Shown: positions 1 to 47,334 of the stretch, piece by piece
Layout of the letters: the number at the start of each line of letters is the position of its first letter
Numbering within the stretch: position 1 is the first letter of the stretch
From: a virus
DNA length: 47,334 bases
Virus record (IMG/VR): IMGVR_UViG_3300017971_000386
Location: 1 to 47,334 of that record
Reading direction: 5' to 3' (one strand)
Notes under the pieces: model-generated
Seen by the model: the letters and a program-made list of their open reading frames with translations, nothing else
What the model was told of the DNA's origin: nothing
Database searches by the model: none
Position numbers and translations under genes: made by a program

Positions 1-2
1 CA

Positions 3-134
3 GGAATCAAGGAGAGGCGCAAGCCGTGCGCCACCTCACTGAGCAAGAAAGAGGCGCTGCAGATTCGATCCTACATGCAGACCCAGAAGAAGATGCTCGC
101 AGCGTACGTGAAAAGGAGGACAGACAATGGCTGA
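3..134 (+). CDS. C-terminal end of an unidentified basic protein (partial)
   Basis: The frame is open from the window edge to a TGA at 132-134, inside the next gene. The 43 visible residues are rich in Lys and Arg and show no recognisable domain. The overlap with the downstream ATG and the AAGGAGG inside this frame (about 113-119), which serves the primase gene, suggest translational coupling. The start lies outside the window; function unknown. Confidence 0.5.
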   Translation, partial: GIKERRKPCATSLSKKEALQIRSYMQTQKKMLAAYVKRRTDNG

Positions 135-2190
135 TCTGAAAGGGTTCGCCCAACACGGAGTCGACCTTACGGGCAAGACCCTCGGGAACCAAGCAGAAGC
201 GAAGTGCCCCTTCTGCCGCAAGGTCAAGATGTACATCAATCAGGAGAACCGGTTGTGGGACTGCAAGTCGTGCGGCACCCATGGCAACTACGAGCAGTTC
301 CTCGAACAGGTCGCCGAGCATAACGCGAAGAAGTCAGACGCGACGACGCTCAAGCCGCTGACCGAAGACAGGAAGCTCAAGGCGCGCACGCTCAAGATGT
401 GGAAGGTCGGAGTCAATGGTGTGGGCTACACGTACCCTGCCTACCGGCTCGACAGCAAGGGCGCGCGTAAGGTGACGGACCTGCGCCGGTACAAGATCGG
501 CCACCGGCCCATGAGCACCAAGGGCGGCAAGGTTGGTCTGGTCATGCCCAAGACGTGGCACGGGTCCAAGCGGATCTGGATCTGTGAGGGCGAGTGGGAC
601 GCGTTCGCGTGGAGCGAAGTGCTTTGGCGTCAGCGCATACAGGAAGACGTGGTCGGAGTCTGCGGTGCGGGCAACTTCCCCAGAGACCTGATCGATGTGT
701 TCGCCAAGAAGGATGTGGTCCTGCTCTTCGACAACGACGAAGCGGGGCAGCGCGGCATGGCTCGGACGTGGAAGCTGTTGGAGCCGGTGGTCAAGTCCAT
801 GAAGCGATTGGAGTGGACGGAGAACCTGCCGAACGGCTTCGACATCCGAGACGCTTACGAGGTCGAGGAGTTCAGTGCGGTCAAGACCCTGAAGGTGGTC
901 AAGAAGGGCCTGACCAAGGAGGACCCCAAAGCAGTACTGGCCGGAGCACCCGACACCCCAGAAGGGCGGCAGGTAATCCTCGGCGAGACAGACACCGGCA
1001 CCCCTGACCCAGAAGGTGTCGGTATGCACCCCGAGCAGGTGGAGGCTGCATACAGGAAGTACCTCGACCTGCCGGACACGGAAGTCCTCGATGTGCTGTT
1101 CGGTGCAGCGCTTGCGAACCGGCTCGACAGCGACCCGCTGTGGATGTTCGTGATCGCCCCGCCGGGGGGTAGCAAGAGCGAACTGCTGATGAGCCTCAGT
1201 ACCGCGCCCCTGATCCATGCGACGACGAGCCTGACCCCGCACGCGCTGATCAGTGGGATGCAGGGGCAGGGCGGCAGTGACCCGTCGCTCATCCCGAAGC
1301 TCGACGGCAAGGTGCTGATCGTGAAAGACTTCACCACGATCCTAGAGATGAACATGGCAGCGCGTGACGAGATCTTCGGGATCCTGCGTGATGCCTACGA
1401 CCAGAAGATCGAGAAGCGATTCGGCAACGGGCTTGTGCGCAACTACGAAAGCAAGTTCGGCGTGATCGGTGGGGTGACCAACTACATCGACAAGCAGAGC
1501 AACACCAAGTCGATCCTCGGCGAGCGCTTCATCAAGTACCGGATCCCGATCTACGGCTCGATCAATGCGAACAAGACGACGATCATGCGGGCGCTCGACA
1601 ACCTGACCGACAAGAGCAACATGCGAGAGCACCTGCAGGCGGTTGGCAAGACAGTACTCGACCGGCCTATCCCGAAGGACGCGTGGCCCACCATCCCCAG
1701 AGACATCAAGCTGCGGCTGACCGAGCTTGCTCAGTGGATCGCCTCCATGCGTGGGACGGTCGACCGTGAGCGGTACACCAACGCGCTGACCTTCAAGCCC
1801 ACGGCAGAGATCGGCACGCGCCTTGCAACACAGCTTGCCATCCTCGGCAGCGGGATCGCGATCTACCAACACAAGAAGGAGGTCGACGATCGGATCTACC
1901 GGATCCTCGCGAAGGTTGCGTGCGACACAGCACCGGACAGGATCGAGGAACTGATCAAGCAGATGTACATCCGCAGTCAGGCCGACGAGTGGGTGCCGAC
2001 CAAAGACATCGTCGGATGGGCGGGCATGGGACGCACGTCTGCGTACCTGCTCAAAGACATGGCGATGCTCAGCGTGGTCGAGAGCCGTGAGAGTCGCGAG
2101 AGCCAGTGGCGGCTCAAGCAAGCGGTGCGCAGGAAGATGGATCGCCTTCAGCTCTACACAAGGGAGAAGGCATGGATTATGTCGGACTGA
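127..2190 (+). CDS. Phage primase/helicase (zinc finger, toprim and P-loop ATPase)
   Basis: A 687-residue replication protein. The N-terminus has a zinc-finger pattern (C27, C30, C46, C49) like DNA primases. A toprim domain follows, with EGEWD at 154-158 and DNDEAG at 202-207, the acidic residues that bind metal for primer synthesis. The second half holds an ATPase with a Walker A-like APPGGSKS at 344-351 and a Walker B-like KVLIVKDF about 60 residues later. This order (zinc, toprim, ATPase) is that of fused phage primase-helicases; the ATPase half is divergent and I cannot say whether it unwinds DNA or only loads. The start is set by AAGGAGG 8 bases upstream. First gene of a run of short overlapping genes. 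Confidence 0.85.
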   Translation: MADLKGFAQHGVDLTGKTLGNQAEAKCPFCRKVKMYINQENRLWDCKSCGTHGNYEQFLEQVAEHNAKKSDATTLKPLTEDRKLKARTLKMWKVGVNGVGYTYPAYRLDSKGARKVTDLRRYKIGHRPMSTKGGKVGLVMPKTWHGSKRIWICEGEWDAFAWSEVLWRQRIQEDVVGVCGAGNFPRDLIDVFAKKDVVLLFDNDEAGQRGMARTWKLLEPVVKSMKRLEWTENLPNGFDIRDAYEVEEFSAVKTLKVVKKGLTKEDPKAVLAGAPDTPEGRQVILGETDTGTPDPEGVGMHPEQVEAAYRKYLDLPDTEVLDVLFGAALANRLDSDPLWMFVIAPPGGSKSELLMSLSTAPLIHATTSLTPHALISGMQGQGGSDPSLIPKLDGKVLIVKDFTTILEMNMAARDEIFGILRDAYDQKIEKRFGNGLVRNYESKFGVIGGVTNYIDKQSNTKSILGERFIKYRIPIYGSINANKTTIMRALDNLTDKSNMREHLQAVGKTVLDRPIPKDAWPTIPRDIKLRLTELAQWIASMRGTVDRERYTNALTFKPTAEIGTRLATQLAILGSGIAIYQHKKEVDDRIYRILAKVACDTAPDRIEELIKQMYIRSQADEWVPTKDIVGWAGMGRTSAYLLKDMAMLSVVESRESRESQWRLKQAVRRKMDRLQLYTREKAWIMSD

Positions 2191-2444
2191 TCAGACAGGT
2201 GACCGATCACATGTGCCTGCCCGATTGGTATCATGAGGACGCTGCAATCAGTACCGGCTACCTTGCGATCAGAAAGGGCAAGGCAAAGTGGCAGGAGAAG
2301 CGAAAGGAAGTGAGCTGTACCTACCGGACGTTTTTGAAGAACCAGATTCGGTGGGCAATACAAGACGAGGTCCGACTACTGTGGCGGACCCTTTCAGTGG
2401 AGATTAGTTTGGAGGACATGTTGTATGGTTTGCGTGAAGAGTGA
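2172..2444 (+). CDS. Small sigma-70 region 2-like protein (tentative)
   Basis: A 90-residue protein whose ATG lies 19 bases inside the primase gene, behind AGGGAGAAGG. An earlier in-frame start at 2106 has no ribosome site and was not used. Residues about 25-80 read like sigma-70 region 2: GYLAI, a KW pair, TYRTFL, then NQIRWAIQDEVRLL and SVEISLEDML, matching in order the GYLAL...FxTY...IRGAIxDELR...SLED run of group 3 sigma factors. Region 4 is absent, so if the likeness is real this is a truncated or single-domain factor. It could equally be an unrelated helical DNA-binding protein. Confidence 0.45.
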   Translation: MDYVGLIRQVTDHMCLPDWYHEDAAISTGYLAIRKGKAKWQEKRKEVSCTYRTFLKNQIRWAIQDEVRLLWRTLSVEISLEDMLYGLREE

Positions 2445-2466
2445 AAGAGAGAAGGGAGCCAAGGCA

Positions 2467-2685
2467 ATGTCGAGACGCTTGTGGAAGTTCCTTGCCGAGG
2501 AGCTGAACACAGCAGTCAAGGCTCAGGACTACGCGGCAGCGGATCAAGTGGTTGATAGTGTCGCCCGCCTTGAGGGTTCGACGTTCGAGGCGGTGAAGCT
2601 GCGCATCTGCCTGACCCTCATGGGCAGCGACATCGTCGACATCATGGAGGAGCTTACCAAGAAGCTCACCGAAGACGATGGTTGA
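2467..2685 (+). CDS. Hypothetical small helical protein
   Basis: Seventy-two residues, predicted mostly helical, acidic at the C-terminus (LTEDDG). Two starts are possible: ATG 2425 behind GGAGG, or ATG 2467 behind GAAGGGAG. The second is chosen because the extra 14 residues look like random coding. It overlaps the next small gene by 8 bases. No family recognised. Confidence 0.55.
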   Translation: MSRRLWKFLAEELNTAVKAQDYAAADQVVDSVARLEGSTFEAVKLRICLTLMGSDIVDIMEELTKKLTEDDG

Positions 2686-2785
2686 GGTACTGGCCTTTGT
2701 GCTCGGCTGCGTGTGCGGTCGGGCTTTGTGCAAGTGGGTCGCCCAGAAGTTCCTGACGGCGATGGCGACCCTGTTCGATGTATAG
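2678..2785 (+). CDS. Very small membrane protein (35 aa)
   Basis: ATG 2678 overlaps the end of the preceding gene. The product is 35 residues with one hydrophobic stretch near the N-terminus (VLAFVLGCVCG) followed by a basic segment, so probably a single-pass peptide. Its TAG sits inside the TATAGGAGGA ribosome site of the next gene, which supports tight packing rather than a chance frame. Function unknown. Confidence 0.4.
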   Translation: MVEVLAFVLGCVCGRALCKWVAQKFLTAMATLFDV

Positions 2786-2792
2786 GAGGATC

Positions 2793-2948
2793 ATGGTGAG
2801 CAGAGTCGCAGAAGGCATGGCGGTGTACCTCGGCGCGATGTCAATCGTGGGCCGCATCATGGGAGATCGTGAGCAGATGGTCGTGGCCGGACTCATGTCC
2901 GCTGCCTATTGGGTGATCGGATGTTGGCTGAAGGACAGGGAGGAGTGA
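2793..2948 (+). CDS. Small membrane-associated protein (51 aa)
   Basis: Starts behind TAGGAGGATC and ends with a TGATG overlap with the next gene. Two moderately hydrophobic stretches, around residues 8-20 and 29-45, suggest one or two membrane segments with a charged end (KDREE). No family recognised. Confidence 0.45.
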   Translation: MVSRVAEGMAVYLGAMSIVGRIMGDREQMVVAGLMSAAYWVIGCWLKDREE

Positions 2949-3262
2949 TGGAAGAGCAGATAGTAAGACCAAGAGAGTGGATAGGCGGCTTACTTATAAA
3001 ATACAGCCCAGAGAAGCGAGAGGTAAAATACGCAATGCAGAATATGGGCATTCGTATTGAAGAGCTTGAGGCCGAGGTGAAGCGGTACAGACTGAAGTGG
3101 CAACAGGCCCTCATAGCATTAGAGAAATCACAGGCCGAGGTGGAGCGGTTGCGTGAGCTTGCAAAGAAAACGCTGTGGGAATTTGAGCATGACCAGATAA
3201 GGGTAGTGGGCGTGTGGCATGTTTTGAAAAACATAGCGGCGGGTGACCGCAGGGAGGAGTGA
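2948..3262 (+). CDS. Coiled-coil protein, unlike its neighbours in base composition
   Basis: The 104-residue product starts at the ATG overlapping the previous TGA. From about residue 35 it is a long helix with heptad-like Leu/Ile spacing (IEELEAEVKR, LIALEKSQAEVERL), typical of a coiled coil. Its codons use ATA, AGA and TTA, which are rare in the neighbouring genes, so it may be a recent arrival. Function unknown. Confidence 0.55.
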   Translation: MEEQIVRPREWIGGLLIKYSPEKREVKYAMQNMGIRIEELEAEVKRYRLKWQQALIALEKSQAEVERLRELAKKTLWEFEHDQIRVVGVWHVLKNIAAGDRREE

Positions 3263-3263
3263 G

Positions 3264-3446
3264 ATGAAAACGGCAAGAGGGTTGTTTGGACTCGGCGCGA
3301 TCATATGCAGCACGTACGGCATGTGGCTCGTGTGGGAACCGCTCGGCCTAGTCACTGCAGCAGTGTGGTGCTACGGCATGGTGGACATTATCACGGTGGA
3401 GATGCACAGACAAGAAAAGGAGAAGCAAGATGGCGATCAAGATTAG
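3264..3446 (+). CDS. Small two-pass membrane protein
   Basis: Sixty residues. ATG 3264 follows GGGAGGAG. Two hydrophobic stretches (about residues 8-26 and 31-48) separated by a short polar turn make a hairpin in the membrane, with a charged C-terminal tail. Size and topology would suit a holin, but nothing around it belongs to lysis, so the role is open. Confidence 0.5.
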   Translation: MKTARGLFGLGAIICSTYGMWLVWEPLGLVTAAVWCYGMVDIITVEMHRQEKEKQDGDQD

Positions 3447-3618
3447 CAAGAGCAAGTTCGAGCGGTACGTCGGCGTGCAGCGTTCGGGAGTCTGCAACAT
3501 GTTCGACAAGATGGTGCAGGACCTCGCGAGCTTGACACAGGAAGAGCACCTCGACATCATCAAGAACTACGACGAGTATGCGAAGCGGTGGCCCGAGGTA
3601 GCGGAGGGAGCAGCATGA
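3430..3618 (+). CDS. Hypothetical small protein
   Basis: Sixty-two residues, ATG behind AAAAGGAGAAGCAAG, overlapping both neighbours. It has a basic N-terminus (KISKSKFERY) and an acidic, probably helical C-terminal half. No family recognised; the overlaps and ribosome site support it as a gene. Confidence 0.5.
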   Translation: MAIKISKSKFERYVGVQRSGVCNMFDKMVQDLASLTQEEHLDIIKNYDEYAKRWPEVAEGAA

Positions 3619-3821
3619 CCAACGACGACGACCCCATGGTAGAGGTCTGCAAGATGTGCGGCGACTCGTACGAGTACGAACCGGAGACATGCTTCTGTGG
3701 CGTCATGAGTCCAGACGGCACGGACACCGGCGAGTGCTCGCCCTTCGTGAACCTGACAACCCTGTGCCCCAAGTGCACGGCTGAATGGGAGGAGCATCAT
3801 GGCCAAGCTGCAGAAGAGTAA
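3615..3821 (+). CDS. Small cysteine-rich, zinc-ribbon-like protein
   Basis: Sixty-eight residues starting at an ATGA overlap with the previous gene, behind GCGGAGGGAGC. Pairs of cysteines (CKMC, CFC, CPKC) suggest a zinc-binding ribbon. The rest is acidic. A DNA- or protein-binding accessory role is possible; no family recognised. Confidence 0.5.
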   Translation: MTNDDDPMVEVCKMCGDSYEYEPETCFCGVMSPDGTDTGECSPFVNLTTLCPKCTAEWEEHHGQAAEE

Positions 3822-4191
3822 GAAGACCGGAAGGGATGAAGGCGTGCCCTGCCGTCTTGTGGTGCAGGATGACAAGAACGGAGACGTGTGGGTCAAGATC
3901 ATGGACCCAGAGGGTCGTCTGCAGTACGCGAGCCTCTGCGTCACCCCAGAAGACCAAGCCGCCTTGCGCAAGCAGGCGGGCAGCACGTGGGAAGGTCTGG
4001 TCGTGTTCCATCACTACTGCGGCTTTACCCATTTCAATGAGGAGGTGGTCAAGTGCCTACGCGAACGACCCTCGGCAAGCGGTACGACGAAGAAGGCAAC
4101 ACGAAAGAAGAAGTCATCGGCAAAGCAATCGAGCACGTCCTCCAGAAAGCCGAAGCGAAAGCTCAAGAGGGTGCGCGCTCCAGAAGGATAA
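3799..4191 (+). CDS. Hypothetical protein with basic lysine/serine tail
   Basis: A 130-residue product behind GGGAGGAGC. Residues 1-90 look like a compact alpha/beta domain; residues from about 93 form a Lys/Ser/Arg tail resembling a nucleic-acid-binding extension. The tail is encoded in the same DNA as the start of the next gene (from 4053) in another frame, so one of the two readings over this 139-base overlap may be accidental. Function unknown. Confidence 0.5.
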   Translation: MAKLQKSKKTGRDEGVPCRLVVQDDKNGDVWVKIMDPEGRLQYASLCVTPEDQAALRKQAGSTWEGLVVFHHYCGFTHFNEEVVKCLRERPSASGTTKKATRKKKSSAKQSSTSSRKPKRKLKRVRAPEG

Positions 4192-4502
4192 AGGCGTGGC
4201 ACCAGTTCGTTGACAAGCAGAAGGAGAAACGGATCATGACCAAAGACGTGATCGTGTACGGCAAGGACAAGTGCAAGCTCTGTGACGCAGCCAAGGACAA
4301 GCTCAAGCGGATGGGTATCCCGTTCGAGTTCCGCCAGATGCAAGACGTGGTCGATGCCAAGATCCAAGACGTGGCCGCGCTCAGTGAGTACAGTATGCAG
4401 GGAGGGCAGCTGCCGATCATCGTGATCTACGACCGCGGCTATTCGTACCCCGCAGCGATGAAGTTCTTCAAGGGCAATGACCCAGAGGAAGAGGGCAGCT
4501 GA
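4053..4502 (+). CDS. Glutaredoxin/thioredoxin-like protein with N-terminal extension
   Basis: The long reading starts at GTG 4053 behind GAGGAGGTG and gives 149 residues. A second start, ATG 4236 behind AAGGAG, gives 88 residues that make a complete glutaredoxin-like domain: DVIVYGKDKC strand, C13-K-L-C16 active site (numbered from 4236), a helix, then GGQLPIIVI, where the usual cis-proline (LP) sits. The first 61 residues are charged and helical and may be a separate small protein joined by loss of a stop. Likely a dithiol reductant, perhaps for a phage or host reductase; none is seen in the window. Confidence 0.65.
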   Translation: MPTRTTLGKRYDEEGNTKEEVIGKAIEHVLQKAEAKAQEGARSRRIKAWHQFVDKQKEKRIMTKDVIVYGKDKCKLCDAAKDKLKRMGIPFEFRQMQDVVDAKIQDVAALSEYSMQGGQLPIIVIYDRGYSYPAAMKFFKGNDPEEEGS

Positions 4503-4604
4503 CCCCACGGGGGGAAACTGCCGAGCGTGTTCGATTTGAGGAAACCATCGGGTGACCCAATATGCGCAAGCAGCGAAGCGACAAGAGTTTGTGAGATATG
4601 AGCG

Positions 4605-4737
4605 AAAACCCCCGCCATACCTCCCCCGTGTGGGTGTTGTCTTCTTTCGTGTGACCTATATTGTTTATTTATTTAAGAGAGTAGTTGCATGTAAGAAGGC
4701 AGTGTACACCATGGGGGGAGGTAGCTCGGGGGTATTT
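4605..4737. repeat. Inverted-repeat element, copy 1 (arms around an AT-rich core)
   Basis: This non-coding stretch has a left arm at 4605-4627 and a right arm at 4713-4737. The arms are near-complementary: ACCCCCG, then a three-base mismatch, then TACCTCCCCC. They enclose an 85-base core containing TTTCGTGTGACCTA, an AT-rich run and TAGTTGCATG. The same design, arms and core words recur at 39566-39698. The next gene starts 16 bases after the right arm. It may be an origin, an operator pair or a phage promoter region. Positions 4503-4604, before it, show nothing else. Confidence 0.65.
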
Positions 4738-4753
4738 GTGAAAGGAGAGAGCG

Positions 4754-5068
4754 ATGAGGAAGAAGTTGATTGCCCGACACAAGACAGAAGAGGAGATTGT
4801 GTTCGGGCTGCGGTACGACGAAGACAAGCAGGAGCTGTTCGTCGGAGGACCGGACACGATGCAGGCAGCAGTCACGGAAGCGATGCGTGAGTGCTTCGAG
4901 CTGATGACGGACTTCGCAGAGAACAACGCGTTCAAGAAAGGGCACCGGATGCGGCTGCTCTGGCGGGACGTCTCCGAGCGTCTGGAAGAAGGGCGTGCTC
5001 GGTCTCGCCAGAGAGTACAGGCTGCAGAAGGTGCGGTGCTTCAGACGGCTCACGTGGTGACCGGCTGA
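4754..5068 (+). CDS. Hypothetical protein downstream of the inverted-repeat element
   Basis: A 104-residue charged protein behind AAAGGAGAGAG. Residues 14-32 look like a beta-hairpin, followed by helices with an Arg-rich end. It stands alone between two non-coding stretches, with the inverted-repeat element directly upstream and a strong dyad directly downstream, so it may form its own transcription unit. No family recognised. Confidence 0.55.
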   Translation: MRKKLIARHKTEEEIVFGLRYDEDKQELFVGGPDTMQAAVTEAMRECFELMTDFAENNAFKKGHRMRLLWRDVSERLEEGRARSRQRVQAAEGAVLQTAHVVTG

Positions 5069-5090
5069 CCCTGTGCCAAGCACTCCCCAG

Positions 5091-5133
5091 AGGAGCGCCC
5101 CACAAGACGCCCACACGGGCGCGGGGCGCTCCT
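5091..5133 (+). terminator. Strong nested hairpin after the 4754 gene
   Basis: An 11-bp perfect stem (5091-5101 with 5123-5133) encloses a second 5-bp stem (5108-5112 with 5117-5121, loop ACAC). It lies 22 bases after the stop codon. There is no U-run, so it may be a terminator of a non-classical kind or an RNA-stabilising structure. Confidence 0.5.
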
Positions 5134-5341
5134 CCCCTCCTACCCTACCCGCCACCGGTCAAAGCGCCCCACAGGCGCCCCCTGTGCCCCCTACAGGCAC
5201 CCCTACCCTGACCCCCTACCCCCAGAAAAGCCAAAAAGCCCATAAAGCGCTCCTACGGGCGTTCGAGGAGCCTACCCTACCCGATACACGTCCAAAGAAT
5301 CAAAGACGCTCTACGGGGCTAAAAAGCACGTTCACGGACGT
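5106..5341 (+). repeat. Series of short hairpins with C/U-A-C loops
   Basis: At least six short dyads of similar design occur near 5107, 5164, 5184, 5246, 5304 and 5327. Each is a GC-rich 4-5 bp stem around a loop with CAC or UAC, for example GCGCC-CCACA-GGCGC at 5164-5178 and GTGCC-CCCTACA-GGCAC at 5184-5200. Several follow an AAAG or AAGA word. No gene is supported between 5069 and 5504; this array and the two dyads after it are what the stretch holds. Confidence 0.4.
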
Positions 5342-5343
5342 CT

Positions 5344-5419
5344 AAAACCCCCCTACAGACCCACATATGCGGATTTCACCCCAAAATCGCCCATAGAGGG
5401 GGTTGTATAGGGGGGTTTT
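5344..5419. repeat. Inverted repeat with AAAACCCCCC arms
   Basis: Twelve perfect base pairs join 5344-5355 (AAAACCCCCCTA) and 5408-5419, with weaker pairing continuing inwards. The loop is about 50 bases. The arm word resembles the arms of the elements at 4605 and 39566, but the core is different. It lies upstream of the ParB-terminase genes, where packaging or control sites are common. Confidence 0.45.
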
Positions 5420-5454
5420 CCCTCGCGCGCAAGTCCTTATAGGGCAAGCGGTTG

Positions 5455-5480
5455 CCGGATTACCCCCGAGAGGGGTCCGG
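5455..5480 (+). promoter_or_regulatory. Leader hairpin with GAGA tetraloop before the ParB-like gene
   Basis: CCGGA (5455-5459) pairs with TCCGG (5476-5480), and CCCC (5464-5467) pairs with GGGG (5472-5475) around a GNRA-type GAGA loop, with a four-base bulge on the left side. It ends 24 bases before the ATG, upstream of the AAGGAGGAG ribosome site, and could affect translation or RNA stability. Confidence 0.4.
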
Positions 5481-5504
5481 TAGGTAGACAAGGAGGAGCG
5501 AGCG

Positions 5505-6089
5505 ATGGCCAAGCGAAGACTTGCAAAGCAGGGAGGGAAGAAGCAGGAGTTGATCATGCGACTGGTCGACGACCTGAACCCTGCCGAGTACAACCCGAGG
5601 AAGATGACAGAGGACGACGAGCGATCGATCATCGAGAGCGTGGAGAAGTTCGGATTCGTCGACCCGCTGATCGTGAACATGCACGAGGACCGGCGCAATG
5701 TGTTGGTGGGTGGACACCAGAGGCTGAAGGTAGCGAAGAAGCTCGGCCATGAAGAGGTGCCCACCGTCGAGGTCTGTCTGCCCGAGGCTGAAGAGCGCGA
5801 GCTGAACATCCGCCTGAACAAGAACCAAGGAAGGTGGGACTGGTCGATGTTGGAAGAGAACTTCGAGACAGACGAGCTGACCGACTGGGGCTTCAGTGAA
5901 GACGAGGTTGCGGACTTCGGCGTCGAGGACGGCAAGACAGACCTGCGCGAGGTGGACACGGACAAGCCACCTACCATGGCGTGGGTCCTGATCGGCGTCC
6001 CGATCGGAAGGTGGGGAGACATCGCCGAGATGGCCGAGGCTGCTGCCGAGATCCCCGACTCGATTGTGGAGACGACGGCGAATGGTTAA
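5505..6089 (+). CDS. ParB-like nuclease/DNA-binding domain protein
   Basis: A 194-residue protein. Residues about 18-95 carry the ParB N-terminal signature: LNPAEYNPRK, then SIIESVEKFGFVDPLIV, then VLVGGHQR with G69-G70-H71-Q72-R73, the phosphate-binding (CTP-binding) box. There is no helix-turn-helix C-terminal half as in chromosomal ParB; the C-terminus is acidic. Stand-alone ParB-like proteins directly upstream of terminase are common in phages and are often paired with a methyltransferase, as here. Start chosen from AAGGAGGAG. It overlaps the next gene by 8 bases. Confidence 0.8.
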   Translation: MAKRRLAKQGGKKQELIMRLVDDLNPAEYNPRKMTEDDERSIIESVEKFGFVDPLIVNMHEDRRNVLVGGHQRLKVAKKLGHEEVPTVEVCLPEAEERELNIRLNKNQGRWDWSMLEENFETDELTDWGFSEDEVADFGVEDGKTDLREVDTDKPPTMAWVLIGVPIGRWGDIAEMAEAAAEIPDSIVETTANG

Positions 6090-6666
6090 GACCAAGCAGA
6101 CAGACAATCACAACCCTGCAGCCAAGCTCGACCTGCGTCGCCACTTCCTGCAAAAGTACCATAGCGATGAACCTGCCCGTGTGCTCGACTGCTGCATGGG
6201 CAGTGGTCTTTTGTGGGGAGAGCTGAAGGCTGAGTTTGAGGTAGAGTCGTATCTAGGGCTTGACCTCAAGGCGAAGAAGGGCAGGCTCAAGATCGACAGC
6301 GCGCGCTACCTGCAGGCAGGCGGGTGGGACCATGACGTGATCGACGTGGACACCTACGGCTCACCATGGAAGCACTGGTTTGCAATCCTCGAACAGGCGC
6401 AGCAGTCCGTGACCGTGTTCCTGACCATCGGCCTGATCCGCGTGAACGGTGGCGGCAACATGACAACGGTTGCGCAGGAAGCGCTTGGACTTGGCAAGCT
6501 CAAAGTCCCGAAGGCGATCATCGGAGCACTGCATCCTCACGCGACACGCGCGTGCATAGGCGCGCACGAGGGGATGGGGTGGCAGGTAGTGGAAGCACTG
6601 GAAGCATCGAACGACGGCACGGCACAGTACATAGGCATCAGGATGGAGCGGACCAGTGACGGCTAA
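6082..6666 (+). CDS. SAM-dependent methyltransferase-like protein (Trm1-like motif)
   Basis: A 194-residue product starting at ATG 6082 within the end of the ParB-like gene. RVLDCCMGSGLLWGEL resembles the SAM-binding glycine loop, and YLGLDLKAKKG resembles the acidic end of strand 2. The catalytic region reads DVIDVDTYGSPW, close to the DxDPFGSP motif of Trm1-type tRNA guanine-N2 methyltransferases. The protein is about half the usual Trm1 length and lacks its RNA-binding part, so the substrate could be RNA or DNA. The next gene's GTG overlaps its 3' end. Confidence 0.6.
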   Translation: MVKTKQTDNHNPAAKLDLRRHFLQKYHSDEPARVLDCCMGSGLLWGELKAEFEVESYLGLDLKAKKGRLKIDSARYLQAGGWDHDVIDVDTYGSPWKHWFAILEQAQQSVTVFLTIGLIRVNGGGNMTTVAQEALGLGKLKVPKAIIGALHPHATRACIGAHEGMGWQVVEALEASNDGTAQYIGIRMERTSDG

Positions 6667-7069
6667 GAAGACGACCAAGAAGAAGGTCACCAAGAAAGCG
6701 CCCGCGAAGAAGCGGGACATGAAGCTGAACCCAGAAGGGAAGGGCGGATGGCAGAAGGGCCAGAGCGGCAACCCCAAAGGCAGACCCCCAAAAGCGAAGT
6801 GCATCCCCGACCTGCTCAAGAAGATTGGCGAGGAGGAAGGCACCCGAGACGGAGAGAGCACCAAGCTAGAGGTGGTCCTGCGTCGCGTGTACAGCTACGC
6901 GCTACAGGGAAAGCCGTGGGCGGTGCAGTTCATCGCAGACCGGACGGAAGGCAAGCCGAAGCAGAGCATGGAGACAGAGGTGAACTTCAGCGGCAAGATG
7001 ACGGTCACCGATGCGATGGCTTTGGTCCTCGACCCAGAAGGCAAGGGAGCCGATGACAGCGACGAGTGA
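6656..7069 (+). CDS. Terminase small subunit-like protein (DUF5681 type)
   Basis: A 137-residue product with a GTG start that overlaps the previous gene. A Lys-rich N-terminal tail (residues 3-20) leads to GQSGNPKGRPP at 35-45, the signature of the DUF5681 domain found before phage large terminases. A helical middle and acidic end follow. Position and family point to the DNA-recognition subunit of the packaging motor. The stop lies 17 bases inside terL. Confidence 0.75.
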   Translation: MTAKKTTKKKVTKKAPAKKRDMKLNPEGKGGWQKGQSGNPKGRPPKAKCIPDLLKKIGEEEGTRDGESTKLEVVLRRVYSYALQGKPWAVQFIADRTEGKPKQSMETEVNFSGKMTVTDAMALVLDPEGKGADDSDE

Positions 7070-8432
7070 GATCCCCGCACATCTGGTGGACGCGGTACGC
7101 CGGTACAATCAGCACGCAAGGCTGAAGCCGGTCGACCACGTGCGCAGGATGTACGGCGTCAGCCCACACGAGAGGCAGGAGCAGATCACCGAGGCGCTCA
7201 TGGACCCAGAGGTCCGGCAGATCTCGTGGCGCTCAGCCAACGGTGTGGGCAAGACGTTCTGGACGGCGGTGCTCACTGCGCTGTATCTCGATGCGAACTG
7301 CCCGAGCTACGTCGTGCTGTCTGGTGCGTCGTGGACGGGCGTGCTGAAGACGATCATGCCGAGCCTGAGACGGCTCATCCGGCGCGCGCCTGTAGCACTG
7401 GGCGGCGACCCCATGGCAACGGAGTGGAGGCGTGGCGACCTGTGGGGAGCCTTCTGCGTCTCGCCCGATGTGCCTGAAGCGTTCGGCGGCTTCCGTACAG
7501 AACGCGGTGCCATGGTCATCGTCGACGAAGCGTCGAAGCTCAGCTATGAAGCGATGGAAGCGATTCAGGGCGTGTGCTCTGCAGAGGGCAGCAAGATCGT
7601 CCTGCTCGGAAACCCCCTCCGCCCAGAGGGCCCGTTCTACGATACGTTCAACAGCAGCGAGTGGCTGAACTTCCACAGCTCAGCCTTCGACGTGTGCGAC
7701 CTCGGCATCGCGGGCCTTGCGACCCGTGAGTGGATCGAAGGGATGAAGGCGGAGTACGGCGAGAACAGCGGCGTGTACAAGGCACGCGTGAAAGGCGACT
7801 TCCCAGAGGGCGGTGACGACGTGCTTGTCCCGCTCAACTGGTTGAAGAACCTACTGGTGCCCAAGGTAGCGCGGCCCAAGGGCAAGCGGATCATGGGCGT
7901 GGACGTCGCGCGCTTCGGCGATGACCGGACGGTGGTTGTGGTCCGAGACGATCGCTGTGTGCGCGGCATGTGGGCATACGACAAGAAGAGCACCATGGAG
8001 ACGGTGGGCCTGATTCAGCACCACGCGAGCAACGAAGGCGTGGAGGCTGAGAGTATCTACATCGACGACACCGGTCTCGGTGGTGGCGTGACGGATAGAC
8101 TGCACGAGCTTGAGATCGACGTGACCCCTGTGAACTTCGGGGAGACGGCGCTTGACCGTGAGAGGTTCTTTAACTGCAGGACCGAGATGTACTGGGCGAT
8201 CAGAAACGCCATGCGACCAGACGCCAAAGAAAAGCTGCTCATCCCGAAGCAGTACGCGGCTCTTGGCAAGGAGTGCACGTGGCCGAGATACACGATCCAG
8301 TCGGACCGGAAGATCAGACTTGAACCGAAGGACAAGATCAAAAAGCGAAGAGGTCGGAGTCCAGACCTTGCGGATGCCCTCGCATTAACGTACTATCACC
8401 AAGTGAATCAGTTCGGTATGGAGATGGCATGA
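7053..8432 (+). CDS. terL: Terminase large subunit (ATPase and nuclease)
   Basis: A 459-residue packaging motor. The ATPase half has NGVGKT at 63-68 (Walker A; K67, T68) and MVIVDEAS with D158-E159 (Walker B and catalytic Glu). The nuclease half has the RNase H-like acidic set: D284 in MGVDVARFGDD, D338/D339 in IDDTG and D438/D441 in SPDLADALAL. Length and layout are normal for phage TerL. The start is ATG 7053 behind AAGGGAG; a longer frame from 7011 has no ribosome site. It translocates DNA into the prohead and cuts it, working with the small subunit upstream and the portal downstream. Confidence 0.95.
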   Translation: MTATSEIPAHLVDAVRRYNQHARLKPVDHVRRMYGVSPHERQEQITEALMDPEVRQISWRSANGVGKTFWTAVLTALYLDANCPSYVVLSGASWTGVLKTIMPSLRRLIRRAPVALGGDPMATEWRRGDLWGAFCVSPDVPEAFGGFRTERGAMVIVDEASKLSYEAMEAIQGVCSAEGSKIVLLGNPLRPEGPFYDTFNSSEWLNFHSSAFDVCDLGIAGLATREWIEGMKAEYGENSGVYKARVKGDFPEGGDDVLVPLNWLKNLLVPKVARPKGKRIMGVDVARFGDDRTVVVVRDDRCVRGMWAYDKKSTMETVGLIQHHASNEGVEAESIYIDDTGLGGGVTDRLHELEIDVTPVNFGETALDRERFFNCRTEMYWAIRNAMRPDAKEKLLIPKQYAALGKECTWPRYTIQSDRKIRLEPKDKIKKRRGRSPDLADALALTYYHQVNQFGMEMA

Positions 8433-8629
8433 GCAAGGGTAGCAGAGACAGGACAGCAGACCACGAGAAGTATCGAAGCGAACACGAGAGGATCTTCGCC
8501 CCACGCACGTGCACGCACGCGGGGCGCGGGATCGTCTGCCTGAAGTGTGAAGGTCCGGTGCACATGAACCCCGAGACCTACGAGATCGTCTGTGATGCAG
8601 GTTGTCACGAGCCATGGAGGAGAACATGA
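8429..8629 (+). CDS. Small cysteine/histidine-rich protein
   Basis: Sixty-six residues beginning at an ATGA overlap with terL. Cysteines in RTCTHAGRG, VCLKCEG and VCDAGC suggest a small zinc-binding domain. It lies between terminase and portal genes, where small accessory proteins are frequent. Function unknown. Confidence 0.55.
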   Translation: MSKGSRDRTADHEKYRSEHERIFAPRTCTHAGRGIVCLKCEGPVHMNPETYEIVCDAGCHEPWRRT

Positions 8630-9177
8630 TGAGTCCGTTCGACGAAGGCATGGCCAGAGTGACAGGCGAGTTCGAGCAGATGGAACAGAGAGGCGTGCCG
8701 GAGCACGTCCTCGATTCACTGGCCCAGTGGGTTGAGGACGCACTCCCGTGCTACCTCCGCCGAATGCAGAAGGGCGGGGGCAAGGTGGCGACCCTGATCA
8801 AGGACGACCGGCTTGTCCTCGCTCTGAAGCAGCGCGTGAAGCAGATGGGCTTCGCGCTGACCATGTTGGTCACGGCTGCGATCATGACAGGCTGCGCCAC
8901 TCCCCCAGAAGAACCCCCAGTGACAGGCAGGGTCATCATGACCGACGACTTCGGCATCGAGGTGTACGACCCGAAGGCGGGCAAGCGCGGTATGGTGCAC
9001 CTCCTGAAAGGGATGGTTATCGAGACCAGAGAGGAAGGGGGCTTTGAGTATGTCGTACCCGTCAAAGAGCAACCGACGTCCATGCCGAAACTGCGGGCGT
9101 GGTCTCATGATACCAGTGGAGAAGATCAACTGCATGGACCGGTGGAGATGTCTAACCTGTGGTCACGAGGCAAATGA
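8626..9177 (+). CDS. Hypothetical protein with internal lipoprotein-type signal
   Basis: From ATG 8626 (or 8629) the product is 183 residues behind GGAGG. The first 70 residues are soluble and helical. Residues about 74-90 then form a positively charged then hydrophobic stretch ending ...MTGC90A, which looks like a bacterial lipobox placed in the middle of the protein, followed by a Pro/Glu linker and a small beta-rich domain. Either two genes have fused, or a lipoprotein starts internally (GTG 8836 or ATG 8845), although no good ribosome site is seen there. The last 40 residues overlap the next gene in another frame. Confidence 0.5.
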   Translation: MMSPFDEGMARVTGEFEQMEQRGVPEHVLDSLAQWVEDALPCYLRRMQKGGGKVATLIKDDRLVLALKQRVKQMGFALTMLVTAAIMTGCATPPEEPPVTGRVIMTDDFGIEVYDPKAGKRGMVHLLKGMVIETREEGGFEYVVPVKEQPTSMPKLRAWSHDTSGEDQLHGPVEMSNLWSRGK

Positions 9178-9226
9178 CCTGCCTCCGCAGTTGTGTGAAC
9201 CGAAGCCCCCGAGGATCGAAAAATGA
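9050..9226 (+). CDS. Zinc-ribbon protein
   Basis: Fifty-eight residues from ATG 9050 behind GAGGAAGGGGG (a TTG at 9044 is an alternative). Four cysteines in two CxxC pairs, C12-C15 and C34-C37, with 18 residues between them, form a standard zinc ribbon. It overlaps the previous gene in another frame for 128 bases and the portal gene by 4. A small DNA- or protein-binding accessory factor is likely. Confidence 0.6.
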   Translation: MSYPSKSNRRPCRNCGRGLMIPVEKINCMDRWRCLTCGHEANDLPPQLCEPKPPRIEK

Positions 9227-10542
9227 TGAACTGGGTAAAGAGTTTGTTCGGTAGTAAAGAGAAGGGCCTGACCCAAGACGACGTGCTGCGTATCCTCGGC
9301 ACTGGCAAAGAGGACGGACCATTCCCCGCTTTCTCTGACAAGACCAAGCTCGCGATGATCCAGAACAACAGTCTGGCGTACGCGTGCGTGAACAAGATCG
9401 CCACGAGCTACGCAGAGGCTCCGCTTGTGGTAGAGGCGTACGACGCCACGAATGACCGGTGGGTGATCCAGAAGGACAGTCCGTACATGCAGCCCTTCGT
9501 GATGAACCCACATGTCAGCGAGAACGACTACAAGCAGTATAGTCAGCTGCACATCCAAGCGACCGGCAAGGCGTACCTGTGGAAGTGGCGCTCCGACGAC
9601 AAGGTGGTCCGAGAGCTGTGGCCTGTTCCGCCGCACTGGGTGACCCCGAACCTTGTGGAGTCCCTCGGCCTAGCACCTGACAGCCCCCGCGTGATCGAGA
9701 GCTTCACGATCAAGACGGAGCAGGGCAAGGAGTGGACGGTGCCCGTGGACGACATGGTCTACACCAAGTTCCCGCACCCGATGAACCTGTGGGACGGACT
9801 CGCCCCGATGGAAGCGGCGATCCGCCACATCTACCTTGACCAGAAAGCGACCGAGTACAAGGCCGAGAGTGTGACCAGTCTGGCAACCCCCGGCATCGTG
9901 GTCAAAACACGTAAGGCGATGGGACCGTCTCAGAAGGCAGACCTGCGTGCAGCGCTCCGGCGCAAGACAGGCACGGATCCGAGAGCCTCCGCGTTCCTGA
10001 TCTCTGGTGACGAGGCGAGCATCGACTTCATCGACCCGCTGTCGAGCTTCGACTGGTCGACCTATGGAGACATCGACGAGAGCCGCGTGTGCGCCTGCTT
10101 TCAGGTGCCCCCGATCGTGGTCGGCCTGTGGGTTGGTCTCAAGAACTCGCCGTGGTCGAACACCGGTGAAGCCAAGAGGTGGTTCTACACGTCGACCCTT
10201 GCAGGTCTCTGGCAGAGCTTCGCAGACAGCTACACGTCGCAGCTCATACCCCCAGAGCTGCAGGGCCAGATCCGCTACTGCTTCGACACGACCGACATCA
10301 AGGAGCTGCAGGAGGACGAAGACCAGAGGGCAGAGCGTGCAGGCAAGCTGTTCGATCGCGGCGTGATCACGCGAGCCATGGCGAAGGAGATCATCGGCGA
10401 GGAATCAACCGACGACGACATGGTGTACAAGTACAATGCCAGTACGATGCTTGTGCCTGAAGGCGAGAGCGCCGAGATGGGCATGGGCGCGCTGACCGAG
10501 ATCCCACTGGATGAACAGCTCCAGACAGAGGAGACCCTGTGA
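9223..10542 (+). CDS. Portal protein (HK97-like)
   Basis: A 439-residue protein beginning at an ATGATG overlap with the zinc ribbon. The sequence follows the HK97 portal family: NNSLAYACVNKIATSYAEAPL in the N-terminal helix region, GKAYLWKWR, VYTKFPHP with the tip region LWDGLAPMEAA, and the stem and crown end KELQEDEDQRAERAGKLFDRGVITRAMAKEII. It forms the dodecameric ring at one vertex through which terminase packages DNA. The length is normal for the family. Confidence 0.92.
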   Translation: MMNWVKSLFGSKEKGLTQDDVLRILGTGKEDGPFPAFSDKTKLAMIQNNSLAYACVNKIATSYAEAPLVVEAYDATNDRWVIQKDSPYMQPFVMNPHVSENDYKQYSQLHIQATGKAYLWKWRSDDKVVRELWPVPPHWVTPNLVESLGLAPDSPRVIESFTIKTEQGKEWTVPVDDMVYTKFPHPMNLWDGLAPMEAAIRHIYLDQKATEYKAESVTSLATPGIVVKTRKAMGPSQKADLRAALRRKTGTDPRASAFLISGDEASIDFIDPLSSFDWSTYGDIDESRVCACFQVPPIVVGLWVGLKNSPWSNTGEAKRWFYTSTLAGLWQSFADSYTSQLIPPELQGQIRYCFDTTDIKELQEDEDQRAERAGKLFDRGVITRAMAKEIIGEESTDDDMVYKYNASTMLVPEGESAEMGMGALTEIPLDEQLQTEETL

Positions 10543-12773
10543 CTGCGACTCTCGAAAGGAGACCAGTATGCAAGTCGACATCGGCACGCCGATCGCGTGC
10601 TTCCTCTTTGGTGTTGGGAGCACGATGCTCGTGTGGCTGCTCTGGCACTGCATCGCAGCCCATTGTCAAGAGTGCACGGCAGGAGCGTCTAGCCAAGAGG
10701 CGGCAGCGGACGATGCAGCTGTACGCTCAGAGGATGGAGCCGAAGCTCCGCCGTGCCTTGCGCGCGCAGACGCGCGAGAGCGTGCGTCGCGTGCGCGCGG
10801 GACAGGATCCGATCCCGCGAGATTTCAACACCCGATGGCAAGATCAGATTTTCGCGGCCATGCTCAAGGACGGTGTGGGTGCAGCGATGCAGGGGTGGAG
10901 CCTCGTTGACCGGCAGCACTTCAAAGCACCTGACCCCACAGACCCCGAGATCCTGATCGGCATCGGCGATGCAGGCGAAGGGTTCGACGACTTCACGACG
11001 ATGCCCACCAAGCAGAGTGTGGCGCAGTACCTGTGGGACACGGCGGGCGACTCCGCTGACCTGCACGCGTCCACGATCGACGCGATCATGGCGCAGCTGC
11101 GTGACGAGGTGGTGGACGATGCAGGCACCTTGCGCGGCCTGACCAGTGGCGAGTTTGCCAAGCGTCTGATGGAGACCTTCGAGACGTGGGATCAGAACTA
11201 CGCGCGGATGCTCGCACGGACGACCACGTCGTGGACCGAGAACGAAGGTGCCATGGGTCGCTATCAGCAGGCAGGGGTCAAGAAGGTCCAGTGGTACGCT
11301 ACGGCGGACGAGCTGACCTGCCCCTTCTGCAGGGAGCTGCACGGCAAGGTGATCGCGATCGGTGACCCCTTCCTCGGAGCAGGTGACACGATGACCGGCA
11401 CGGTGCAGGGCGCAGACGGGAAGAACCGCGAGGTCAGTATGCGTGGCGCACGTCGTGCAACGCAGCACCCGCCGGTGCACCCGAACTGCCGGTGCACGCT
11501 CCTGCCTGTGATCACAGAGATGGGATCTGAGGTGCCCCCGCTGCCCGCGCCTGCACCGAAGCCGCCGCAGCCTACACCGGATCCGGTCAAGCCGAAGCCT
11601 AAGCCAAAGCCCGCACCGAAGCCAGTGGAGCCAGAGCCTGAGACCCTTCCCCCAGAAACAGCCGGTAAGACCGAGGCTGCAGATCAGCCGTTCGAGACGG
11701 CGGAAGAGTGGCGGCAGTGGCTGCTCCAAAGGGACGAGGAAATCAAGCAGGAGACAGAGGCAAAGGTCAAGAAGTGGAAGGACCGGTACGACGAGGCGTT
11801 CGCCGAGTGGAAGGAAGCGTTGCGTCTGCAGGCTGCAGCCATTCGGGAGTTTGGTGAGGACAGTATCGAAGCGCATGACTTCACGGCAGCACGCAAGCGC
11901 GCCACGAAGAAGCTCAAGAAAGCGAAGAGGGATCTGAGCAAGCGGGACCTGAGTGGTCTGGATCATATCGCGCTGATGCGAGAAGAGCTACACAACCCGA
12001 TCAACCAGAACCCGCTTCGCGTGCACGGCATCGGACAGAAGGTGGAGTACTTTGGTGGCGATGCTACGACGACCATCAACTCGACCATGCCGGAAGCGGT
12101 GAACGTGCGATTCAACGAGACGGTCGGAGAGGTGTCCAAGTTCTTCAGCGAGAGCGCGGCTGAAAAGCTCGTCGGACCCCCGCCCCCGCCACTGGGCGAT
12201 CGCGACTATCCCGACGACGAGCTTGAGATCGAAGCGATGGAAGAGCGCGTGGCTCCGTTCAGCATGAAGATCCGTAAGGAGACCGACCCAACAGCGGGCG
12301 GGTCTTACGACAGCATCAAAGACGTCATGCGTCTTCGGAATCATAGTCACACAAGCACCATTGCCCACGAGTTCGGGCACGCTATCGGCAGCAAAAACAA
12401 CGTGACGGGAACACCGGTGACCGGCGGCTACGCGGACACGCTCGCGCGGGACTTCTACCGGAAGCGTACTGCAGGCGAGGAGATCACGTGGGACGGCAGC
12501 TATGAAGTAAAGCGTGACCGGTGGATGAACACCTATACCGGACGCGTGTACAGGAAGGCTTCGTGGGATGACGTCAACGACCCGCATGGAGTGGAAGTCA
12601 TGAGCACCGGCATCGAGCAGCTGTACGAGAACCCCTCGAAGTTCGCCCGAGAGGACCCAGACTTTTTCAACTTCATAATCTCAGTCGTGAAGGACGTGGA
12701 GTATGTGGAAGGAGAGCTGCCCCCGCTAGATCGGATACCGCAGCCCGAGCCGCTTCCACCGACTTTCTGGTAA
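10539..12773 (+). CDS. MuF-type minor head protein fused to zinc metallopeptidase domain
   Basis: The open frame gives 744 residues from GTG 10539, which overlaps the portal stop (GTGA) behind GAGGAG. The first 40 residues look like out-of-frame sequence, so ATG 10713 may be the true start. Residues about 60-330 are a MuF (SPP1 gp7-like) head protein: ADELTCPFC with C261/C264, LHGKV, and HPNCRC. A Pro/Lys linker follows (about 330-375), then coiled coil, then a C-terminal domain with H610-E-F-G-H614 and GVEVMSTGIE (E686 a possible third ligand), which is zincin-like. MuF proteins enter the virion through the portal region and are known to carry toxin or enzyme domains in temperate phages. A peptidase here could act in head maturation or in the infected cell (inference). 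Confidence 0.8.
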   Translation: MTATLERRPVCKSTSARRSRASSLVLGARCSCGCSGTASQPIVKSARQERLAKRRQRTMQLYAQRMEPKLRRALRAQTRESVRRVRAGQDPIPRDFNTRWQDQIFAAMLKDGVGAAMQGWSLVDRQHFKAPDPTDPEILIGIGDAGEGFDDFTTMPTKQSVAQYLWDTAGDSADLHASTIDAIMAQLRDEVVDDAGTLRGLTSGEFAKRLMETFETWDQNYARMLARTTTSWTENEGAMGRYQQAGVKKVQWYATADELTCPFCRELHGKVIAIGDPFLGAGDTMTGTVQGADGKNREVSMRGARRATQHPPVHPNCRCTLLPVITEMGSEVPPLPAPAPKPPQPTPDPVKPKPKPKPAPKPVEPEPETLPPETAGKTEAADQPFETAEEWRQWLLQRDEEIKQETEAKVKKWKDRYDEAFAEWKEALRLQAAAIREFGEDSIEAHDFTAARKRATKKLKKAKRDLSKRDLSGLDHIALMREELHNPINQNPLRVHGIGQKVEYFGGDATTTINSTMPEAVNVRFNETVGEVSKFFSESAAEKLVGPPPPPLGDRDYPDDELEIEAMEERVAPFSMKIRKETDPTAGGSYDSIKDVMRLRNHSHTSTIAHEFGHAIGSKNNVTGTPVTGGYADTLARDFYRKRTAGEEITWDGSYEVKRDRWMNTYTGRVYRKASWDDVNDPHGVEVMSTGIEQLYENPSKFAREDPDFFNFIISVVKDVEYVEGELPPLDRIPQPEPLPPTFW
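10568..10909 (+). CDS. Small membrane protein overlapping the MuF gene start
   Basis: ATG 10568 sits behind a strong AAAGGAGA. The first 30 residues contain a clear membrane segment (ACFLFGVGSTMLVWLLW, residues 10-26). After about residue 36 the sequence becomes Ala/Arg/Cys-rich and looks like the shadow of the MuF gene, which is coded in the other frame. Either this is a real short membrane protein overlapping MuF, or its end is lost. Function unknown. Confidence 0.4.
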   Translation: MQVDIGTPIACFLFGVGSTMLVWLLWHCIAAHCQECTAGASSQEAAADDAAVRSEDGAEAPPCLARADARERASRARGTGSDPARFQHPMARSDFRGHAQGRCGCSDAGVEPR

Positions 12774-12782
12774 GGATAGCAA

Positions 12783-13070
12783 ATGCTGAAGATCAAGTAT
12801 CTCGAAGCAGAGCTTGTGTGGGACGAAGACGACTGGGAGTGGAAGCCAGTGGAGAAGGGCCTGCTCGGCGAAGGGGTTGCAGAAGGAGTGAACGCGGTGA
12901 CCCCAGACTCTTATCCGAACACCGGACCAGAGTCCCGCAGCCTACCCCCAGAAAGCCCGCGCTACCTGTATCGTGGTTTTCTGGAAGAGATTGGAGAAGC
13001 CCTTGAGGGCATAGAGGTTTTGGATTTACCAGTGGTCGAAGGTGCTCTACCTGTCGACGTGGTAGTGTAA
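12783..13070 (+). CDS. Hypothetical acidic protein after the metallopeptidase gene
   Basis: A 95-residue acidic product behind AAGGATAG. The N-terminus (LEAELVWDEDDWEWKPVEKG) forms a likely beta-hairpin, the middle is Pro/Ser-rich and the end is hydrophobic. An immunity or chaperone partner for the upstream peptidase is imaginable from position alone, but nothing in the sequence shows it. Confidence 0.5.
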   Translation: MLKIKYLEAELVWDEDDWEWKPVEKGLLGEGVAEGVNAVTPDSYPNTGPESRSLPPESPRYLYRGFLEEIGEALEGIEVLDLPVVEGALPVDVVV

Positions 13071-13080
13071 AGGAGAGAAC

Positions 13081-13353
13081 ATGAATTGCCCGATCAAAGT
13101 GAAGAACCTGACACTCGATGGAACGTGGCAGCAGATGCGAATCAACCCTGAGTTTGTTGCGCTTGCACTGCAGGCACGCAACGCAGCGAACGCCTTGCAG
13201 GTGTCAAGGCCCGGCTGCTCCGACCTGTACTGGACCATTCAGGCAGGCAGCATTCTTGACATGAGCACCGGCAACTTCGTTGACGATGACTACATCAACG
13301 TCAAGGGTACGATCGGCGACGTGGCCGAGATGATCGGATTCGTTCGGGAGTAG
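13081..13353 (+). CDS. Hypothetical protein of the virion module
   Basis: Ninety residues behind AAAGGAGAGAAC. The sequence alternates short strands with a helix (FVALALQARNAANAL) and has no membrane segment. It sits at the start of the fibre-like island. No family recognised. Confidence 0.5.
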   Translation: MNCPIKVKNLTLDGTWQQMRINPEFVALALQARNAANALQVSRPGCSDLYWTIQAGSILDMSTGNFVDDDYINVKGTIGDVAEMIGFVRE

Positions 13354-13356
13354 ACC

Positions 13357-13536
13357 ATGGCACGCAAGCGTATGAGCAGGATTACACAGGACAACGCCGG
13401 ACACCTGAGACGTGGCCGCATGACAGTGCAGCAGAAGTCGGCGGGACCGATCGTCCCTGCCGATACGCGCATCACGGAGAGTGGAGACATTCGCGTCACT
13501 GAAAGCGGCGACGCCAGATGGACCGAAGGAGATTAA
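13357..13536 (+). CDS. Small basic protein with TESGD repeats
   Basis: Fifty-nine residues from ATG 13357, four bases after the previous stop. The N-terminus is Arg/Lys-rich. The C-terminal part repeats a short beta motif: RITESGDIR, VTESGDAR, WTEGD. Such R-x-TE-x-GD repeats are common in small phage virion proteins. The role is probably structural or in fibre attachment (inference). Confidence 0.5.
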   Translation: MARKRMSRITQDNAGHLRRGRMTVQQKSAGPIVPADTRITESGDIRVTESGDARWTEGD

Positions 13537-13539
13537 ACG

Positions 13540-14730
13540 ATGGCAACGAAAATCACGGACATGACCGCAGCGGTCGCCGCTGCACTGACAGACCTTCTGG
13601 AGGTGACGCAAGACCCGAGCGGCACGCCGCTCACCAAGAGTCTTTCCATCCAGAAGGTGAAGGATCTCTTCGACTCGTACTTTGCAGCGCTCGCGCACGC
13701 GGCCACGCACACGAACGGGACGGACGACATCCAAGACGCAACCGCTGCCCAGAAAGGTCTGGCCACTGCGGCCCAGATTACGAAGCTCGATGGGATAGAG
13801 GCAGGTGCTGATGTAACCGACGCAGCCAACGTCAACCCTGTCGAGTCGGATCCGATCGTCGGCGCGGTGAACGGTCTGGTCAAGGCTAATGGTGCAGGTG
13901 CCATCAGCGCAGCAGTTGAGGACACCGACTATCAAGGCGTCTTGGCCGAGGGTGCTTTTGCAGATGGCGACAAGACCAAGCTCGACGGAATCGAGGCAGG
14001 TGCTGAAGTCAACAACATCAGTGATGTCAATGCAACCGATCTCACCGATGGCGGTGAGACTGCCTTGCATACACATGCAGCAGCAACACCGGCAGCACAC
14101 GCAGCAAGCCATACCGATGGCACAGATGATATTCAGGATGCAACTGCAGCCCAGAAAGGTTTGGCGACCACGGCACAGATTACCAAGCTCGATGGAATCG
14201 AAGCACTCGCCGACGTAACCGACACTGCCAACGTAGACGCAGCCGGTGCCACCATGAACACCGACACCACACTGGTCGGCAACGGGTATTTCCTCGATGA
14301 AGACAACATGGCGAGCGATGACGCGACCAAGGTGCCAAGCCAACAGTCCGTCAAGGCGTATGTGGATAACAGCGTAACGCCTCCCGGCGGCGCAGACACT
14401 TACGTCCAGTTCAATGACTCGGGTGCCTTCGGTGGTGTTGCCGCTTTTGCATGGGACGGGACAAGGCTGTACGCACCGGACCTGCGACTGAGTAGCCTGA
14501 ACACTGGTGACAACATTCTCACCACCGACACCGATGGTGACTTGCAAGAGAGTGGCGCAAAGGTTGAGACTGGCCCGACAGGTGGTAGCCTCATCAACTT
14601 GATTGAGTATGCGTCGACCCCGACTCCGATCGAATCGGGCGACCTCTGGGTCGAGGCGAAGGACGCATCGACGAAGACGCTCAACTTCTACAACGGTACC
14701 GATACATTCAGCGTTGACCTTTCGGTCTAA
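13540..14730 (+). CDS. Tail-fibre-like repeat protein
   Basis: A 396-residue protein low in Cys and rich in Ala, Asp, Thr and Gly. It contains the phage fibre repeat KLDGIEAGADVT three times, the last two as KLDGIEAGAEV and KLDGIEALADVT. A longer unit beginning HTNGTDDIQDATAAQKGLA occurs twice (about residues 57-107 and 191-240). The C-terminus ends in a beta-rich domain. These features fit an extended trimeric fibre. The first gene of an island of surface-type proteins placed, unusually, within the head genes. Confidence 0.7.
   Translation: MATKITDMTAAVAAALTDLLEVTQDPSGTPLTKSLSIQKVKDLFDSYFAALAHAATHTNGTDDIQDATAAQKGLATAAQITKLDGIEAGADVTDAANVNPVESDPIVGAVNGLVKANGAGAISAAVEDTDYQGVLAEGAFADGDKTKLDGIEAGAEVNNISDVNATDLTDGGETALHTHAAATPAAHAASHTDGTDDIQDATAAQKGLATTAQITKLDGIEALADVTDTANVDAAGATMNTDTTLVGNGYFLDEDNMASDDATKVPSQQSVKAYVDNSVTPPGGADTYVQFNDSGAFGGVAAFAWDGTRLYAPDLRLSSLNTGDNILTTDTDGDLQESGAKVETGPTGGSLINLIEYASTPTPIESGDLWVEAKDASTKTLNFYNGTDTFSVDLSV
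13702..14233 (+). repeat. Duplicated coding unit within the fibre gene
   Basis: About 130 bases at 13702-13832 recur with some 80% identity by eye at 14104-14233, encoding the DDIQDATAAQKGLA...KLDGIEA unit. A third, diverged relative encodes the start of the gene at 16542. Internal duplication of this kind lengthens fibres. Confidence 0.6.
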
Positions 14731-14739
14731 GGAGGAAGC

Positions 14740-15498
14740 ATGGGCAACCGACTAAGACTATCAAAGCTCTGGAGTCCAAGTGAGATCACCACTCTCGGAT
14801 GGTGGGATGCAGACGACGCAGGCACCATAACCGAATCGGGTGGTTTTGTCAGTCAGTGGGATGACAAGAGCGGCAACGATGATCACATGGTACAGGCAAC
14901 AGCAGCAGACCAACCGCAGACAGGGGTGCATACTCTTGGAGGATTGAATACTATCAGCGCATATGATCTGGCTACAGGCGGCACCTTTATGAACGCACCT
15001 GTTACCTGTGGAGCTGACTTTATGTTCTTCTGCGCGATGAACCTATATGATGGTGTATTTAGTCAAGGACCATTCCAGTTGCCTCAATCTTCTGGAACTG
15101 ATCGTTGGGGTTTGAGGTTCTACCGCAATAATAACCTCACGCTCACTGCGTATAGCAATGCAGGAGCAGATCTTGCACTGACAACAATAACCGGCACGGA
15201 CAATCCGATGATCTGGGGTGGTGTGTTTGATGGTACAGGCGCAGGAACCAAAGAGGTATTCATTGACGGTACTTCCGAAGGATCAAACGCTTACACAAGC
15301 ACAGACACAACTACAGTTCAGTTGTTCCGCAACGCAGACCAGACCGCTGATACTCGGATCGGTGAAGTTGTGATTGTGCCAACGGATGTAAGCACTGCGA
15401 CAAGGCAGAGGCTTGAAGGTTACTTGGCATGGAAGTGGGGTCTTGAAGGTTCACTCCCCCTCGGCCATCCTTACAAAAACGCAGCACCAACGGTATAG
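14740..15498 (+). CDS. LamG/concanavalin-like surface protein, paralogue 1
   Basis: A 252-residue protein. It opens with TLGWWDADDAGTITES and VSQWDDKSGNDDH, followed by alternating beta strands and VFIDGTSEG, the pattern of a LamG/concanavalin-like jelly roll. The end reads RLEGYLAWKWGLEGSLP, a terminal motif seen in phage and bacterial LamG-type proteins. It probably binds glycans as part of a fibre or head decoration. Its neighbour at 15508 is a paralogue, so the pair arose by tandem duplication. Ribosome site AAGGAGGAAG. Confidence 0.65.
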   Translation: MGNRLRLSKLWSPSEITTLGWWDADDAGTITESGGFVSQWDDKSGNDDHMVQATAADQPQTGVHTLGGLNTISAYDLATGGTFMNAPVTCGADFMFFCAMNLYDGVFSQGPFQLPQSSGTDRWGLRFYRNNNLTLTAYSNAGADLALTTITGTDNPMIWGGVFDGTGAGTKEVFIDGTSEGSNAYTSTDTTTVQLFRNADQTADTRIGEVVIVPTDVSTATRQRLEGYLAWKWGLEGSLPLGHPYKNAAPTV

Positions 15499-15507
15499 GA
15501 GAATCGA

Positions 15508-16293
15508 ATGCGATTAGAAATACCAACAGGCAAACGGTTCATTGTAGGAATGGGTGATTGGACTCCTGCTGAGATTACCGTTGAGACATGGTGGGATGCA
15601 AGCGACACCGATACCATCACCGACAGTGGTGGAGCAGTCTCCCAGTGGAATGATAAGAGCGGCAACAATAACCATCTGACCCAAGGCACCGCATCAGCAC
15701 AGCCGGTTACAGGAACGCGCACGATCAACGGCTTGAACGTCATCGACTGGGATGACAACTCGCCGCAGGACAGGATGCAGCTGACCAACGTGATAACAGA
15801 CGGCGCACCGTTCGCCGCGTTCGTCGTCGCGCAGTTCGACAACGTAAACTCCAACGCGATTGTTTATGATTCCACCAACAACAGATACACACAACTAGGA
15901 GAGGTCTCTGCTACCAACAACATCATCTTCCGGCTCGGCGCGGATGAAGGTGGTGGCATCAACTTCACTGGTGCGAACGGGTCGAGCATCGGCACGGATG
16001 TTGGCCTGATGGAGTTCTGGGTTGAGACTGGTGGTGCGGCATACGCGAGTATCAACGGTGCGTTGTCTGGCACCAGTGCCGGAACGTGGACGGCAACCGA
16101 CTACGAGATCAGCCGACTCGGACGCAACGGTTCCGACAGCATGGACGGCAGACTCGCAGAGGTCATCCTGATGGTAACGGAACCAAGCGAGGCAGACCGC
16201 CAGAAGATCGAAGGTTATCTAGCCCACAAGTGGGGATTCGCAGGGTCTCTGCCCGTTGGCCACCCTTACAAAAATACACCGCCCGTAGCATAG
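15508..16293 (+). CDS. LamG/concanavalin-like surface protein, paralogue 2
   Basis: A 261-residue paralogue of the preceding protein. Shared blocks are WWDASDTDTITDSGG, VSQWNDKSGNNNH and, at the end, KIEGYLAHKWGFAGSLP with GHPYKN. The middles differ, which suggests divergence of the binding face. Ribosome site TAGGAGAA. Likely a second carbohydrate-binding decoration or fibre component. Confidence 0.65.
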   Translation: MRLEIPTGKRFIVGMGDWTPAEITVETWWDASDTDTITDSGGAVSQWNDKSGNNNHLTQGTASAQPVTGTRTINGLNVIDWDDNSPQDRMQLTNVITDGAPFAAFVVAQFDNVNSNAIVYDSTNNRYTQLGEVSATNNIIFRLGADEGGGINFTGANGSSIGTDVGLMEFWVETGGAAYASINGALSGTSAGTWTATDYEISRLGRNGSDSMDGRLAEVILMVTEPSEADRQKIEGYLAHKWGFAGSLPVGHPYKNTPPVA

Positions 16294-16302
16294 GAGAAAG
16301 AT

Positions 16303-16539
16303 ATGCAAGAAGTCGTTTTCAATACCGAAGCAGAAGCAGAAGCACAACAGGCACTCGATCTGGTTTGCCATCTTGCGCATCATAACGATGAACCCTATGC
16401 AAGCCAGACTACCCGATGGGCAGAACCGCGCGAACGCCTTGATGGTAAGTGGGCATACCCTTGCTGCGAACACCAAGACTACAGCGGCATGACCGTTGAA
16501 GATTACGACCCAAACAACTACCCGACTGAGGAGGTTTAG
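16303..16539 (+). CDS. Hypothetical small acidic protein in the fibre island
   Basis: Seventy-eight residues behind AGGAGAAAG. Acidic, with a Cys pair (YPCCEHQD) and an N-terminal helix (NTEAEAEAQQALDLV). No family recognised. A fibre chaperone is possible only by position. Confidence 0.5.
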   Translation: MQEVVFNTEAEAEAQQALDLVCHLAHHNDEPYASQTTRWAEPRERLDGKWAYPCCEHQDYSGMTVEDYDPNNYPTEEV

Positions 16540-16541
16540 CA

Positions 16542-18434
16542 ATGGCAGGACACGAGAAGATTCATGCGGCAGAACACACGAATGGCGACGATGACATTCA
16601 GTCGGCAACCAATGCACAGAAAGGCCTTGCTACTGCAGCACAGATCCAAGCTCTTGAAGGACTCACTGCAAGCAACACGGATGCCAACGAACGCGGCGGC
16701 TTCATTGGCCTGAACGGTGTAGCCGTTGACAACGGCGACAACCCGTTGGACCTGTCGGTGGTTGATGGCACGCGCACCCTTACGCTTGCACCCACCTCCG
16801 CAGACTTCAGCTTCTACGATCTGGACGTCAAGCGCACCGTAACCGGCAGCGTGAACGTAGTCTGGACGGATGTGGAAGGGCCGCACTACTTCTACTTCCC
16901 CAGTGGTAGCACAACCCTGACCGTAACAACCACCTTCGACATTGGTTGGATCTATGGCAGTACAGGCACCTTCGTGGCAGAGCTGTACTGGGATGCGACC
17001 AACAAGGAAACAATCCTTGACGGTCCGGTCCGTGAAATGCACCAGAACCAGATGAGTGGTGCTACACACTACGCCATGCACACAAGCATCGGCGCGGCCA
17101 TGGTGGACGACGGGCTTGTGCTGAATGGCTTCAGCGTTGACGGTAATGGTACGCTCGATGCGCACGCACAGTTCGGCAACACTGCAGGGAAGTTCCGCGA
17201 TGAAGACCAAGTGTTCAGTGTTGATGCCAAGGCAAGCACGGTCGGCTATCGCATCCTGTACCTTGAAGGCTCGGAGGCAAGCCCTACCCTGCGTCAGTTC
17301 ACCAAGGCAGGGTTCGGTGTAATGACTGACGTTGATGCCGGTATTGGTGCGACTGGTCGGCCCGTGTTCAACGAGAACAATGGCGGAACGTGGCAGCTCA
17401 CCACCGTATCGAACAATAATTACTTCCTGAACCATGCGTTCGCCATCGGCGTTGCCAACGGTGAAGACACTTACGTCAAGATGGGACAGACCGAGCATAG
17501 CACCCTCGGTGATGCGCAGGACGCAGCAGAAAGCGAACTGGAAACGGTTGTGAGCGCACTGGTCTTTGCAGAGCTTCGGCCTTTGGGTAGCTTTATCTGC
17601 GAAGCGCGGAATAGCTTCACCAACGCAGTCAAGACCGTGATCCGCAGCACCACCGACGGCGGTGACTACATAGACCAACGCAGGGCAAGAACTGGCGCAG
17701 GTAGCGCGAGCAGCAGCACAGTCAACGACCCCGATGCCGTACACGTAAACGTGAGCGGTGAGATTGCAGCCATTGCTGCCAAGGCAACACCAATCGCAGC
17801 CGACTACCTCATCTCAGAAGACAGCGCCGACGGCAACAACAAAAAGAGCGTGACGCTTGGTACGCTGCCAGTGAGTACACCGCAGCAGACTGCACTCGAC
17901 CTCAAGCAAGACATCCTTGCTGAAGGTGAGTTTGTAGATGGTGACAAAACCAAGCTTGACGGCATCGAGGCTCTGGCCGATGTCACGGACGCAACGAATG
18001 TTGATGCCGCAGGCGCAACCATGAACACGGACACCGACCTGTCTAGCAACAGCTACTTCCTTGACCAAGACGACATGAGCAGTGACGACGCTACCAAGGT
18101 CGCCAGTCAGCAGAGCATCAAGGCCTATGCACAGCCCAAGACGCTAGAGGTCAACACGCAAACCGGTACAAGCTACACCCTCGCAGCAAGTGACAACGGC
18201 AAGATCGTCACCTGCAACAACGCAAGCGCAATCACATTGACCGTTCCGAGTGGGTTGGGTGCAGGCTTCAACTGTACGGTGATTCAGCTTGGGGCAGGGC
18301 AGGTTACACCGACTGCCAGTGGCACGACCTTGAACAACCGGCAGAGCCACACGAAGACTGCCGGTCAGTATGCAGCAATCACTCTCGCGGCCTACGTGGC
18401 CAATACCTTCGCATGGCAGGGAGACTCCGCATGA
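16542..18434 (+). CDS. Large virion/fibre protein
   Basis: A 630-residue protein that begins with a version of the fibre unit (HTNGDDDIQSATNAQKGLA) and has another KLDGIEALADVT unit near residue 475. Between them lie mixed beta-rich domains including WTDVEGPHYFYFPSG; the C-terminus (TLEVNTQTGTSYTLAASDNG) is like fibre tip domains of the tail-spike type. Low Cys, high Thr/Ser/Asn. It shares modules with the protein at 13540, so the two may build one fibre system. ATGA overlap with the next gene. Confidence 0.65.
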   Translation: MAGHEKIHAAEHTNGDDDIQSATNAQKGLATAAQIQALEGLTASNTDANERGGFIGLNGVAVDNGDNPLDLSVVDGTRTLTLAPTSADFSFYDLDVKRTVTGSVNVVWTDVEGPHYFYFPSGSTTLTVTTTFDIGWIYGSTGTFVAELYWDATNKETILDGPVREMHQNQMSGATHYAMHTSIGAAMVDDGLVLNGFSVDGNGTLDAHAQFGNTAGKFRDEDQVFSVDAKASTVGYRILYLEGSEASPTLRQFTKAGFGVMTDVDAGIGATGRPVFNENNGGTWQLTTVSNNNYFLNHAFAIGVANGEDTYVKMGQTEHSTLGDAQDAAESELETVVSALVFAELRPLGSFICEARNSFTNAVKTVIRSTTDGGDYIDQRRARTGAGSASSSTVNDPDAVHVNVSGEIAAIAAKATPIAADYLISEDSADGNNKKSVTLGTLPVSTPQQTALDLKQDILAEGEFVDGDKTKLDGIEALADVTDATNVDAAGATMNTDTDLSSNSYFLDQDDMSSDDATKVASQQSIKAYAQPKTLEVNTQTGTSYTLAASDNGKIVTCNNASAITLTVPSGLGAGFNCTVIQLGAGQVTPTASGTTLNNRQSHTKTAGQYAAITLAAYVANTFAWQGDSA

Positions 18435-19579
18435 GAGCAGGACTGACAGGATTTCTAAGCGTTTTTGGCGCGGCAGATTTAGACCTGTCGGCAGGGGCGT
18501 TAGAAACATTTGAATCCGCAGACGTAAGCAACCTCGATGTCTGCAGGCTCACTGACACCAAGGCAGTGCTTGTCTATACGGACGTTGGGAATAGCAACTA
18601 CGGAACGGCTGTTGTACTGTCCTTGTCTGGCACGACCGTCACCGCAGGAACACCCGTAGTCTATAAGAGCGTTGGGATCAATTCTAAGAACCGAGTTGTG
18701 CGTGTAGACGATACCCATGTCATCGTAGGTTACGCCGACTCCACCAACAGTAAGACCTTCGCGCAGTGCCTTACCATCAGTGGAACAACCATTACGACCA
18801 ACACGGAGTTGGAAGTGAACAATGGTTACTCCGCTCTAATTGGTTTGATGAGCTTCGATAGTACCTACTTTGCTATAGGCTACCGCGACCCGAACGGTTC
18901 GACTGCGAACATGCCGATCTGTTCCTTGCTCAGTCTCAGCGGCACGACCCTGACAGAAGAGGACACAGCCAACATCCACATCGGTGCATCAGCGCAAGAC
19001 AGCATCGACATGGACGGGTTCTCTTCCACACTCGGCATCGTTCTATATCGCAGAAGTGGCGTTACCTATGCGAGACAGGTATCACGTTCTGGCGCAACCA
19101 TAACAACGCTTGACGCAGACACTATTTCTTCTGACTTGTCTGCACAGCTTTGCGTGAGCGCACTGGACAGCACACGGGCAATCGTGTGCGGTTACTGGAC
19201 AGGCACAGGTAACACGCGCACCCGTGGCTTGATCATGGAAATCAGCGGCAGTGTGTTTACCAATGGCACCATCACTGACATCTGGGACCAAGGCAACTTC
19301 ACCCACAGCTACGTTGACGTTGCTGCATACGACTCATCGAATGCTGTTGTGTGTATAAAGGCACACGATGACGCAGCAACCTACAACGGTGGACCTGCCG
19401 TTGGTGTTCACGTGTCGGTGAGTGGTAGTACCATCACCGCCGATTCGCCTGTGATCGTGGAGAGTGATTACGCAGGAACGCACATTGCAAACTGTGCCCT
19501 GACTTCAACGCACGGCATCGTCGGCTTCAGAAGTTCTAACGGTCCTGCAGGTAAGGCGGCTTGCCTGTACTTAAGCTAG
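18431..19579 (+). CDS. Propeller-like repeat protein
   Basis: A 382-residue product beginning at the ATGA overlap. From residue 30 it consists of six or seven units of roughly 50 residues: a strand such as DSTRAIVCGYW or DDTHVIVGYAD, then LSLSGTTVT or LTISGTTIT. Regular units of this length fit a beta-propeller or beta-solenoid. Bacterial relatives of this repeat style are usually extracellular. A receptor-binding or decoration role is likely, but I cannot assign one. Confidence 0.6.
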   Translation: MRAGLTGFLSVFGAADLDLSAGALETFESADVSNLDVCRLTDTKAVLVYTDVGNSNYGTAVVLSLSGTTVTAGTPVVYKSVGINSKNRVVRVDDTHVIVGYADSTNSKTFAQCLTISGTTITTNTELEVNNGYSALIGLMSFDSTYFAIGYRDPNGSTANMPICSLLSLSGTTLTEEDTANIHIGASAQDSIDMDGFSSTLGIVLYRRSGVTYARQVSRSGATITTLDADTISSDLSAQLCVSALDSTRAIVCGYWTGTGNTRTRGLIMEISGSVFTNGTITDIWDQGNFTHSYVDVAAYDSSNAVVCIKAHDDAATYNGGPAVGVHVSVSGSTITADSPVIVESDYAGTHIANCALTSTHGIVGFRSSNGPAGKAACLYLS

Positions 19580-19587
19580 GAGAAGCA

Positions 19588-20505
19588 ATGGGTGACAAGC
19601 GCGACAAGATGCACCCCGAGAGTGGCCAAGCACTCGACAGCAATGACCAGCTGTTCGACGTGACCGAGTGGCGCAGGAACAGCTACGGCACCACCGAAGC
19701 CATTACCCCAGAGCGTGGTGCCATGCCCGTGGTCCAGAGCGATGTGATCAACCGGCTACAGATGCAGGAGTTCCAGAAAGGTAAAGGCTCAGAGACACTT
19801 GCAGCAGACGCCGTCGTTGACACTTACACCGTAACCCTTTCGGCGGGCCACAGTGCCGCAATCGGCGACACGCTAGTCCTGTTTGAGCAGCAAGTTGTCG
19901 GTGAGCCCTTCCTGTACGAGGGCATGATACTGGGTGTACTCGGTGATGTCCTTACGCTAGACCGTCCGTTGAACTTCAGTTACACCTCTGCCGGTACCTT
20001 TGCCATCCTTACCGAAACAGAGATGGCAGTGGATGGGTCAGTTACTCGGCAGATCTATCGGGTGCAGCCGCCGACTTTCTACAGCTTCGACATTACGCGC
20101 ATGACCATCAGCATGGTGATGGGCACCCAAGGCGATGACGCACTCTTCGGCGATCTTACAGCACTCACCAACGGGATCACGGTGCGGCTTGTCCGTGACT
20201 ACGAAAACGAGTACTTCAATATGGCCAACTGGAAAGACAATGGCCACATCGCCGAGACCTGCTACGACATGGTATACACCGAGCGTTCTGGTGGTGGCGG
20301 CTCTTACGGTATGCGAGCGCGTTGGACTTTTGGTGGCACCCAGAATATGGGCGCAGTGGTTCGGCTCCGTGGTGGGTCGAACCCAGTGCTTGGTCCACAG
20401 GACCGGATTGAAATTGTTATCAGCGACGACCTGAGAGGACTGAGCCACATGGGGGCGTTAGTTCAGGGTCACTGGGTTGACGTTGTATGGAATGGTGATT
20501 ACTAG
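19588..20505 (+). CDS. Virion structural protein of unknown role
   Basis: A 305-residue product from ATG 19588 behind AGGAGAAG. The N-terminal part is polar. The middle holds a beta-rich domain with SAGHSAAIGDTLVLFE, and the end (RGLSHMGALVQGHW) is hydrophobic. It closes the surface-protein island, directly before the protease. No family recognised. Confidence 0.55.
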   Translation: MGDKRDKMHPESGQALDSNDQLFDVTEWRRNSYGTTEAITPERGAMPVVQSDVINRLQMQEFQKGKGSETLAADAVVDTYTVTLSAGHSAAIGDTLVLFEQQVVGEPFLYEGMILGVLGDVLTLDRPLNFSYTSAGTFAILTETEMAVDGSVTRQIYRVQPPTFYSFDITRMTISMVMGTQGDDALFGDLTALTNGITVRLVRDYENEYFNMANWKDNGHIAETCYDMVYTERSGGGGSYGMRARWTFGGTQNMGAVVRLRGGSNPVLGPQDRIEIVISDDLRGLSHMGALVQGHWVDVVWNGDY

Positions 20506-20518
20506 AAGGAGAAAGAAG

Positions 20519-21871
20519 ATGACAGCCAATCGGAAGATTACTGTTGGCAAAGCTATGAGCGTCGACGAGCAGGCGCACACCTTGACGGCGGTCATGAGTA
20601 CGCGCAGCGTTGACCGTGACGGCGACATCGTCGAGCCGAAGGGGATGCGGATGGAGAACTTCCAGAGCAACCCTGTCGTGCTCTGGGCGCATGACAAAAA
20701 GGCACCCCCGATCGGTCGGGTCAAGGAAGTGTATGTCAGTGACGACTCCGTACTCGGCAACATCGAGTTCGATCGTGACGACCCGTTCGCGATGATGATC
20801 TTCAACAAGTATGCGAAGGGCTTCCTGAATGCGTGGTCTATCGGCTTCGCCCCAGAAGCCAAGACGGTCGAGACGATCAGCGACGGAGACGGTCAGGTCA
20901 CCGGCTACCACTTCAAAGAGGCGGAGCTTCTGGAGCTGAGTGCCGTGCCTGTGCCCGCGAACCCGCAGGCGCTCGTGCGCGAGATGAAGGACGTGGACGC
21001 CGGTCTGGCTAAGCGCTTCGTGGATGGACTCGAAGACGACGCGCTCAAGCGCGAGATCGAGAAGGTGTTCACCAAGGACGATCACAACGACGAGGTTGCA
21101 GAGGTCGAACCGAACTGGGGAAGCGTCGACAAGTCCGCCCTCCCAGAAGTCGCGTTCGTCTGGGAAGCACCCGACACCGACGCCGAGAAGAAGGGCACGT
21201 GGAGGTTCCCCCACCACTGGATCGAAGACGCATCGAACAAGAACGGTCTGGGCGTGTGGACAACCGGCAAGATGTACCTGAGTGAGTCCGGCCTGCAGGC
21301 CGCGTGGGCTGCAGCCATGGGCGCGCGCACGGGCGCACGTGCACCCGCGAGCGTGATCAACCACCTCCAGAAACACCGGATCGCTCTGGGTATCAACGAG
21401 CAGGCACGCGGCAAGCTGTACTCTCTGGAGCACAGTGCAGACGGCGCGCTGCTGCGCACGGAGAAAGACTTCATCGAGATCACCGACGACTACGCAGCGG
21501 GCGATCTGTTCGAGGAGTCCGGCATGAAGCTCGCCGAGAACGTCTTCAAGAAGAGCATCGAGGAACGGGGCGACAAGCTGCCGACTTCCTATGCGATCGG
21601 CGAAGCGTTCAAAATGGTTATTGATTTTGAAGCCATTCAAGTGAATGATGGTATTGTGAAAGAAGCGAAGATCTTGGAGGTACGGATCACAGTCCCGAAG
21701 CCAGCGGAGAAAGCAGAACTCCCTCCAGAGGAAGAGGAGGCGAGCCTTGCAAGCAAAGAGGCGGCGGGAGAAGAAGGCAACGACGTCACCGAACCGGTCG
21801 ATGTGAAGTCCTTCGTTGATGATCTGGACGTCGAGCTGCGTGGGTACGCAGCGAAGATCGCTTCCCTGTAG
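20519..21871 (+). CDS. HK97-type prohead protease with long C-terminal extension
   Basis: The 450-residue product begins with the S78-type herpesvirus-fold protease: TRSVDRDGDIVEP, VVLWAHD with H58, NAWSIGF with S107, and LLELSAVPVPAN with E139, the likely catalytic set. It cleaves the capsid scaffold domain during head maturation. The usual length is about 200 residues. Here a second domain follows (VAFVWEAPDTDA, GKMYLSESGLQAAWAAAMG) and a variable acidic tail, as seen in some phage proteases. Start ATG 20519 behind AAGGAGAAAG. Confidence 0.92.
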   Translation: MTANRKITVGKAMSVDEQAHTLTAVMSTRSVDRDGDIVEPKGMRMENFQSNPVVLWAHDKKAPPIGRVKEVYVSDDSVLGNIEFDRDDPFAMMIFNKYAKGFLNAWSIGFAPEAKTVETISDGDGQVTGYHFKEAELLELSAVPVPANPQALVREMKDVDAGLAKRFVDGLEDDALKREIEKVFTKDDHNDEVAEVEPNWGSVDKSALPEVAFVWEAPDTDAEKKGTWRFPHHWIEDASNKNGLGVWTTGKMYLSESGLQAAWAAAMGARTGARAPASVINHLQKHRIALGINEQARGKLYSLEHSADGALLRTEKDFIEITDDYAAGDLFEESGMKLAENVFKKSIEERGDKLPTSYAIGEAFKMVIDFEAIQVNDGIVKEAKILEVRITVPKPAEKAELPPEEEEASLASKEAAGEEGNDVTEPVDVKSFVDDLDVELRGYAAKIASL

Positions 21872-21909
21872 CGTGTATGTTTTCCGATTTGGAATAGGAG
21901 AAAGAAAAG

Positions 21910-23325
21910 ATGAACAAGATCAAGGAACTCAAAGAGAAGCTCGACGCCGCCTATGCGGAAATGAAAGAGCTGAGTCTCGGCATCGACAAGGCCGAAGGCG
22001 ACGAGGACAAAGAAGCTGCCCGCACCGCGTTTGAAGCAAAGCGTGAAGACGTCGACAGCATCAAGAAGGAACTGGACGACGCCATCGCCGAAGCCGAACA
22101 GGCCAAGGCTGTTGCTGACAGTCTCGAAAAGGCTCGCGGCATGACCACCGTGAACGTCCCTGCAGGAGCTTCCGTTGCAGGTTCCGCCGAGGTCAAGGAC
22201 CACGGCAAAGAGATGCAGGCCAAAGAAGGCATCTTCCTGAAGTACATGGAAGGCGGCATCAAAGGTCTGAGCGGCGAAGAAGCCCGCGCCATGCAGCCGA
22301 CCGAAGGCAGCAAGATGAGCAACAGCGAGAAGACCGCCGGTGCCATCTGTATGCCCAAGTCCGCCGTGTTCGCCATGCTCGGTCCCAAGTGGGCCAAGCA
22401 GATGGGGTGGTACAAAGACGGCACCATGAACCTGATCGCCAAGGCTTCGACCATGGTCAGCAGCTCCGACGCGCTCGGCGGCTACACCATTCCCGAAGAC
22501 TTCCGTCTGCCCATGCTCGACCTCGCAGTCGAAGCCCCGACCCTGCTGAACCGCGTCACCGTCATGCCTGCTCCGACCGGCGAGATCACCATGCCCAAGT
22601 CGAAGCAGACCGACGCCGATGAATACGGCGGCATGGTTGGTGAGTGGATTGAAGAGGGTGGCCTCAAGCCCAAGACCGACACCCGCTTCGAGCAGGTGAA
22701 GATCACCACCCACGAGTATGCCATGCACACCCAGATCAGCATCCGGCTGCTCAACCGTTCGGCCATCGCCATGGAACAGTGGCTGACCACTCGTGGTCGT
22801 CAGGTTATCCTCGACGCCATGGACACCGCCATCATTTCTGGCGACGGCACCGGCAAGCCTCTCGGCCTGATCAACACCGATGGCATCCGTGAGCGCAAGC
22901 GCGAGACCAGTGGCACCGTGACCCGCACCGACTGCACCAAGCTGAAGTTCAAGCTCAAGCCTTACCACCGTGCAGGTGCTGTGTATGTCATGGACGACAC
23001 CGTCCTCGAACAGCTCGAAGACCTGACCGACAACGAAGGGCGTCAGCTCTTCACTGCCTCCATGGCGAATGGTCCCTTCGACCGTCTCTGCGGTTACCCC
23101 TACATCGTGTCGACCCGCACGCCGGACATCGGCAGCGATGGCGACCTGATGTTCGTCGACCTGCGTGAGTACTACATGCCGATGGAACAGGACATCATGA
23201 TCAAGCGGTCCGATGATTATGACATCGTCCACAACCTCGCCACGATCGTGATGTTCGCAGTGGCAGGCGGCAAGTTCGTACAGCCTCGCACCGGCGCGCT
23301 CCTCGGCGACGAAGAAACAAGCTGA
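21910..23325 (+). CDS. Major capsid protein (HK97 fold)
   Basis: A 471-residue capsid subunit. Residues 1-80 are a charged coiled coil (KIKELKEKLDAAYAEMKEL), the delta or scaffold domain removed by the protease upstream. The HK97 fold follows: DALGGYTIPEDFRLPMLDL in the N-arm/E-loop region, VTVMPAPTGEITMP, then WLTTRGRQVILDAMDTAIISGDGTGKPLGL of the spine helix, and GYPYIVS near the end. Ribosome site AGGAGAAAG. It should be among the most expressed genes; a strong hairpin follows it. Confidence 0.93.
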   Translation: MNKIKELKEKLDAAYAEMKELSLGIDKAEGDEDKEAARTAFEAKREDVDSIKKELDDAIAEAEQAKAVADSLEKARGMTTVNVPAGASVAGSAEVKDHGKEMQAKEGIFLKYMEGGIKGLSGEEARAMQPTEGSKMSNSEKTAGAICMPKSAVFAMLGPKWAKQMGWYKDGTMNLIAKASTMVSSSDALGGYTIPEDFRLPMLDLAVEAPTLLNRVTVMPAPTGEITMPKSKQTDADEYGGMVGEWIEEGGLKPKTDTRFEQVKITTHEYAMHTQISIRLLNRSAIAMEQWLTTRGRQVILDAMDTAIISGDGTGKPLGLINTDGIRERKRETSGTVTRTDCTKLKFKLKPYHRAGAVYVMDDTVLEQLEDLTDNEGRQLFTASMANGPFDRLCGYPYIVSTRTPDIGSDGDLMFVDLREYYMPMEQDIMIKRSDDYDIVHNLATIVMFAVAGGKFVQPRTGALLGDEETS

Positions 23326-23345
23326 ATGAGCTGAGTGTATGATCC

Positions 23346-23380
23346 GAAGGGCGGGCGTGTTACGGCAGCGCCCGCCCTTC
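23346..23380 (+). terminator. Perfect 12-bp hairpin after the capsid gene
   Basis: 23346-23357 pairs perfectly with 23369-23380 around an 11-base loop, 20 bases after the capsid stop. No U-run follows, so partial termination or protection of the capsid mRNA 3' end is more likely than full termination. A similar hairpin follows the tail tube gene. Confidence 0.6.
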
Positions 23381-23402
23381 ATCCACAGAAGGAGGAGAGC
23401 AG

Positions 23403-23816
23403 ATGGGTTGGTACAAAGTAGTCGGAGACGAGTCGATCCAATACGTCGACGAGTCCGGCCAAGAACGGAGAGCCAACGTCGGAAGTATCGTGAACATCGA
23501 GGTCCGTACCCAAGCGAAGAGGTTGAAGAAGGCGGGCCAGATCGTTCCCCTTGAAAGCGCCGATGAAAACATCGGAGCTGATTTCGTACTTCGTGAAAAG
23601 CACACGGACCCCGCACCCGCGAAAGCGTTGAAGAGCAGCCAGAAAGAAACCGTCGATGCCGAGGATGGCGAAGACATTTCGATCGGTGCCCTTGTGCAGG
23701 TCGGTGAAGAAGTCGGCGAGATCGTCAAGGTGAACACGCGAACTGTCGATGTCCGGTTTGAAGAGGACGAAGAACCCAGACGATGCAAGCGTGAAGATGT
23801 GGAGGTGATCGGATGA
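23403..23816 (+). CDS. Hypothetical protein between capsid and glycosyltransferase genes
   Basis: A 137-residue product behind AAGGAGGAGAG. The N-terminal half is beta-rich; the C-terminal half (GALVQVGEEVGEIVKV, then VDVRFEEDEEPRRC) resembles a small SH3/KOW-like barrel. It is placed where head decoration or stabilising proteins are often coded. Overlaps the next gene by 4 bases. Confidence 0.55.
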   Translation: MGWYKVVGDESIQYVDESGQERRANVGSIVNIEVRTQAKRLKKAGQIVPLESADENIGADFVLREKHTDPAPAKALKSSQKETVDAEDGEDISIGALVQVGEEVGEIVKVNTRTVDVRFEEDEEPRRCKREDVEVIG

Positions 23817-25849
23817 CGATGTACAAGGTCCGAGTGCCGCACGTCTTTCGGGACGGACTAGGTAGACCGGACCCGAAGATGCCCGACGACGCGGTCGAGA
23901 TCTGCAATAAGCGGGTTGCCATGAAGCTGTTGCAGCAGGGCGTCATTGAGTCCGACGATCTACCTCCCAGAGGCATCCTTCCAGACCGAAGCCCGATCGA
24001 CCCGATCACACGGGTCGGTGTCTACATGCACACGTCGAGCTTCTACTCTGGCGGGAGGATCCACATACACCAGATGGCGTGGTGTATGGCGAACATGGGA
24101 GCCGAGGTTTTCATCGTGACCAATGCGCACCCGCGATGGTCGACGGATTACCGGAAGCACCCGAACCTCAAGATCCTGTCAGGTGCTGAAGCAGGCAAGG
24201 TGCCGAAAGACATCGACCTGCTCTTCAGTGACGGCAAGAACATGATGGGGAGGCAGGTGGTTCAGCGCAAGCTAGAGAACCTGAACATCCCTCTTGTGCT
24301 GATCAACTTCGAGACGCCAAACTGGGTTGCAGAGTTTGACCCTAACACGGCGTCGAGGATGGAGAACTTCGAGGACACCTTCAAGCACGCGGACATGATG
24401 CTGTGTAACAGCGAGGAGTCCCTGAAGTACCTGCACCAGTACATGCGAGTGACCGTGCCGACCGGAGTCGTACCGCCTGCAGCCAACACGCACGCGGTCG
24501 ACAAGAACGTCGCCAGTCCTCTACCCCCAGAAGCGCGGGGCGTCCCGTACGTTGTGTGGAGCGCACGCTCCTCCACGTACAAGGGCGGGCATGTGATCTG
24601 CGATGCAGTCATGAACTACCCGAAGCCTTTGAACCTTGTGCTGATCGGCAAGCCGAGCACGGTGCCGAAGAGTACCGAACTGCACAAGGTGTTCAGCTTC
24701 AAGGTCCCGATCACAGATGCGGAGAAGATGCGCGTCATGCGGGACGCTGTCTGCGTCGCTGCGCCGAGCAAGTTTGAAGGGTTCGGTATGGTGCCTGCAG
24801 AAGCCATGAGCAACGGCACACCTGTGCTCGCGTACGACCTGCCTGTACTGCGGCAAGGCTACGGCGATCGGATCCAGTACGCCGACTGGGGCGACGAGAA
24901 GCAGTTCGCCCAGAAGCTGTACGACATCGTCGACGGCAAGACCGTGGTGGAGGTGGACGCGGAAGAGGTGCGCCGTACCTATGGCATGGAGGCGATGGAG
25001 AAGGACATGGCTGAACGTGTGCCGTACTTCAATTTTAACCGGCGTCGTGTCAGCGCTCAGATGATCTGCTACTACGGACCGATGGTGCAAGAGGCAATCG
25101 CTTCAGTGTACCCGCACGTCGACGAGATCGTGATCGCGCACGGACCGACAGAGCTGTGGAAAGACTTCCCTGCGGACGACTCCCTGCAGCTGATCCAAAA
25201 CTATCCTGACCCAGAGGGCAAGATCAAGGTCGACGCCCGCAAGGTCTGGAAGAACAAAGGCGAGATGCGCACCGCCTGCCAGAGGATGGCGACCGGCAAC
25301 CATATCCTGATCGTCGATGCCGATGAGATCTATCACGGACTCGACGCATGGATCGAGCACGCGCCTTCGTTCGGCTGTCCTCGGTGGGTGCACTTCTGGC
25401 ACGACCTCGATCACTACGTTGTTGACCCCTCCGGTAACAAGAGGTGGGGTGCAGCGCACGAGCTAGGCGGCAGCGTACACAACCACCTGCGGTGGGCGTA
25501 CTGGCGGAACAGCAACCGGTGGAACGAGCGGGGCACAGCGGCGATGGGATCCGGCAACATGCGGATCAGCAGCGGCGTGGCTACAGCTCAAGCCGTCGAG
25601 GCTGTGCCACAGTGCTGTATCTATCACCTCGGCCACGTGCTCGACCCTGTCATGATGAAGGCGAAGCACGACTTCTACATCGCCAGAGACGGGGCAGGTG
25701 CAGGACGAGTACAGCGAGCAGCTGCGTGGAGCAACTGGAAGGGCGAGCTTGGCGACTGCGGTGACGGTCTGATCAGGCAGGTCTTCTGGGAGGTGCCCGA
25801 GTTGGTGCGCAGTGCATACGCACGGGTCGTGGAGGTAGCCGATGCCTGA
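23813..25849 (+). CDS. Two-domain glycosyltransferase (GT4-like then GT2-like)
   Basis: A 678-residue product. Residues about 65-400 form a GT-B glycosyltransferase: VGVYMHTSSFYSGGR, a sugar-nucleotide region with VVWSARSSTYKGG, and the E-x7-E motif E322...E330 in FEGFGMVPAEAM. Residues about 405-660 form a GT-A domain: RRVSAQMICYYG, VDEIVIAHGP and HILIVDADEIY with D502 and D504 as the DxD metal site. One chain could add two different sugars. It begins a four-gene modification island within the head genes, so a capsid or tail protein glycan is the likely product, with host surface sugars as the alternative. Confidence 0.85.
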   Translation: MTMYKVRVPHVFRDGLGRPDPKMPDDAVEICNKRVAMKLLQQGVIESDDLPPRGILPDRSPIDPITRVGVYMHTSSFYSGGRIHIHQMAWCMANMGAEVFIVTNAHPRWSTDYRKHPNLKILSGAEAGKVPKDIDLLFSDGKNMMGRQVVQRKLENLNIPLVLINFETPNWVAEFDPNTASRMENFEDTFKHADMMLCNSEESLKYLHQYMRVTVPTGVVPPAANTHAVDKNVASPLPPEARGVPYVVWSARSSTYKGGHVICDAVMNYPKPLNLVLIGKPSTVPKSTELHKVFSFKVPITDAEKMRVMRDAVCVAAPSKFEGFGMVPAEAMSNGTPVLAYDLPVLRQGYGDRIQYADWGDEKQFAQKLYDIVDGKTVVEVDAEEVRRTYGMEAMEKDMAERVPYFNFNRRRVSAQMICYYGPMVQEAIASVYPHVDEIVIAHGPTELWKDFPADDSLQLIQNYPDPEGKIKVDARKVWKNKGEMRTACQRMATGNHILIVDADEIYHGLDAWIEHAPSFGCPRWVHFWHDLDHYVVDPSGNKRWGAAHELGGSVHNHLRWAYWRNSNRWNERGTAAMGSGNMRISSGVATAQAVEAVPQCCIYHLGHVLDPVMMKAKHDFYIARDGAGAGRVQRAAAWSNWKGELGDCGDGLIRQVFWEVPELVRSAYARVVEVADA

Positions 25850-26468
25850 GACCCTCACCAAGCAAGAGAAGATGGAGCGGTGGATCGCGCGCCACATCAA
25901 GCGACCTCCGCTGACCATGTACGACATCGGCGTCGGTCCGAAGACAGAGGCGCAGACCTTGAAGAGGCTATACCCGAAGATGGAGGTCTATGGGTGCGAG
26001 CCTTTGTTGCATCTGTACCAAGGCATGGAGGAGAGCTTCTGTGGGCAGGTGATGCCGGTAGCTCTCGGACGGGAGACAGGACACACGACGATCCACTACA
26101 ACCCAGAGAGCCTGCTCGACGCGAGCGCTGTCCGGCACACCCTAGGGCAGACCGCAAGCAAGCGCGTCCCTGTGTGGACGCTCGACCAGTTCGATGAATG
26201 GTTCGGCAAGCCGAAGCGGGTCCTGCTGTGGATGGACATCGAAGGCATGGAGCTTGCAGCTTTGCAGGGTGGACACGGCCTGCTCGCCAGTCATCGTGTG
26301 CGGTGGATCAATCTGGAAGAGCGTCGCGCGGATCTGGAGGGATGGCCCAAGTCGGAAGACATCCGGCAGCTGCTTGCAAGCTACGGGTACATCCGCGTGC
26401 AAGAGTACAACAAACACCCGCTGCACCAAGACGTGGTGTACCGGTACAAAGGAGAAGACAGTGTCTAA
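25842..26468 (+). CDS. FkbM-family methyltransferase
   Basis: A 208-residue product overlapping the glycosyltransferase by 8 bases. TMYDIGVGPKTEAQTLKRLYP is the SAM-binding start, YGCEPL the strand 2 end, and WTLDQFDEWFG with LLWMDIEGMELAALQGG is the FkbM hallmark. FkbM enzymes O-methylate sugars or polyketides, and next to a glycosyltransferase sugar methylation is the natural reading. Soluble, no membrane segment. Confidence 0.85.
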   Translation: MPETLTKQEKMERWIARHIKRPPLTMYDIGVGPKTEAQTLKRLYPKMEVYGCEPLLHLYQGMEESFCGQVMPVALGRETGHTTIHYNPESLLDASAVRHTLGQTASKRVPVWTLDQFDEWFGKPKRVLLWMDIEGMELAALQGGHGLLASHRVRWINLEERRADLEGWPKSEDIRQLLASYGYIRVQEYNKHPLHQDVVYRYKGEDSV

Positions 26469-27033
26469 CATTCGGCAGCTGATCGAGTACGACCACCGCA
26501 ACCCGAAGGGCGCGGGAAGCAACATCGAAGAGAAGCTCTTTCTGTTCGGTCTGCTTCGCATGATCAAGCCGAGCCGTGTGTTGGAAATCGGAGTCAGTCG
26601 AGGACACATGACCGCGTGGCTTGCGCTTGCGTTGCACATGAACGGCAAGGGCGAGTTGGTCAGTGTGGACAATTTCAGTAAAGCGCACGGAGGACAGGCT
26701 GCTTCCTGCGAGCCTGCGCGTACGCGTGTGCGCGCGAACGGGATGCGCTCGCCGACCTTCGTGACGTCCGACTCCGTTGCATATCTCACAAGCCAGCCCG
26801 ACGACAGCTTCGACGTCGTGTGGGTGGATGGAGACCATAGCTATGATGGAGCGCGGGCAGATATTGTGGAGAGCCTTCGCGTGGCTAGTAAGGTGGTTTG
26901 CGTACATGACACAAGTCAACTGTACAGTGGCCCAAGGGATGCGATCGCGGATGTTCTGCGCGATCGCCAAGAAGATGGAAGTGGTTTTTGGGTTAAGGGA
27001 TGTCGAGGAATCTGGATAAGGAACGTGGACTGA
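26461..27033 (+). CDS. Class I SAM methyltransferase (Methyltransf_24-like)
   Basis: A 190-residue product from GTG 26461, which overlaps the FkbM stop and has AAAGGAGAAG upstream. SRVLEIGVSRGHMTAWLAL is motif I, ELVSVDNFS the ribose-binding strand, and DSFDVVWVDGDHSYDGARAD the DGDHSY motif of the Methyltransf_24 and cephalosporin-hydroxylase-like group. Commonly found in glycan clusters. It probably acts on the same glycan as its neighbours. Ends with a TGATG overlap. Confidence 0.75.
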   Translation: MSNIRQLIEYDHRNPKGAGSNIEEKLFLFGLLRMIKPSRVLEIGVSRGHMTAWLALALHMNGKGELVSVDNFSKAHGGQAASCEPARTRVRANGMRSPTFVTSDSVAYLTSQPDDSFDVVWVDGDHSYDGARADIVESLRVASKVVCVHDTSQLYSGPRDAIADVLRDRQEDGSGFWVKGCRGIWIRNVD

Positions 27034-27632
27034 TGCCGAAGAAAGCAAAGGTGTACGGGATTCAGCGCAGCGGCAACAACTGGTTACAGTGGATGCTCGC
27101 GGCAAACTACAAGGTGAAGATCATGGGCAGCAACTACGGGTGGACCCATGGACCCTACAGCACCGACAAGGAAGTGGCGGACGCTGTGAACTTCGTGACG
27201 AGCAAGCACCCGATCGAGTGGTTGCCCAGTATGCAGAGATTCCACAAGGTGCACCACGGTCTGACCATCGGACAGTTCATCCGGCGGTGCGACATGATCG
27301 AACGGTGGAACAGTCTGTACGCCGGACATCTTGCCAACGCCGAGAAGTTCGGCGCGCGGTTCGTTCGGTACGACGATCTGCTCCGCGACCCAGAAGCGGT
27401 GCTGTGCGGAATCGTCGACGGCGCATTCCCCAGAAAGCCGCAGCCCTTCCGCTCGGCAGAGAACCAACACATGAGCACCACCATGACCCCGACCAAGAAG
27501 CCATTCAATAAGCGGCAGTACTTGGAGAAGACCTACCTGAAGCGGTACACGCAAGCAGAGATTGATGAGGTGATCGCCCGCGTCGACTGGGGCGTGGCGA
27601 ATGACCTCGGCTATACGAAGGAGAACCTATGA
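27033..27632 (+). CDS. Sulfotransferase-like protein, first copy
   Basis: A 199-residue product. VYGIQRSGNNWLQWML at 7-22 matches the 5'-phosphosulfate loop of PAPS-dependent sulfotransferases (RSGTTWL). K58-H-P-x5-S66 matches the 3'-phosphate motif (R/K-x-P-x5-S) with Lys in place of Arg. ARFVRYDDLLRDPEAVL is the typical later strand and helix. It would move sulfate from PAPS to a sugar or protein; the APS kinase at 37453 could supply PAPS. Last gene of the modification island, overlapping the connector gene by 4 bases. Confidence 0.78.
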   Translation: MPKKAKVYGIQRSGNNWLQWMLAANYKVKIMGSNYGWTHGPYSTDKEVADAVNFVTSKHPIEWLPSMQRFHKVHHGLTIGQFIRRCDMIERWNSLYAGHLANAEKFGARFVRYDDLLRDPEAVLCGIVDGAFPRKPQPFRSAENQHMSTTMTPTKKPFNKRQYLEKTYLKRYTQAEIDEVIARVDWGVANDLGYTKENL

Positions 27633-28174
27633 GCCTTGTGACGGTGGACGAAGTCAAAGCGATCGGACGGATCGACTATTCAACACACGACACCGAGCTG
27701 CAGCTTCTGATCGACGGAGCCGAAGCCTACGTCGAGGAGTACTGCAACATCAAGCTGACCAGTGCAACCTACACGGACGAGCGAGTCGACGCAGACGGCG
27801 GGCCGGACCTGTACCCGAGGAACCTTCCGATCACGGACGTGACCGATGTGAAGGACGCGTGGGACGACGACACTGCAGAGGACGCGAGTGAGTACTACTT
27901 CACGGACACGCGCATCGTGCAGGATCTGCGAGATGGTGCATGGGAGGAGGGCGAGCTTCGGTGGAAGGTGACTTACGAAGCAGGGTATGATGCAAGTACC
28001 GCGCCGAAAGGATTAAAGAACGCCATCATCGGACTCGCCCTCCTGTCTTATAACAACGCCGACAGCAAGCACAGCAACAGCGCGCAGGGCCTGAGCCTGT
28101 CATGGGACAAGCTCGCCGAGGGCAACATCAATGCGCAGCTCGATCGCTTCAGTCTGTACCGGTATGTGGAGTAG
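27629..28174 (+). CDS. Head-tail connector (HK97 gp6-like)
   Basis: A 181-residue product. The start (VTVDEVKAIGRIDYSTHDTELQLLIDGAEAYVEEYCN) is the helical pattern of the gp6-like connector family (phage QLRG/connector). A beta insert and a C-terminal helix (AIIGLALLSYNNAD) follow. It forms the ring under the portal. Its usual place is right after the capsid gene, so the four modification genes have been inserted there. Confidence 0.85.
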   Translation: MSLVTVDEVKAIGRIDYSTHDTELQLLIDGAEAYVEEYCNIKLTSATYTDERVDADGGPDLYPRNLPITDVTDVKDAWDDDTAEDASEYYFTDTRIVQDLRDGAWEEGELRWKVTYEAGYDASTAPKGLKNAIIGLALLSYNNADSKHSNSAQGLSLSWDKLAEGNINAQLDRFSLYRYVE

Positions 28175-28177
28175 GCT

Positions 28178-28447
28178 ATGCTGACACCGTACGAACTCAA
28201 AAGACCGACGCGAACCTCGGACGGGATGGGCGGCTTCACCGAGTCCCTCCCCAGTGGCAGTGTGCTGTACGGCACGCTCGTGTACCAAGAGAACGAGCCG
28301 TTCATGCTGACGCGTCGAGAGTCAGACATTCAGAGGGGTGACATCATTGTGGTGCAGGGTGAAGACTACCGTGTGCTGCAGGTTCGGAAGATCGACGGCG
28401 GTGATACCTCGGAGGTGTCACTGGAGCGAACCGTCAAACCGATTTAG
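28178..28447 (+). CDS. Head closure protein (SPP1 gp16/HK97 gp7-like)
   Basis: An 89-residue beta protein three bases after the connector gene. RTSDGMGGFTES, VYQENEPFM and IQRGDIIVVQGEDYRVLQV follow the small beta-barrel of head closure or stopper proteins. Size and position fit. It seals the connector before tail joining. Confidence 0.75.
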   Translation: MLTPYELKRPTRTSDGMGGFTESLPSGSVLYGTLVYQENEPFMLTRRESDIQRGDIIVVQGEDYRVLQVRKIDGGDTSEVSLERTVKPI

Positions 28448-28459
28448 AGGAGGAGAGCT

Positions 28460-28834
28460 ATGCAAGATCAAGTCGTTTTGTTTGGAGCCATTTCTATTGC
28501 ACTGGTTGCGCTGTCTTTTCTGATCCGCACGCTGCTGATCTGGAAGGGGCAGAACGAGATCGTCAACAAGTTCGACCACTACCTGCCGTTCGCCATCGCT
28601 GCGGCCAAGTGGGTGGAGGCTACGGTGCCAGACGACTTCGGCGCAGACGCCGAGGACAGCGCCACCACCAGAGCCGTGCACAAGCTCGACCTGTTCCTGA
28701 AGAAGTTCACCGAGACCGTGCAGCGGTTCGACGGCAAGGAGCCAAGTGAAGAGCTGAAGAAAGAAGCCATGCGGTGGAGCGTCGAGCTTGCCGAGCGTCT
28801 GAACATCATGAAGAAAGACAAGCCCGATGCCTAG
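28460..28834 (+). CDS. Single-pass membrane protein
   Basis: A 124-residue product behind AGAGGAGGAG. One strong N-terminal membrane segment (LFGAISIALVALSFLIRTLLIW, residues 7-28) with a soluble, charged helical body. It opens a group of three or four small membrane genes within the connector-tail module. A holin or spanin-related role is possible but unproven. Confidence 0.55.
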   Translation: MQDQVVLFGAISIALVALSFLIRTLLIWKGQNEIVNKFDHYLPFAIAAAKWVEATVPDDFGADAEDSATTRAVHKLDLFLKKFTETVQRFDGKEPSEELKKEAMRWSVELAERLNIMKKDKPDA

Positions 28835-29048
28835 TTGGATGCTTGCCCTGTGGGGTCTGTTGAAAGACCTGCTTGTGTCTGTGTTCATGGAAGCGAATAA
28901 GACACCGGCCATCGAAGAGGAGGTGGATCTTGAAGAAGGTAATCTGGCTGAGCCTAAGCCTCTTGATTACGCAGGTCTGTACGGGCTGCGCAATCGGGAT
29001 CAAGGAGAAGCGGTCGATAGTGATGGTGAGTCCGAGACCGATACCTGA
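28827..29048 (+). CDS. Small membrane-proximal protein overlapping a lipoprotein gene
   Basis: Seventy-three residues; the ATG overlaps the previous gene by 8 bases. The N-terminus (SWMLALWGLLKDLLVSVFM) is amphipathic or membrane-inserted; the rest is acidic. The second half is coded over the start of the lipoprotein gene in another frame. It is reminiscent of nested spanin pairs, though both parts differ from known families. Confidence 0.45.
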   Translation: MPSWMLALWGLLKDLLVSVFMEANKTPAIEEEVDLEEGNLAEPKPLDYAGLYGLRNRDQGEAVDSDGESETDT

Positions 29049-29211
29049 AGCAGCGAAGGGCACACCGGTCGTCGCCACCAACGAGAAGATCCCGCTCGTG
29101 ATCCTCAACCGGAAGGATGAACATTTCAAGCAGAACGTCGGCGGGTATGTACTTGTCGACCCGTGGTTCTACGAGTTACTGATCAACGTGTACAACAGCA
29201 AGGAGAAGTAG
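28930..29211 (+). CDS. Small lipoprotein with TTG start (candidate o-spanin-like)
   Basis: A 93-residue product from TTG 28930, chosen because GAGGAGGTGG lies just upstream and the signal then begins with KK. MKKVIWLSLSLLITQ followed by VCTGC20 is a lipoprotein signal with Cys20 as the lipid site. The mature part is about 74 residues and includes Pro/Lys-rich strands. The start is nested in the other gene, as o-spanin genes are, and the next gene codes for a membrane plus coiled-coil protein. A tail or exclusion lipoprotein is an alternative. Confidence 0.6.
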   Translation: MKKVIWLSLSLLITQVCTGCAIGIKEKRSIVMVSPRPIPEAAKGTPVVATNEKIPLVILNRKDEHFKQNVGGYVLVDPWFYELLINVYNSKEK

Positions 29212-29212
29212 T

Positions 29213-29548
29213 ATGGACCTCGCCACGATTCTGGAGGTGGTCAAGCAGCTTGGCCTTCCCGCCGCGCTCTTGGTCCTGTTCGTCTATCTCGACATGAAGC
29301 GAAGAGCGAAGGATGACAAGGATCGGGACAACCTGATCGAGCGCCTGTCAGCCCTTGAGGAGCATCAGCGCACGGAGCTGCAGCAGCTTGTGGTCATGAA
29401 CACGACCGCCCTGCAGAACCACGCCGACGCAAGCAAGGAGATGACCGAGACAGCGCGAGAGCAGACCCAGATCCACCGCCAGTTGATCACAGCGATGCGT
29501 ACCCGTCCGTGCTTGGAGAACACGATCAACCAGATCGATGGAGTGTAA
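29213..29548 (+). CDS. Membrane-anchored coiled-coil protein
   Basis: A 111-residue product. One N-terminal membrane segment (LPAALLVLFVYLDM, residues about 14-28) followed by basic residues and a long coiled coil (RDNLIERLSALEEHQRTELQQL). The topology fits an i-spanin or a holin-like protein and pairs well with the lipoprotein before it. Stop overlaps the next ATG. Confidence 0.55.
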   Translation: MDLATILEVVKQLGLPAALLVLFVYLDMKRRAKDDKDRDNLIERLSALEEHQRTELQQLVVMNTTALQNHADASKEMTETAREQTQIHRQLITAMRTRPCLENTINQIDGV

Positions 29549-29982
29549 TGGCTAAGCTGTTCAAGGTCACGTACCGGCTCAACTCTGACAAGATCCTCCG
29601 CAAGATGGAGGCGTTCACAAAGAAGCGTCTGCTCCGAGCGGGGCAGGCTGTTGAGCGTGAAGCCAAGATCCTTCTGGGCAAGGGTGGTGGGCGAGGCAGT
29701 CCGCCGCAGGAGAGAGGCGTGAGCTACTTCTATGGAGAGCCGAAGAACAAGTGGGTGCGCGCTTCCCCAGAAGGTCAGCCTCCGTACACGCAGACCGGTG
29801 ACCTGAAGAACAGCATCAGCACAGAACTGGCCGGACCCTACACGGTGATCGTCGGCCCGTCTGTCTTCTACGGAAAGTACCTTGAGTTCGGCACAAGGAA
29901 CATGGCCGCGCGTCCGTTCATGCGACCGGCGCTGAGCAGTGTGCGGCGAAAGATACCCGAGTTTTTTGAGGGGCTGATATGA
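29548..29982 (+). CDS. Tail completion protein (HK97 gp10-like)
   Basis: A 144-residue product. KVTYRLNSDKILRKMEAFTKKRLLRAG with the later YTQTGDLKNSI, FYGKYLEFGT and ARPFMRPAL follow the HK97-gp10 family closely (the GT...RPFxRPA end is diagnostic). It joins head connector and tail. TAATG overlap at its start. Confidence 0.85.
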   Translation: MAKLFKVTYRLNSDKILRKMEAFTKKRLLRAGQAVEREAKILLGKGGGRGSPPQERGVSYFYGEPKNKWVRASPEGQPPYTQTGDLKNSISTELAGPYTVIVGPSVFYGKYLEFGTRNMAARPFMRPALSSVRRKIPEFFEGLI

Positions 29983-30416
29983 GCGTGATCAAAGCAGTGT
30001 ACGATAGACTGAAGAGTGTGCCCGCTGTGACGGGTTCGCTCGGCCAATACGATTTTGGTAGCGGCAACGAGTCGGCAATCTTCACGGTGAACCCTCCTCC
30101 GCAGGATGCACCCACGCCACTCATTGCAATCAACCAGACGGGTGGAGAACTCACTGGGCGAGACCGCGCCACGCGTGGAGGCGATGTTGACATAGATGTC
30201 TATGTCTGGGGCAACAGGGGAGAATCAGAAAAGCTGATCGACGAGATTTCGATGGAGGTGTGGCGGACACTTGACAGAGCAGTCCTGACCGTAGATGGTT
30301 ATGAAGCTCCGAGGTGTCTGGCAGATCCTCCGGCGAAGGCTCCAGATCCCGAGGGATACCCCGGCTATTTGATTCGTGCCCGTGTGCTCATTCGTGAAGT
30401 ACCGACAAGCAGTTAA
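29979..30416 (+). CDS. Tail terminator-like protein (DUF3168-like)
   Basis: A 145-residue product in the usual terminator position, between completion protein and tail tube. VIKAVYDRLKSVPAVTG, then TPLIAINQTGGE and DIDVYVWGNRGESEKLIDEI match the pattern of DUF3168 tail proteins. It caps the tail tube at the correct length. Confidence 0.7.
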   Translation: MSVIKAVYDRLKSVPAVTGSLGQYDFGSGNESAIFTVNPPPQDAPTPLIAINQTGGELTGRDRATRGGDVDIDVYVWGNRGESEKLIDEISMEVWRTLDRAVLTVDGYEAPRCLADPPAKAPDPEGYPGYLIRARVLIREVPTSS

Positions 30417-30428
30417 GGAGAAAGAACC

Positions 30429-30890
30429 ATGGCAACAGTAATCGGTTATGATTGCGTGCTGTACTACAACAACGGCACAACCGGTTCGCCGAGTTGGTTG
30501 GAGATCGACACCGTCCGCGACGTGACGCTGAACCTTGAGCGTAACGAAGTGGACGACACCAGTCGTACCACCAACGGGTGGCGTTCCCGTCTCGCCGGTC
30601 TGGCACAGTGGGGTGCCGACTTCGAGATGATCTACAACACAGAGAACACCGCGTGGCAGAAGGTTCGCGAGAGCTTCTTCCTCAACACCTCGATCGAAGT
30701 GCTCGCCCTCGATGGCGACATCTCGGTCAACGGTTCGGAAGGTCTGCGCGGCACCGTGTTCGTGACGAGCTTTGAGCGGGCTGAGCCTCTCGAAGAAGCT
30801 GTCACCAACGCGACCACCTTCGTCGGCTCCGGCACTCCCCAGTGGGGCGTGACCAGTGGCGGAGTGTTCGTACCTAGCGACGGCAGCTAG
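30429..30890 (+). CDS. Major tail tube protein
   Basis: A 153-residue product behind AAGGAGAAAG. LEIDTVRDVTLNLERNEVDDTSR and the later GWRSRLAGLAQWGADFEM fit the tail tube beta-sandwich of TP901-1/phi-type siphoviruses. Position before the chaperones and tape measure supports this. Followed by a strong hairpin. Confidence 0.83.
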   Translation: MATVIGYDCVLYYNNGTTGSPSWLEIDTVRDVTLNLERNEVDDTSRTTNGWRSRLAGLAQWGADFEMIYNTENTAWQKVRESFFLNTSIEVLALDGDISVNGSEGLRGTVFVTSFERAEPLEEAVTNATTFVGSGTPQWGVTSGGVFVPSDGS

Positions 30891-30903
30891 AACCAATCGA
30901 GAA

Positions 30904-30938
30904 GGGCAGGGGGCGAGCCGCGTGGGCACCCCCTGCCC
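30904..30938 (+). terminator. Perfect 10-bp hairpin after the tail tube gene
   Basis: 30904-30913 (GGGCAGGGGG) pairs with 30929-30938 around a 15-base loop, 14 bases after the stop. No U-run. Like the hairpin after the capsid gene, it may stabilise an abundant message or reduce readthrough into the chaperone genes. Confidence 0.6.
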
Positions 30939-30963
30939 GACTCACAAAGAGAGGAGCAAACTC

Positions 30964-31305
30964 ATGGCAACATTCAAGGACCACGAAGGCAGAGAGTGGG
31001 ACATCCGCTTCAGCGCGCCGAACCTGATCAAGGTGTCGCGCAAGATGAAGCTCAAGCTCAACCAGTTGATCAGCATGGATCTGGAGCTTGCGGATCTGAT
31101 CGAGTCGCTGCCGATCCTCATCGGCGATCAACTCAAGGACCGCAACATCGGAGGCAAGGAATTCCTCGAAGCCCTTACCCCAGAAGATCTGACCGCCGCG
31201 TTCCAAGCATTCGGCGATGCGTTGTCGCAGGCATTCCCGACAGCGGCGAAAGGAGAAGGCACCGGCCCTTTCGACCTTGGCAAGAACGAGACCTCTTCCA
31301 GTTAG
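30964..31305 (+). CDS. Tail assembly chaperone, short form (gpG-like)
   Basis: A 113-residue product from ATG 30964 behind AGAGGAGC. WDIRFSAPNLIKVSRKMKLKL and DLIESLPILIGDQL are typical of the G-like chaperones placed between tail tube and tape measure. It binds the tape measure during tail assembly. Most ribosomes should finish here, at TAG 31303-31305. Confidence 0.8.
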   Translation: MATFKDHEGREWDIRFSAPNLIKVSRKMKLKLNQLISMDLELADLIESLPILIGDQLKDRNIGGKEFLEALTPEDLTAAFQAFGDALSQAFPTAAKGEGTGPFDLGKNETSSS

Positions 31306-31556
31306 CCGCTCTGGCAGGCGTGAGTCCGTGGGATGACTTCACTCCCGCAGAGATGCACTGGATGAGAGAAGCCCGCCAGATGGAGAAGTGGGATCACACG
31401 TCCTGCATTCTGGCGATGGTGCATAACAGCGTGAGCAAGCGCGCGAAGAAGCCGATCGACTTCAACCCGATGGCACCGAAGAAGCAGAAGCGGTCGAAGG
31501 GTGTGAAGCTGAGCGACTTCAAGCCGCTGCTCACCAACACGCAGAAGAGGAGATAG
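30964..31556 (+). CDS. Tail assembly chaperone, -1 frameshifted long form (gpGT-like)
   Basis: The frame that continues past 31305 has no start of its own and ends at 31556, two bases before the tape measure gene. A -1 slip at 31266-31272 joins it to the short form, giving about 197 residues. The junction reads ...TGPF then RPWQERDLFQLAALAG, a smooth protein sequence. The T-like part (FTPAEMHWMREARQMEKWDH) matches the second half of such fusions. This is the lambda G/GT arrangement. Confidence 0.82.
31266..31272 (+). promoter_or_regulatory. Slippery heptamer CCCTTTC for -1 frameshift
   Basis: In the zero frame the bases read C CCT TTC, the exact X-XXY-YYZ pattern, where both tRNAs can re-pair after a one-base slip. 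It lies 30 bases before the zero-frame stop and in the only short stretch where both chaperone frames give sensible protein. Confidence 0.75.
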
Positions 31557-31558
31557 CT

Positions 31559-33850
31559 ATGTCAGCAGGCAGTGTTAGCGCAGGCGAAGCGTTTGTAACC
31601 ATTGGTGCGGACCTCGGTCCGCTGCAGAAGGGACTCCGGCAAGCGGCTGCGGGTCTCGACGCATTCGCACAGCGCGCCCAGAGTACAGCCTTCAGTCTGC
31701 TCAAGTTCGGTGGTGCAATCACCGCACCGTTTACCGATGCAGCTCTGGCAGCGTCGGAGTTCAGTGATGTGCTCGGTAAGATCGGCACGGTCGTCGACAA
31801 CAAAGACCTGCTCCCAGATATTGAGGGCAGGCTCAAGGCAGTGTCGCAGGAGACGGGCAAAACAATCAGCGACCTCGGCGCTGCATTCTTCGACCTCGTA
31901 TCTGCAGGCGTGCCAGTAGAGCAGGCGCTCGCACAGATTGGAGACACGGCCAAGTTTGCAACTGGCGGCTTCGCCTCGGTGAAGGACGCGACCAGTGCAA
32001 GCCTGACAGTGCTCGACCAGTTTGGCGACGAGCTGAATGGTCTGGGTGATGCGGGTGACTTCCTGTCGAAGGTAGCCAAGCGCGGGCGGACAGACGTTGG
32101 TCAGCTCGCCGGACAGGTGGGTCGTGTCGCATCGCGCGCGAAGGGTGCAGGTCTCAGCGTCAACGAGTTCGGCGGTGCGTTCGCTGCACTGACCAGAGCA
32201 ACCGGCGGGACCGAGCTTGCGACCACCGCGCTCGGCGGGATCATCACCACGTTCTCCAACGCATCGGACGAAGGCAAGAAGCTCGCCAAAGAGAAGTTCG
32301 GTCTGGAGCTGTCAGCCGCTTCGCTGAAGAGCGAGGGCTTCGTTGGTGCGCTTGCAAAATTGCGGACCGCGACGACGGACGAACTGACCACGATCTTCTC
32401 CAGTCAGGAAGCGCAGATTGGTATCATCCCTCTGCTGCAGCAGTTCGAGAAGCTGCAGGAGGATGTGGCGTCTGTGCAGGACCGGACCGGCGAGAGTTCG
32501 AGGAACTTCGCAGAGAGGCAGAAGCAGCTCGGCTTCCAGTTGGAGAAGACCGGCGCTGTGCTGAACAATCTGCGGACGACAATCGGGCAGGCGTTGGAGG
32601 GCCCGCTCAAGGCAGTGCTTGCTGTGATCCAGTCAGTGGTGCCCAAGATCACCGCGTTCATCGAGAAGAACAAGGGACTGGTCATCGCCATCGGAGCCGT
32701 AGGTGCTGCAGCTGTGGCGGCGGGCGGTATCCTGTTTGGCATCGCTGCAGCGGCATCGGCAGCGAGCTTTGTGATTGGAGGTCTGGCAACAGCAGCCTCT
32801 GCGGCAGGTGCTGTGCTTGGTGTAGTGGGCACGGTGCTCGCCGCTCTGTTCAGCCCGATCGGTCTGATCATCGCAGGCATCGCAGCACTGGTCGTGGCCT
32901 TCGTGGACTTCGGCTCTGTGACCAGTAGCGTGATCGGATTCTTCAAGGAGGAGTTCGGCGGACTGGTTGAACTGGTGGGTGCAACGGTGGGCGCGATTGT
33001 AAGTGCGCTGACCCGTGGCGACATCGAGGCAGCAGGCGAGGTACTGTTCGCTGCGCTCAATCTCATATGGCTCGAAGGGGTGACCGCGCTCAAGTCTGTG
33101 TGGACGGACTTCACCAACGGACTGGCCGACACGTACGCGTCGATCGAGTCGGGGTGGACGGATCTGGTCTTCGACCTTGCATCTGTCTGGGTGGACTTTA
33201 CCTCTGCCCTTGAGAGCACGTGGGAAGGCGCGGTCAATTACCTTGCCGAGAAGTGGATCGACCTGCAGGGTCTGTTCGACAGCGGTCTTGATACCGAAGG
33301 CGCGAAGCAGGCGCTGCGAGATCAGGCTGACTCCAAGGCGAAGGAGATCGAGAACCAGAGGAAGGCAGTACAGCAGGCGCTCGCAGAAGAGCGGCAGGCC
33401 GAGCTGAATGCGATCTCCTCCGCCAGAGAAGCGGAGCGCCAGAAAGATCAGCAGGCGCTTGAGGCTGCACGGGCTAAGCTGTTCGGCGCACGACTTGAGC
33501 TTGGCGTTGCCATCGCAGAGGCAAACGGGGAAGACCTTGCCAAGGGTCTGTCGGATGAAGCGAAGCTCGATGCAGAGATCGCGGAAGACGGCAAGGTGAC
33601 GATCCCGCCGGACGCACTCGGCAAGCTCAAGACCTCGGTGGCTGAAGGCGTGAAGACTGGACAGCTGACCTTCCGTGGAGGCGAGGACGAGACGGGGGAT
33701 CTGGTGGGGGCATTTGGTTCAGCGAACTTTAACGAGATCCTCGGCGCGTCGCTGTTCGGTGACGACATCGCAAGCAAGCAGCTCGAAGAGCAGCGCAAGC
33801 AGACCGAGCTACAAGAGCAGCTCGTGGACAAACCGGTCGGCTTTGCATAA
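31559..33850 (+). CDS. Tape measure protein
   Basis: A 763-residue protein, the longest in the window. The N-terminus and middle are helical (GPLQKGLRQAAAGLDAFAQ, KFATGGFASVKDATSASLTVL). Residues about 373-455 are strongly hydrophobic Ala/Gly/Ile stretches, the membrane-active region of tape measures, and the C-terminal third has a coiled coil (EIENQRKAVQQALAEERQAEL). At the usual scaling, its length would set a tail of a little over 100 nm (inference). It follows the frameshifted chaperones, as expected. Confidence 0.9.
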   Translation: MSAGSVSAGEAFVTIGADLGPLQKGLRQAAAGLDAFAQRAQSTAFSLLKFGGAITAPFTDAALAASEFSDVLGKIGTVVDNKDLLPDIEGRLKAVSQETGKTISDLGAAFFDLVSAGVPVEQALAQIGDTAKFATGGFASVKDATSASLTVLDQFGDELNGLGDAGDFLSKVAKRGRTDVGQLAGQVGRVASRAKGAGLSVNEFGGAFAALTRATGGTELATTALGGIITTFSNASDEGKKLAKEKFGLELSAASLKSEGFVGALAKLRTATTDELTTIFSSQEAQIGIIPLLQQFEKLQEDVASVQDRTGESSRNFAERQKQLGFQLEKTGAVLNNLRTTIGQALEGPLKAVLAVIQSVVPKITAFIEKNKGLVIAIGAVGAAAVAAGGILFGIAAAASAASFVIGGLATAASAAGAVLGVVGTVLAALFSPIGLIIAGIAALVVAFVDFGSVTSSVIGFFKEEFGGLVELVGATVGAIVSALTRGDIEAAGEVLFAALNLIWLEGVTALKSVWTDFTNGLADTYASIESGWTDLVFDLASVWVDFTSALESTWEGAVNYLAEKWIDLQGLFDSGLDTEGAKQALRDQADSKAKEIENQRKAVQQALAEERQAELNAISSAREAERQKDQQALEAARAKLFGARLELGVAIAEANGEDLAKGLSDEAKLDAEIAEDGKVTIPPDALGKLKTSVAEGVKTGQLTFRGGEDETGDLVGAFGSANFNEILGASLFGDDIASKQLEEQRKQTELQEQLVDKPVGFA

Positions 33851-33859
33851 GGAGAGACC

Positions 33860-34798
33860 ATGGCAATAACGCTCGAAGAAAGAATCACGTCCCGTGCGAC
33901 GACTGTCAACATCGACGGCGTGGGCATGAAGGAAATCTATCACGTGAAGGATGGAGGCAATGACCCGTACTCCATCCTTGGCGACCTGTCGGCAATCGGT
34001 TCGGCACATCCGACCGTCGCCTTCTCCACCTTGGAGTCGATCGGAGTGAAGCGCGTCGAGGCAGGCAGCGACCTGCTTGAGGTGACCTACAATTACACTC
34101 CCCCCAGTAAAGGCGACGGTGCCAATGCCAACGACGAGATCTGGGAGTGGGACCTGACCAGTCGGACCGCGCACATCGACAGTGTGGAGAACATAGAGAC
34201 CGCCCCGCCCGGCACCTTTGAACCGAATCAGCTGACCTATGACGCAGACAACGAGACCACCGCGAAGGCTGACCGCAAGCTGAACTTGATCGGGGTGGAT
34301 GGTGACAACGTCAAAGGCGTCGACGTGTACAGACCGACTGGGTCGCTGCGTGTGACCAAGACCTACAGCCCGATCACTGCGTTCGACTCTGCAGACCGTG
34401 CAGTCATTGCGGCTGCGCGCAACACCACCAACGACGACACGTTCGTCGACTGGACGGCGGGCGAGGTGCTTTTCCTCGGTGCGCGGATCCGGTACAGCAC
34501 GGTGAACAACAACGCACAGGTGACCTACAATTTCTTGTTCGGTGCAAGCCAGACCGACGTGAAGTTTGACGTGTGGAAGCTGACCGATCCGGTCGTGGAC
34601 GCCAGCACAGCAGAAGTGACCCTTGCAACGGTGCTCCCTTTCGAGTACATCTGGGGTGACCCAGTCAAGAAGAAAGTGCCTGTAAGCCTTGGCGATCCTG
34701 ACCTCGGCTTCAAGTGGGAGAAGCACTTCCAGACGATCAACCAAGCAACGGTCTATCAACCGAGCGACTTCGATCTGCTCGGACTTGTCGGACCGTAA
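33860..34798 (+). CDS. Distal tail/virion protein of unknown family
   Basis: A 312-residue product behind AAGGAGAG. Beta-rich with several short Trp-containing strands (EIWEWDLTSRTAHI, EYIWGDPVKKKVP). It takes the place where distal tail proteins are usually found, right after the tape measure, but shows no recognisable Dit motif. Probably a tail tip component. Confidence 0.6.
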   Translation: MAITLEERITSRATTVNIDGVGMKEIYHVKDGGNDPYSILGDLSAIGSAHPTVAFSTLESIGVKRVEAGSDLLEVTYNYTPPSKGDGANANDEIWEWDLTSRTAHIDSVENIETAPPGTFEPNQLTYDADNETTAKADRKLNLIGVDGDNVKGVDVYRPTGSLRVTKTYSPITAFDSADRAVIAAARNTTNDDTFVDWTAGEVLFLGARIRYSTVNNNAQVTYNFLFGASQTDVKFDVWKLTDPVVDASTAEVTLATVLPFEYIWGDPVKKKVPVSLGDPDLGFKWEKHFQTINQATVYQPSDFDLLGLVGP

Positions 34799-34808
34799 GG
34801 AGGCGAGT

Positions 34809-35585
34809 ATGCCGACACCTCTGCAAGATGTCAATGTGGGCGACCCTATTCTTGCCGACAACTACAACCGACTGCAGGGCGGAGTCAATGCTCTGCTCAG
34901 CGCATTCGGCAACATCGAGGTCGGACCGAATGGTGTGTCCGTGCCAAGTCAACTGGAGCGGTTCCCGATTGAGCTGCTTAGTACGAGAGTGGTGGCTACT
35001 GCAGACGACAGCGTCACTGCGTTCAAGGTAGGTGATGTGGTTGCCATCTTTGGCGGAGCGATGGATCCGACACTAGGTGGAGACGCGGACGAGGTCACGA
35101 CCAGTGCCGTCACGGTGGCAGAACCTGTGGACGCGGGACATTCTACTTACGGTGTAGTGTATGAGCCCATCGACGGAGACACTCCCGGCAAGGTGATCGT
35201 CGCGGGGTTCGCGTTTGCTCTCATCGTGCGACCCAGTACAGACGACGATGATGCACTACTGGCAACCCACAGTGTCATCCGTCCCGCTGTTTTCCCAGAG
35301 GACACGACCGATAGCATTCCGGCGACGAGGGGCGTGCTCACTTACGGGGTCGGGATCGGTGACGTCATATGGGAAGACACGTCTGTCACGCCGAACACGA
35401 ACTCGCACTGGGCTTTGATCAGACTCGCCGCTCGGATTACTGGCTGCACTTACGTCGAAGCAGTTGAGGATCAAACCGGACAAACTGGTGAAGTCAAGAT
35501 TCGATTCCTCAACACAGCGCACGAGAAAAAGGGAGAAGAGCTGACTCTGCCCTACTATGTGTCTGACTGCACTGGAGGAAGCTGA
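34809..35585 (+). CDS. Virion protein of the tail-tip region
   Basis: A 258-residue product from ATG 34809 behind AAGGAGGCG. DVNVGDPILADNYNRLQGGVNALL, near the N-terminus, is a short motif frequent at the start of phage tip or fibre proteins. The remainder is beta-rich and ends with SDCTGGS. Overlaps the first of the three paralogues by one base. Confidence 0.6.
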   Translation: MPTPLQDVNVGDPILADNYNRLQGGVNALLSAFGNIEVGPNGVSVPSQLERFPIELLSTRVVATADDSVTAFKVGDVVAIFGGAMDPTLGGDADEVTTSAVTVAEPVDAGHSTYGVVYEPIDGDTPGKVIVAGFAFALIVRPSTDDDDALLATHSVIRPAVFPEDTTDSIPATRGVLTYGVGIGDVIWEDTSVTPNTNSHWALIRLAARITGCTYVEAVEDQTGQTGEVKIRFLNTAHEKKGEELTLPYYVSDCTGGS

Positions 35586-36226
35586 TGGTAGCAGTTGGTG
35601 ACAGGGCTCCAGTCTTTGAAGCGATCGACGGTCCGATGGTCATGTTCCCTTGTGCAGGGGAACCAGCGCCAGTGAATCCCTGCGACCCCTCCCCAGAAAT
35701 TCTTCTCACCGTTACCGGTTCAAGTGGGACCGTGAATTGGTGCGGGCAGACTTGGACGCTTCCGGCGGATAGCGGCGTAGAGAAATCGGCTTGCCCAACG
35801 ACCTACACAACGCGACAATCAACGAACACTTCAATAGCAACAACTCTCCGCGCTTGGGTTGCTTCGAATACGTGGGCAGCAGGGACAAGCAACACCGTCC
35901 TCAACCTCGGTCGTCAGTACCGAATGCTAAGTTATTTAACCGGCGGAAGTCTCAAGAAGAGATCCTCACAGAACGACCTTTACATACGAGTTGGAACCGG
36001 AGCAGGCTTCGCTTTCAATCTTGTCTCCGCATATTTCTACCCCGCGAAGTCTACCGCTCGACCGGTAGTTGCGACCGGCTCGTATGTTTGGTCTTCAGCG
36101 ATTAACCTGTTGAACGGGATTTCAGATCAGGCAACATACAGCGATTATATAATTACAGACGCATGGTTCGGAAGTCACACAACAGGCGGCATCACTTACG
36201 CATGGGCGAAGGGGGCAGGATGGTAG
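35585..36226 (+). CDS. Tail-tip-region paralogue 1 of 3 (constant ends, variable centre)
   Basis: A 213-residue product. The first 70 residues (CAGEPAPVNPCDP, LLTVTGSSGTVNWCG, SGVEKSACP) and the last 20 (FGSHTTGG then AWAKGAGW) are shared with the next two genes; residues about 72-190 are not. Four Cys in the constant part are conserved. The pattern suits a display scaffold with a variable binding face, likely receptor recognition (inference). The stop overlaps the next ATG within GGATGGTAG. Confidence 0.65.
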   Translation: MVAVGDRAPVFEAIDGPMVMFPCAGEPAPVNPCDPSPEILLTVTGSSGTVNWCGQTWTLPADSGVEKSACPTTYTTRQSTNTSIATTLRAWVASNTWAAGTSNTVLNLGRQYRMLSYLTGGSLKKRSSQNDLYIRVGTGAGFAFNLVSAYFYPAKSTARPVVATGSYVWSSAINLLNGISDQATYSDYIITDAWFGSHTTGGITYAWAKGAGW

Positions 36227-36837
36227 CGAGCGGAGACCGAGCAGGTTTGGCTGAAGCGATCGATGGGCCGGTCGCGTTCTTTTTCTGCGCCAATGATCCT
36301 GCACCGGTCAACCCGTGTGGTCCAGATCCTGAAATGCTTTTAACGGTGACGGGTGCAAGTGGAACGGTCAACTGGTGTGGGCAAACGTGGAACCTTCCGG
36401 CAGATAGCGGGGTGGAGAAGAGCGCGTGTCCCGGTTCGCATGGCATTGTGCAAACGAGTGGCCTGACCCCGTACTCAACCTTCACTTATTGGTTAGCGCA
36501 TGAGACATGGAAGTACACCGCAGCAACGTCAACCAATCTTGTCTTGATAAACCAGTACAGGGTGGTCGGTTCGCTTGGAGGCACAAGCTATCTTTTATCA
36601 GGATGTACACAATCAATAGGGGTTCAAGGCACGCTATCAAATCAAGTCTTCCTTGGGTCTGGAAGCGCACGTCCAGTTGCCCCGCTCTTCACAAGCAGAA
36701 CGACCGGCATCAATCCTGTTTTACTTTCTGGACAAGCCGCGCCAACGTATAGCAACTACAAAATACCAGATGGGTTTTTCGGAAGTCACACAGCAGGCGG
36801 CATTACTTACACGTGGGCGAAAGGGGCAGGATGGTAG
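36220..36837 (+). CDS. Tail-tip-region paralogue 2 of 3
   Basis: A 205-residue product. Starts MVASGDRAG and shares LLTVTGASGTVNWCGQTW, SGVEKSACP and the C-terminal FFGSHTAGG...WAKGAGW with its neighbours. The centre (about residues 72-180) is unrelated by eye and more AT-rich. Same seven-base overlap with the following gene. No ribosome site other than GGGGCAGG, so translation probably depends on coupling. Confidence 0.65.
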   Translation: MVASGDRAGLAEAIDGPVAFFFCANDPAPVNPCGPDPEMLLTVTGASGTVNWCGQTWNLPADSGVEKSACPGSHGIVQTSGLTPYSTFTYWLAHETWKYTAATSTNLVLINQYRVVGSLGGTSYLLSGCTQSIGVQGTLSNQVFLGSGSARPVAPLFTSRTTGINPVLLSGQAAPTYSNYKIPDGFFGSHTAGGITYTWAKGAGW

Positions 36838-37442
36838 CGAGCGGCGATAGAGGTATCGTTATTGACGGGCCCGACGGACCGGTTGTGTTCTTCCCATGTG
36901 CAGGTGAACCTGCGCCGGTCAATCCATGCGACCCAGACGCAGAGATGCTTTTGACGGTAACGGGTGCAAGCGGAACCGTGAATTGGTGCGGAGAGACTTG
37001 GAATTTGCCAACCGATAGTGGTGTTCAGAAAAGTGTCTGTCCGACTTCCTACGGCAAAGGCCAGTACACGCAGGGGACCAGTCCATATACTTATTGGATA
37101 GCAAATCATATTTGGAACTATTTCGGTTCATCCGGTTTGATATTGTATCGTAATGCGGAGACACGGAAGGCTGGTGGAAGTTACGTCAGGACGGCAGGTA
37201 ACTATTTTGTAATCAGTCTTCGGGTAGTTGGAGCGTTGGACAAAGGTATTGCTCAAGCACTCACTCCTCAATCAACAAGACCCGTTGCAGCGACAACTGC
37301 TTTCCTTGGATACTCTACCATAGGATTGCTTACTTCCGGTGACGGTGCAGAGTGGACCGACTACCAGTTGACTAACAATTTCTTTGGGAGCTACACAACG
37401 GGCGGCATTACATACGCATGGGCGAAGGGACAAGGATGGTAA
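36831..37442 (+). CDS. Tail-tip-region paralogue 3 of 3
   Basis: A 203-residue product with the same constant ends (FPCAGEPAPVNPCDP, VTGASGTVNWCGETW, FFGSYTTGG, WAKGQGW) and a third, different centre. The cassette ends here: the stop is followed by AAGGAGGAGC and the APS kinase gene. One of the three may be the functional tip while the others are stored variants, or all may be assembled together. Confidence 0.65.
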   Translation: MVASGDRGIVIDGPDGPVVFFPCAGEPAPVNPCDPDAEMLLTVTGASGTVNWCGETWNLPTDSGVQKSVCPTSYGKGQYTQGTSPYTYWIANHIWNYFGSSGLILYRNAETRKAGGSYVRTAGNYFVISLRVVGALDKGIAQALTPQSTRPVAATTAFLGYSTIGLLTSGDGAEWTDYQLTNNFFGSYTTGGITYAWAKGQGW

Positions 37443-37452
37443 GGAGGAGCAC

Positions 37453-37986
37453 ATGAAAACGATTTGGCTGTTCGGCCCGAGCGGGGCAGGCAAGACAACC
37501 GTAGGCAACGAACTGGTCGAGAAGCTACGTGCGCGCGGGCGTGACGTGGTGATGATCGACGGTGACGAGCTTCGCCGAACGGTCTGCTTCGATCTCGGCT
37601 TCAGTTACGATGACCGGTTCAAGCAGACGACGCGAGCCGCGTACATGGCGAAGGCTGTGACTGCAGGCAACGCGTGGGCCATCGTCTGTCTGATCACTCC
37701 GTACAAGGAGTTCCGCGATGTCGCGACTCGGCTCTGTGGTCCAGAGCTTGTGTATCTGCAGAGCAATCAAGAGGAGCGCGTCCGACGAGATCCGAAAGGT
37801 CTCTATGCAAAAGCAATCGCCGGAGAGCTTGAAGCAAAGCTAACTGGCTACGACGGCGCGTTCGATGTGCCGGATGAGTCCGAGTGTATGACGGTCACCA
37901 CCGAAGACTATGCAGCGGCGACGGTGGCAGACATAATTTTGAGCCGAGTGATCGGCGAGAGCTTCACAAAAGGAGGAGGAATCTAA
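37453..37986 (+). CDS. cysC: Adenylylsulfate (APS) kinase
   Basis: A 177-residue enzyme that phosphorylates APS to PAPS. Walker A G8-P-S-G-A-G-K-T-T16; VMIDGDELRRTV is the APS-binding DGD motif; LGFSYDDRFKQTTRAAYMA is the family helix; RRDPKGLYAKAIAGE and LTGYDGAFDVP are the later signatures, all in normal order and close to the normal length. It is followed immediately by a sulfotransferase gene (TAATG overlap). APS itself must come from host ATP sulfurylase, which is not in the window. Confidence 0.92.
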   Translation: MKTIWLFGPSGAGKTTVGNELVEKLRARGRDVVMIDGDELRRTVCFDLGFSYDDRFKQTTRAAYMAKAVTAGNAWAIVCLITPYKEFRDVATRLCGPELVYLQSNQEERVRRDPKGLYAKAIAGELEAKLTGYDGAFDVPDESECMTVTTEDYAAATVADIILSRVIGESFTKGGGI

Positions 37987-39230
37987 TGATCGTGATCAGT
38001 GGGTGTCCGCGCAGTGGCACCAGTCTTATGATGGACATCATGCGGGAGACGTTCGGCGAGGGCAGGATCATCGGCGAGAAGTTCCCGCAGGAGAAGCGCA
38101 TCAAGCGCCAGACTGAAAGGCAGGAAGGCGAGACCGATCAGCAGTGGGCGGTGCGCGAGTACATCATGAACAAGGACGGCAGCAAGCAGAAAGCGCTCGC
38201 CGAGTTCGCCGAGACCAAGGACATGAACCCGAACGGGTTCTGGGAGTGCGGTTACACAGTGCGCGGGATTCAGTATGTCCGCCCAGAGAACGCGCCGAAG
38301 GCGACGGACATCTGCAAGGTCGTGTCGCAGGGTCTCGCCCAGAGCAACCCCCAGTACATCGACAAGGTCGTCTATATGCTCCGACACCCCAGAGCTGTGG
38401 CGAAGTCGCAGGAACGTCTGAAGGGGCGCTTCGGTGGACTGGACAACCCAGAGCGTGGAGGCAAGGAGGTGCGGGAGCACAGCCCGAAGATGTTCGTGCA
38501 GGTGACCAAGGCAGCAGCGTCGTGGCTTCGCGCGCACGCGCACGTGCCCGTGCTGCTCGTGGACTTCGACGACCTGATTGAAGACCCCGCCGCTCAGCTG
38601 CAACGCGTGCAGGACTTTCTGGGAGAGGGAGACTTCACCCAGTCAGTCAGCCGCATCGAGCCGAAGCTGCGCCGGTCGTATCCGCAGGAGGTGGAGCATC
38701 CGCTGTGGGGTCCGGCTGAAGCGCTGTACTCTGCGATGAGTTCGCTCGACTACGACGCGGTGGCCGACGTTGAGGTGCAGCGGGTGGAGCGAGAGAAGCG
38801 TCGTGTGTGCGTTCGACTCGGTCGTGCCGTCGTCGACAACGAGTGTGCTCTCTGCAGGGCCGATGCGAACACGCGGAGGAACTACGCGGTGCAGGCCACG
38901 AGGAGAGGGATCGCGTGGCAGTCTGAGCCGTGCGTGTACGAGTGCCTCGAAGAAGGCAAGACGATCGAGGAGAGCATCGCGAGCAATCACTGGGCGAACC
39001 TCGCCGCGCCGATCGGAGAGGAGTACTGGTGCCCGCGTGCCGGAGCCAAGGTGAACCCCAAGCACTGCGAAGCCTGCAGAGAGTATGACGTGTTCCGCGC
39101 ACAGCTCAAGCAGGCAGCGGAAGACAAGCTCATCGACTGGAGGAACGAGCCGTGTGTCTACGAAACAAGCGAAGGACCAGAGCCGCACGTGACCGAAGAG
39201 CAAAGCATAGCAAGCAACCACTGGCTGTGA
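37986..39230 (+). CDS. Sulfotransferase, second copy, with duplicated C-terminal domain
   Basis: A 414-residue product. ISGCPRSGTSLMMDIM at 4-19 is the 5'-phosphosulfate loop and VVYMLRHPRAVAKS has R133-H-P-x5-S141, the 3'-phosphate motif. VPVLLVDFDDLIEDPAAQ is the later conserved strand and helix. From about residue 275 follows a Cys-rich extension in which a unit occurs twice: EPCVYE...TIEESIASNHW, then EPCVYE...TEEQSIASNHWL, each near CxxC cysteines, perhaps zinc-binding. Uses PAPS, presumably made by the kinase next door. GTGA overlap with the next gene. Confidence 0.88.
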   Translation: MIVISGCPRSGTSLMMDIMRETFGEGRIIGEKFPQEKRIKRQTERQEGETDQQWAVREYIMNKDGSKQKALAEFAETKDMNPNGFWECGYTVRGIQYVRPENAPKATDICKVVSQGLAQSNPQYIDKVVYMLRHPRAVAKSQERLKGRFGGLDNPERGGKEVREHSPKMFVQVTKAAASWLRAHAHVPVLLVDFDDLIEDPAAQLQRVQDFLGEGDFTQSVSRIEPKLRRSYPQEVEHPLWGPAEALYSAMSSLDYDAVADVEVQRVEREKRRVCVRLGRAVVDNECALCRADANTRRNYAVQATRRGIAWQSEPCVYECLEEGKTIEESIASNHWANLAAPIGEEYWCPRAGAKVNPKHCEACREYDVFRAQLKQAAEDKLIDWRNEPCVYETSEGPEPHVTEEQSIASNHWL

Positions 39231-39385
39231 GCTGCGTGTACGCGCTCGACCTCGGGGAGCCGTTCCTGAGAGGTCGCCCGTGCATGGGCAACAAGATCGC
39301 CTGCGCTCACCCAGAGAACGCGCTGCCGGTAGTGGCAGCGAAGACGTGTTGCCCGACTGGGTGTAGGTGGCACGTCCTGAAGTAG
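39227..39385 (+). CDS. Small cysteine-rich protein
   Basis: Fifty-two residues from GTG 39227, overlapping the sulfotransferase stop. Six cysteines, including CC and GxPC, in a basic peptide (FLRGRPCMGNKIAC, KTCCPTGCRW). Its cysteine style resembles the repeated end of the sulfotransferase, so it may be a further copy or a partner. Last gene of the late block. Confidence 0.5.
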   Translation: MSCVYALDLGEPFLRGRPCMGNKIACAHPENALPVVAAKTCCPTGCRWHVLK

Positions 39386-39394
39386 CACGCCGTC

Positions 39395-39450
39395 GACCGG
39401 CACCTGTGGAAGGTCCAGAGTTGCTCCTCCGCCCGAAGCAGGTGCCGGTC
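39395..39450 (+). terminator. Perfect 12-bp dyad ending the late genes
   Basis: 39395-39406 (GACCGGCACCTG) pairs with 39439-39450 around a 32-base loop, starting 9 bases after the last late gene. The spacing is wide and there is no long U-run, but its position suggests transcription ends here. Nothing further is seen from 39451 to 39565 except GC-rich DNA. Confidence 0.5.
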
Positions 39451-39565
39451 ATTTCCGCCAGACCTTCAACCGCGCACGCCCCGTGAGCGCTCGCACGCCC
39501 GCGCCCGCACGCACGAGAGCGGGTGAGAGCGTGTGGTAGCTGATGGGTCTCTGTGGTGCCCTCTG

Positions 39566-39698
39566 AAAAACCCCCGCCGGTACTCCCCCCTGTGTGTATG
39601 TTCTTTCTTCGTGTGACCTAATTTCTTTTCTTTCTTAGAAGAGAGGAAGAGGTAGTTGCGATGGGTATACCGTGGGGGGAGTACGGGCGGGGGTATTT
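39566..39698. repeat. Inverted-repeat element, copy 2
   Basis: The left arm (39566-39590) and right arm (39674-39698) are complementary over about 22 of 24 bases, with the ACCCCCGCC and GTACTCCCCCC blocks perfect. The 83-base core has TTCTTCGTGTGACCTA, a pyrimidine-rich AT run and TAGTTGCGATG. Arms and core match the element at 4605-4737. Here no gene follows, so the element is not just a leader. Origin, operator or packaging-related functions are possible. Confidence 0.7.
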
Positions 39699-39721
39699 GC
39701 CAAGCAGCGACAGGGCTTATT

Positions 39722-39758
39722 TAGACAGAATCTAACACGATAGAATTTTCAAAATTCC
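39722..39758. promoter_or_regulatory. Two AT-rich dyads, candidate operators
   Basis: TTAGA-CAGAA-TCTAA at 39722-39736 and the perfect palindrome GAATTTT-C-AAAATTC at 39744-39758 lie just upstream of the candidate promoter. Both have the size of repressor sites. The DNA is notably AT-rich for this genome. Confidence 0.45.
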
Positions 39759-39772
39759 AACCGGATTTCATT

Positions 39773-39801
39773 TGCAACCGGGGGGTTTATGTAGTAATCT
39801 T
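39773..39801 (+). promoter_or_regulatory. Candidate promoter for the early block
   Basis: TTGCAA (39773-39778) and TAATCT (39796-39801) are separated by 17 bases, within the only AT-rich patch of the non-coding region and upstream of a boxA. The -10 is weak compared with TATAAT. Direction fits the genes from 40555 on. Confidence 0.4.
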
Positions 39802-39852
39802 AATAGTACCCGAGGGGGGAGCCCCGAGGGCAGGGCCTCAGTCGCCCGACTC

Positions 39853-39865
39853 GCTCTTTGACAAC
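39853..39865 (+). promoter_or_regulatory. boxA-like antitermination site
   Basis: CGCTCTTTGACAA differs by one base from the boxA consensus GCTCTTTAACAA bound by NusB/NusE. It follows a CCCGAGGG direct repeat (about 39810-39830) and the dyad AGTCGCCCGACT. A transcript starting near 39808 would carry it at its start, suiting antitermination of a long early transcript or of a structured RNA. Confidence 0.55.
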
Positions 39866-40450
39866 CTAGCCAACAAGACCTAGCCAAGCGACGACGCTTT
39901 CCGCAAGATGCCAGCGATCGCCTCAAGCGATCCGCGAGCCATCACCTGCCGGTACACGGCGCGGCCAAACACACGACACGATCGGTGAGGCCGAGACAGC
40001 CAGCCCGCACGACGACAAGCGCGCCCCGCAACTCACGGGGCAACCTGCGAAGAACCTCGGCCAAGGTCTCAAGGCGAAGACACCGCGTGAGGCGGGGGTT
40101 CACAACTCTGCCCAGTCACGTATCGGTCGGTCAGGCTTCACCGGGAGAAGCTACTCCGCCCAGCACGGCAACGCGTCCGGCTGGAGTACGGGGGGAGGTT
40201 GCACCGCATAGACCTCCGCGCAGAAAGCGGTGCCATTCAACATCGAGCGCGATGCAGTGCCAGAGCCGCCAACCTGCAAACCGTGGAGAGCCTAGCGCTC
40301 GCCAGATCCGCCGGAGGAGACAGCCGGTGACAAACCACGGTCCCTGCCCCACAAGCGAGACGGGAGTCGGTTGGTTCAATACATGGGCAACGAAGGTAAA
40401 GCTGCACCGCGTGGATGCTCGACTAGGATGGTGGGACACCCGAGAGGAAA
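39866..40450 (+). ncRNA. Possible large structured non-coding RNA
   Basis: About 585 bases without a convincing gene, between the boxA and the first leader element. Visible pairings: 39917-39922/39928-39933; GGCCGAG 39990-39996 with 40057-40063 enclosing the hairpin 40024-40029/40037-40042; an interleaved pair at 40195-40200/40213-40218 and 40202-40208/40228-40234, which would form a pseudoknot; and ACCGTGG 40281-40287 with 40336-40342. Stems of six or seven pairs are expected by chance in a stretch of this length, so this remains a candidate. An open frame from 39985 exists but is Arg/Ser/Pro-rich and has no ribosome site. Confidence 0.4.
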
Positions 40451-40451
40451 T

Positions 40452-40549
40452 CGAATACGCGACCGCGCTACAAAAGAGTGGGTCGCGTAAGCCGTGCCGT
40501 GGTGGGCACGACCTGACGAGACAGCTACTCTCGATCCAAGAGAAGGAGG
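40452..40549 (+). promoter_or_regulatory. Structured 5' leader element, copy A
   Basis: TCGAA is followed by stem 1 (40459-40465 with 40482-40488), then stem 2 CGTG/CACG (40494-40497, 40508-40511) around the constant loop CCGTGGTGGG, then CTGACGA (40514-40520) and the AAGGAGG ribosome site (40543-40549). It precedes the gene at 40555. Three further copies keep this order with different stem sequences. Confidence 0.65.
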
Positions 40550-40554
40550 ACTTT

Positions 40555-40746
40555 ATGTCTACATTCACAAAAGGCGCATACAAGGCACACATCGTTCGGG
40601 AAATCTACGCGGGTGCAACCAAGGTTGTCCGCAAGGTATCGAAGGATGGGATCACCAAGGCGGTCCTGCAAGAGGTCGTCGACACGTACGAGAACCTGAA
40701 GCTCAAGAAGGTGGGCAAGGGCGAGTACGCGATCCTCGTGTCCTAG
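40555..40746 (+). CDS. Small protein with KAHIVREI domain, behind leader A
   Basis: A 63-residue product. The whole protein aligns by eye with the end of the protein at 40848: KGAYKAHIVREIYAG versus KGALKAHVVRAIFAG, and VDTYENLKLKK versus VETYENLKIKK. A compact alpha/beta domain, basic. Unknown function; duplication of both the gene and its leader suggests regulatory or dosage importance. Confidence 0.6.
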   Translation: MSTFTKGAYKAHIVREIYAGATKVVRKVSKDGITKAVLQEVVDTYENLKLKKVGKGEYAILVS

Positions 40747-40754
40747 ACGCCAAG

Positions 40755-40842
40755 TCGAAACGCTCCGCCCATGTGCGGGGCGTACGTCCACCGTGGTGGG
40801 TGGGCGCTGACGAGACAGCCACTCGATGGAGAACGAAGGAGG
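40755..40842 (+). promoter_or_regulatory. Structured 5' leader element, copy B
   Basis: TCGAA, stem 1 of nine pairs (40760-40768 with 40775-40783), stem 2 CGTCCA/TGGGCG (40785-40790, 40801-40806) around the constant loop CCGTGGTGGG, CTGACGA (40807-40813), and AAGGAGG (40836-40842). Precedes the gene at 40848. Confidence 0.7.
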
Positions 40843-40847
40843 ACGTT

Positions 40848-41381
40848 ATGAGTAAGAGCAAGAAGAGCAAGACCGGTCTGCAGTACTTCGCAAAGGTCAA
40901 GGGTCAGCGCGGCTACCTCGCGTTCAACGTCGAGGAGTGCGAGACCTGTGGTGGGACGACGCAAGCGGCAAACGCCGTCAACCTCCACGAGACCGCCAAG
41001 AAGCTGCAGTCGTTGGGGATGACGAAGTGGGATGGCTCACTTCCCCCAGAAGCGTGGTACGACGATGAGTCGAACCAGTGCAAGTGTGAACTGTGTGACG
41101 TTGATGAACCCACAAAGGAGGAAACTATGACTACGACCAAAAAGACCAACAGCAAGAGCAAGAAGACCAGCAGCAAGAAGACCGCGAAGAGCAACCCCAA
41201 TTTCCACAAGGGCGCGCTCAAGGCCCACGTGGTTCGGGCTATCTTCGCCGGTGAAACCTCGATCGTTCGGGAAGTCGACGAAGACGGCGTGATCAAGACC
41301 GTCTTTGCCGAGCTTGTCGAAACCTACGAGAACCTGAAGATCAAGAAGGGCAAGAAGCAGTGGACCCTTCTGGTCGCGTAG
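40848..41381 (+). CDS. Cysteine-containing protein fused to a KAHVVRAI domain
   Basis: A 177-residue product. Residues 1-92 are basic then contain CETCGG and CKCELC, a possible zinc site. Residues 94-117 are a Lys/Ser/Thr linker, and the last 60 residues are a paralogue of the protein at 40555. Inside, ATG 41127 has its own AAAGGAGG, so the last 84 residues may also be made as a separate protein. This looks like two genes joined by loss of a stop codon. Confidence 0.6.
   Translation: MSKSKKSKTGLQYFAKVKGQRGYLAFNVEECETCGGTTQAANAVNLHETAKKLQSLGMTKWDGSLPPEAWYDDESNQCKCELCDVDEPTKEETMTTTKKTNSKSKKTSSKKTAKSNPNFHKGALKAHVVRAIFAGETSIVREVDEDGVIKTVFAELVETYENLKIKKGKKQWTLLVA
41127..41381 (+). CDS. Internal start product: KAHVVRAI-domain protein
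   Basis: ATG 41127 lies in frame within the preceding gene, 8 bases after AAAGGAGG. The product would be 84 residues: a Lys/Ser tail and the full domain also coded at 40555. The strong site argues that this form is made; the longer fusion may be made as well. Confidence 0.45.
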   Translation: MTTTKKTNSKSKKTSSKKTAKSNPNFHKGALKAHVVRAIFAGETSIVREVDEDGVIKTVFAELVETYENLKIKKGKKQWTLLVA

Positions 41382-41388
41382 GATCAAG

Positions 41389-41465
41389 TCGAATCGCCCC
41401 GCGCATCTGGGGCGACGTCGCACCGTGGTGGGTGCGGCCTGATGATGACAGCCAAACGAAGGAGG
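41389..41465 (+). promoter_or_regulatory. Structured 5' leader element, copy C
   Basis: TCGAA, stem 1 TCGCCCC/GGGGCGA (41394-41400, 41409-41415), stem 2 GTCGCA/TGCGGC (41417-41422, 41433-41438) around CCGTGGTGGG, CTGATGA (41439-41445), AAGGAGG (41459-41465). Precedes a 20-residue open frame at 41470. Confidence 0.7.
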
Positions 41466-41469
41466 ACAC

Positions 41470-41532
41470 ATGGGCGAGATCAAGATGGTCTTTGACTACA
41501 TCGTAAGCGTGGTGATCGGTTGGACCCTGTAG
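41470..41532 (+). CDS. Twenty-residue hydrophobic peptide behind leader C
   Basis: ATG 41470 follows an ideal AAGGAGGACAC. The peptide MGEIKMVFDYIVSVVIGWTL is mostly hydrophobic and could sit in the membrane. Having the same leader as full-size genes suggests it is translated: either a functional peptide or a leader peptide for the gene at 41545. Confidence 0.4.
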   Translation: MGEIKMVFDYIVSVVIGWTL

Positions 41533-41544
41533 AAGGAGGACAGT

Positions 41545-41736
41545 ATGAACGCACCGAAGAAGCAGCAGGACGTGACAGTGTACCGTGACCACCAGAGTGG
41601 GGTCGGGTATTCGTATCAGGTCTACATCGACGGCGAAGCGATGGGGAGCTATCTGGAGAGCGACGAAGAGCTTCAGCAAATCGTCGGTCCCGACTTCGAC
41701 TTTGAAGCCGATGTTGTTCAGGGCCTGAGCTACTAG
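41545..41736 (+). CDS. Hypothetical small acidic protein
   Basis: Sixty-three residues behind AAGGAGGACAG. VTVYRDHQSGVGYSYQVYID forms a likely beta-hairpin, followed by an acidic helix (ESDEELQQIVG). No family recognised. Confidence 0.55.
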   Translation: MNAPKKQQDVTVYRDHQSGVGYSYQVYIDGEAMGSYLESDEELQQIVGPDFDFEADVVQGLSY

Positions 41737-41752
41737 AAAGAAGGAGGACACT

Positions 41753-42136
41753 ATGAAAGCGAAGAACGGACGGAAGCGATTGGAGAAGTACCTGAGTGTG
41801 CAGCAGTACAAGGCGCTGAGTCGCCTGTGCAAGGGCGAGGAGCGCGAGTACTTCGCCGAGATGTTGGATGAACTCGCGACCCGCGTCGAGACCATGCCGA
41901 AGATCTACGAGCAAGACGGCAAGGGCGACGACGCGATCGTGTACCTGCACTACTTCACCGGCGGGTACGACTGGTACATCACCGAGATCAGCGGCGACGA
42001 AGGCTTCGGCCTGTGCTGCATCTTCGAGCGTGAGCTTGGGTACGTGAGCATTCCCGAGCTGACCAAGGTGGGTGCCGAGTTGGATCTGCACTGGACCCCG
42101 AAGCGTCTGGGCGACGTCAAGCCCTGCGCAGTCTAA
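41753..42136 (+). CDS. DUF2958-like protein
   Basis: A 127-residue product behind AAGGAGGACAC. AIVYLHYFTGGYDWYITEI, then GLCCIFERELGYVSIPEL and LDLHWTPKRLGDV follow the DUF2958 pattern of phage and plasmid proteins (a 'FF...W..TE', 'ELGY.S..EL', 'ER/DLHF' order). Function of the family is unknown. Confidence 0.7.
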   Translation: MKAKNGRKRLEKYLSVQQYKALSRLCKGEEREYFAEMLDELATRVETMPKIYEQDGKGDDAIVYLHYFTGGYDWYITEISGDEGFGLCCIFERELGYVSIPELTKVGAELDLHWTPKRLGDVKPCAV

Positions 42137-42218
42137 TCCGAAATGCCCCGCGCATCTGGGGCATATGCTCGACCGTGGTGGGCGAGCACTGATGAGGAAG
42201 CCAAACGAAAGAAGGAGG
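42137..42218 (+). promoter_or_regulatory. Structured 5' leader element, copy D
   Basis: CCGAA, stem 1 ATGCCCC/GGGGCAT (42143-42149, 42158-42164), stem 2 TGCTCG/CGAGCA (42166-42171, 42183-42188) around the constant loop preceded by one A, CTGATGA (42189-42195), AAGGAGG (42212-42218). Precedes the gene at 42224. Stems 1 of copies C and D have the same loop but exchanged outer pairs. Confidence 0.7.
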
Positions 42219-42223
42219 ACACT

Positions 42224-43300
42224 ATGACTACGAGCAAGAAAGCAACCAACCGGAAGAAGCAGGTCAAGGCCAAGAGCAGCAAGCCCAAGGTGGGTGACTA
42301 CGTTGTGCTGAGTTCGGGCAACGATGGAGACGTGTACCGTGTTGCAGGCAAGCCGGACGAAGGCGGTCTGTGGAAGCTGAGCAAGATCGGCTACACTTGG
42401 GGCGACAAGTACAAAGCGGTCGAAGACTTCGAGGTTATCACCCAGTCGCACCAGTTCAGCTATCAGCACAAGCTCGTGACCCTGACCAAGGTGGGCGAGA
42501 CCACGAGCGAAGGCGTTGTGGTCCTGACCAACACCGTGACCGCGAGCATCGGTGACGAGATCAAAGACATCAACACCAAGTGGCTGACCCGCCGCACCAA
42601 CGCGATCCCCTGCCCCGAGTGCAGCAGTGGGTACGGGCACACCAACAGCGACGGCGAAGCGAAGAAGTGTCCTGCCTGTACGCACAAGGCAGCGACAGCG
42701 ATTGCGAAGGTCGCGCTCGAAGCGCAGGTGTCCGAGATCAACGACGTCGATCTGATCTCGGTCTCCGCCCCGCGTCGGCCTGAGCAGTGCAGCTTCAAGC
42801 TCAAGGTGGGCGAGTACGTGTACAGCTGTGAGAAGGACGGACCGTACAGCTACGGCACCGAGTATACGTACGAACGGAAGGCGAACTACAGCCGCAGCAC
42901 GCAGCCGAGCTGCAAGAGCCTGAAGGGTCTGCTCTCAAGCATCAAGCGCGACATCGCGAAGAAGGCCGAGCAGGAAGAGGAACGCGCAGCACGTAACGCC
43001 AAACGGGCGCAGGAAGCGAAAGAGCTGAGCGACGTCATCGGTCGCGAGACGGAGAGCAGCTATCGGGCGAACCTGACCAAGACGGTGCAGGTCGACCGCG
43101 ACGAATCCGACGAGTACACGATCGAGATCGAGAAGCTCACGGCTGACAAGGCGAAGGAACTGATCGCCCTGCTCAAGACCGGCGGCTTCATCAAGGACGA
43201 AGAGCTTGGTCAGCAGTGCAGCCACAAGAGCTGCAAGCGTTGGGTCTTCGCCGAGAGCGGCAAGTGCTTCATCCACGAAGACGACGAAGACGACGAGTAG
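42224..43300 (+). CDS. Hypothetical zinc-finger protein behind leader D
   Basis: A 358-residue product. Basic N-terminal tail (MTTSKKATNRKKQVK, like the product started at 41127), then KVGDYVVLSSGNDGDVYRV, possibly an SH3-like barrel. IPCPECSSGYGHTNS and KKCPACTHK make a four-Cys zinc finger in the middle (DnaJ-like spacing), a coiled coil follows, and the end has CSHKSCKRW with an acidic tail. Function unknown; the shared basic tail and leader tie it to the 40555-41381 genes. Confidence 0.6.
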   Translation: MTTSKKATNRKKQVKAKSSKPKVGDYVVLSSGNDGDVYRVAGKPDEGGLWKLSKIGYTWGDKYKAVEDFEVITQSHQFSYQHKLVTLTKVGETTSEGVVVLTNTVTASIGDEIKDINTKWLTRRTNAIPCPECSSGYGHTNSDGEAKKCPACTHKAATAIAKVALEAQVSEINDVDLISVSAPRRPEQCSFKLKVGEYVYSCEKDGPYSYGTEYTYERKANYSRSTQPSCKSLKGLLSSIKRDIAKKAEQEEERAARNAKRAQEAKELSDVIGRETESSYRANLTKTVQVDRDESDEYTIEIEKLTADKAKELIALLKTGGFIKDEELGQQCSHKSCKRWVFAESGKCFIHEDDEDDE

Positions 43301-43313
43301 AAAGGAGACCCTG

Positions 43314-43517
43314 ATGGGTGTGTTCAACAAGAAGAACATGCTGACCGCCGCCGCGCTTCTGGCGGCGAGTGAGCAACGCAAGAAGCGAACCGCGTCCGCT
43401 CCGCCCCCTCGACCCCAGAAGGGTGGGGGCGGCTGCGCGACGTGCGTCGTGTACACGGTGATCGGTGCGCTTGCAGCGATCCTTTTTCTGGCAGCGATTA
43501 CGGGAGGATGGAAATGA
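43314..43517 (+). CDS. Small membrane protein
   Basis: Sixty-seven residues behind AAAGGAGACC. A basic, Pro/Gly-rich first half is followed by GCATCVVYTVIGALAAILFLAAI, one membrane segment close to the C-terminus, so a tail-anchored protein. Function unknown. ATGA overlap with the next gene. Confidence 0.55.
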   Translation: MGVFNKKNMLTAAALLAASEQRKKRTASAPPPRPQKGGGGCATCVVYTVIGALAAILFLAAITGGWK

Positions 43518-43756
43518 CTAAGAAGAAGGAAGAGACCAACAGCGAGTTTGTGTGCAGGTTGATGGATTACTCAAAAGGAGGGGCGTTGACACAGCTGTTC
43601 ATCTTGAAGGCAATGGAGTACTACGCCAAGGACGTTGAAGCTATGGGAGAAGACGATTGGCCGAAGGGTCATCTGATCAACCTCGACGCGTGGAAACGCG
43701 TGGCGACAGACGTACTCCAAGGATTGGAGGAGCACTATGAAAAACAACTTGGCTGA
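43514..43756 (+). CDS. Hypothetical phage protein
   Basis: Eighty residues from ATG 43514 overlapping the previous stop. Helical, with ALTQLFILKAMEYYAKDVEA and LINLDAWKRVATDVLQGLEE, a pattern I have seen in small conserved phage proteins of unknown function that often pair with replication genes. Overlaps the next gene by 20 bases. Confidence 0.6.
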   Translation: MTKKKEETNSEFVCRLMDYSKGGALTQLFILKAMEYYAKDVEAMGEDDWPKGHLINLDAWKRVATDVLQGLEEHYEKQLG

Positions 43757-44063
43757 CCCGCTACCGTTCGGACCTTGGAAGAAGGCACTGTTCGACGAGT
43801 TCAGAACCCGACGAAGAAAGGAGAGCGACATGGCATTGACGACAGGACTGGAGTGGGACATGCGCGAGATCAACACCCGCGAACTGGGTCAGAGGCAGCG
43901 CATCGATGACAGCCACGTGTGGGCGCGGATCTGGATCTGCCCAGACACCTGCGACTACATCTGCCAGATCACCTGCAGCGATCGGATCCTGCAGGAGGGG
44001 CGGGCGGTCTGCTTCGGCGAAGCCGTGCAGCTGATCGAAGCGCTGTACCGTTGCGTGAGCTAG
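43737..44063 (+). CDS. Hypothetical cysteine-containing protein with two in-frame starts
   Basis: A 108-residue product from ATG 43737 behind GGAGGAGC. A second ATG at 43830 behind AAAGGAGAGC would give 77 residues (ALTTGLEWDMREI...). The later part has CPDTCDYICQITC, four closely spaced cysteines. The first 31 residues are basic and may be a separate short peptide now joined in frame. Function unknown. Confidence 0.5.
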   Translation: MKNNLADPLPFGPWKKALFDEFRTRRRKESDMALTTGLEWDMREINTRELGQRQRIDDSHVWARIWICPDTCDYICQITCSDRILQEGRAVCFGEAVQLIEALYRCVS

Positions 44064-44075
44064 AAGGAGGAGGAC

Positions 44076-44291
44076 ATGGCACGACGCCAAACGGAAGAGG
44101 TGAAGAAGTTCCTGCGGATCGGCAAGCGTCGACTGTATGAGGTGCGCGTGATGGGCGTGTTCGTCGGTCACCGTGAAGGCAGCGACGCCACGATCCGCAA
44201 GCAGGTGAAGGACACGTACAACACCAACGCGGTGCGCCTGAAGAAGGTGTGGGAAGTAGAAAGGAGAGGACGCGATGGAAGTGAAGATTAG
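44076..44291 (+). CDS. Hypothetical small basic protein
   Basis: Seventy-one residues behind AAGGAGGAGG. Arg/Lys-rich throughout with short strands (LYEVRVMGVFVGHREG). A nucleic-acid-binding role would suit the charge; no family recognised. Overlaps the next gene by 17 bases. Confidence 0.55.
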   Translation: MARRQTEEVKKFLRIGKRRLYEVRVMGVFVGHREGSDATIRKQVKDTYNTNAVRLKKVWEVERRGRDGSED

Positions 44292-44871
44292 CAAGATGAC
44301 CGGCAAGCTGTACGGGGTCGATGCAGTGAACACTAGCCCGCTCGACAATGGGTGGTGTCGGTCGATGGAGTTGGTGCCGGACGCCGACCACGTCTGCGTC
44401 GAGTGCTTCAGCTTCGCGATGCTGCGAGGCAGTCGCAAGAACTGCAGAGCATCGTGGGCGAAGAACGGCGAGGTGCTTAGCGAAGGACCGCTCAAGTTCG
44501 TGCCGTTCTTCCATACGTTCCTTGGTCGCTTCAATGGACACGGGGAACTGATCAACCGACAGCACGCGGCGAACCTGTGCACCATCGCCCGCCACAATCC
44601 GCAGACGCGATTCGCGCTGTGGACGAAGCGCGTGGATCTGGTCAAGCGGCTGCGTCGCCCGAAGAACATGTGGCTGATCTACAGCAACCCCAGAATCGAC
44701 GCGCCGATGGAGAAGCCGCCGCGCCCGTTCGACAAGGTGTTCAACGTCGTGCGGAGCGACGGCCCGTACGCGGACCGCATCAACTGCGGGCCGTGCAAGT
44801 GTGTGGAGTGTGAGCGTTGCTACTCTGAAGGGTGCGACGTTATTTTTGAAGCGCTGAAGAAGCGCAGCTAG
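44275..44871 (+). CDS. Gp88-like cysteine-rich phage protein
   Basis: A 198-residue product behind AAAGGAGAGG. The order KMTGKLYGVDAVNTSPLDNGWC, HVCVECFS, SRKNCRASW, HGELINRQHAANL, TRFALWTKR and INCGPCKCVECERCY is that of the phage family known as Gp88, which has a conserved Cys set that could hold a metal or an Fe-S cluster. It was described from mycobacteriophages but occurs widely. Function unknown. A radical SAM gene lies two genes downstream. Confidence 0.65.
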   Translation: MEVKISKMTGKLYGVDAVNTSPLDNGWCRSMELVPDADHVCVECFSFAMLRGSRKNCRASWAKNGEVLSEGPLKFVPFFHTFLGRFNGHGELINRQHAANLCTIARHNPQTRFALWTKRVDLVKRLRRPKNMWLIYSNPRIDAPMEKPPRPFDKVFNVVRSDGPYADRINCGPCKCVECERCYSEGCDVIFEALKKRS

Positions 44872-44881
44872 GAGGACGACT

Positions 44882-45649
44882 ATGAACATGGTATGGATGA
44901 ACGAACTTAGTGCACTGGAAGCGAAGCGCAACCGTGAAGGGCTGACGGATCTGGAGAAGCAGCGTCATGCTGAGCTGCACCGTCTGCTCGACGAGGAGAA
45001 GGAGAAGGAACAGCAGGAGCTGAAGGCTGTGATCAAGGCCGAGTCCAACGTCGTGCCCGATGATCAGGCCGCAAGCGTCGAGCTGAAGAGCACGCCGATC
45101 GTGTGCGACAATACCCTGCCCGCTGACCTGCAGAACCCGAACAAGGAGGAGACTCCCGAAGGCATCGAGCATATCGGCACGATCCAGATCGCTGCGCAGG
45201 ACATCGAGCCGCAGCTGCACGATGTGCAGTACGGCATCAAGTCGCAGATGGGCAAGCTCGTGGCTGTGATGTTCGCCATGAACAAGAGGATCAAAGAACT
45301 CGAAGAGAAGGTCGACAGCGCCAAGGTGACCGAAGAGGATGCGCTGCACAATGCGATCGTCGAAGCGCTTGAGAACAGTCACCCGCTGCAGCGCAAGATC
45401 GAGGCGTCTGTGGAGAAAGAAGTGGACTATGCGATCGACAACATAAGTTGGGGAGACGTGTTCTACAACAACAGCATCGAGGACTACGTCGACATAGACA
45501 ACATTGCCGACAAGGTCGTCGATAACGTGGACTGGACCGACATCTGCCGCGACACGCTCAGCGACATGGACATGTCCGAGTACGTGGGCGACATCGACGA
45601 GATCACCGGCAAGGTGGTCGACGCGATCGTTGAAAAGCTGACCAACTAG
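44882..45649 (+). CDS. Long acidic coiled-coil protein
   Basis: A 255-residue acidic product behind GGAGGACGAC. The N-terminal 50 residues form a charged coiled coil (LEKQRHAELHRLLDEEKEKEQ). The C-terminal half has short repeats of DNIxW/VDNVDWxDI type and ends VVDAIVEKLTN. No catalytic motif. Possibly a scaffold or a binding partner of its neighbours. Confidence 0.55.
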   Translation: MNMVWMNELSALEAKRNREGLTDLEKQRHAELHRLLDEEKEKEQQELKAVIKAESNVVPDDQAASVELKSTPIVCDNTLPADLQNPNKEETPEGIEHIGTIQIAAQDIEPQLHDVQYGIKSQMGKLVAVMFAMNKRIKELEEKVDSAKVTEEDALHNAIVEALENSHPLQRKIEASVEKEVDYAIDNISWGDVFYNNSIEDYVDIDNIADKVVDNVDWTDICRDTLSDMDMSEYVGDIDEITGKVVDAIVEKLTN

Positions 45650-45662
45650 AAAGGAGCACTGC

Positions 45663-46457
45663 ATGAGTTTGATATATGAACCCCGTGGTAAGGCGAGGGA
45701 GTACAGCCCCCTCGCCTTGAACCTGTACACCGGATGCAAGCACGCGTGCCGGTACTGCTACGCGCCGAGCATCATGCGACAGAAGCTGCACGTGTGGGCG
45801 AAGAACATGAAGATCAGGGGCGGCGACGAGAAGTCGCTGCTCAATTCGCTCGACCGCGAGGCGGCACGCATGGCAGGCGACAAGCGTGACATCCTGCTGA
45901 GCTTCATGACTGACCCGTACTGTACCCCAGAAGCAGCAGCCACGACGCGAAAGGCGCTGACCATTCTGGAGGCGCACAAGCTGCGGGTGCAGGTGTTGAC
46001 CAAAGCACCGAGCAGGGCGAAGGCTGACTTCGACATCATCGCCCGCAACGGTTGGAAGATGGCGACGACGCTCGGCTTCTACAGCAAAGCGAAAGCGAAG
46101 CAGTGGGAGCCGTACGCGGACAGCCCGCTCGTGCGGATCAACGCGATGAAGGAAGCAGCATCGCAAGACATCTTCACGTGGGTGAGCGCGGAGCCCATCA
46201 TCTTTCCAGAGGAAGGGCTGAAAGCGATCAAGGCTCTGGCCGGATACATCGACCTGATCAAGATCGGCAAGCTCAACCATAACAAGGCGCTTGAGTCCCG
46301 CGTCGACTGGGGCAAGTTCCTCGGCGATGCGGAGGCGCTGCTGCACGGGACGTACACGCGGTGGTACGTCAAGAAGGATCTGGAGAAGCACCGCAACACA
46401 GACAAGCTCGATGGTCAGTTGACCTTCGAGGAGTTGGAGAAGTTCGGCAGCGTGTGA
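45663..46457 (+). CDS. Radical SAM protein, SPL-related
   Basis: A 264-residue product behind AAAGGAGC. The Fe-S motif is C25-x3-C29-x2-C32 in LYTGCKHACRYCYAP, with LSFMTDPYCTPEA and LRVQVLTKAPSRA typical of the spore-photoproduct-lyase-like radical SAM group. TWVSAEPIIFPEEGLKAI follows the barrel strands. The substrate is unknown: relatives in phages have been linked to nucleic-acid modification or repair, but nothing here decides it. Confidence 0.8.
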   Translation: MSLIYEPRGKAREYSPLALNLYTGCKHACRYCYAPSIMRQKLHVWAKNMKIRGGDEKSLLNSLDREAARMAGDKRDILLSFMTDPYCTPEAAATTRKALTILEAHKLRVQVLTKAPSRAKADFDIIARNGWKMATTLGFYSKAKAKQWEPYADSPLVRINAMKEAASQDIFTWVSAEPIIFPEEGLKAIKALAGYIDLIKIGKLNHNKALESRVDWGKFLGDAEALLHGTYTRWYVKKDLEKHRNTDKLDGQLTFEELEKFGSV

Positions 46458-46512
46458 GCGACGGGAGACGCGAGCAGCTGACCTTTAACCTTTTGGAAAC
46501 GGAGGAAGTAAA

Positions 46513-47334
46513 ATGGCACATGGTCTTGAAGAACGTAATGGTCGTATCGAAGCAGCATTCGCAGGACAGGTTCCGTGGCACGGTCTGGGTATGCAGACGC
46601 AGCAGCGCATGGCACCGATGGAGGCGCTGACCCTCGCGGGCATCGACTGGGAGGTCAAGAAGTTCCCGACCTTCTTCCAGAGCGGTCCCGACAACCGGCT
46701 GACGCAGGTCCCTGAGAACTTCGCCACGGTGCGCACGGACACCATGGAGCCGCTCGGCTCTGTGGGCCCGCTGTACACGGTCCTGCAGAACCGCGAGCAG
46801 GCGGAGTTCATCGAGGCGCTTGTCGGCAAGGGCGCAGTGGTCGAGTGCGTGGGTGCGCTCTTCGGTGGCAAGCGGATCTTCTGGACGGTCAAGAGTCCGG
46901 CGGACATGATCGTCAAGGATGACCGGTACGAGGACCGCGTGAAGAAGTACCTGATCTTGTACAACAGCCACGACGGCAGCGGCAGCTTCCGCGCCTTCTG
47001 GAATCCGGTGCGGGTCGTCTGCAACAACACGCTGAAGATCGCGCTCGGCAACACGAGCGACGGCGTGTGCATCCGCCACACCAGAAGCATCAAGGCACGC
47101 ATGAGCGAAGCGGAGCGGCTGCTTGGTATGGCGAAGCAGTTCTACGAGAACGCCCAGATCACCTTCGACGCCATGGCAGCGAAGGAGCTTGACCGGCGGG
47201 ACTTCACCCAGTACCTTGACGCGGTGTTCGGCTCCGAGGTCGACGAGGAAGGCAAGCCCGTGAAGAAGGTGCAGGAGATCAAGTCGGAGGTGGCTGCGAA
47301 CCTCGAAGCAGAGCAGCACGCCACAGGCAAGCAG
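46513..47334 (+). CDS. DUF932 phage/plasmid-like protein (C-terminus cut)
   Basis: An open frame from ATG 46513 behind GGAGGAAG that runs off the window after 274 codons. WHGLGMQTQQRM near residue 22, then YTVLQNREQAEFIEALVG, RIFWTVK, YLILYNSHDGSGSFRAFW and VRVVCNNTL are typical of the DUF932/TIGR03299 family, usually 300-400 residues. Found in many phages and plasmids; function unknown. The 55-base gap before it holds only its leader. Confidence 0.85.
   Translation, partial: MAHGLEERNGRIEAAFAGQVPWHGLGMQTQQRMAPMEALTLAGIDWEVKKFPTFFQSGPDNRLTQVPENFATVRTDTMEPLGSVGPLYTVLQNREQAEFIEALVGKGAVVECVGALFGGKRIFWTVKSPADMIVKDDRYEDRVKKYLILYNSHDGSGSFRAFWNPVRVVCNNTLKIALGNTSDGVCIRHTRSIKARMSEAERLLGMAKQFYENAQITFDAMAAKELDRRDFTQYLDAVFGSEVDEEGKPVKKVQEIKSEVAANLEAEQHATGKQ

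What the first reader, a model, noticed from the sequence alone, without database searches (positions are those of the whole stretch)
23813..27632. Four-gene glycan modification island inserted between capsid and connector genes
The connector gene normally follows the capsid gene. Here a two-domain glycosyltransferase, FkbM methyltransferase, a second methyltransferase and a sulfotransferase, all overlapping, lie between. Together they could build a methylated, sulfated glycan. Position suggests the acceptor is a head protein.
Basis: partly seen in the sequence, partly recalled or inferred. Interest (0 to 1): 0.7.

Follow-up and report, generated by a model that had tools for sequence, protein, structure and literature searches.

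The report
Sugar-coating cassette wired to phage capsid

Summary
The four genes are real: a GT4+GT-A glycosyltransferase, an FkbM methyltransferase, a second methyltransferase (true start 26461) and a sulfotransferase, translationally coupled between the capsid (plus a small neck-like gene) and the connector. They are not a one-off insertion. In 38 of 39 non-redundant viral contigs the same glycosyltransferase sits within 1 kb of the capsid gene. Only the genes behind it turn over: 1 to 10 methyltransferases, sulfotransferases, GT2s, sugar epimerases and others. The glycosyltransferase carries an N-terminal ~50-aa phage domain, a paralogue of the neighbouring neck-like gene; two relatives lacking the glycosyltransferase keep it as a free protein. 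The best evidence for the acceptor is new: GT+ capsids end in serine (50/56; 11/12 in a hold-out set), GT+ major tail proteins end in serine (14/14), and no other conserved window protein shows this. Four relatives without the glycosyltransferase lack it. The serine codon switches AGY/TCN at least 12 times while serine is kept. Mycobacteriophages Che8 and Firecracker, whose groups are reported to have glycosylated virions, also end both proteins in serine. The window also encodes APS kinase and a second sulfotransferase, supporting sulfation. Best reading: a new variant of phage virion O-glycosylation. No biochemistry was possible.

The parts
21910..23325 (+). Major capsid protein (HK97 fold); last residue Ser471 (codon AGC) is the proposed glycan acceptor
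   Evidence: PF05065 2e-43; terminal Ser in 50/56 GT+ capsids
23403..23816 (+). Small neck/connector-like gene (gene X); its N-terminal domain is a paralogue of the GT's N-terminal domain
   Evidence: phrog_2322 head-tail connector, 1.5e-4 for the L004 homologue; hhalign 98.2% against the GT N-terminus
23813..23965 (+). N-terminal ~50-aa phage domain (Y) of the glycosyltransferase
   Evidence: Conserved in the GT family; stand-alone ORF in L084 and L087, which lack the GT
23813..25849 (+). Glycosyltransferase, domains Y-GT4-GT-A; fixed core of the cassette
25842..26468 (+). FkbM-type methyltransferase (variable tailoring gene)
   Evidence: PF05050 3e-17
26461..27033 (+). Second SAM methyltransferase (Methyltransf_24), corrected start
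   Evidence: PF13578 4e-15; start from homologues and RBS
27033..27632 (+). Sulfotransferase (alternative start 27000)
   Evidence: PF13469 1.5e-4, sub-threshold; model Z 14.2 to SULT1C3
27629..28174 (+). Head-tail connector; downstream border of the cassette
   Evidence: PF05135 3e-11; phrog_442 6e-28
30429..30890 (+). Major tail (tube) protein ending ...PSDGS; second proposed acceptor
   Evidence: phrog_1407 1.3e-15; terminal Ser 14/14 GT+
37453..37986 (+). APS kinase (makes PAPS, the sulfate donor)
   Evidence: PF01583 7e-34; APS kinase of M. thermolithotrophicus 6.6e-30
37884..39230 (+). Second sulfotransferase, adjoining the APS kinase; ORF start uncertain
   Evidence: PF13469 6.6e-11

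Best explanation
The cassette O-glycosylates the virion. During late expression the Y-GT4-GT-A enzyme attaches a sugar (probably extended by its second glycosyltransferase domain) to the C-terminal serine of the major capsid protein and of the major tail protein. The two methyltransferases and the sulfotransferase, fed with PAPS partly through the phage's own APS kinase, then cap the glycan with methyl and sulfate groups. The Y domain, a paralogue of the neighbouring neck-like protein, probably brings the enzyme to the assembling particle. Shown: gene content, fixed linkage to the capsid, turnover of the tailoring genes, and the terminal-serine pattern. Inferred: the reactions, their order, the role of Y and any benefit (such as shielding or altered surface contacts).
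For: GT within 1 kb of the capsid in 38/39 non-redundant contigs. Variable genes behind it are methyltransferases, GT2, sulfotransferases, epimerases, pyruvyl transferase. Terminal Ser: capsid 50/56 GT+ against 7/33 GT-, hold-out 11/12, MTP 14/14 GT+ against none in GT- L087 and L097; no other window protein with 10 or more homologues shows it. Four GT- relatives in the main clade all lack it. At least 12 AGY/TCN codon switches with Ser kept. Che8, Tweety, Firecracker and Catdawg MCP and MTP also end in Ser; D29, with no annotated GT, does not. Literature: glycans at C-termini of capsid and tail tube in mycobacteriophages (PMC12619734), Che8 capsid (PMC11256854), cluster O (PMC11600133). APS kinase in the window and between capsid and GT in L025.
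Against: No chemical data. The independent-pairs test on the capsid tree has only about 5 supported pairs and is not significant. Six GT+ capsids do not end in Ser (L036, L107, and the distant-GT contigs L100-L102 and L176). Some GT- capsids do end in Ser (7/33). Most GT- contigs are fragments, so the GT could lie elsewhere. The terminal Ser was noticed after looking, although a hold-out set then agreed.
Confidence: 0.78

Rival explanations
1. The enzymes remodel a host surface glycan (receptor masking or superinfection exclusion), and their place beside the capsid gene is accidental.
For: Many phage glycosyltransferases do this (established knowledge); the nearest solved folds of the GT4 half are ordinary bacterial GT4 enzymes, including LPS and teichoic-acid ones.
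Against: Fixed capsid linkage in 38/39 contigs, fusion to a phage neck-type domain, terminal-Ser pattern in exactly two virion proteins, late-operon position.
Confidence: 0.1
2. The terminal serine serves capsid and tube assembly or proteolysis and is only correlated with the glycosyltransferase by descent; the glycan goes on another virion protein (for example a fibre or the neck).
For: The tree-aware pair test lacks power; 7/33 GT- capsids end in Ser.
Against: Occurs in two unrelated proteins, survives near-unalignable C-termini and codon switching, disappears in four scattered GT- relatives, recurs in mycobacteriophages reported as glycosylated, with an unrelated gene order.
Confidence: 0.1
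3. The glycosyltransferase modifies phage DNA bases.
For: Phage glycosyltransferases that glycosylate DNA are known (cited in PMC12619734).
Against: FkbM methyltransferases and sulfotransferases have no known role there; no base-hydroxylating enzyme was recognised among the genes scanned; position and acceptor pattern point to protein.
Confidence: 0.02

Closest known systems
Mycobacteriophage virion glycosylation (Che8; cluster O: Corndog, Firecracker, Catdawg); Freeman et al. 2023 as cited in PMC12619734, PMC11600133 and PMC11256854
   Same: Phage-encoded glycosyltransferases with an O-methyltransferase; glycans reported at the C-termini of capsid and tail tube; in cluster O the genes sit inside the head operon (PMC4351075); both proteins end in Ser.
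   Different: Different place (portal-protease gap, or right genome end in Che8). No detectable match of this GT in any phage record at 1e-5. Here the GT is fused to a neck-type domain, with a hypervariable tailoring set, sulfotransferase and APS kinase.
Giant-virus glycosylation (chloroviruses and mimiviruses; from general knowledge)
   Same: Virus-encoded multi-domain glycosyltransferases and methyltransferases decorating capsid glycans; several giant-virus GTs are structural neighbours.
   Different: Eukaryotic hosts, different capsid fold, no gene or order relationship tested.
GT4 enzymes such as MshA, BshA, sucrose-phosphate synthase
   Same: Fold of residues ~65-408, Z about 30.
   Different: Small-molecule acceptors; no Y or GT-A fusion.

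Membership tests
Phage virion O-glycosylation system (mycobacteriophage type) | Phage encodes glycosyltransferases in or near the virion operon | tested here: met
Phage virion O-glycosylation system (mycobacteriophage type) | Capsid and tail-tube C-termini carry O-linked glycan | not testable with these tools
   Needs mass spectrometry; only the terminal-Ser pattern is seen
Phage virion O-glycosylation system (mycobacteriophage type) | Both capsid and major tail protein end in serine, as in Che8 and Firecracker | tested here: met
   window ...ETS and ...DGS
Phage virion O-glycosylation system (mycobacteriophage type) | Homologous glycosyltransferase | tested here: inconclusive
   tblastn of the window GT against phage records, which hold Che8, Firecracker and Catdawg: no match at 1e-5; distant homology not excluded
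GT4 glycosyltransferase | GT-B fold with E-x7-E motif | tested here: met
   PF00534; E322 and E330 invariant in 28 sequences; Z 30
GT2/GT-A glycosyltransferase | GT-A fold with DxD | tested here: inconclusive
   PF00535 0.0047, below cut-off; D502xD504 invariant; fold search dominated by GT4
PAPS sulfotransferase | Sulfotransferase P-loop fold and PAPS-binding motifs | tested here: met
   Z 14.2 over 184 residues to SULT1C3; GxQRSGNN and KHP...S motifs
APS kinase | Walker A GPSGAGKT and DGD motif | tested here: met

The most novel reading that the evidence does not exclude
A large, uncultivated group of tailed phages glycosylates its capsid and tail tube at a C-terminal serine with a glycosyltransferase that docks on the assembling head through a captured neck-protein domain, and each phage swaps the capping enzymes (methyl, sulfate, pyruvate, deoxysugar) as an exchangeable surface coat; 'MCP and tail tube both end in Ser' would be a readable genomic mark of virion glycosylation across phages.
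Probability: 0.4. Interest if true: 0.85.

Novelty: new variant of a known kind. Interest (0 to 1): 0.74.

Why it matters
Virion glycosylation has been demonstrated in few tailed phages, mainly of mycobacteria (own knowledge of Freeman et al. 2023, read here only as cited in PMC12619734, PMC11600133 and PMC11256854). If this holds, it is common in environmental phages, the acceptor residue can be read from sequence, and phages diversify their coats by swapping tailoring genes at a fixed locus, including sulfation supported by their own APS kinase. It gives a direct, cheap test: one residue and one gene.

Tried and rejected
DNA match to known phages: none. Window GT and the Y-domain consensus against phage records: no match. 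Y domain against solved structures: only non-significant hits. One-off insertion of the island: rejected for the GT but plausible for the tailoring genes. GC content gives no sign of recent import. Sequence similarity of GT and capsid across pairs is only weakly correlated (rho 0.08). Giles was fetched but its GT status was not established, so it is not used as a control. GT-A half by fold search: hidden by GT4 matches.

Full report
WHAT IS THERE. The window is a 47,334-bp uncultivated virus record. Between the capsid (21910-23325, PF05065 2e-43) and the connector (27629-28174, PF05135) lie a small gene X (23403-23816), a 678-aa glycosyltransferase, an FkbM methyltransferase, a second methyltransferase and a sulfotransferase. 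Start codons were corrected from homologues and ribosome-binding sites: the second methyltransferase starts at GTG 26461 and the sulfotransferase probably at 27033. Neighbouring genes overlap by a few bases. GC content is flat across the region.

ENZYMES. The glycosyltransferase model has pLDDT 92. Residues ~65-408 are a GT4 fold (Z up to 30.5) with invariant E322 and E330; the C-terminal half has an invariant D502-x-D504-E505 and a weak GT2 match, so the GT-A assignment is likely but not proven. The sulfotransferase is sub-threshold in Pfam but its model (pLDDT 85) matches sulfotransferases at Z 14.2. Elsewhere in the window there are an APS kinase (PF01583 7e-34) and, next to it, a second sulfotransferase (PF13469 7e-11). 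In relative L025 an APS kinase lies between capsid and glycosyltransferase. Sulfate chemistry is therefore a repeated theme.

THE LOCUS IN RELATIVES. Searching by glycosyltransferase or by capsid leads to the same arrangement: protease, capsid, (X), glycosyltransferase, variable genes, connector. Of 39 non-redundant glycosyltransferase loci, 38 have the capsid within 1 kb. The closest relatives L004/L005 keep all four genes; L006 has one different methyltransferase; L007 has two methyltransferases; L032 has ten genes including an NDP-sugar epimerase, GT2s, FkbM and TylF. Over 93 variable proteins Pfam finds methyltransferases of several families, nine GT2, six sulfotransferases, three epimerases and SPASM/radical SAM proteins; L038 has a polysaccharide pyruvyl transferase. 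So the glycosyltransferase is the constant core and the decorations turn over.

THE N-TERMINAL DOMAIN. About 50 residues at the N-terminus recur through most of the family. They are a paralogue of the N-terminus of gene X (hhalign probability 98.2%), and both give weak matches to a head-tail connector family (phrog_2322). Two relatives without the glycosyltransferase keep this domain alone between X and the connector: L084 (73 aa) and L087 (92 aa). The HMM match of the L084 ORF (3e-4) came from a profile built without it; the L087 ORF rests on alignment and position. The whole 55.6-kb L087 contig has no match to the glycosyltransferase. On the capsid tree L084 is sister to a GT+ phage (97/91), so the enzyme comes and goes while the domain stays. 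I infer that the domain targets the enzyme to the particle; this was not tested.

THE ACCEPTOR. Capsids of GT+ phages end in serine (first seen). Among conserved families the last residue is Ser in 39/42 GT+ capsids and 13/13 GT+ major tail proteins, while protease (3/47), connector (2/23) and the others show nothing. New glycosyltransferase loci fetched afterwards served as a hold-out: 11/12 capsids end in Ser. In a larger set GT+ is 50/56 and GT- 7/33 (Fisher p 9e-11, not corrected for descent). GT+ major tail proteins are 14/14; L087 and L097, which are GT-, end otherwise. Position -1 is 89% Ser in GT+ capsids, other positions 0-16%. Of all window proteins with ten or more homologues only these two show it. 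The terminal codon is AGY in 31 and TCN in 19, with at least 12 switches on the tree (10 forced by supported branches) although each needs two base changes. In the main capsid clade 36 GT+ rows all end in Ser and four scattered GT- rows (L084, L087, L096, L097) do not. The formal independent-pairs test has about five usable pairs (3.2 with, 0.3 against) and is not significant. Exceptions are L036, L107, L100-L102 and L176; the last four have only distant glycosyltransferases.

EXTERNAL CHECK. Papers read here state that glycans sit at the C-termini of capsid and tail tube of Mycobacterium phages (PMC12619734), that Che8 has glycans on its capsid (PMC11256854), and that cluster O enzymes modify capsid and tail tube (PMC11600133). 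The original study (Freeman et al. 2023) was not held. Che8 and Tweety end ...NKTGS and ...YSDGS, Firecracker and Catdawg ...PLVGS and ...KGDS; other head proteins of these phages mostly do not end in Ser. D29, with no annotated glycosyltransferase, ends ...GGGEG and ...PGGGA. I found no paper in the held library that states a C-terminal-serine rule, but most subscription journals are missing.

VERDICT. It is a new variant of a known kind (phage virion glycosylation), apparently widespread in uncultivated phages. Chemistry, sugar identity, the role of Y, host and benefit remain open.

Noticed in passing
window 13540-14730 and 16542-18434: Two unknown proteins share a 60-aa stretch at 82% identity inside otherwise different sequences; 14740-15498 and 15508-16293 are 39% paralogues. 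The block 13540-20505 sits between a Mu-F-like head protein and the protease.
   Followed up: no
window 35585-37442: Three tandem ~210-aa paralogues, all ending in WAKG(A/Q)GW, directly upstream of the APS kinase.
   Followed up: no
window 28827-29211: Two overlapping frames (28827-29048 and 28873-29211), the second with a lipobox-like LITQVCTGC; looks like a nested spanin pair and recurs in relatives such as L087, suggesting a diderm host.
   Followed up: partly
L025:7253-8005: APS kinase with an additional C-terminal part that weakly matches NMN adenylyltransferases, lying between capsid and glycosyltransferase.
   Followed up: partly
window 45663-46457: Radical SAM protein (PF04055 4e-7).
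   Followed up: no
L006:1658-3067: Capsid gene split into two ORFs (1658-2083, 2111-3067), a frameshift or sequencing error.
   Followed up: no
L061 (Planctomycetota MAG, 196-kb contig): The capsid-glycosyltransferase locus lies in a bacterial contig, also listed as a 59-kb IMG/VR record, possibly a prophage; rare in that phylum (1 of 392 genomes).
   Followed up: partly

Follow-up and report, generated by a model that had tools for sequence, protein, structure and literature searches.

The described systems that come closest to the locus analysed here are: (i) the gp38 adhesins of T2/T6/S16-type phages, in which glycine-rich motifs frame hypervariable segments (PMC10844046; PMC6851490); (ii) the targets of diversity-generating retroelements, such as Mtd and the tentaclins (PMC10743442); (iii) the RaxST-RaxX pair of Xanthomonas, a tyrosine sulfation system in which the sulfotransferase acts on a small protein encoded by the adjacent gene (PMC6637879); and (iv) the sulfotransferases that depend on the sulfate donor PAPS, for instance heparan sulfate 3-O-sulfotransferase.

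The present locus lies in a stretch of DNA of 47,334 nucleotides from an uncultivated phage (IMG/VR record IMGVR_UViG_3300017971_000386, positions 1 to 47,334), called here the window, and holds three tandem genes, T1, T2 and T3. Their products resemble gp38 in that they have a conserved attachment part and conserved motifs which frame variable segments that recognise the host or, in the present case, may do so. But while gp38, encoded by one gene, has a polyglycine sandwich, the predicted domain of the T1 to T3 family is all-β, its variable centre is long and single, its copies can stand in tandem and a sulfotransferase is linked to it; no glycine-rich motifs occur in the alignments of the family, and no sequence link to gp38 was found. 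The domain would be alike in purpose to the retroelement targets, from which it differs in that no reverse transcriptase was found with it and in that its variation includes changes of length over approximately 100 residues. As for RaxST-RaxX, the neighbour of the sulfotransferase is here a phage tail-module domain, whose sulfation is hypothetical. Finally, the window enzyme matches PF00685 and PF13469, as PAPS-dependent sulfotransferases do, but its substrate cannot be read from sequence. The literature searches yielded no account of a phage tail-module domain that is variable and accompanied by a resident sulfotransferase.

In our reading, to which we give a probability of roughly 0.6, T1 to T3 are hypervariable recognition domains borne on the tail, which diversify without a reverse transcriptase.

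Layout and relatedness of the three tandem genes

In the window, the tape measure gene is followed by two more tail-module genes and then by T1 to T3. The features of this part are the following:

33860 to 34798, plus strand: tail-module protein further upstream of T1, 312 amino acids (aa), without Pfam or PHROG match
34809 to 35585, plus strand: tail-module protein directly before T1, 258 aa; the T1 start codon (ATG) overlaps the TGA that ends this gene
35585 to 36226, plus strand: T1, intact open reading frame (ORF) of 213 aa, profile E 3e-51; constant N-terminal part at residues 1-73, variable centre at residues 74-187 (window 35804-36145), constant C-terminal part at residues 188-213
36168 to 36235, plus strand: T1/T2 join, with the constant C-terminal end of T1, a ribosome-binding site, the ATGGTAG overlap and the start of T2
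36220 to 36837, plus strand: T2, intact ORF of 205 aa, profile E 2e-47; centre at 36439-36756
36779 to 36846, plus strand: T2/T3 join, laid out as the T1/T2 join
36831 to 37442, plus strand: T3, intact ORF of 203 aa, profile E 3e-50; centre at 37050-37361

The two genes that precede T1 are assigned to the tail module on the basis of position and of the 24-28% identity, in a weak alignment, between the 34809-35585 protein and the proteins at the same position in two related phage records, L005 and L007. The latter also has a protein of similar size at the position equivalent to that of the 33860-34798 gene.

An earlier note on this DNA had described three tandem paralogues which overlap by seven bases and have constant ends, with four constant Cys, and more AT-rich centres, and this description is borne out. 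The three ORFs are intact, and chance can be dismissed as the source of their similarity (blastp E 1e-57 to 1e-61). The overlap ATGGTAG is present at both joins, where the last Trp codon and the stop codon (TGG TAG) form, in another frame, the start of the next gene (ATG GTA G), and a purine-rich ribosome-binding site sits within the conserved last codons; the end of T3 resembles the other joins less and lacks the overlap. About 73 N-terminal and 26 C-terminal aa are conserved among the three proteins, with identities between copies of 74-77% over residues 1-73 and of 65-77% over residues 188-213. Cys 23, 33, 53 and 70 are common to all three, and T2 has a fifth one, Cys129. The GC content of the centres is 0.48-0.51, against 0.55-0.59 in the N-terminal part, and only 1.7% of the 330-nt stretches of the window have a GC content below 0.50.

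The centres had also been taken as unrelated to each other, which does not hold: they are homologous, with 25-27% identity in global alignments that were compared with 300 shuffles, none of them as good (Z 5.5-7.3), and with 25-30% identity in a part-wise comparison of the copies. They differ throughout by insertions and deletions, and a near-identical repeat of any of them is absent between 35000 and 38000. Nearly identical DNA is found at the joins only (62 of 68 nt), while the constant N-terminal DNA is 64-70% identical. In this constant part, residues common to two copies use the same codon in 16 of 53, 20 of 51 and 17 of 51 cases (expected: 21.7, 20.6 and 20.9). Since the constant N-terminal DNA is synonymously at chance level, it is kept by protein selection and not by recent copying; in consequence, any exchange there within the window phage is old or rare.

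Other duplications were observed in the window. A second tandem paralogue pair (14740-15498 and 15508-16293; 39% identical) matches a PHROG virion structural protein family and forms a small duplicated surface-protein set. Two neighbouring ORFs at 39985-41381 share a C-terminal stretch of 61 aa (56% identical), which is a separate small duplication. Near the right end of the record are encoded a GP88-like protein (44275-44871) and a radical SAM protein (45663-46457).

A phage domain family with conserved ends and a variable centre

T1 to T3 are members of a large phage domain family, in which the domain is free-standing or fused to fibre-like proteins or to a tail terminator. By the sequence searches made, the family is undescribed, without Pfam, PHROG or PDB match: none of 26 members matches PHROGs or Pfam at E 0.01, PDB sequences give no match to the members at E 1, and T1, T2 and T3 singly match neither Pfam nor PHROGs. 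Single-protein scans of viral contigs with T1 to T3 returned one relative at most, and the members were reached by means of (i) an alignment of the constant ends; and (ii) the neighbouring sulfotransferase, used as bait. The constant-end alignment found L004, L005, L007, L008 and L009, all of which keep the ends and have a different centre. A domain-trimmed iterative profile, started from nine seeds and run on 4,609 six-frame ORFs of the relatives' records, converged at 28 ORFs, located in 17 of the 26 phages that carry the sulfotransferase and in L004, L008 and L009. When whole records were searched with the final alignment, the domain was supported in 15 sulfotransferase phages, versus the 17 of the ORF run; the match in L039 is weak and is lost with another profile. 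The domain-trimmed run replaced a first iterative HMM, whose later rounds drifted into long proteins.

The first iteration found the non-seed L028, L041, L043 and L044 at E 5e-20 to 4e-41, and reversed ORFs gave no match to the domain profile. When the family was divided in two and a profile was built from each half independently, these two matched in a profile-profile comparison (97.6%, E 3e-12, 62 N-terminal columns). Scored with the profile of 26 members, to whose seeds they belong, T1 to T3 reach E 2e-47 to 3e-51, and they carry both the N-terminal signature of the family (G-x-T-W ... G-x-x-K-x-x-C-P) and the C-terminal one (G-[IV]-T-[YVI]-x-W). Neither the domain nor a sulfotransferase relative was found in genome contigs or in cultured phages, and plasmids yielded only chance matches.

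The records hold from one to six domain copies: one each in L004, L007, L008 and L009, two each in L005 and L028, and four each in L033 and L042. Copy number and centres differ in every relative found, and none of these relatives repeats the three centres of the window, in searches that may have left out its nearest relatives. The two tandem copies of L005 overlap by GTGA, unlike the ATGGTAG of the window. Both copies of L028 (a 202-kb record) begin with the leader SSQPLYEFASTVATLCG and finish with SW[AS]QGNGW but differ in the rest, which is, as far as the sequences tell, the same design as in the window. Other arrangements were also seen: in the first copy of L005 (5800-6612), the N-terminal leader contains an internal repeat (DKLWPEDHPG... 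/ DVLWPDDHPG...); L042 encodes at 3593-5434 two domain copies in one polypeptide of 614 aa, with more copies in neighbouring ORFs; and L022 (a 476-kb record) has six scattered copies, some of them clustered near 204-206 kb and 371-373 kb.

The AF2 model with the best scores, built from 26 sequences, is that of a relative of T1 to T3, the L044 domain (pLDDT 89.4; pTM 0.85), and it is all-β, with twelve strands and no long helix. The conserved ends correspond in this model to the first four and the last two strands (entropy 0.6-1.3 bits) and the variable part to the six central strands (1.9-2.4 bits); that is, in the predicted fold, conserved strands frame a variable Tyr-rich β-meander. The branch lengths of the centres are about ten times those of the ends, in trees of low support that were used for branch lengths only. 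Tyr amounts to 6.5% of the centres, versus 2.8% in the other proteins of the window, and is likewise enriched relative to the other ORFs of the same loci (p=2e-9); Cys is almost absent. Variable surfaces rich in Tyr and Ser are common in recognition sites. A fold search of PDB and BFVD with the L044 model gave no clear match (best scores: Foldseek E 0.45; VIA-align Z 5.3 over 59 residues), an absence that does not amount to a new fold and speaks neither for nor against a lectin fold. The fold search with a first AF2 model, of T1 from nine sequences (pLDDT 57), was discarded.

Regarding the place of the domain in the particle, in L009 it is the C-terminal part of a protein in which a Ser-Pro linker connects it to a tail terminator (Pfam PF12691, Phage_tail_terminator_6; 26.6 bits versus a cut-off of 23.8). 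In L043 and L044 it terminates a fibre-like protein of 840-858 aa, a fusion that hints at a gp38-like tip adhesin, and in other records it is preceded by Ser- or Thr-rich linkers. These fusions, together with the location after the tape measure and tail genes, support a display of the domain on the virion or tail. From display, variability and composition we infer receptor binding by the domain, and the case is limited to these three because the fold has no clear structural match.

The one instance of centre replacement observed is the sister pair L043 and L044, whose long proteins are 58% identical. Their DNA is 85.6% identical over the 188 nt before the centre (constant N-terminal part), unalignable over the approximately 280 nt of the centre (residues 13-48% identical) and again 89.6% identical over 3 kb from about the stop codon onward. 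One centre is wholly different despite the close flanks. The same codon is used in 35 of 42 cases in the constant N-terminal part versus 29 of 56 just upstream (p=0.0013), a pattern that favours an exchange via framework DNA over fast divergence. A scan for further sisters returned only L043 and L044; among the near-identical pairs L009/L010 and L045/L048, there are no differences within the L009 domain.

This pair bears directly on the strongest competing explanation, namely, an ordinary old tandem duplication, in which the ends serve as a framework for assembly or attachment and the centres drift under relaxed constraint or mildly diversify, with neither exchange nor a dedicated recognition role. 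The synonymous saturation of the constant N-terminal part of T1 to T3 and the fact that the centres are diverged homologues are what such a duplication predicts, and the identity of the joins can in part be due to constraint, as the ribosome-binding site and start codon of the following gene are embedded in the last codons. But it does not account for a centre replaced between flanks of approximately 86-90% identity, for a centre that retains its β-meander and its enrichment in Tyr, or for a copy number that varies widely across phages. We consider it unlikely.

Sulfotransferase and APS kinase beside the domain

Two genes of sulfate metabolism directly follow T3:

37453 to 37986, plus strand: APS kinase, 177 aa; Pfam PF01583 E 6e-34, above the cut-off
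37986 to 39230, plus strand: phage-specific sulfotransferase, 414 aa; PF13469 E 5e-11, PF00685 E 1e-9

Judging by its family, the APS kinase would have PAPS as its product. The sulfotransferase is above the cut-off for PF13469 (43.7 bits versus 27) and also for PF00685, and a P-loop-type motif, PRSGTS, appears as CPRSGTSL in all three closest members; solved structures are linked to it by sequence only marginally (E 0.06). A Cys-rich C-terminal module is present twice in the window enzyme, with the second match at 39024-39230.

The sulfotransferase served as bait because it lies with the APS kinase directly after T3 and is also present in L005 and L007. The search yielded 26 distinct phage records (the window included), all of them viral contigs. 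No relatives were found among 84,980 prokaryote species genomes or in 50,697 phage records, and 2.9 million contigs gave about 30 with the enzyme. In approximately 15 of the 26 phages, a domain ORF ends 0-142 nt upstream of the sulfotransferase or lies one gene away from it, and three of the six phages found via the domain alone carry the sulfotransferase next door. L005 has two domain copies followed by the sulfotransferase and the APS kinase, and L007 one copy and the sulfotransferase. The APS kinase is located beside the sulfotransferase in L005, L021 and L042, in the last case between the domain copies and the sulfotransferase.

Such a sulfotransferase is not present in the records of L004, L008 and L009 and, hence, sulfation cannot be essential to the domain. 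That the APS kinase and the sulfotransferase make PAPS and sulfate the domain or a partner is a tentative proposal, possible but with the balance against it. Alternatively, the sulfotransferase may alter host or virion glycans, given that a glycosyltransferase and methyltransferases are likewise encoded by the phage. Between the capsid and connector genes, the window encodes at 23813-27632 a glycosyltransferase, a FkbM methyltransferase, a second methyltransferase and a weak second sulfotransferase, a set which suggests modification of the virion or host surface.

These enzymes bring in another explanation, according to which T1 to T3 are a virion decoration and not receptor binders: enzymes that add sugar and sulfate would dock on them or have them as substrate, and the decoration would be of use against host defence, in matrix adhesion or for altering the host surface. 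Modification alone leaves the rapid replacement of centres between fixed ends unexplained, and three domain-bearing records have no sulfotransferase; even with the sulfotransferase and APS kinase adjoining T3, and with the glycosyltransferase and methyltransferases at 23813-27033, we find this explanation improbable.

Possible exchange at the joins and diversification of the centres

The earlier note proposed that the cassettes exchange their centres by recombination at the repeats. The joins show modest signs of this: the two copies that agree with each other are not the same in the N-terminal part (18/31/28) as in the C-terminal part (15/6/4; chi-square p=0.003), and the 3' ends of T1 and T2 use the same codon in 13 of 18 cases, versus 8.6 expected (p=0.03). 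Site patterns and codon use are modest evidence that points to an old crossover at the joins, weakened by the translation signals that lie within them; no recent recombination within the phage was detected.

The same two results and the identity of 62 of 68 nt at both joins could also be expected from a silent cassette store, in which the tail displays a single expressed copy, while the remaining two act as donors of centres through recombination between repeats. Yet all three copies are complete genes with start codons, ribosome-binding sites and coupling by stop-start overlap, near-identical DNA is absent outside the joins, and neither a serine recombinase, nor a tyrosine integrase, nor a reverse transcriptase was found in the window record, all of which makes the silent store quite improbable. 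As regards the idea of a diversity store without a reverse transcriptase, the lack of the enzyme is upheld (RVT_1 is absent from the window and from six related records, which may be incomplete, in a search that gave matches in control genomes) and the silence of the store is not, since all copies are intact coupled genes. A diversity-generating retroelement with its reverse transcriptase outside the possibly incomplete record would suit a Tyr-rich variable region in a tail-module gene, but it can practically be set aside, as the whole centre varies with insertions and deletions and not at scattered adenine-coded sites, and no RVT_1 occurs in the window or the six related records.

In the preferred reading, that of hypervariable recognition domains, all three tandem genes would be expressed, each as a copy of a binding domain displayed on the tail, and the central sheet of this domain would face outward and recognise host receptors. 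The three copies would give the window phage several specificities or a mixed oligomeric tip. New centres would originate from rapid divergence and occasional homologous exchange via the conserved framework DNA, and PAPS from the APS kinase may feed a sulfotransferase that acts on the domain or a partner. As a complete package, a sulfated repertoire free of reverse transcriptase, with a tandem Tyr-rich tail domain, framework exchange and a dedicated sulfotransferase fed by the APS kinase, is rather unlikely to hold.

The locus addresses the open question of how the surface with which a phage recognises its host can go on changing when no retroelement is present. It offers (i) an apparently undescribed domain family, present in records of up to 476 kb and with a clean constant/variable architecture; and (ii) a sister pair with centre replacement, together with a recurrent enzyme neighbour that suggests the sulfation of a virion protein.

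Follow-up and report, generated by a model that had tools for sequence, protein, structure and literature searches.

Type II hammerhead ribozymes between the small genes of a tailed phage

Four structured leaders (A to D) in the genome of a tailed phage are type II hammerhead ribozymes (Rfam RF02276, Hammerhead_II). They lie in one window, that is the whole analysed stretch of 47,334 nucleotides. Both the element and its arrangement, with ribozymes between the small genes of a phage operon, were known before, and the leaders are a further example of them. Prophage hammerhead clusters which flank genes were already published in 2011, in a study that also names the phage PaP3 and proposes transcript processing (Perreault et al. 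2011, PMC3088659). The prophage-like clusters of Agrobacterium tumefaciens, Azorhizobium caulinodans and Clostridium scindens, where hammerheads flank small genes as in the window, cleave in their natural form in vitro, and the one of A. tumefaciens does so also in E. coli (PMC3088659). The genes in the window differ from those of these clusters. In the phage transcript the four ribozymes would cleave themselves and divide a polycistronic RNA between its genes, a reading to which a probability of about 0.88 is assigned. The cleavage, its rate and its purpose, namely processing and stability of the RNA, are what we infer from the features described below.

Identity and anatomy of the ribozymes

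A scan of the whole window with 4227 Rfam families (cmscan) gave three matches above threshold, all of them to RF02276: C with 57.1 bits (E 2.8e-9), D with 54.9 bits (E 1e-8) and B with 53.5 bits (E 2.5e-8), the gathering threshold being 37 bits. The RF02276 matches are on the same strand as the genes. Ribozyme A stays under the cut-off with 29.3 bits, yet is significant (E 0.0041 in a search of 3.6 kb and 1.3e-5 in a one-family search); it is a divergent member by its anatomy, not by the Rfam rule. A covariance model of our own, built from 16 phage relatives none of which stems from the window, matches all four leaders with 51.4, 47.4, 43.9 and, for A, 26.3 bits (E 1.7e-4). Sensitive searches including this model revealed no other convincing copy in the window. 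A match of 18.4 bits at 23618–23646 is without stems and was rejected. On shuffled DNA our own descriptor gave no matches. The folding energies of the single sequences B, C and D are unremarkable (z −1.5 to −2.0).

All four copies have the same order of parts: CGAA, helix III hairpin, H17, helix I hairpin and CUGANGA, with an open helix II (Table 1). C3–A9 and G12–A14 are intact and H17 is not a G in 4/4 copies. Helix II comprises 2 bp in A and 3 bp in B as well as D; in C, 3 bp require that the extra U after A9 bulges out. Stem 1 of A has about 8–9 bp and a longer loop than in B–D.

Table 1 Ribozymes and open reading frames of the array (positions in the window)
Feature	Position	Strand	Characteristics
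Ribozyme A (divergent)	40449–40530	+	RF02276 29.3 bits; core intact; stem II 5' strand 40451–40452; G12–A14 40453–40455; helix III 40456–40489, U15.1–A16.1; H17 A40490; predicted cleavage 40490/40491; helix I 40491–40512, one C–A mismatch; core CTGACGA 40513–40519; loop UGGU 40500–40503 pairs with tail GCUA 40524–40527
SD AGGAGG and ATG after A	40544–40557	+	start 35 nt past core
63-aa ORF between A and B	40555–40746	+	no family match
Ribozyme B (consensus core)	40753–40824	+	RF02276 53.5 bits; G12–A14 40757–40759; helix III 40760–40783, A15.1–U16.1; H17 A40784; predicted cleavage 40784/40785; helix I 40785–40806; core CTGACGA 40807–40813; stem II GTC/GAC; loop UGGU 40794–40797 with tail GCCA 40818–40821
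177-aa ORF between B and C	40848–41381	+	no family match
Internal in-frame AAAGGAGG...ATG of 177-aa ORF	41127	+	
Ribozyme C (core variant)	41387–41457	+	RF02276 57.1 bits; G12–A14 41391–41393; helix III 41394–41415, U15.1–A16.1; H17 C41416; predicted cleavage 41416/41417; helix I 41417–41438; core CTGATGA 41439–41445; extra U 41446 after core, then stem II GAC/GTC; loop UGGU 41426–41429 with tail GCCA 41451–41454
20-aa mini-ORF directly after C	41470–41532	+	start 24 nt past core; AGGAGG at 41460
63-aa ORF between C and D	41545–41736	+	weak phrog_5671, E 0.0025
127-aa ORF before D	41753–42136	+	phrog_5203, DUF2958-like
Ribozyme D (consensus core)	42136–42206	+	RF02276 54.9 bits; G12–A14 42140–42142; helix III 42143–42164, A15.1–U16.1; H17 A42165; predicted cleavage 42165/42166; helix I 42166–42188; core CTGATGA 42189–42195; stem II TCC/GGA; loop UGGU 42176–42179 with tail GCCA 42200–42203
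358-aa ORF after D	42224–43300	+	no known family

The four copies are present where and on the strand on which a first-pass annotation had placed them, each followed by AAGGAGG and an ATG (40555, 40848, 41470 and 42224 for A to D), and the compensatory differences between their paired stems are real in all four. Its motifs can be read in hammerhead terms: TCGAA/CCGAA is C11.1–G12–A13–A14, stem 1 is helix III, stem 2 is helix I and CTGAYGA is C3–A9. Absent from this description were the short stem II outside CGAA...CTGAYGA and the loop-pairing tail AGCCA (AGCTA in A). What had been given as a constant loop, CCGTGGTGGG, really consists of two C–G pairs and a 6-nt loop GUGGUG, with an adjacent extra A in D. 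Similarly, stem 2 of A, given as CGTG/CACG, does pair but is longer and contains one C–A mismatch at 1.2–2.2.

With the type II hammerheads known so far (PMC3088659) the window copies have in common the order of the parts, the core, the short open stem II, the pairing of loop and tail, the phage setting and the clusters between small genes. They differ from RF02276 in the U15.1–A16.1 pair of two copies, the A at H17 of three, the extra U of C, and the long helix III loop of A together with its score under the Rfam cut-off.

Covariation and the loop–tail pseudoknot

A conserved RNA structure had been proposed on the basis of the compensating changes, and a larger alignment of 117 sequences bears this out. 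MAFFT alignments put helix III wrongly; therefore a covariance model was used on an equal-length set. All 17 helix pairs change on both sides and 98.7 % of the cells pair. The covariation score is 0.714, compared to 0.171 ± 0.009 in 500 shuffles and 0.059–0.112 with slid partners, figures that are inflated by the fitting of the alignment to the structure and by the relatedness of the sequences; the contrast to the slid partners is very large.

A pseudoknot between the helix I loop and the 3' tail has been described for type II hammerheads (PMC3088659). It is formed by UGGU/GCCA in B, C and D and by UGGU/GCUA in A. Among 116 sequences it is paired in 98.5 % of the cells, with little variation in a sample that was picked by its loop sequence. 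Ribozymes with other loops have changed but complementary partners, UCGC/GCGA in contig L083, GCCCU/AGGGC in L070 and CUAU/AUAG in L005, and these give independent support for the pseudoknot. A crystallised hammerhead (PMC11300833), in which the 2'-OH of G8 is the general acid, also combines the hammerhead core with a pseudoknot that replaces the loop–loop contacts. There, helix II is replaced by a pseudoknot helix and a further helix IV is present, whereas the window ribozymes retain a short helix II and their tail pairs with the helix I loop.

Two of the ribozymes with other loops deserve a remark of their own. The one of L070 (IMGVR_UViG_3300037755_000910, 7870–7941) is situated 3 nt past the upstream stop and directly before a DUF2958-like gene, a homolog (50 % identity) of the 127-aa ORF in front of ribozyme D. 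RF02276 gives no match for it, hence type II hammerheads are probably undercounted by Rfam. The one of L005, a second hammerhead, lies on the minus strand close to plus coordinate 4,800 and is missed by RF02276 as well.

Gene context in the window and in related contigs

The window is a tailed-phage contig with genes for terminase, portal, major head protein and tape measure. No near match to it exists in the phage collection; a search with the tape measure gave one near-identical contig (L250), which ends before the array. Ribozymes B, C and D begin at most about 10 nt from the stop codon of the ORF before them, and the stop of the 127-aa ORF even overlaps the first base of the match of D. 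Past the core of each of the four comes an AGGAGG, with an ATG at a distance of 24–35 nt from the core. A consensus scan of the gene strand found neither a sigma-70 promoter nor a terminator, and for want of a promoter the shared transcript is assumed from the gene order. The 63-aa protein after A is 55 % identical over 62 aa to the C-terminal part of the 177-aa protein after B; the pair would be the result of a duplication and fusion of a small gene. Within 40555–41381 the internal copy in the 177-aa ORF has its own in-frame Shine-Dalgarno sequence and ATG. Protein searches found no relative of the 358-aa protein.

Upstream of the array, about 1.2 kb (39231–40448) are without a convincing gene. 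This region contains a long imperfect inverted repeat (39566–39698) with arms around CCCCCGCCGGTACTCCCCCC / GGGGGGAGTACGGGCGGGGG, whose match to a plant miRNA family in the Rfam search was dismissed as chance. Downstream of the array, a GP88-domain protein (44275–44871) and a radical-SAM protein (45663–46457, DUF5131-like, weak) are encoded close together.

Related ribozymes were looked for in further contigs. A first viral pattern, CCGTGGTGGGN{3,9}CTGAYGA, yielded 63 stretches, nearly all of them by chance; Rfam confirmed 4 of 67 records (the 63 pattern records and L068–L071). The matches of 35.1 bits in L005, L020 and L058 are one identical sequence. The gene context was surveyed at 158 distinct sites in viral and prokaryote contigs. 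In 84 % of them the ribozyme starts at most 10 nt from the stop of the upstream ORF (10.5 % for random positions), and in 77 % a Shine-Dalgarno sequence and a start codon follow within 40 nt past the core (15 % in the control), mostly at 18–20 nt; both values come from related phages found by the ribozyme pattern and are not fully independent, which is partly lessened by clustering of the flanks. Counted once per flank cluster, 38 of 48 lie as close to a stop and 34 of 48 have a Shine-Dalgarno sequence and start within that distance. Thus, type II hammerheads occupy the gap between a stop codon and the next ribosome binding site.

An extreme ribozyme-punctuated operon is found in L083 (IMGVR_UViG_3300017605_000570, 57,338 bp). 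On its minus strand, 24 type II hammerheads score above the Rfam cut-off between 9932 and 17520, that is 24 in 7.6 kb or about one per 300 nt. The parsed ribozymes of this contig (11/11) all lie between the stop of a small gene and the Shine-Dalgarno sequence of the next.

Proposed function and activity of the copies

The phage transcript would run from left to right through the four embedded ribozymes. Each is predicted to fold into a helix III hairpin and a helix I hairpin, with a helix II of 2–3 bp closing the junction, and pairing of the helix I loop with the downstream AGCC(A) tail would keep helices I and II next to each other. Self-cleavage would then occur on the 3' side of H17, where helix III meets helix I. 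In this way a 2',3'-cyclic phosphate behind the helix III hairpin would terminate the RNA of the upstream gene shortly past its stop codon. The RNA of the downstream gene would carry a 5'-hydroxyl at its head, then the helix I hairpin and, further on, the Shine-Dalgarno sequence and ATG of this gene itself. Cotranscriptional splitting by the array may release segments of one to three genes: 40491–40784 (one gene), 40785–41416 (one gene, with a possible internal start), 41417–42165 (three small ORFs) and a segment from 42166 onward. The segment ends are probably shielded from decay, a protection against nucleases that is deduced from what is known of hairpin-capped and 5'-OH RNAs.

The first-pass annotation had instead considered a translational operator, a regulator-binding site or an unknown RNA element, none of which is supported, as the element is a named self-cleaving ribozyme. 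Leaders which switch the access to the Shine-Dalgarno sequence by binding of a protein and not by cleavage would agree with their position directly before these sites and with the nearly constant loop. However, this loop is accounted for by the pseudoknot with the tail, not by a protein (PMC3088659), and elsewhere it co-varies with the tail. Moreover, the predicted probability of an unpaired Shine-Dalgarno sequence is hardly altered by cleavage in three of the four copies (A 0.39 before and 0.40 after, B 0.70 and 0.78, C 0.49 and 0.47) and differs modestly in D (0.70 and 0.84), in a calculation that ignores the pseudoknot. Because of this small change, and because an operator would not require the conserved catalytic core, a pure translational switch is very improbable. 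Viroid and retrozyme circular RNAs are processed by hammerheads, and the paralogous genes after A and B suggest that a unit of ribozyme and gene was duplicated; both would suit a role in RNA circularisation, splicing-like ligation or a mobile element in place of mRNA processing. Such a role is hardly credible in view of the intervening genes, small phage ORFs of an ordinary kind that each have a Shine-Dalgarno sequence, and at the array neither a reverse transcriptase nor an integrase or repeat unit was noticed. Furthermore, spliced or circular products were sought in the earlier study, and none were found (PMC3088659).

A script parsed 145 unique type II ribozymes; in these the 15.1–16.1 pair is A–U in 142, G–U in one (possibly a mis-parse) and U–A in two, and these two are copies A and C of the window. 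H17 is an A in 4 of the 145, three of which are A, B and D of the window, compared to 1 of the 141 others. The extra U of C (41446) between A9 and helix II, which may either bulge out or form 10.1, has counterparts in L005, L041, L102, L126, L183, L221 and L222, where likewise an additional pyrimidine occurs at this place. A natural hammerhead with U15.1–A16.1 has been tested and cleaves with reduced efficiency (PMC3088659). Since A and C carry this pair and B and D the consensus core, fast cutting is expected of B and D and slower cutting of A and C. A and C could be slow or inactive in view of the deviating 15.1–16.1 pair, the extra U of C, and the mismatch and 2-bp stem II of A. That only B and D work, with A and C as decaying or nearly inactive copies retained as stable hairpins, is somewhat unlikely. 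It would fit the restriction of U15.1–A16.1 to A and C (2/145), the reported lower activity of this variant (PMC3088659), the extra U before stem II of C, and the helix I mismatch and low score of A. Nevertheless, the two bases at the altered position still match each other and the other core bases are intact, unlike in random decay; the extra pyrimidine after A9 recurs in the seven contigs listed above, and the natural variant tested earlier did cleave (PMC3088659). A graded array, in which fast B and D alternate with slow A and C and the gene boundaries are cut to differing extents, is a doubtful proposal. If true, the balance between mono- and polycistronic mRNA, and through it the stoichiometry of the proteins made, would be set by the cutting.

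The nature of the leaders is settled, and a predicted cut site is given for each. The window adds two more natural hammerheads with the rare U15.1–A16.1 pair in an array that is otherwise intact, and may offer a natural comparison of fast and slow cutters within one operon, their rates being those expected from the core. The survey of related contigs points to type II hammerheads serving phages as tight spacers between the stop of one gene and the start of the next, with up to 24 in one contig, and this use bears on the question of what bacterial hammerheads do.
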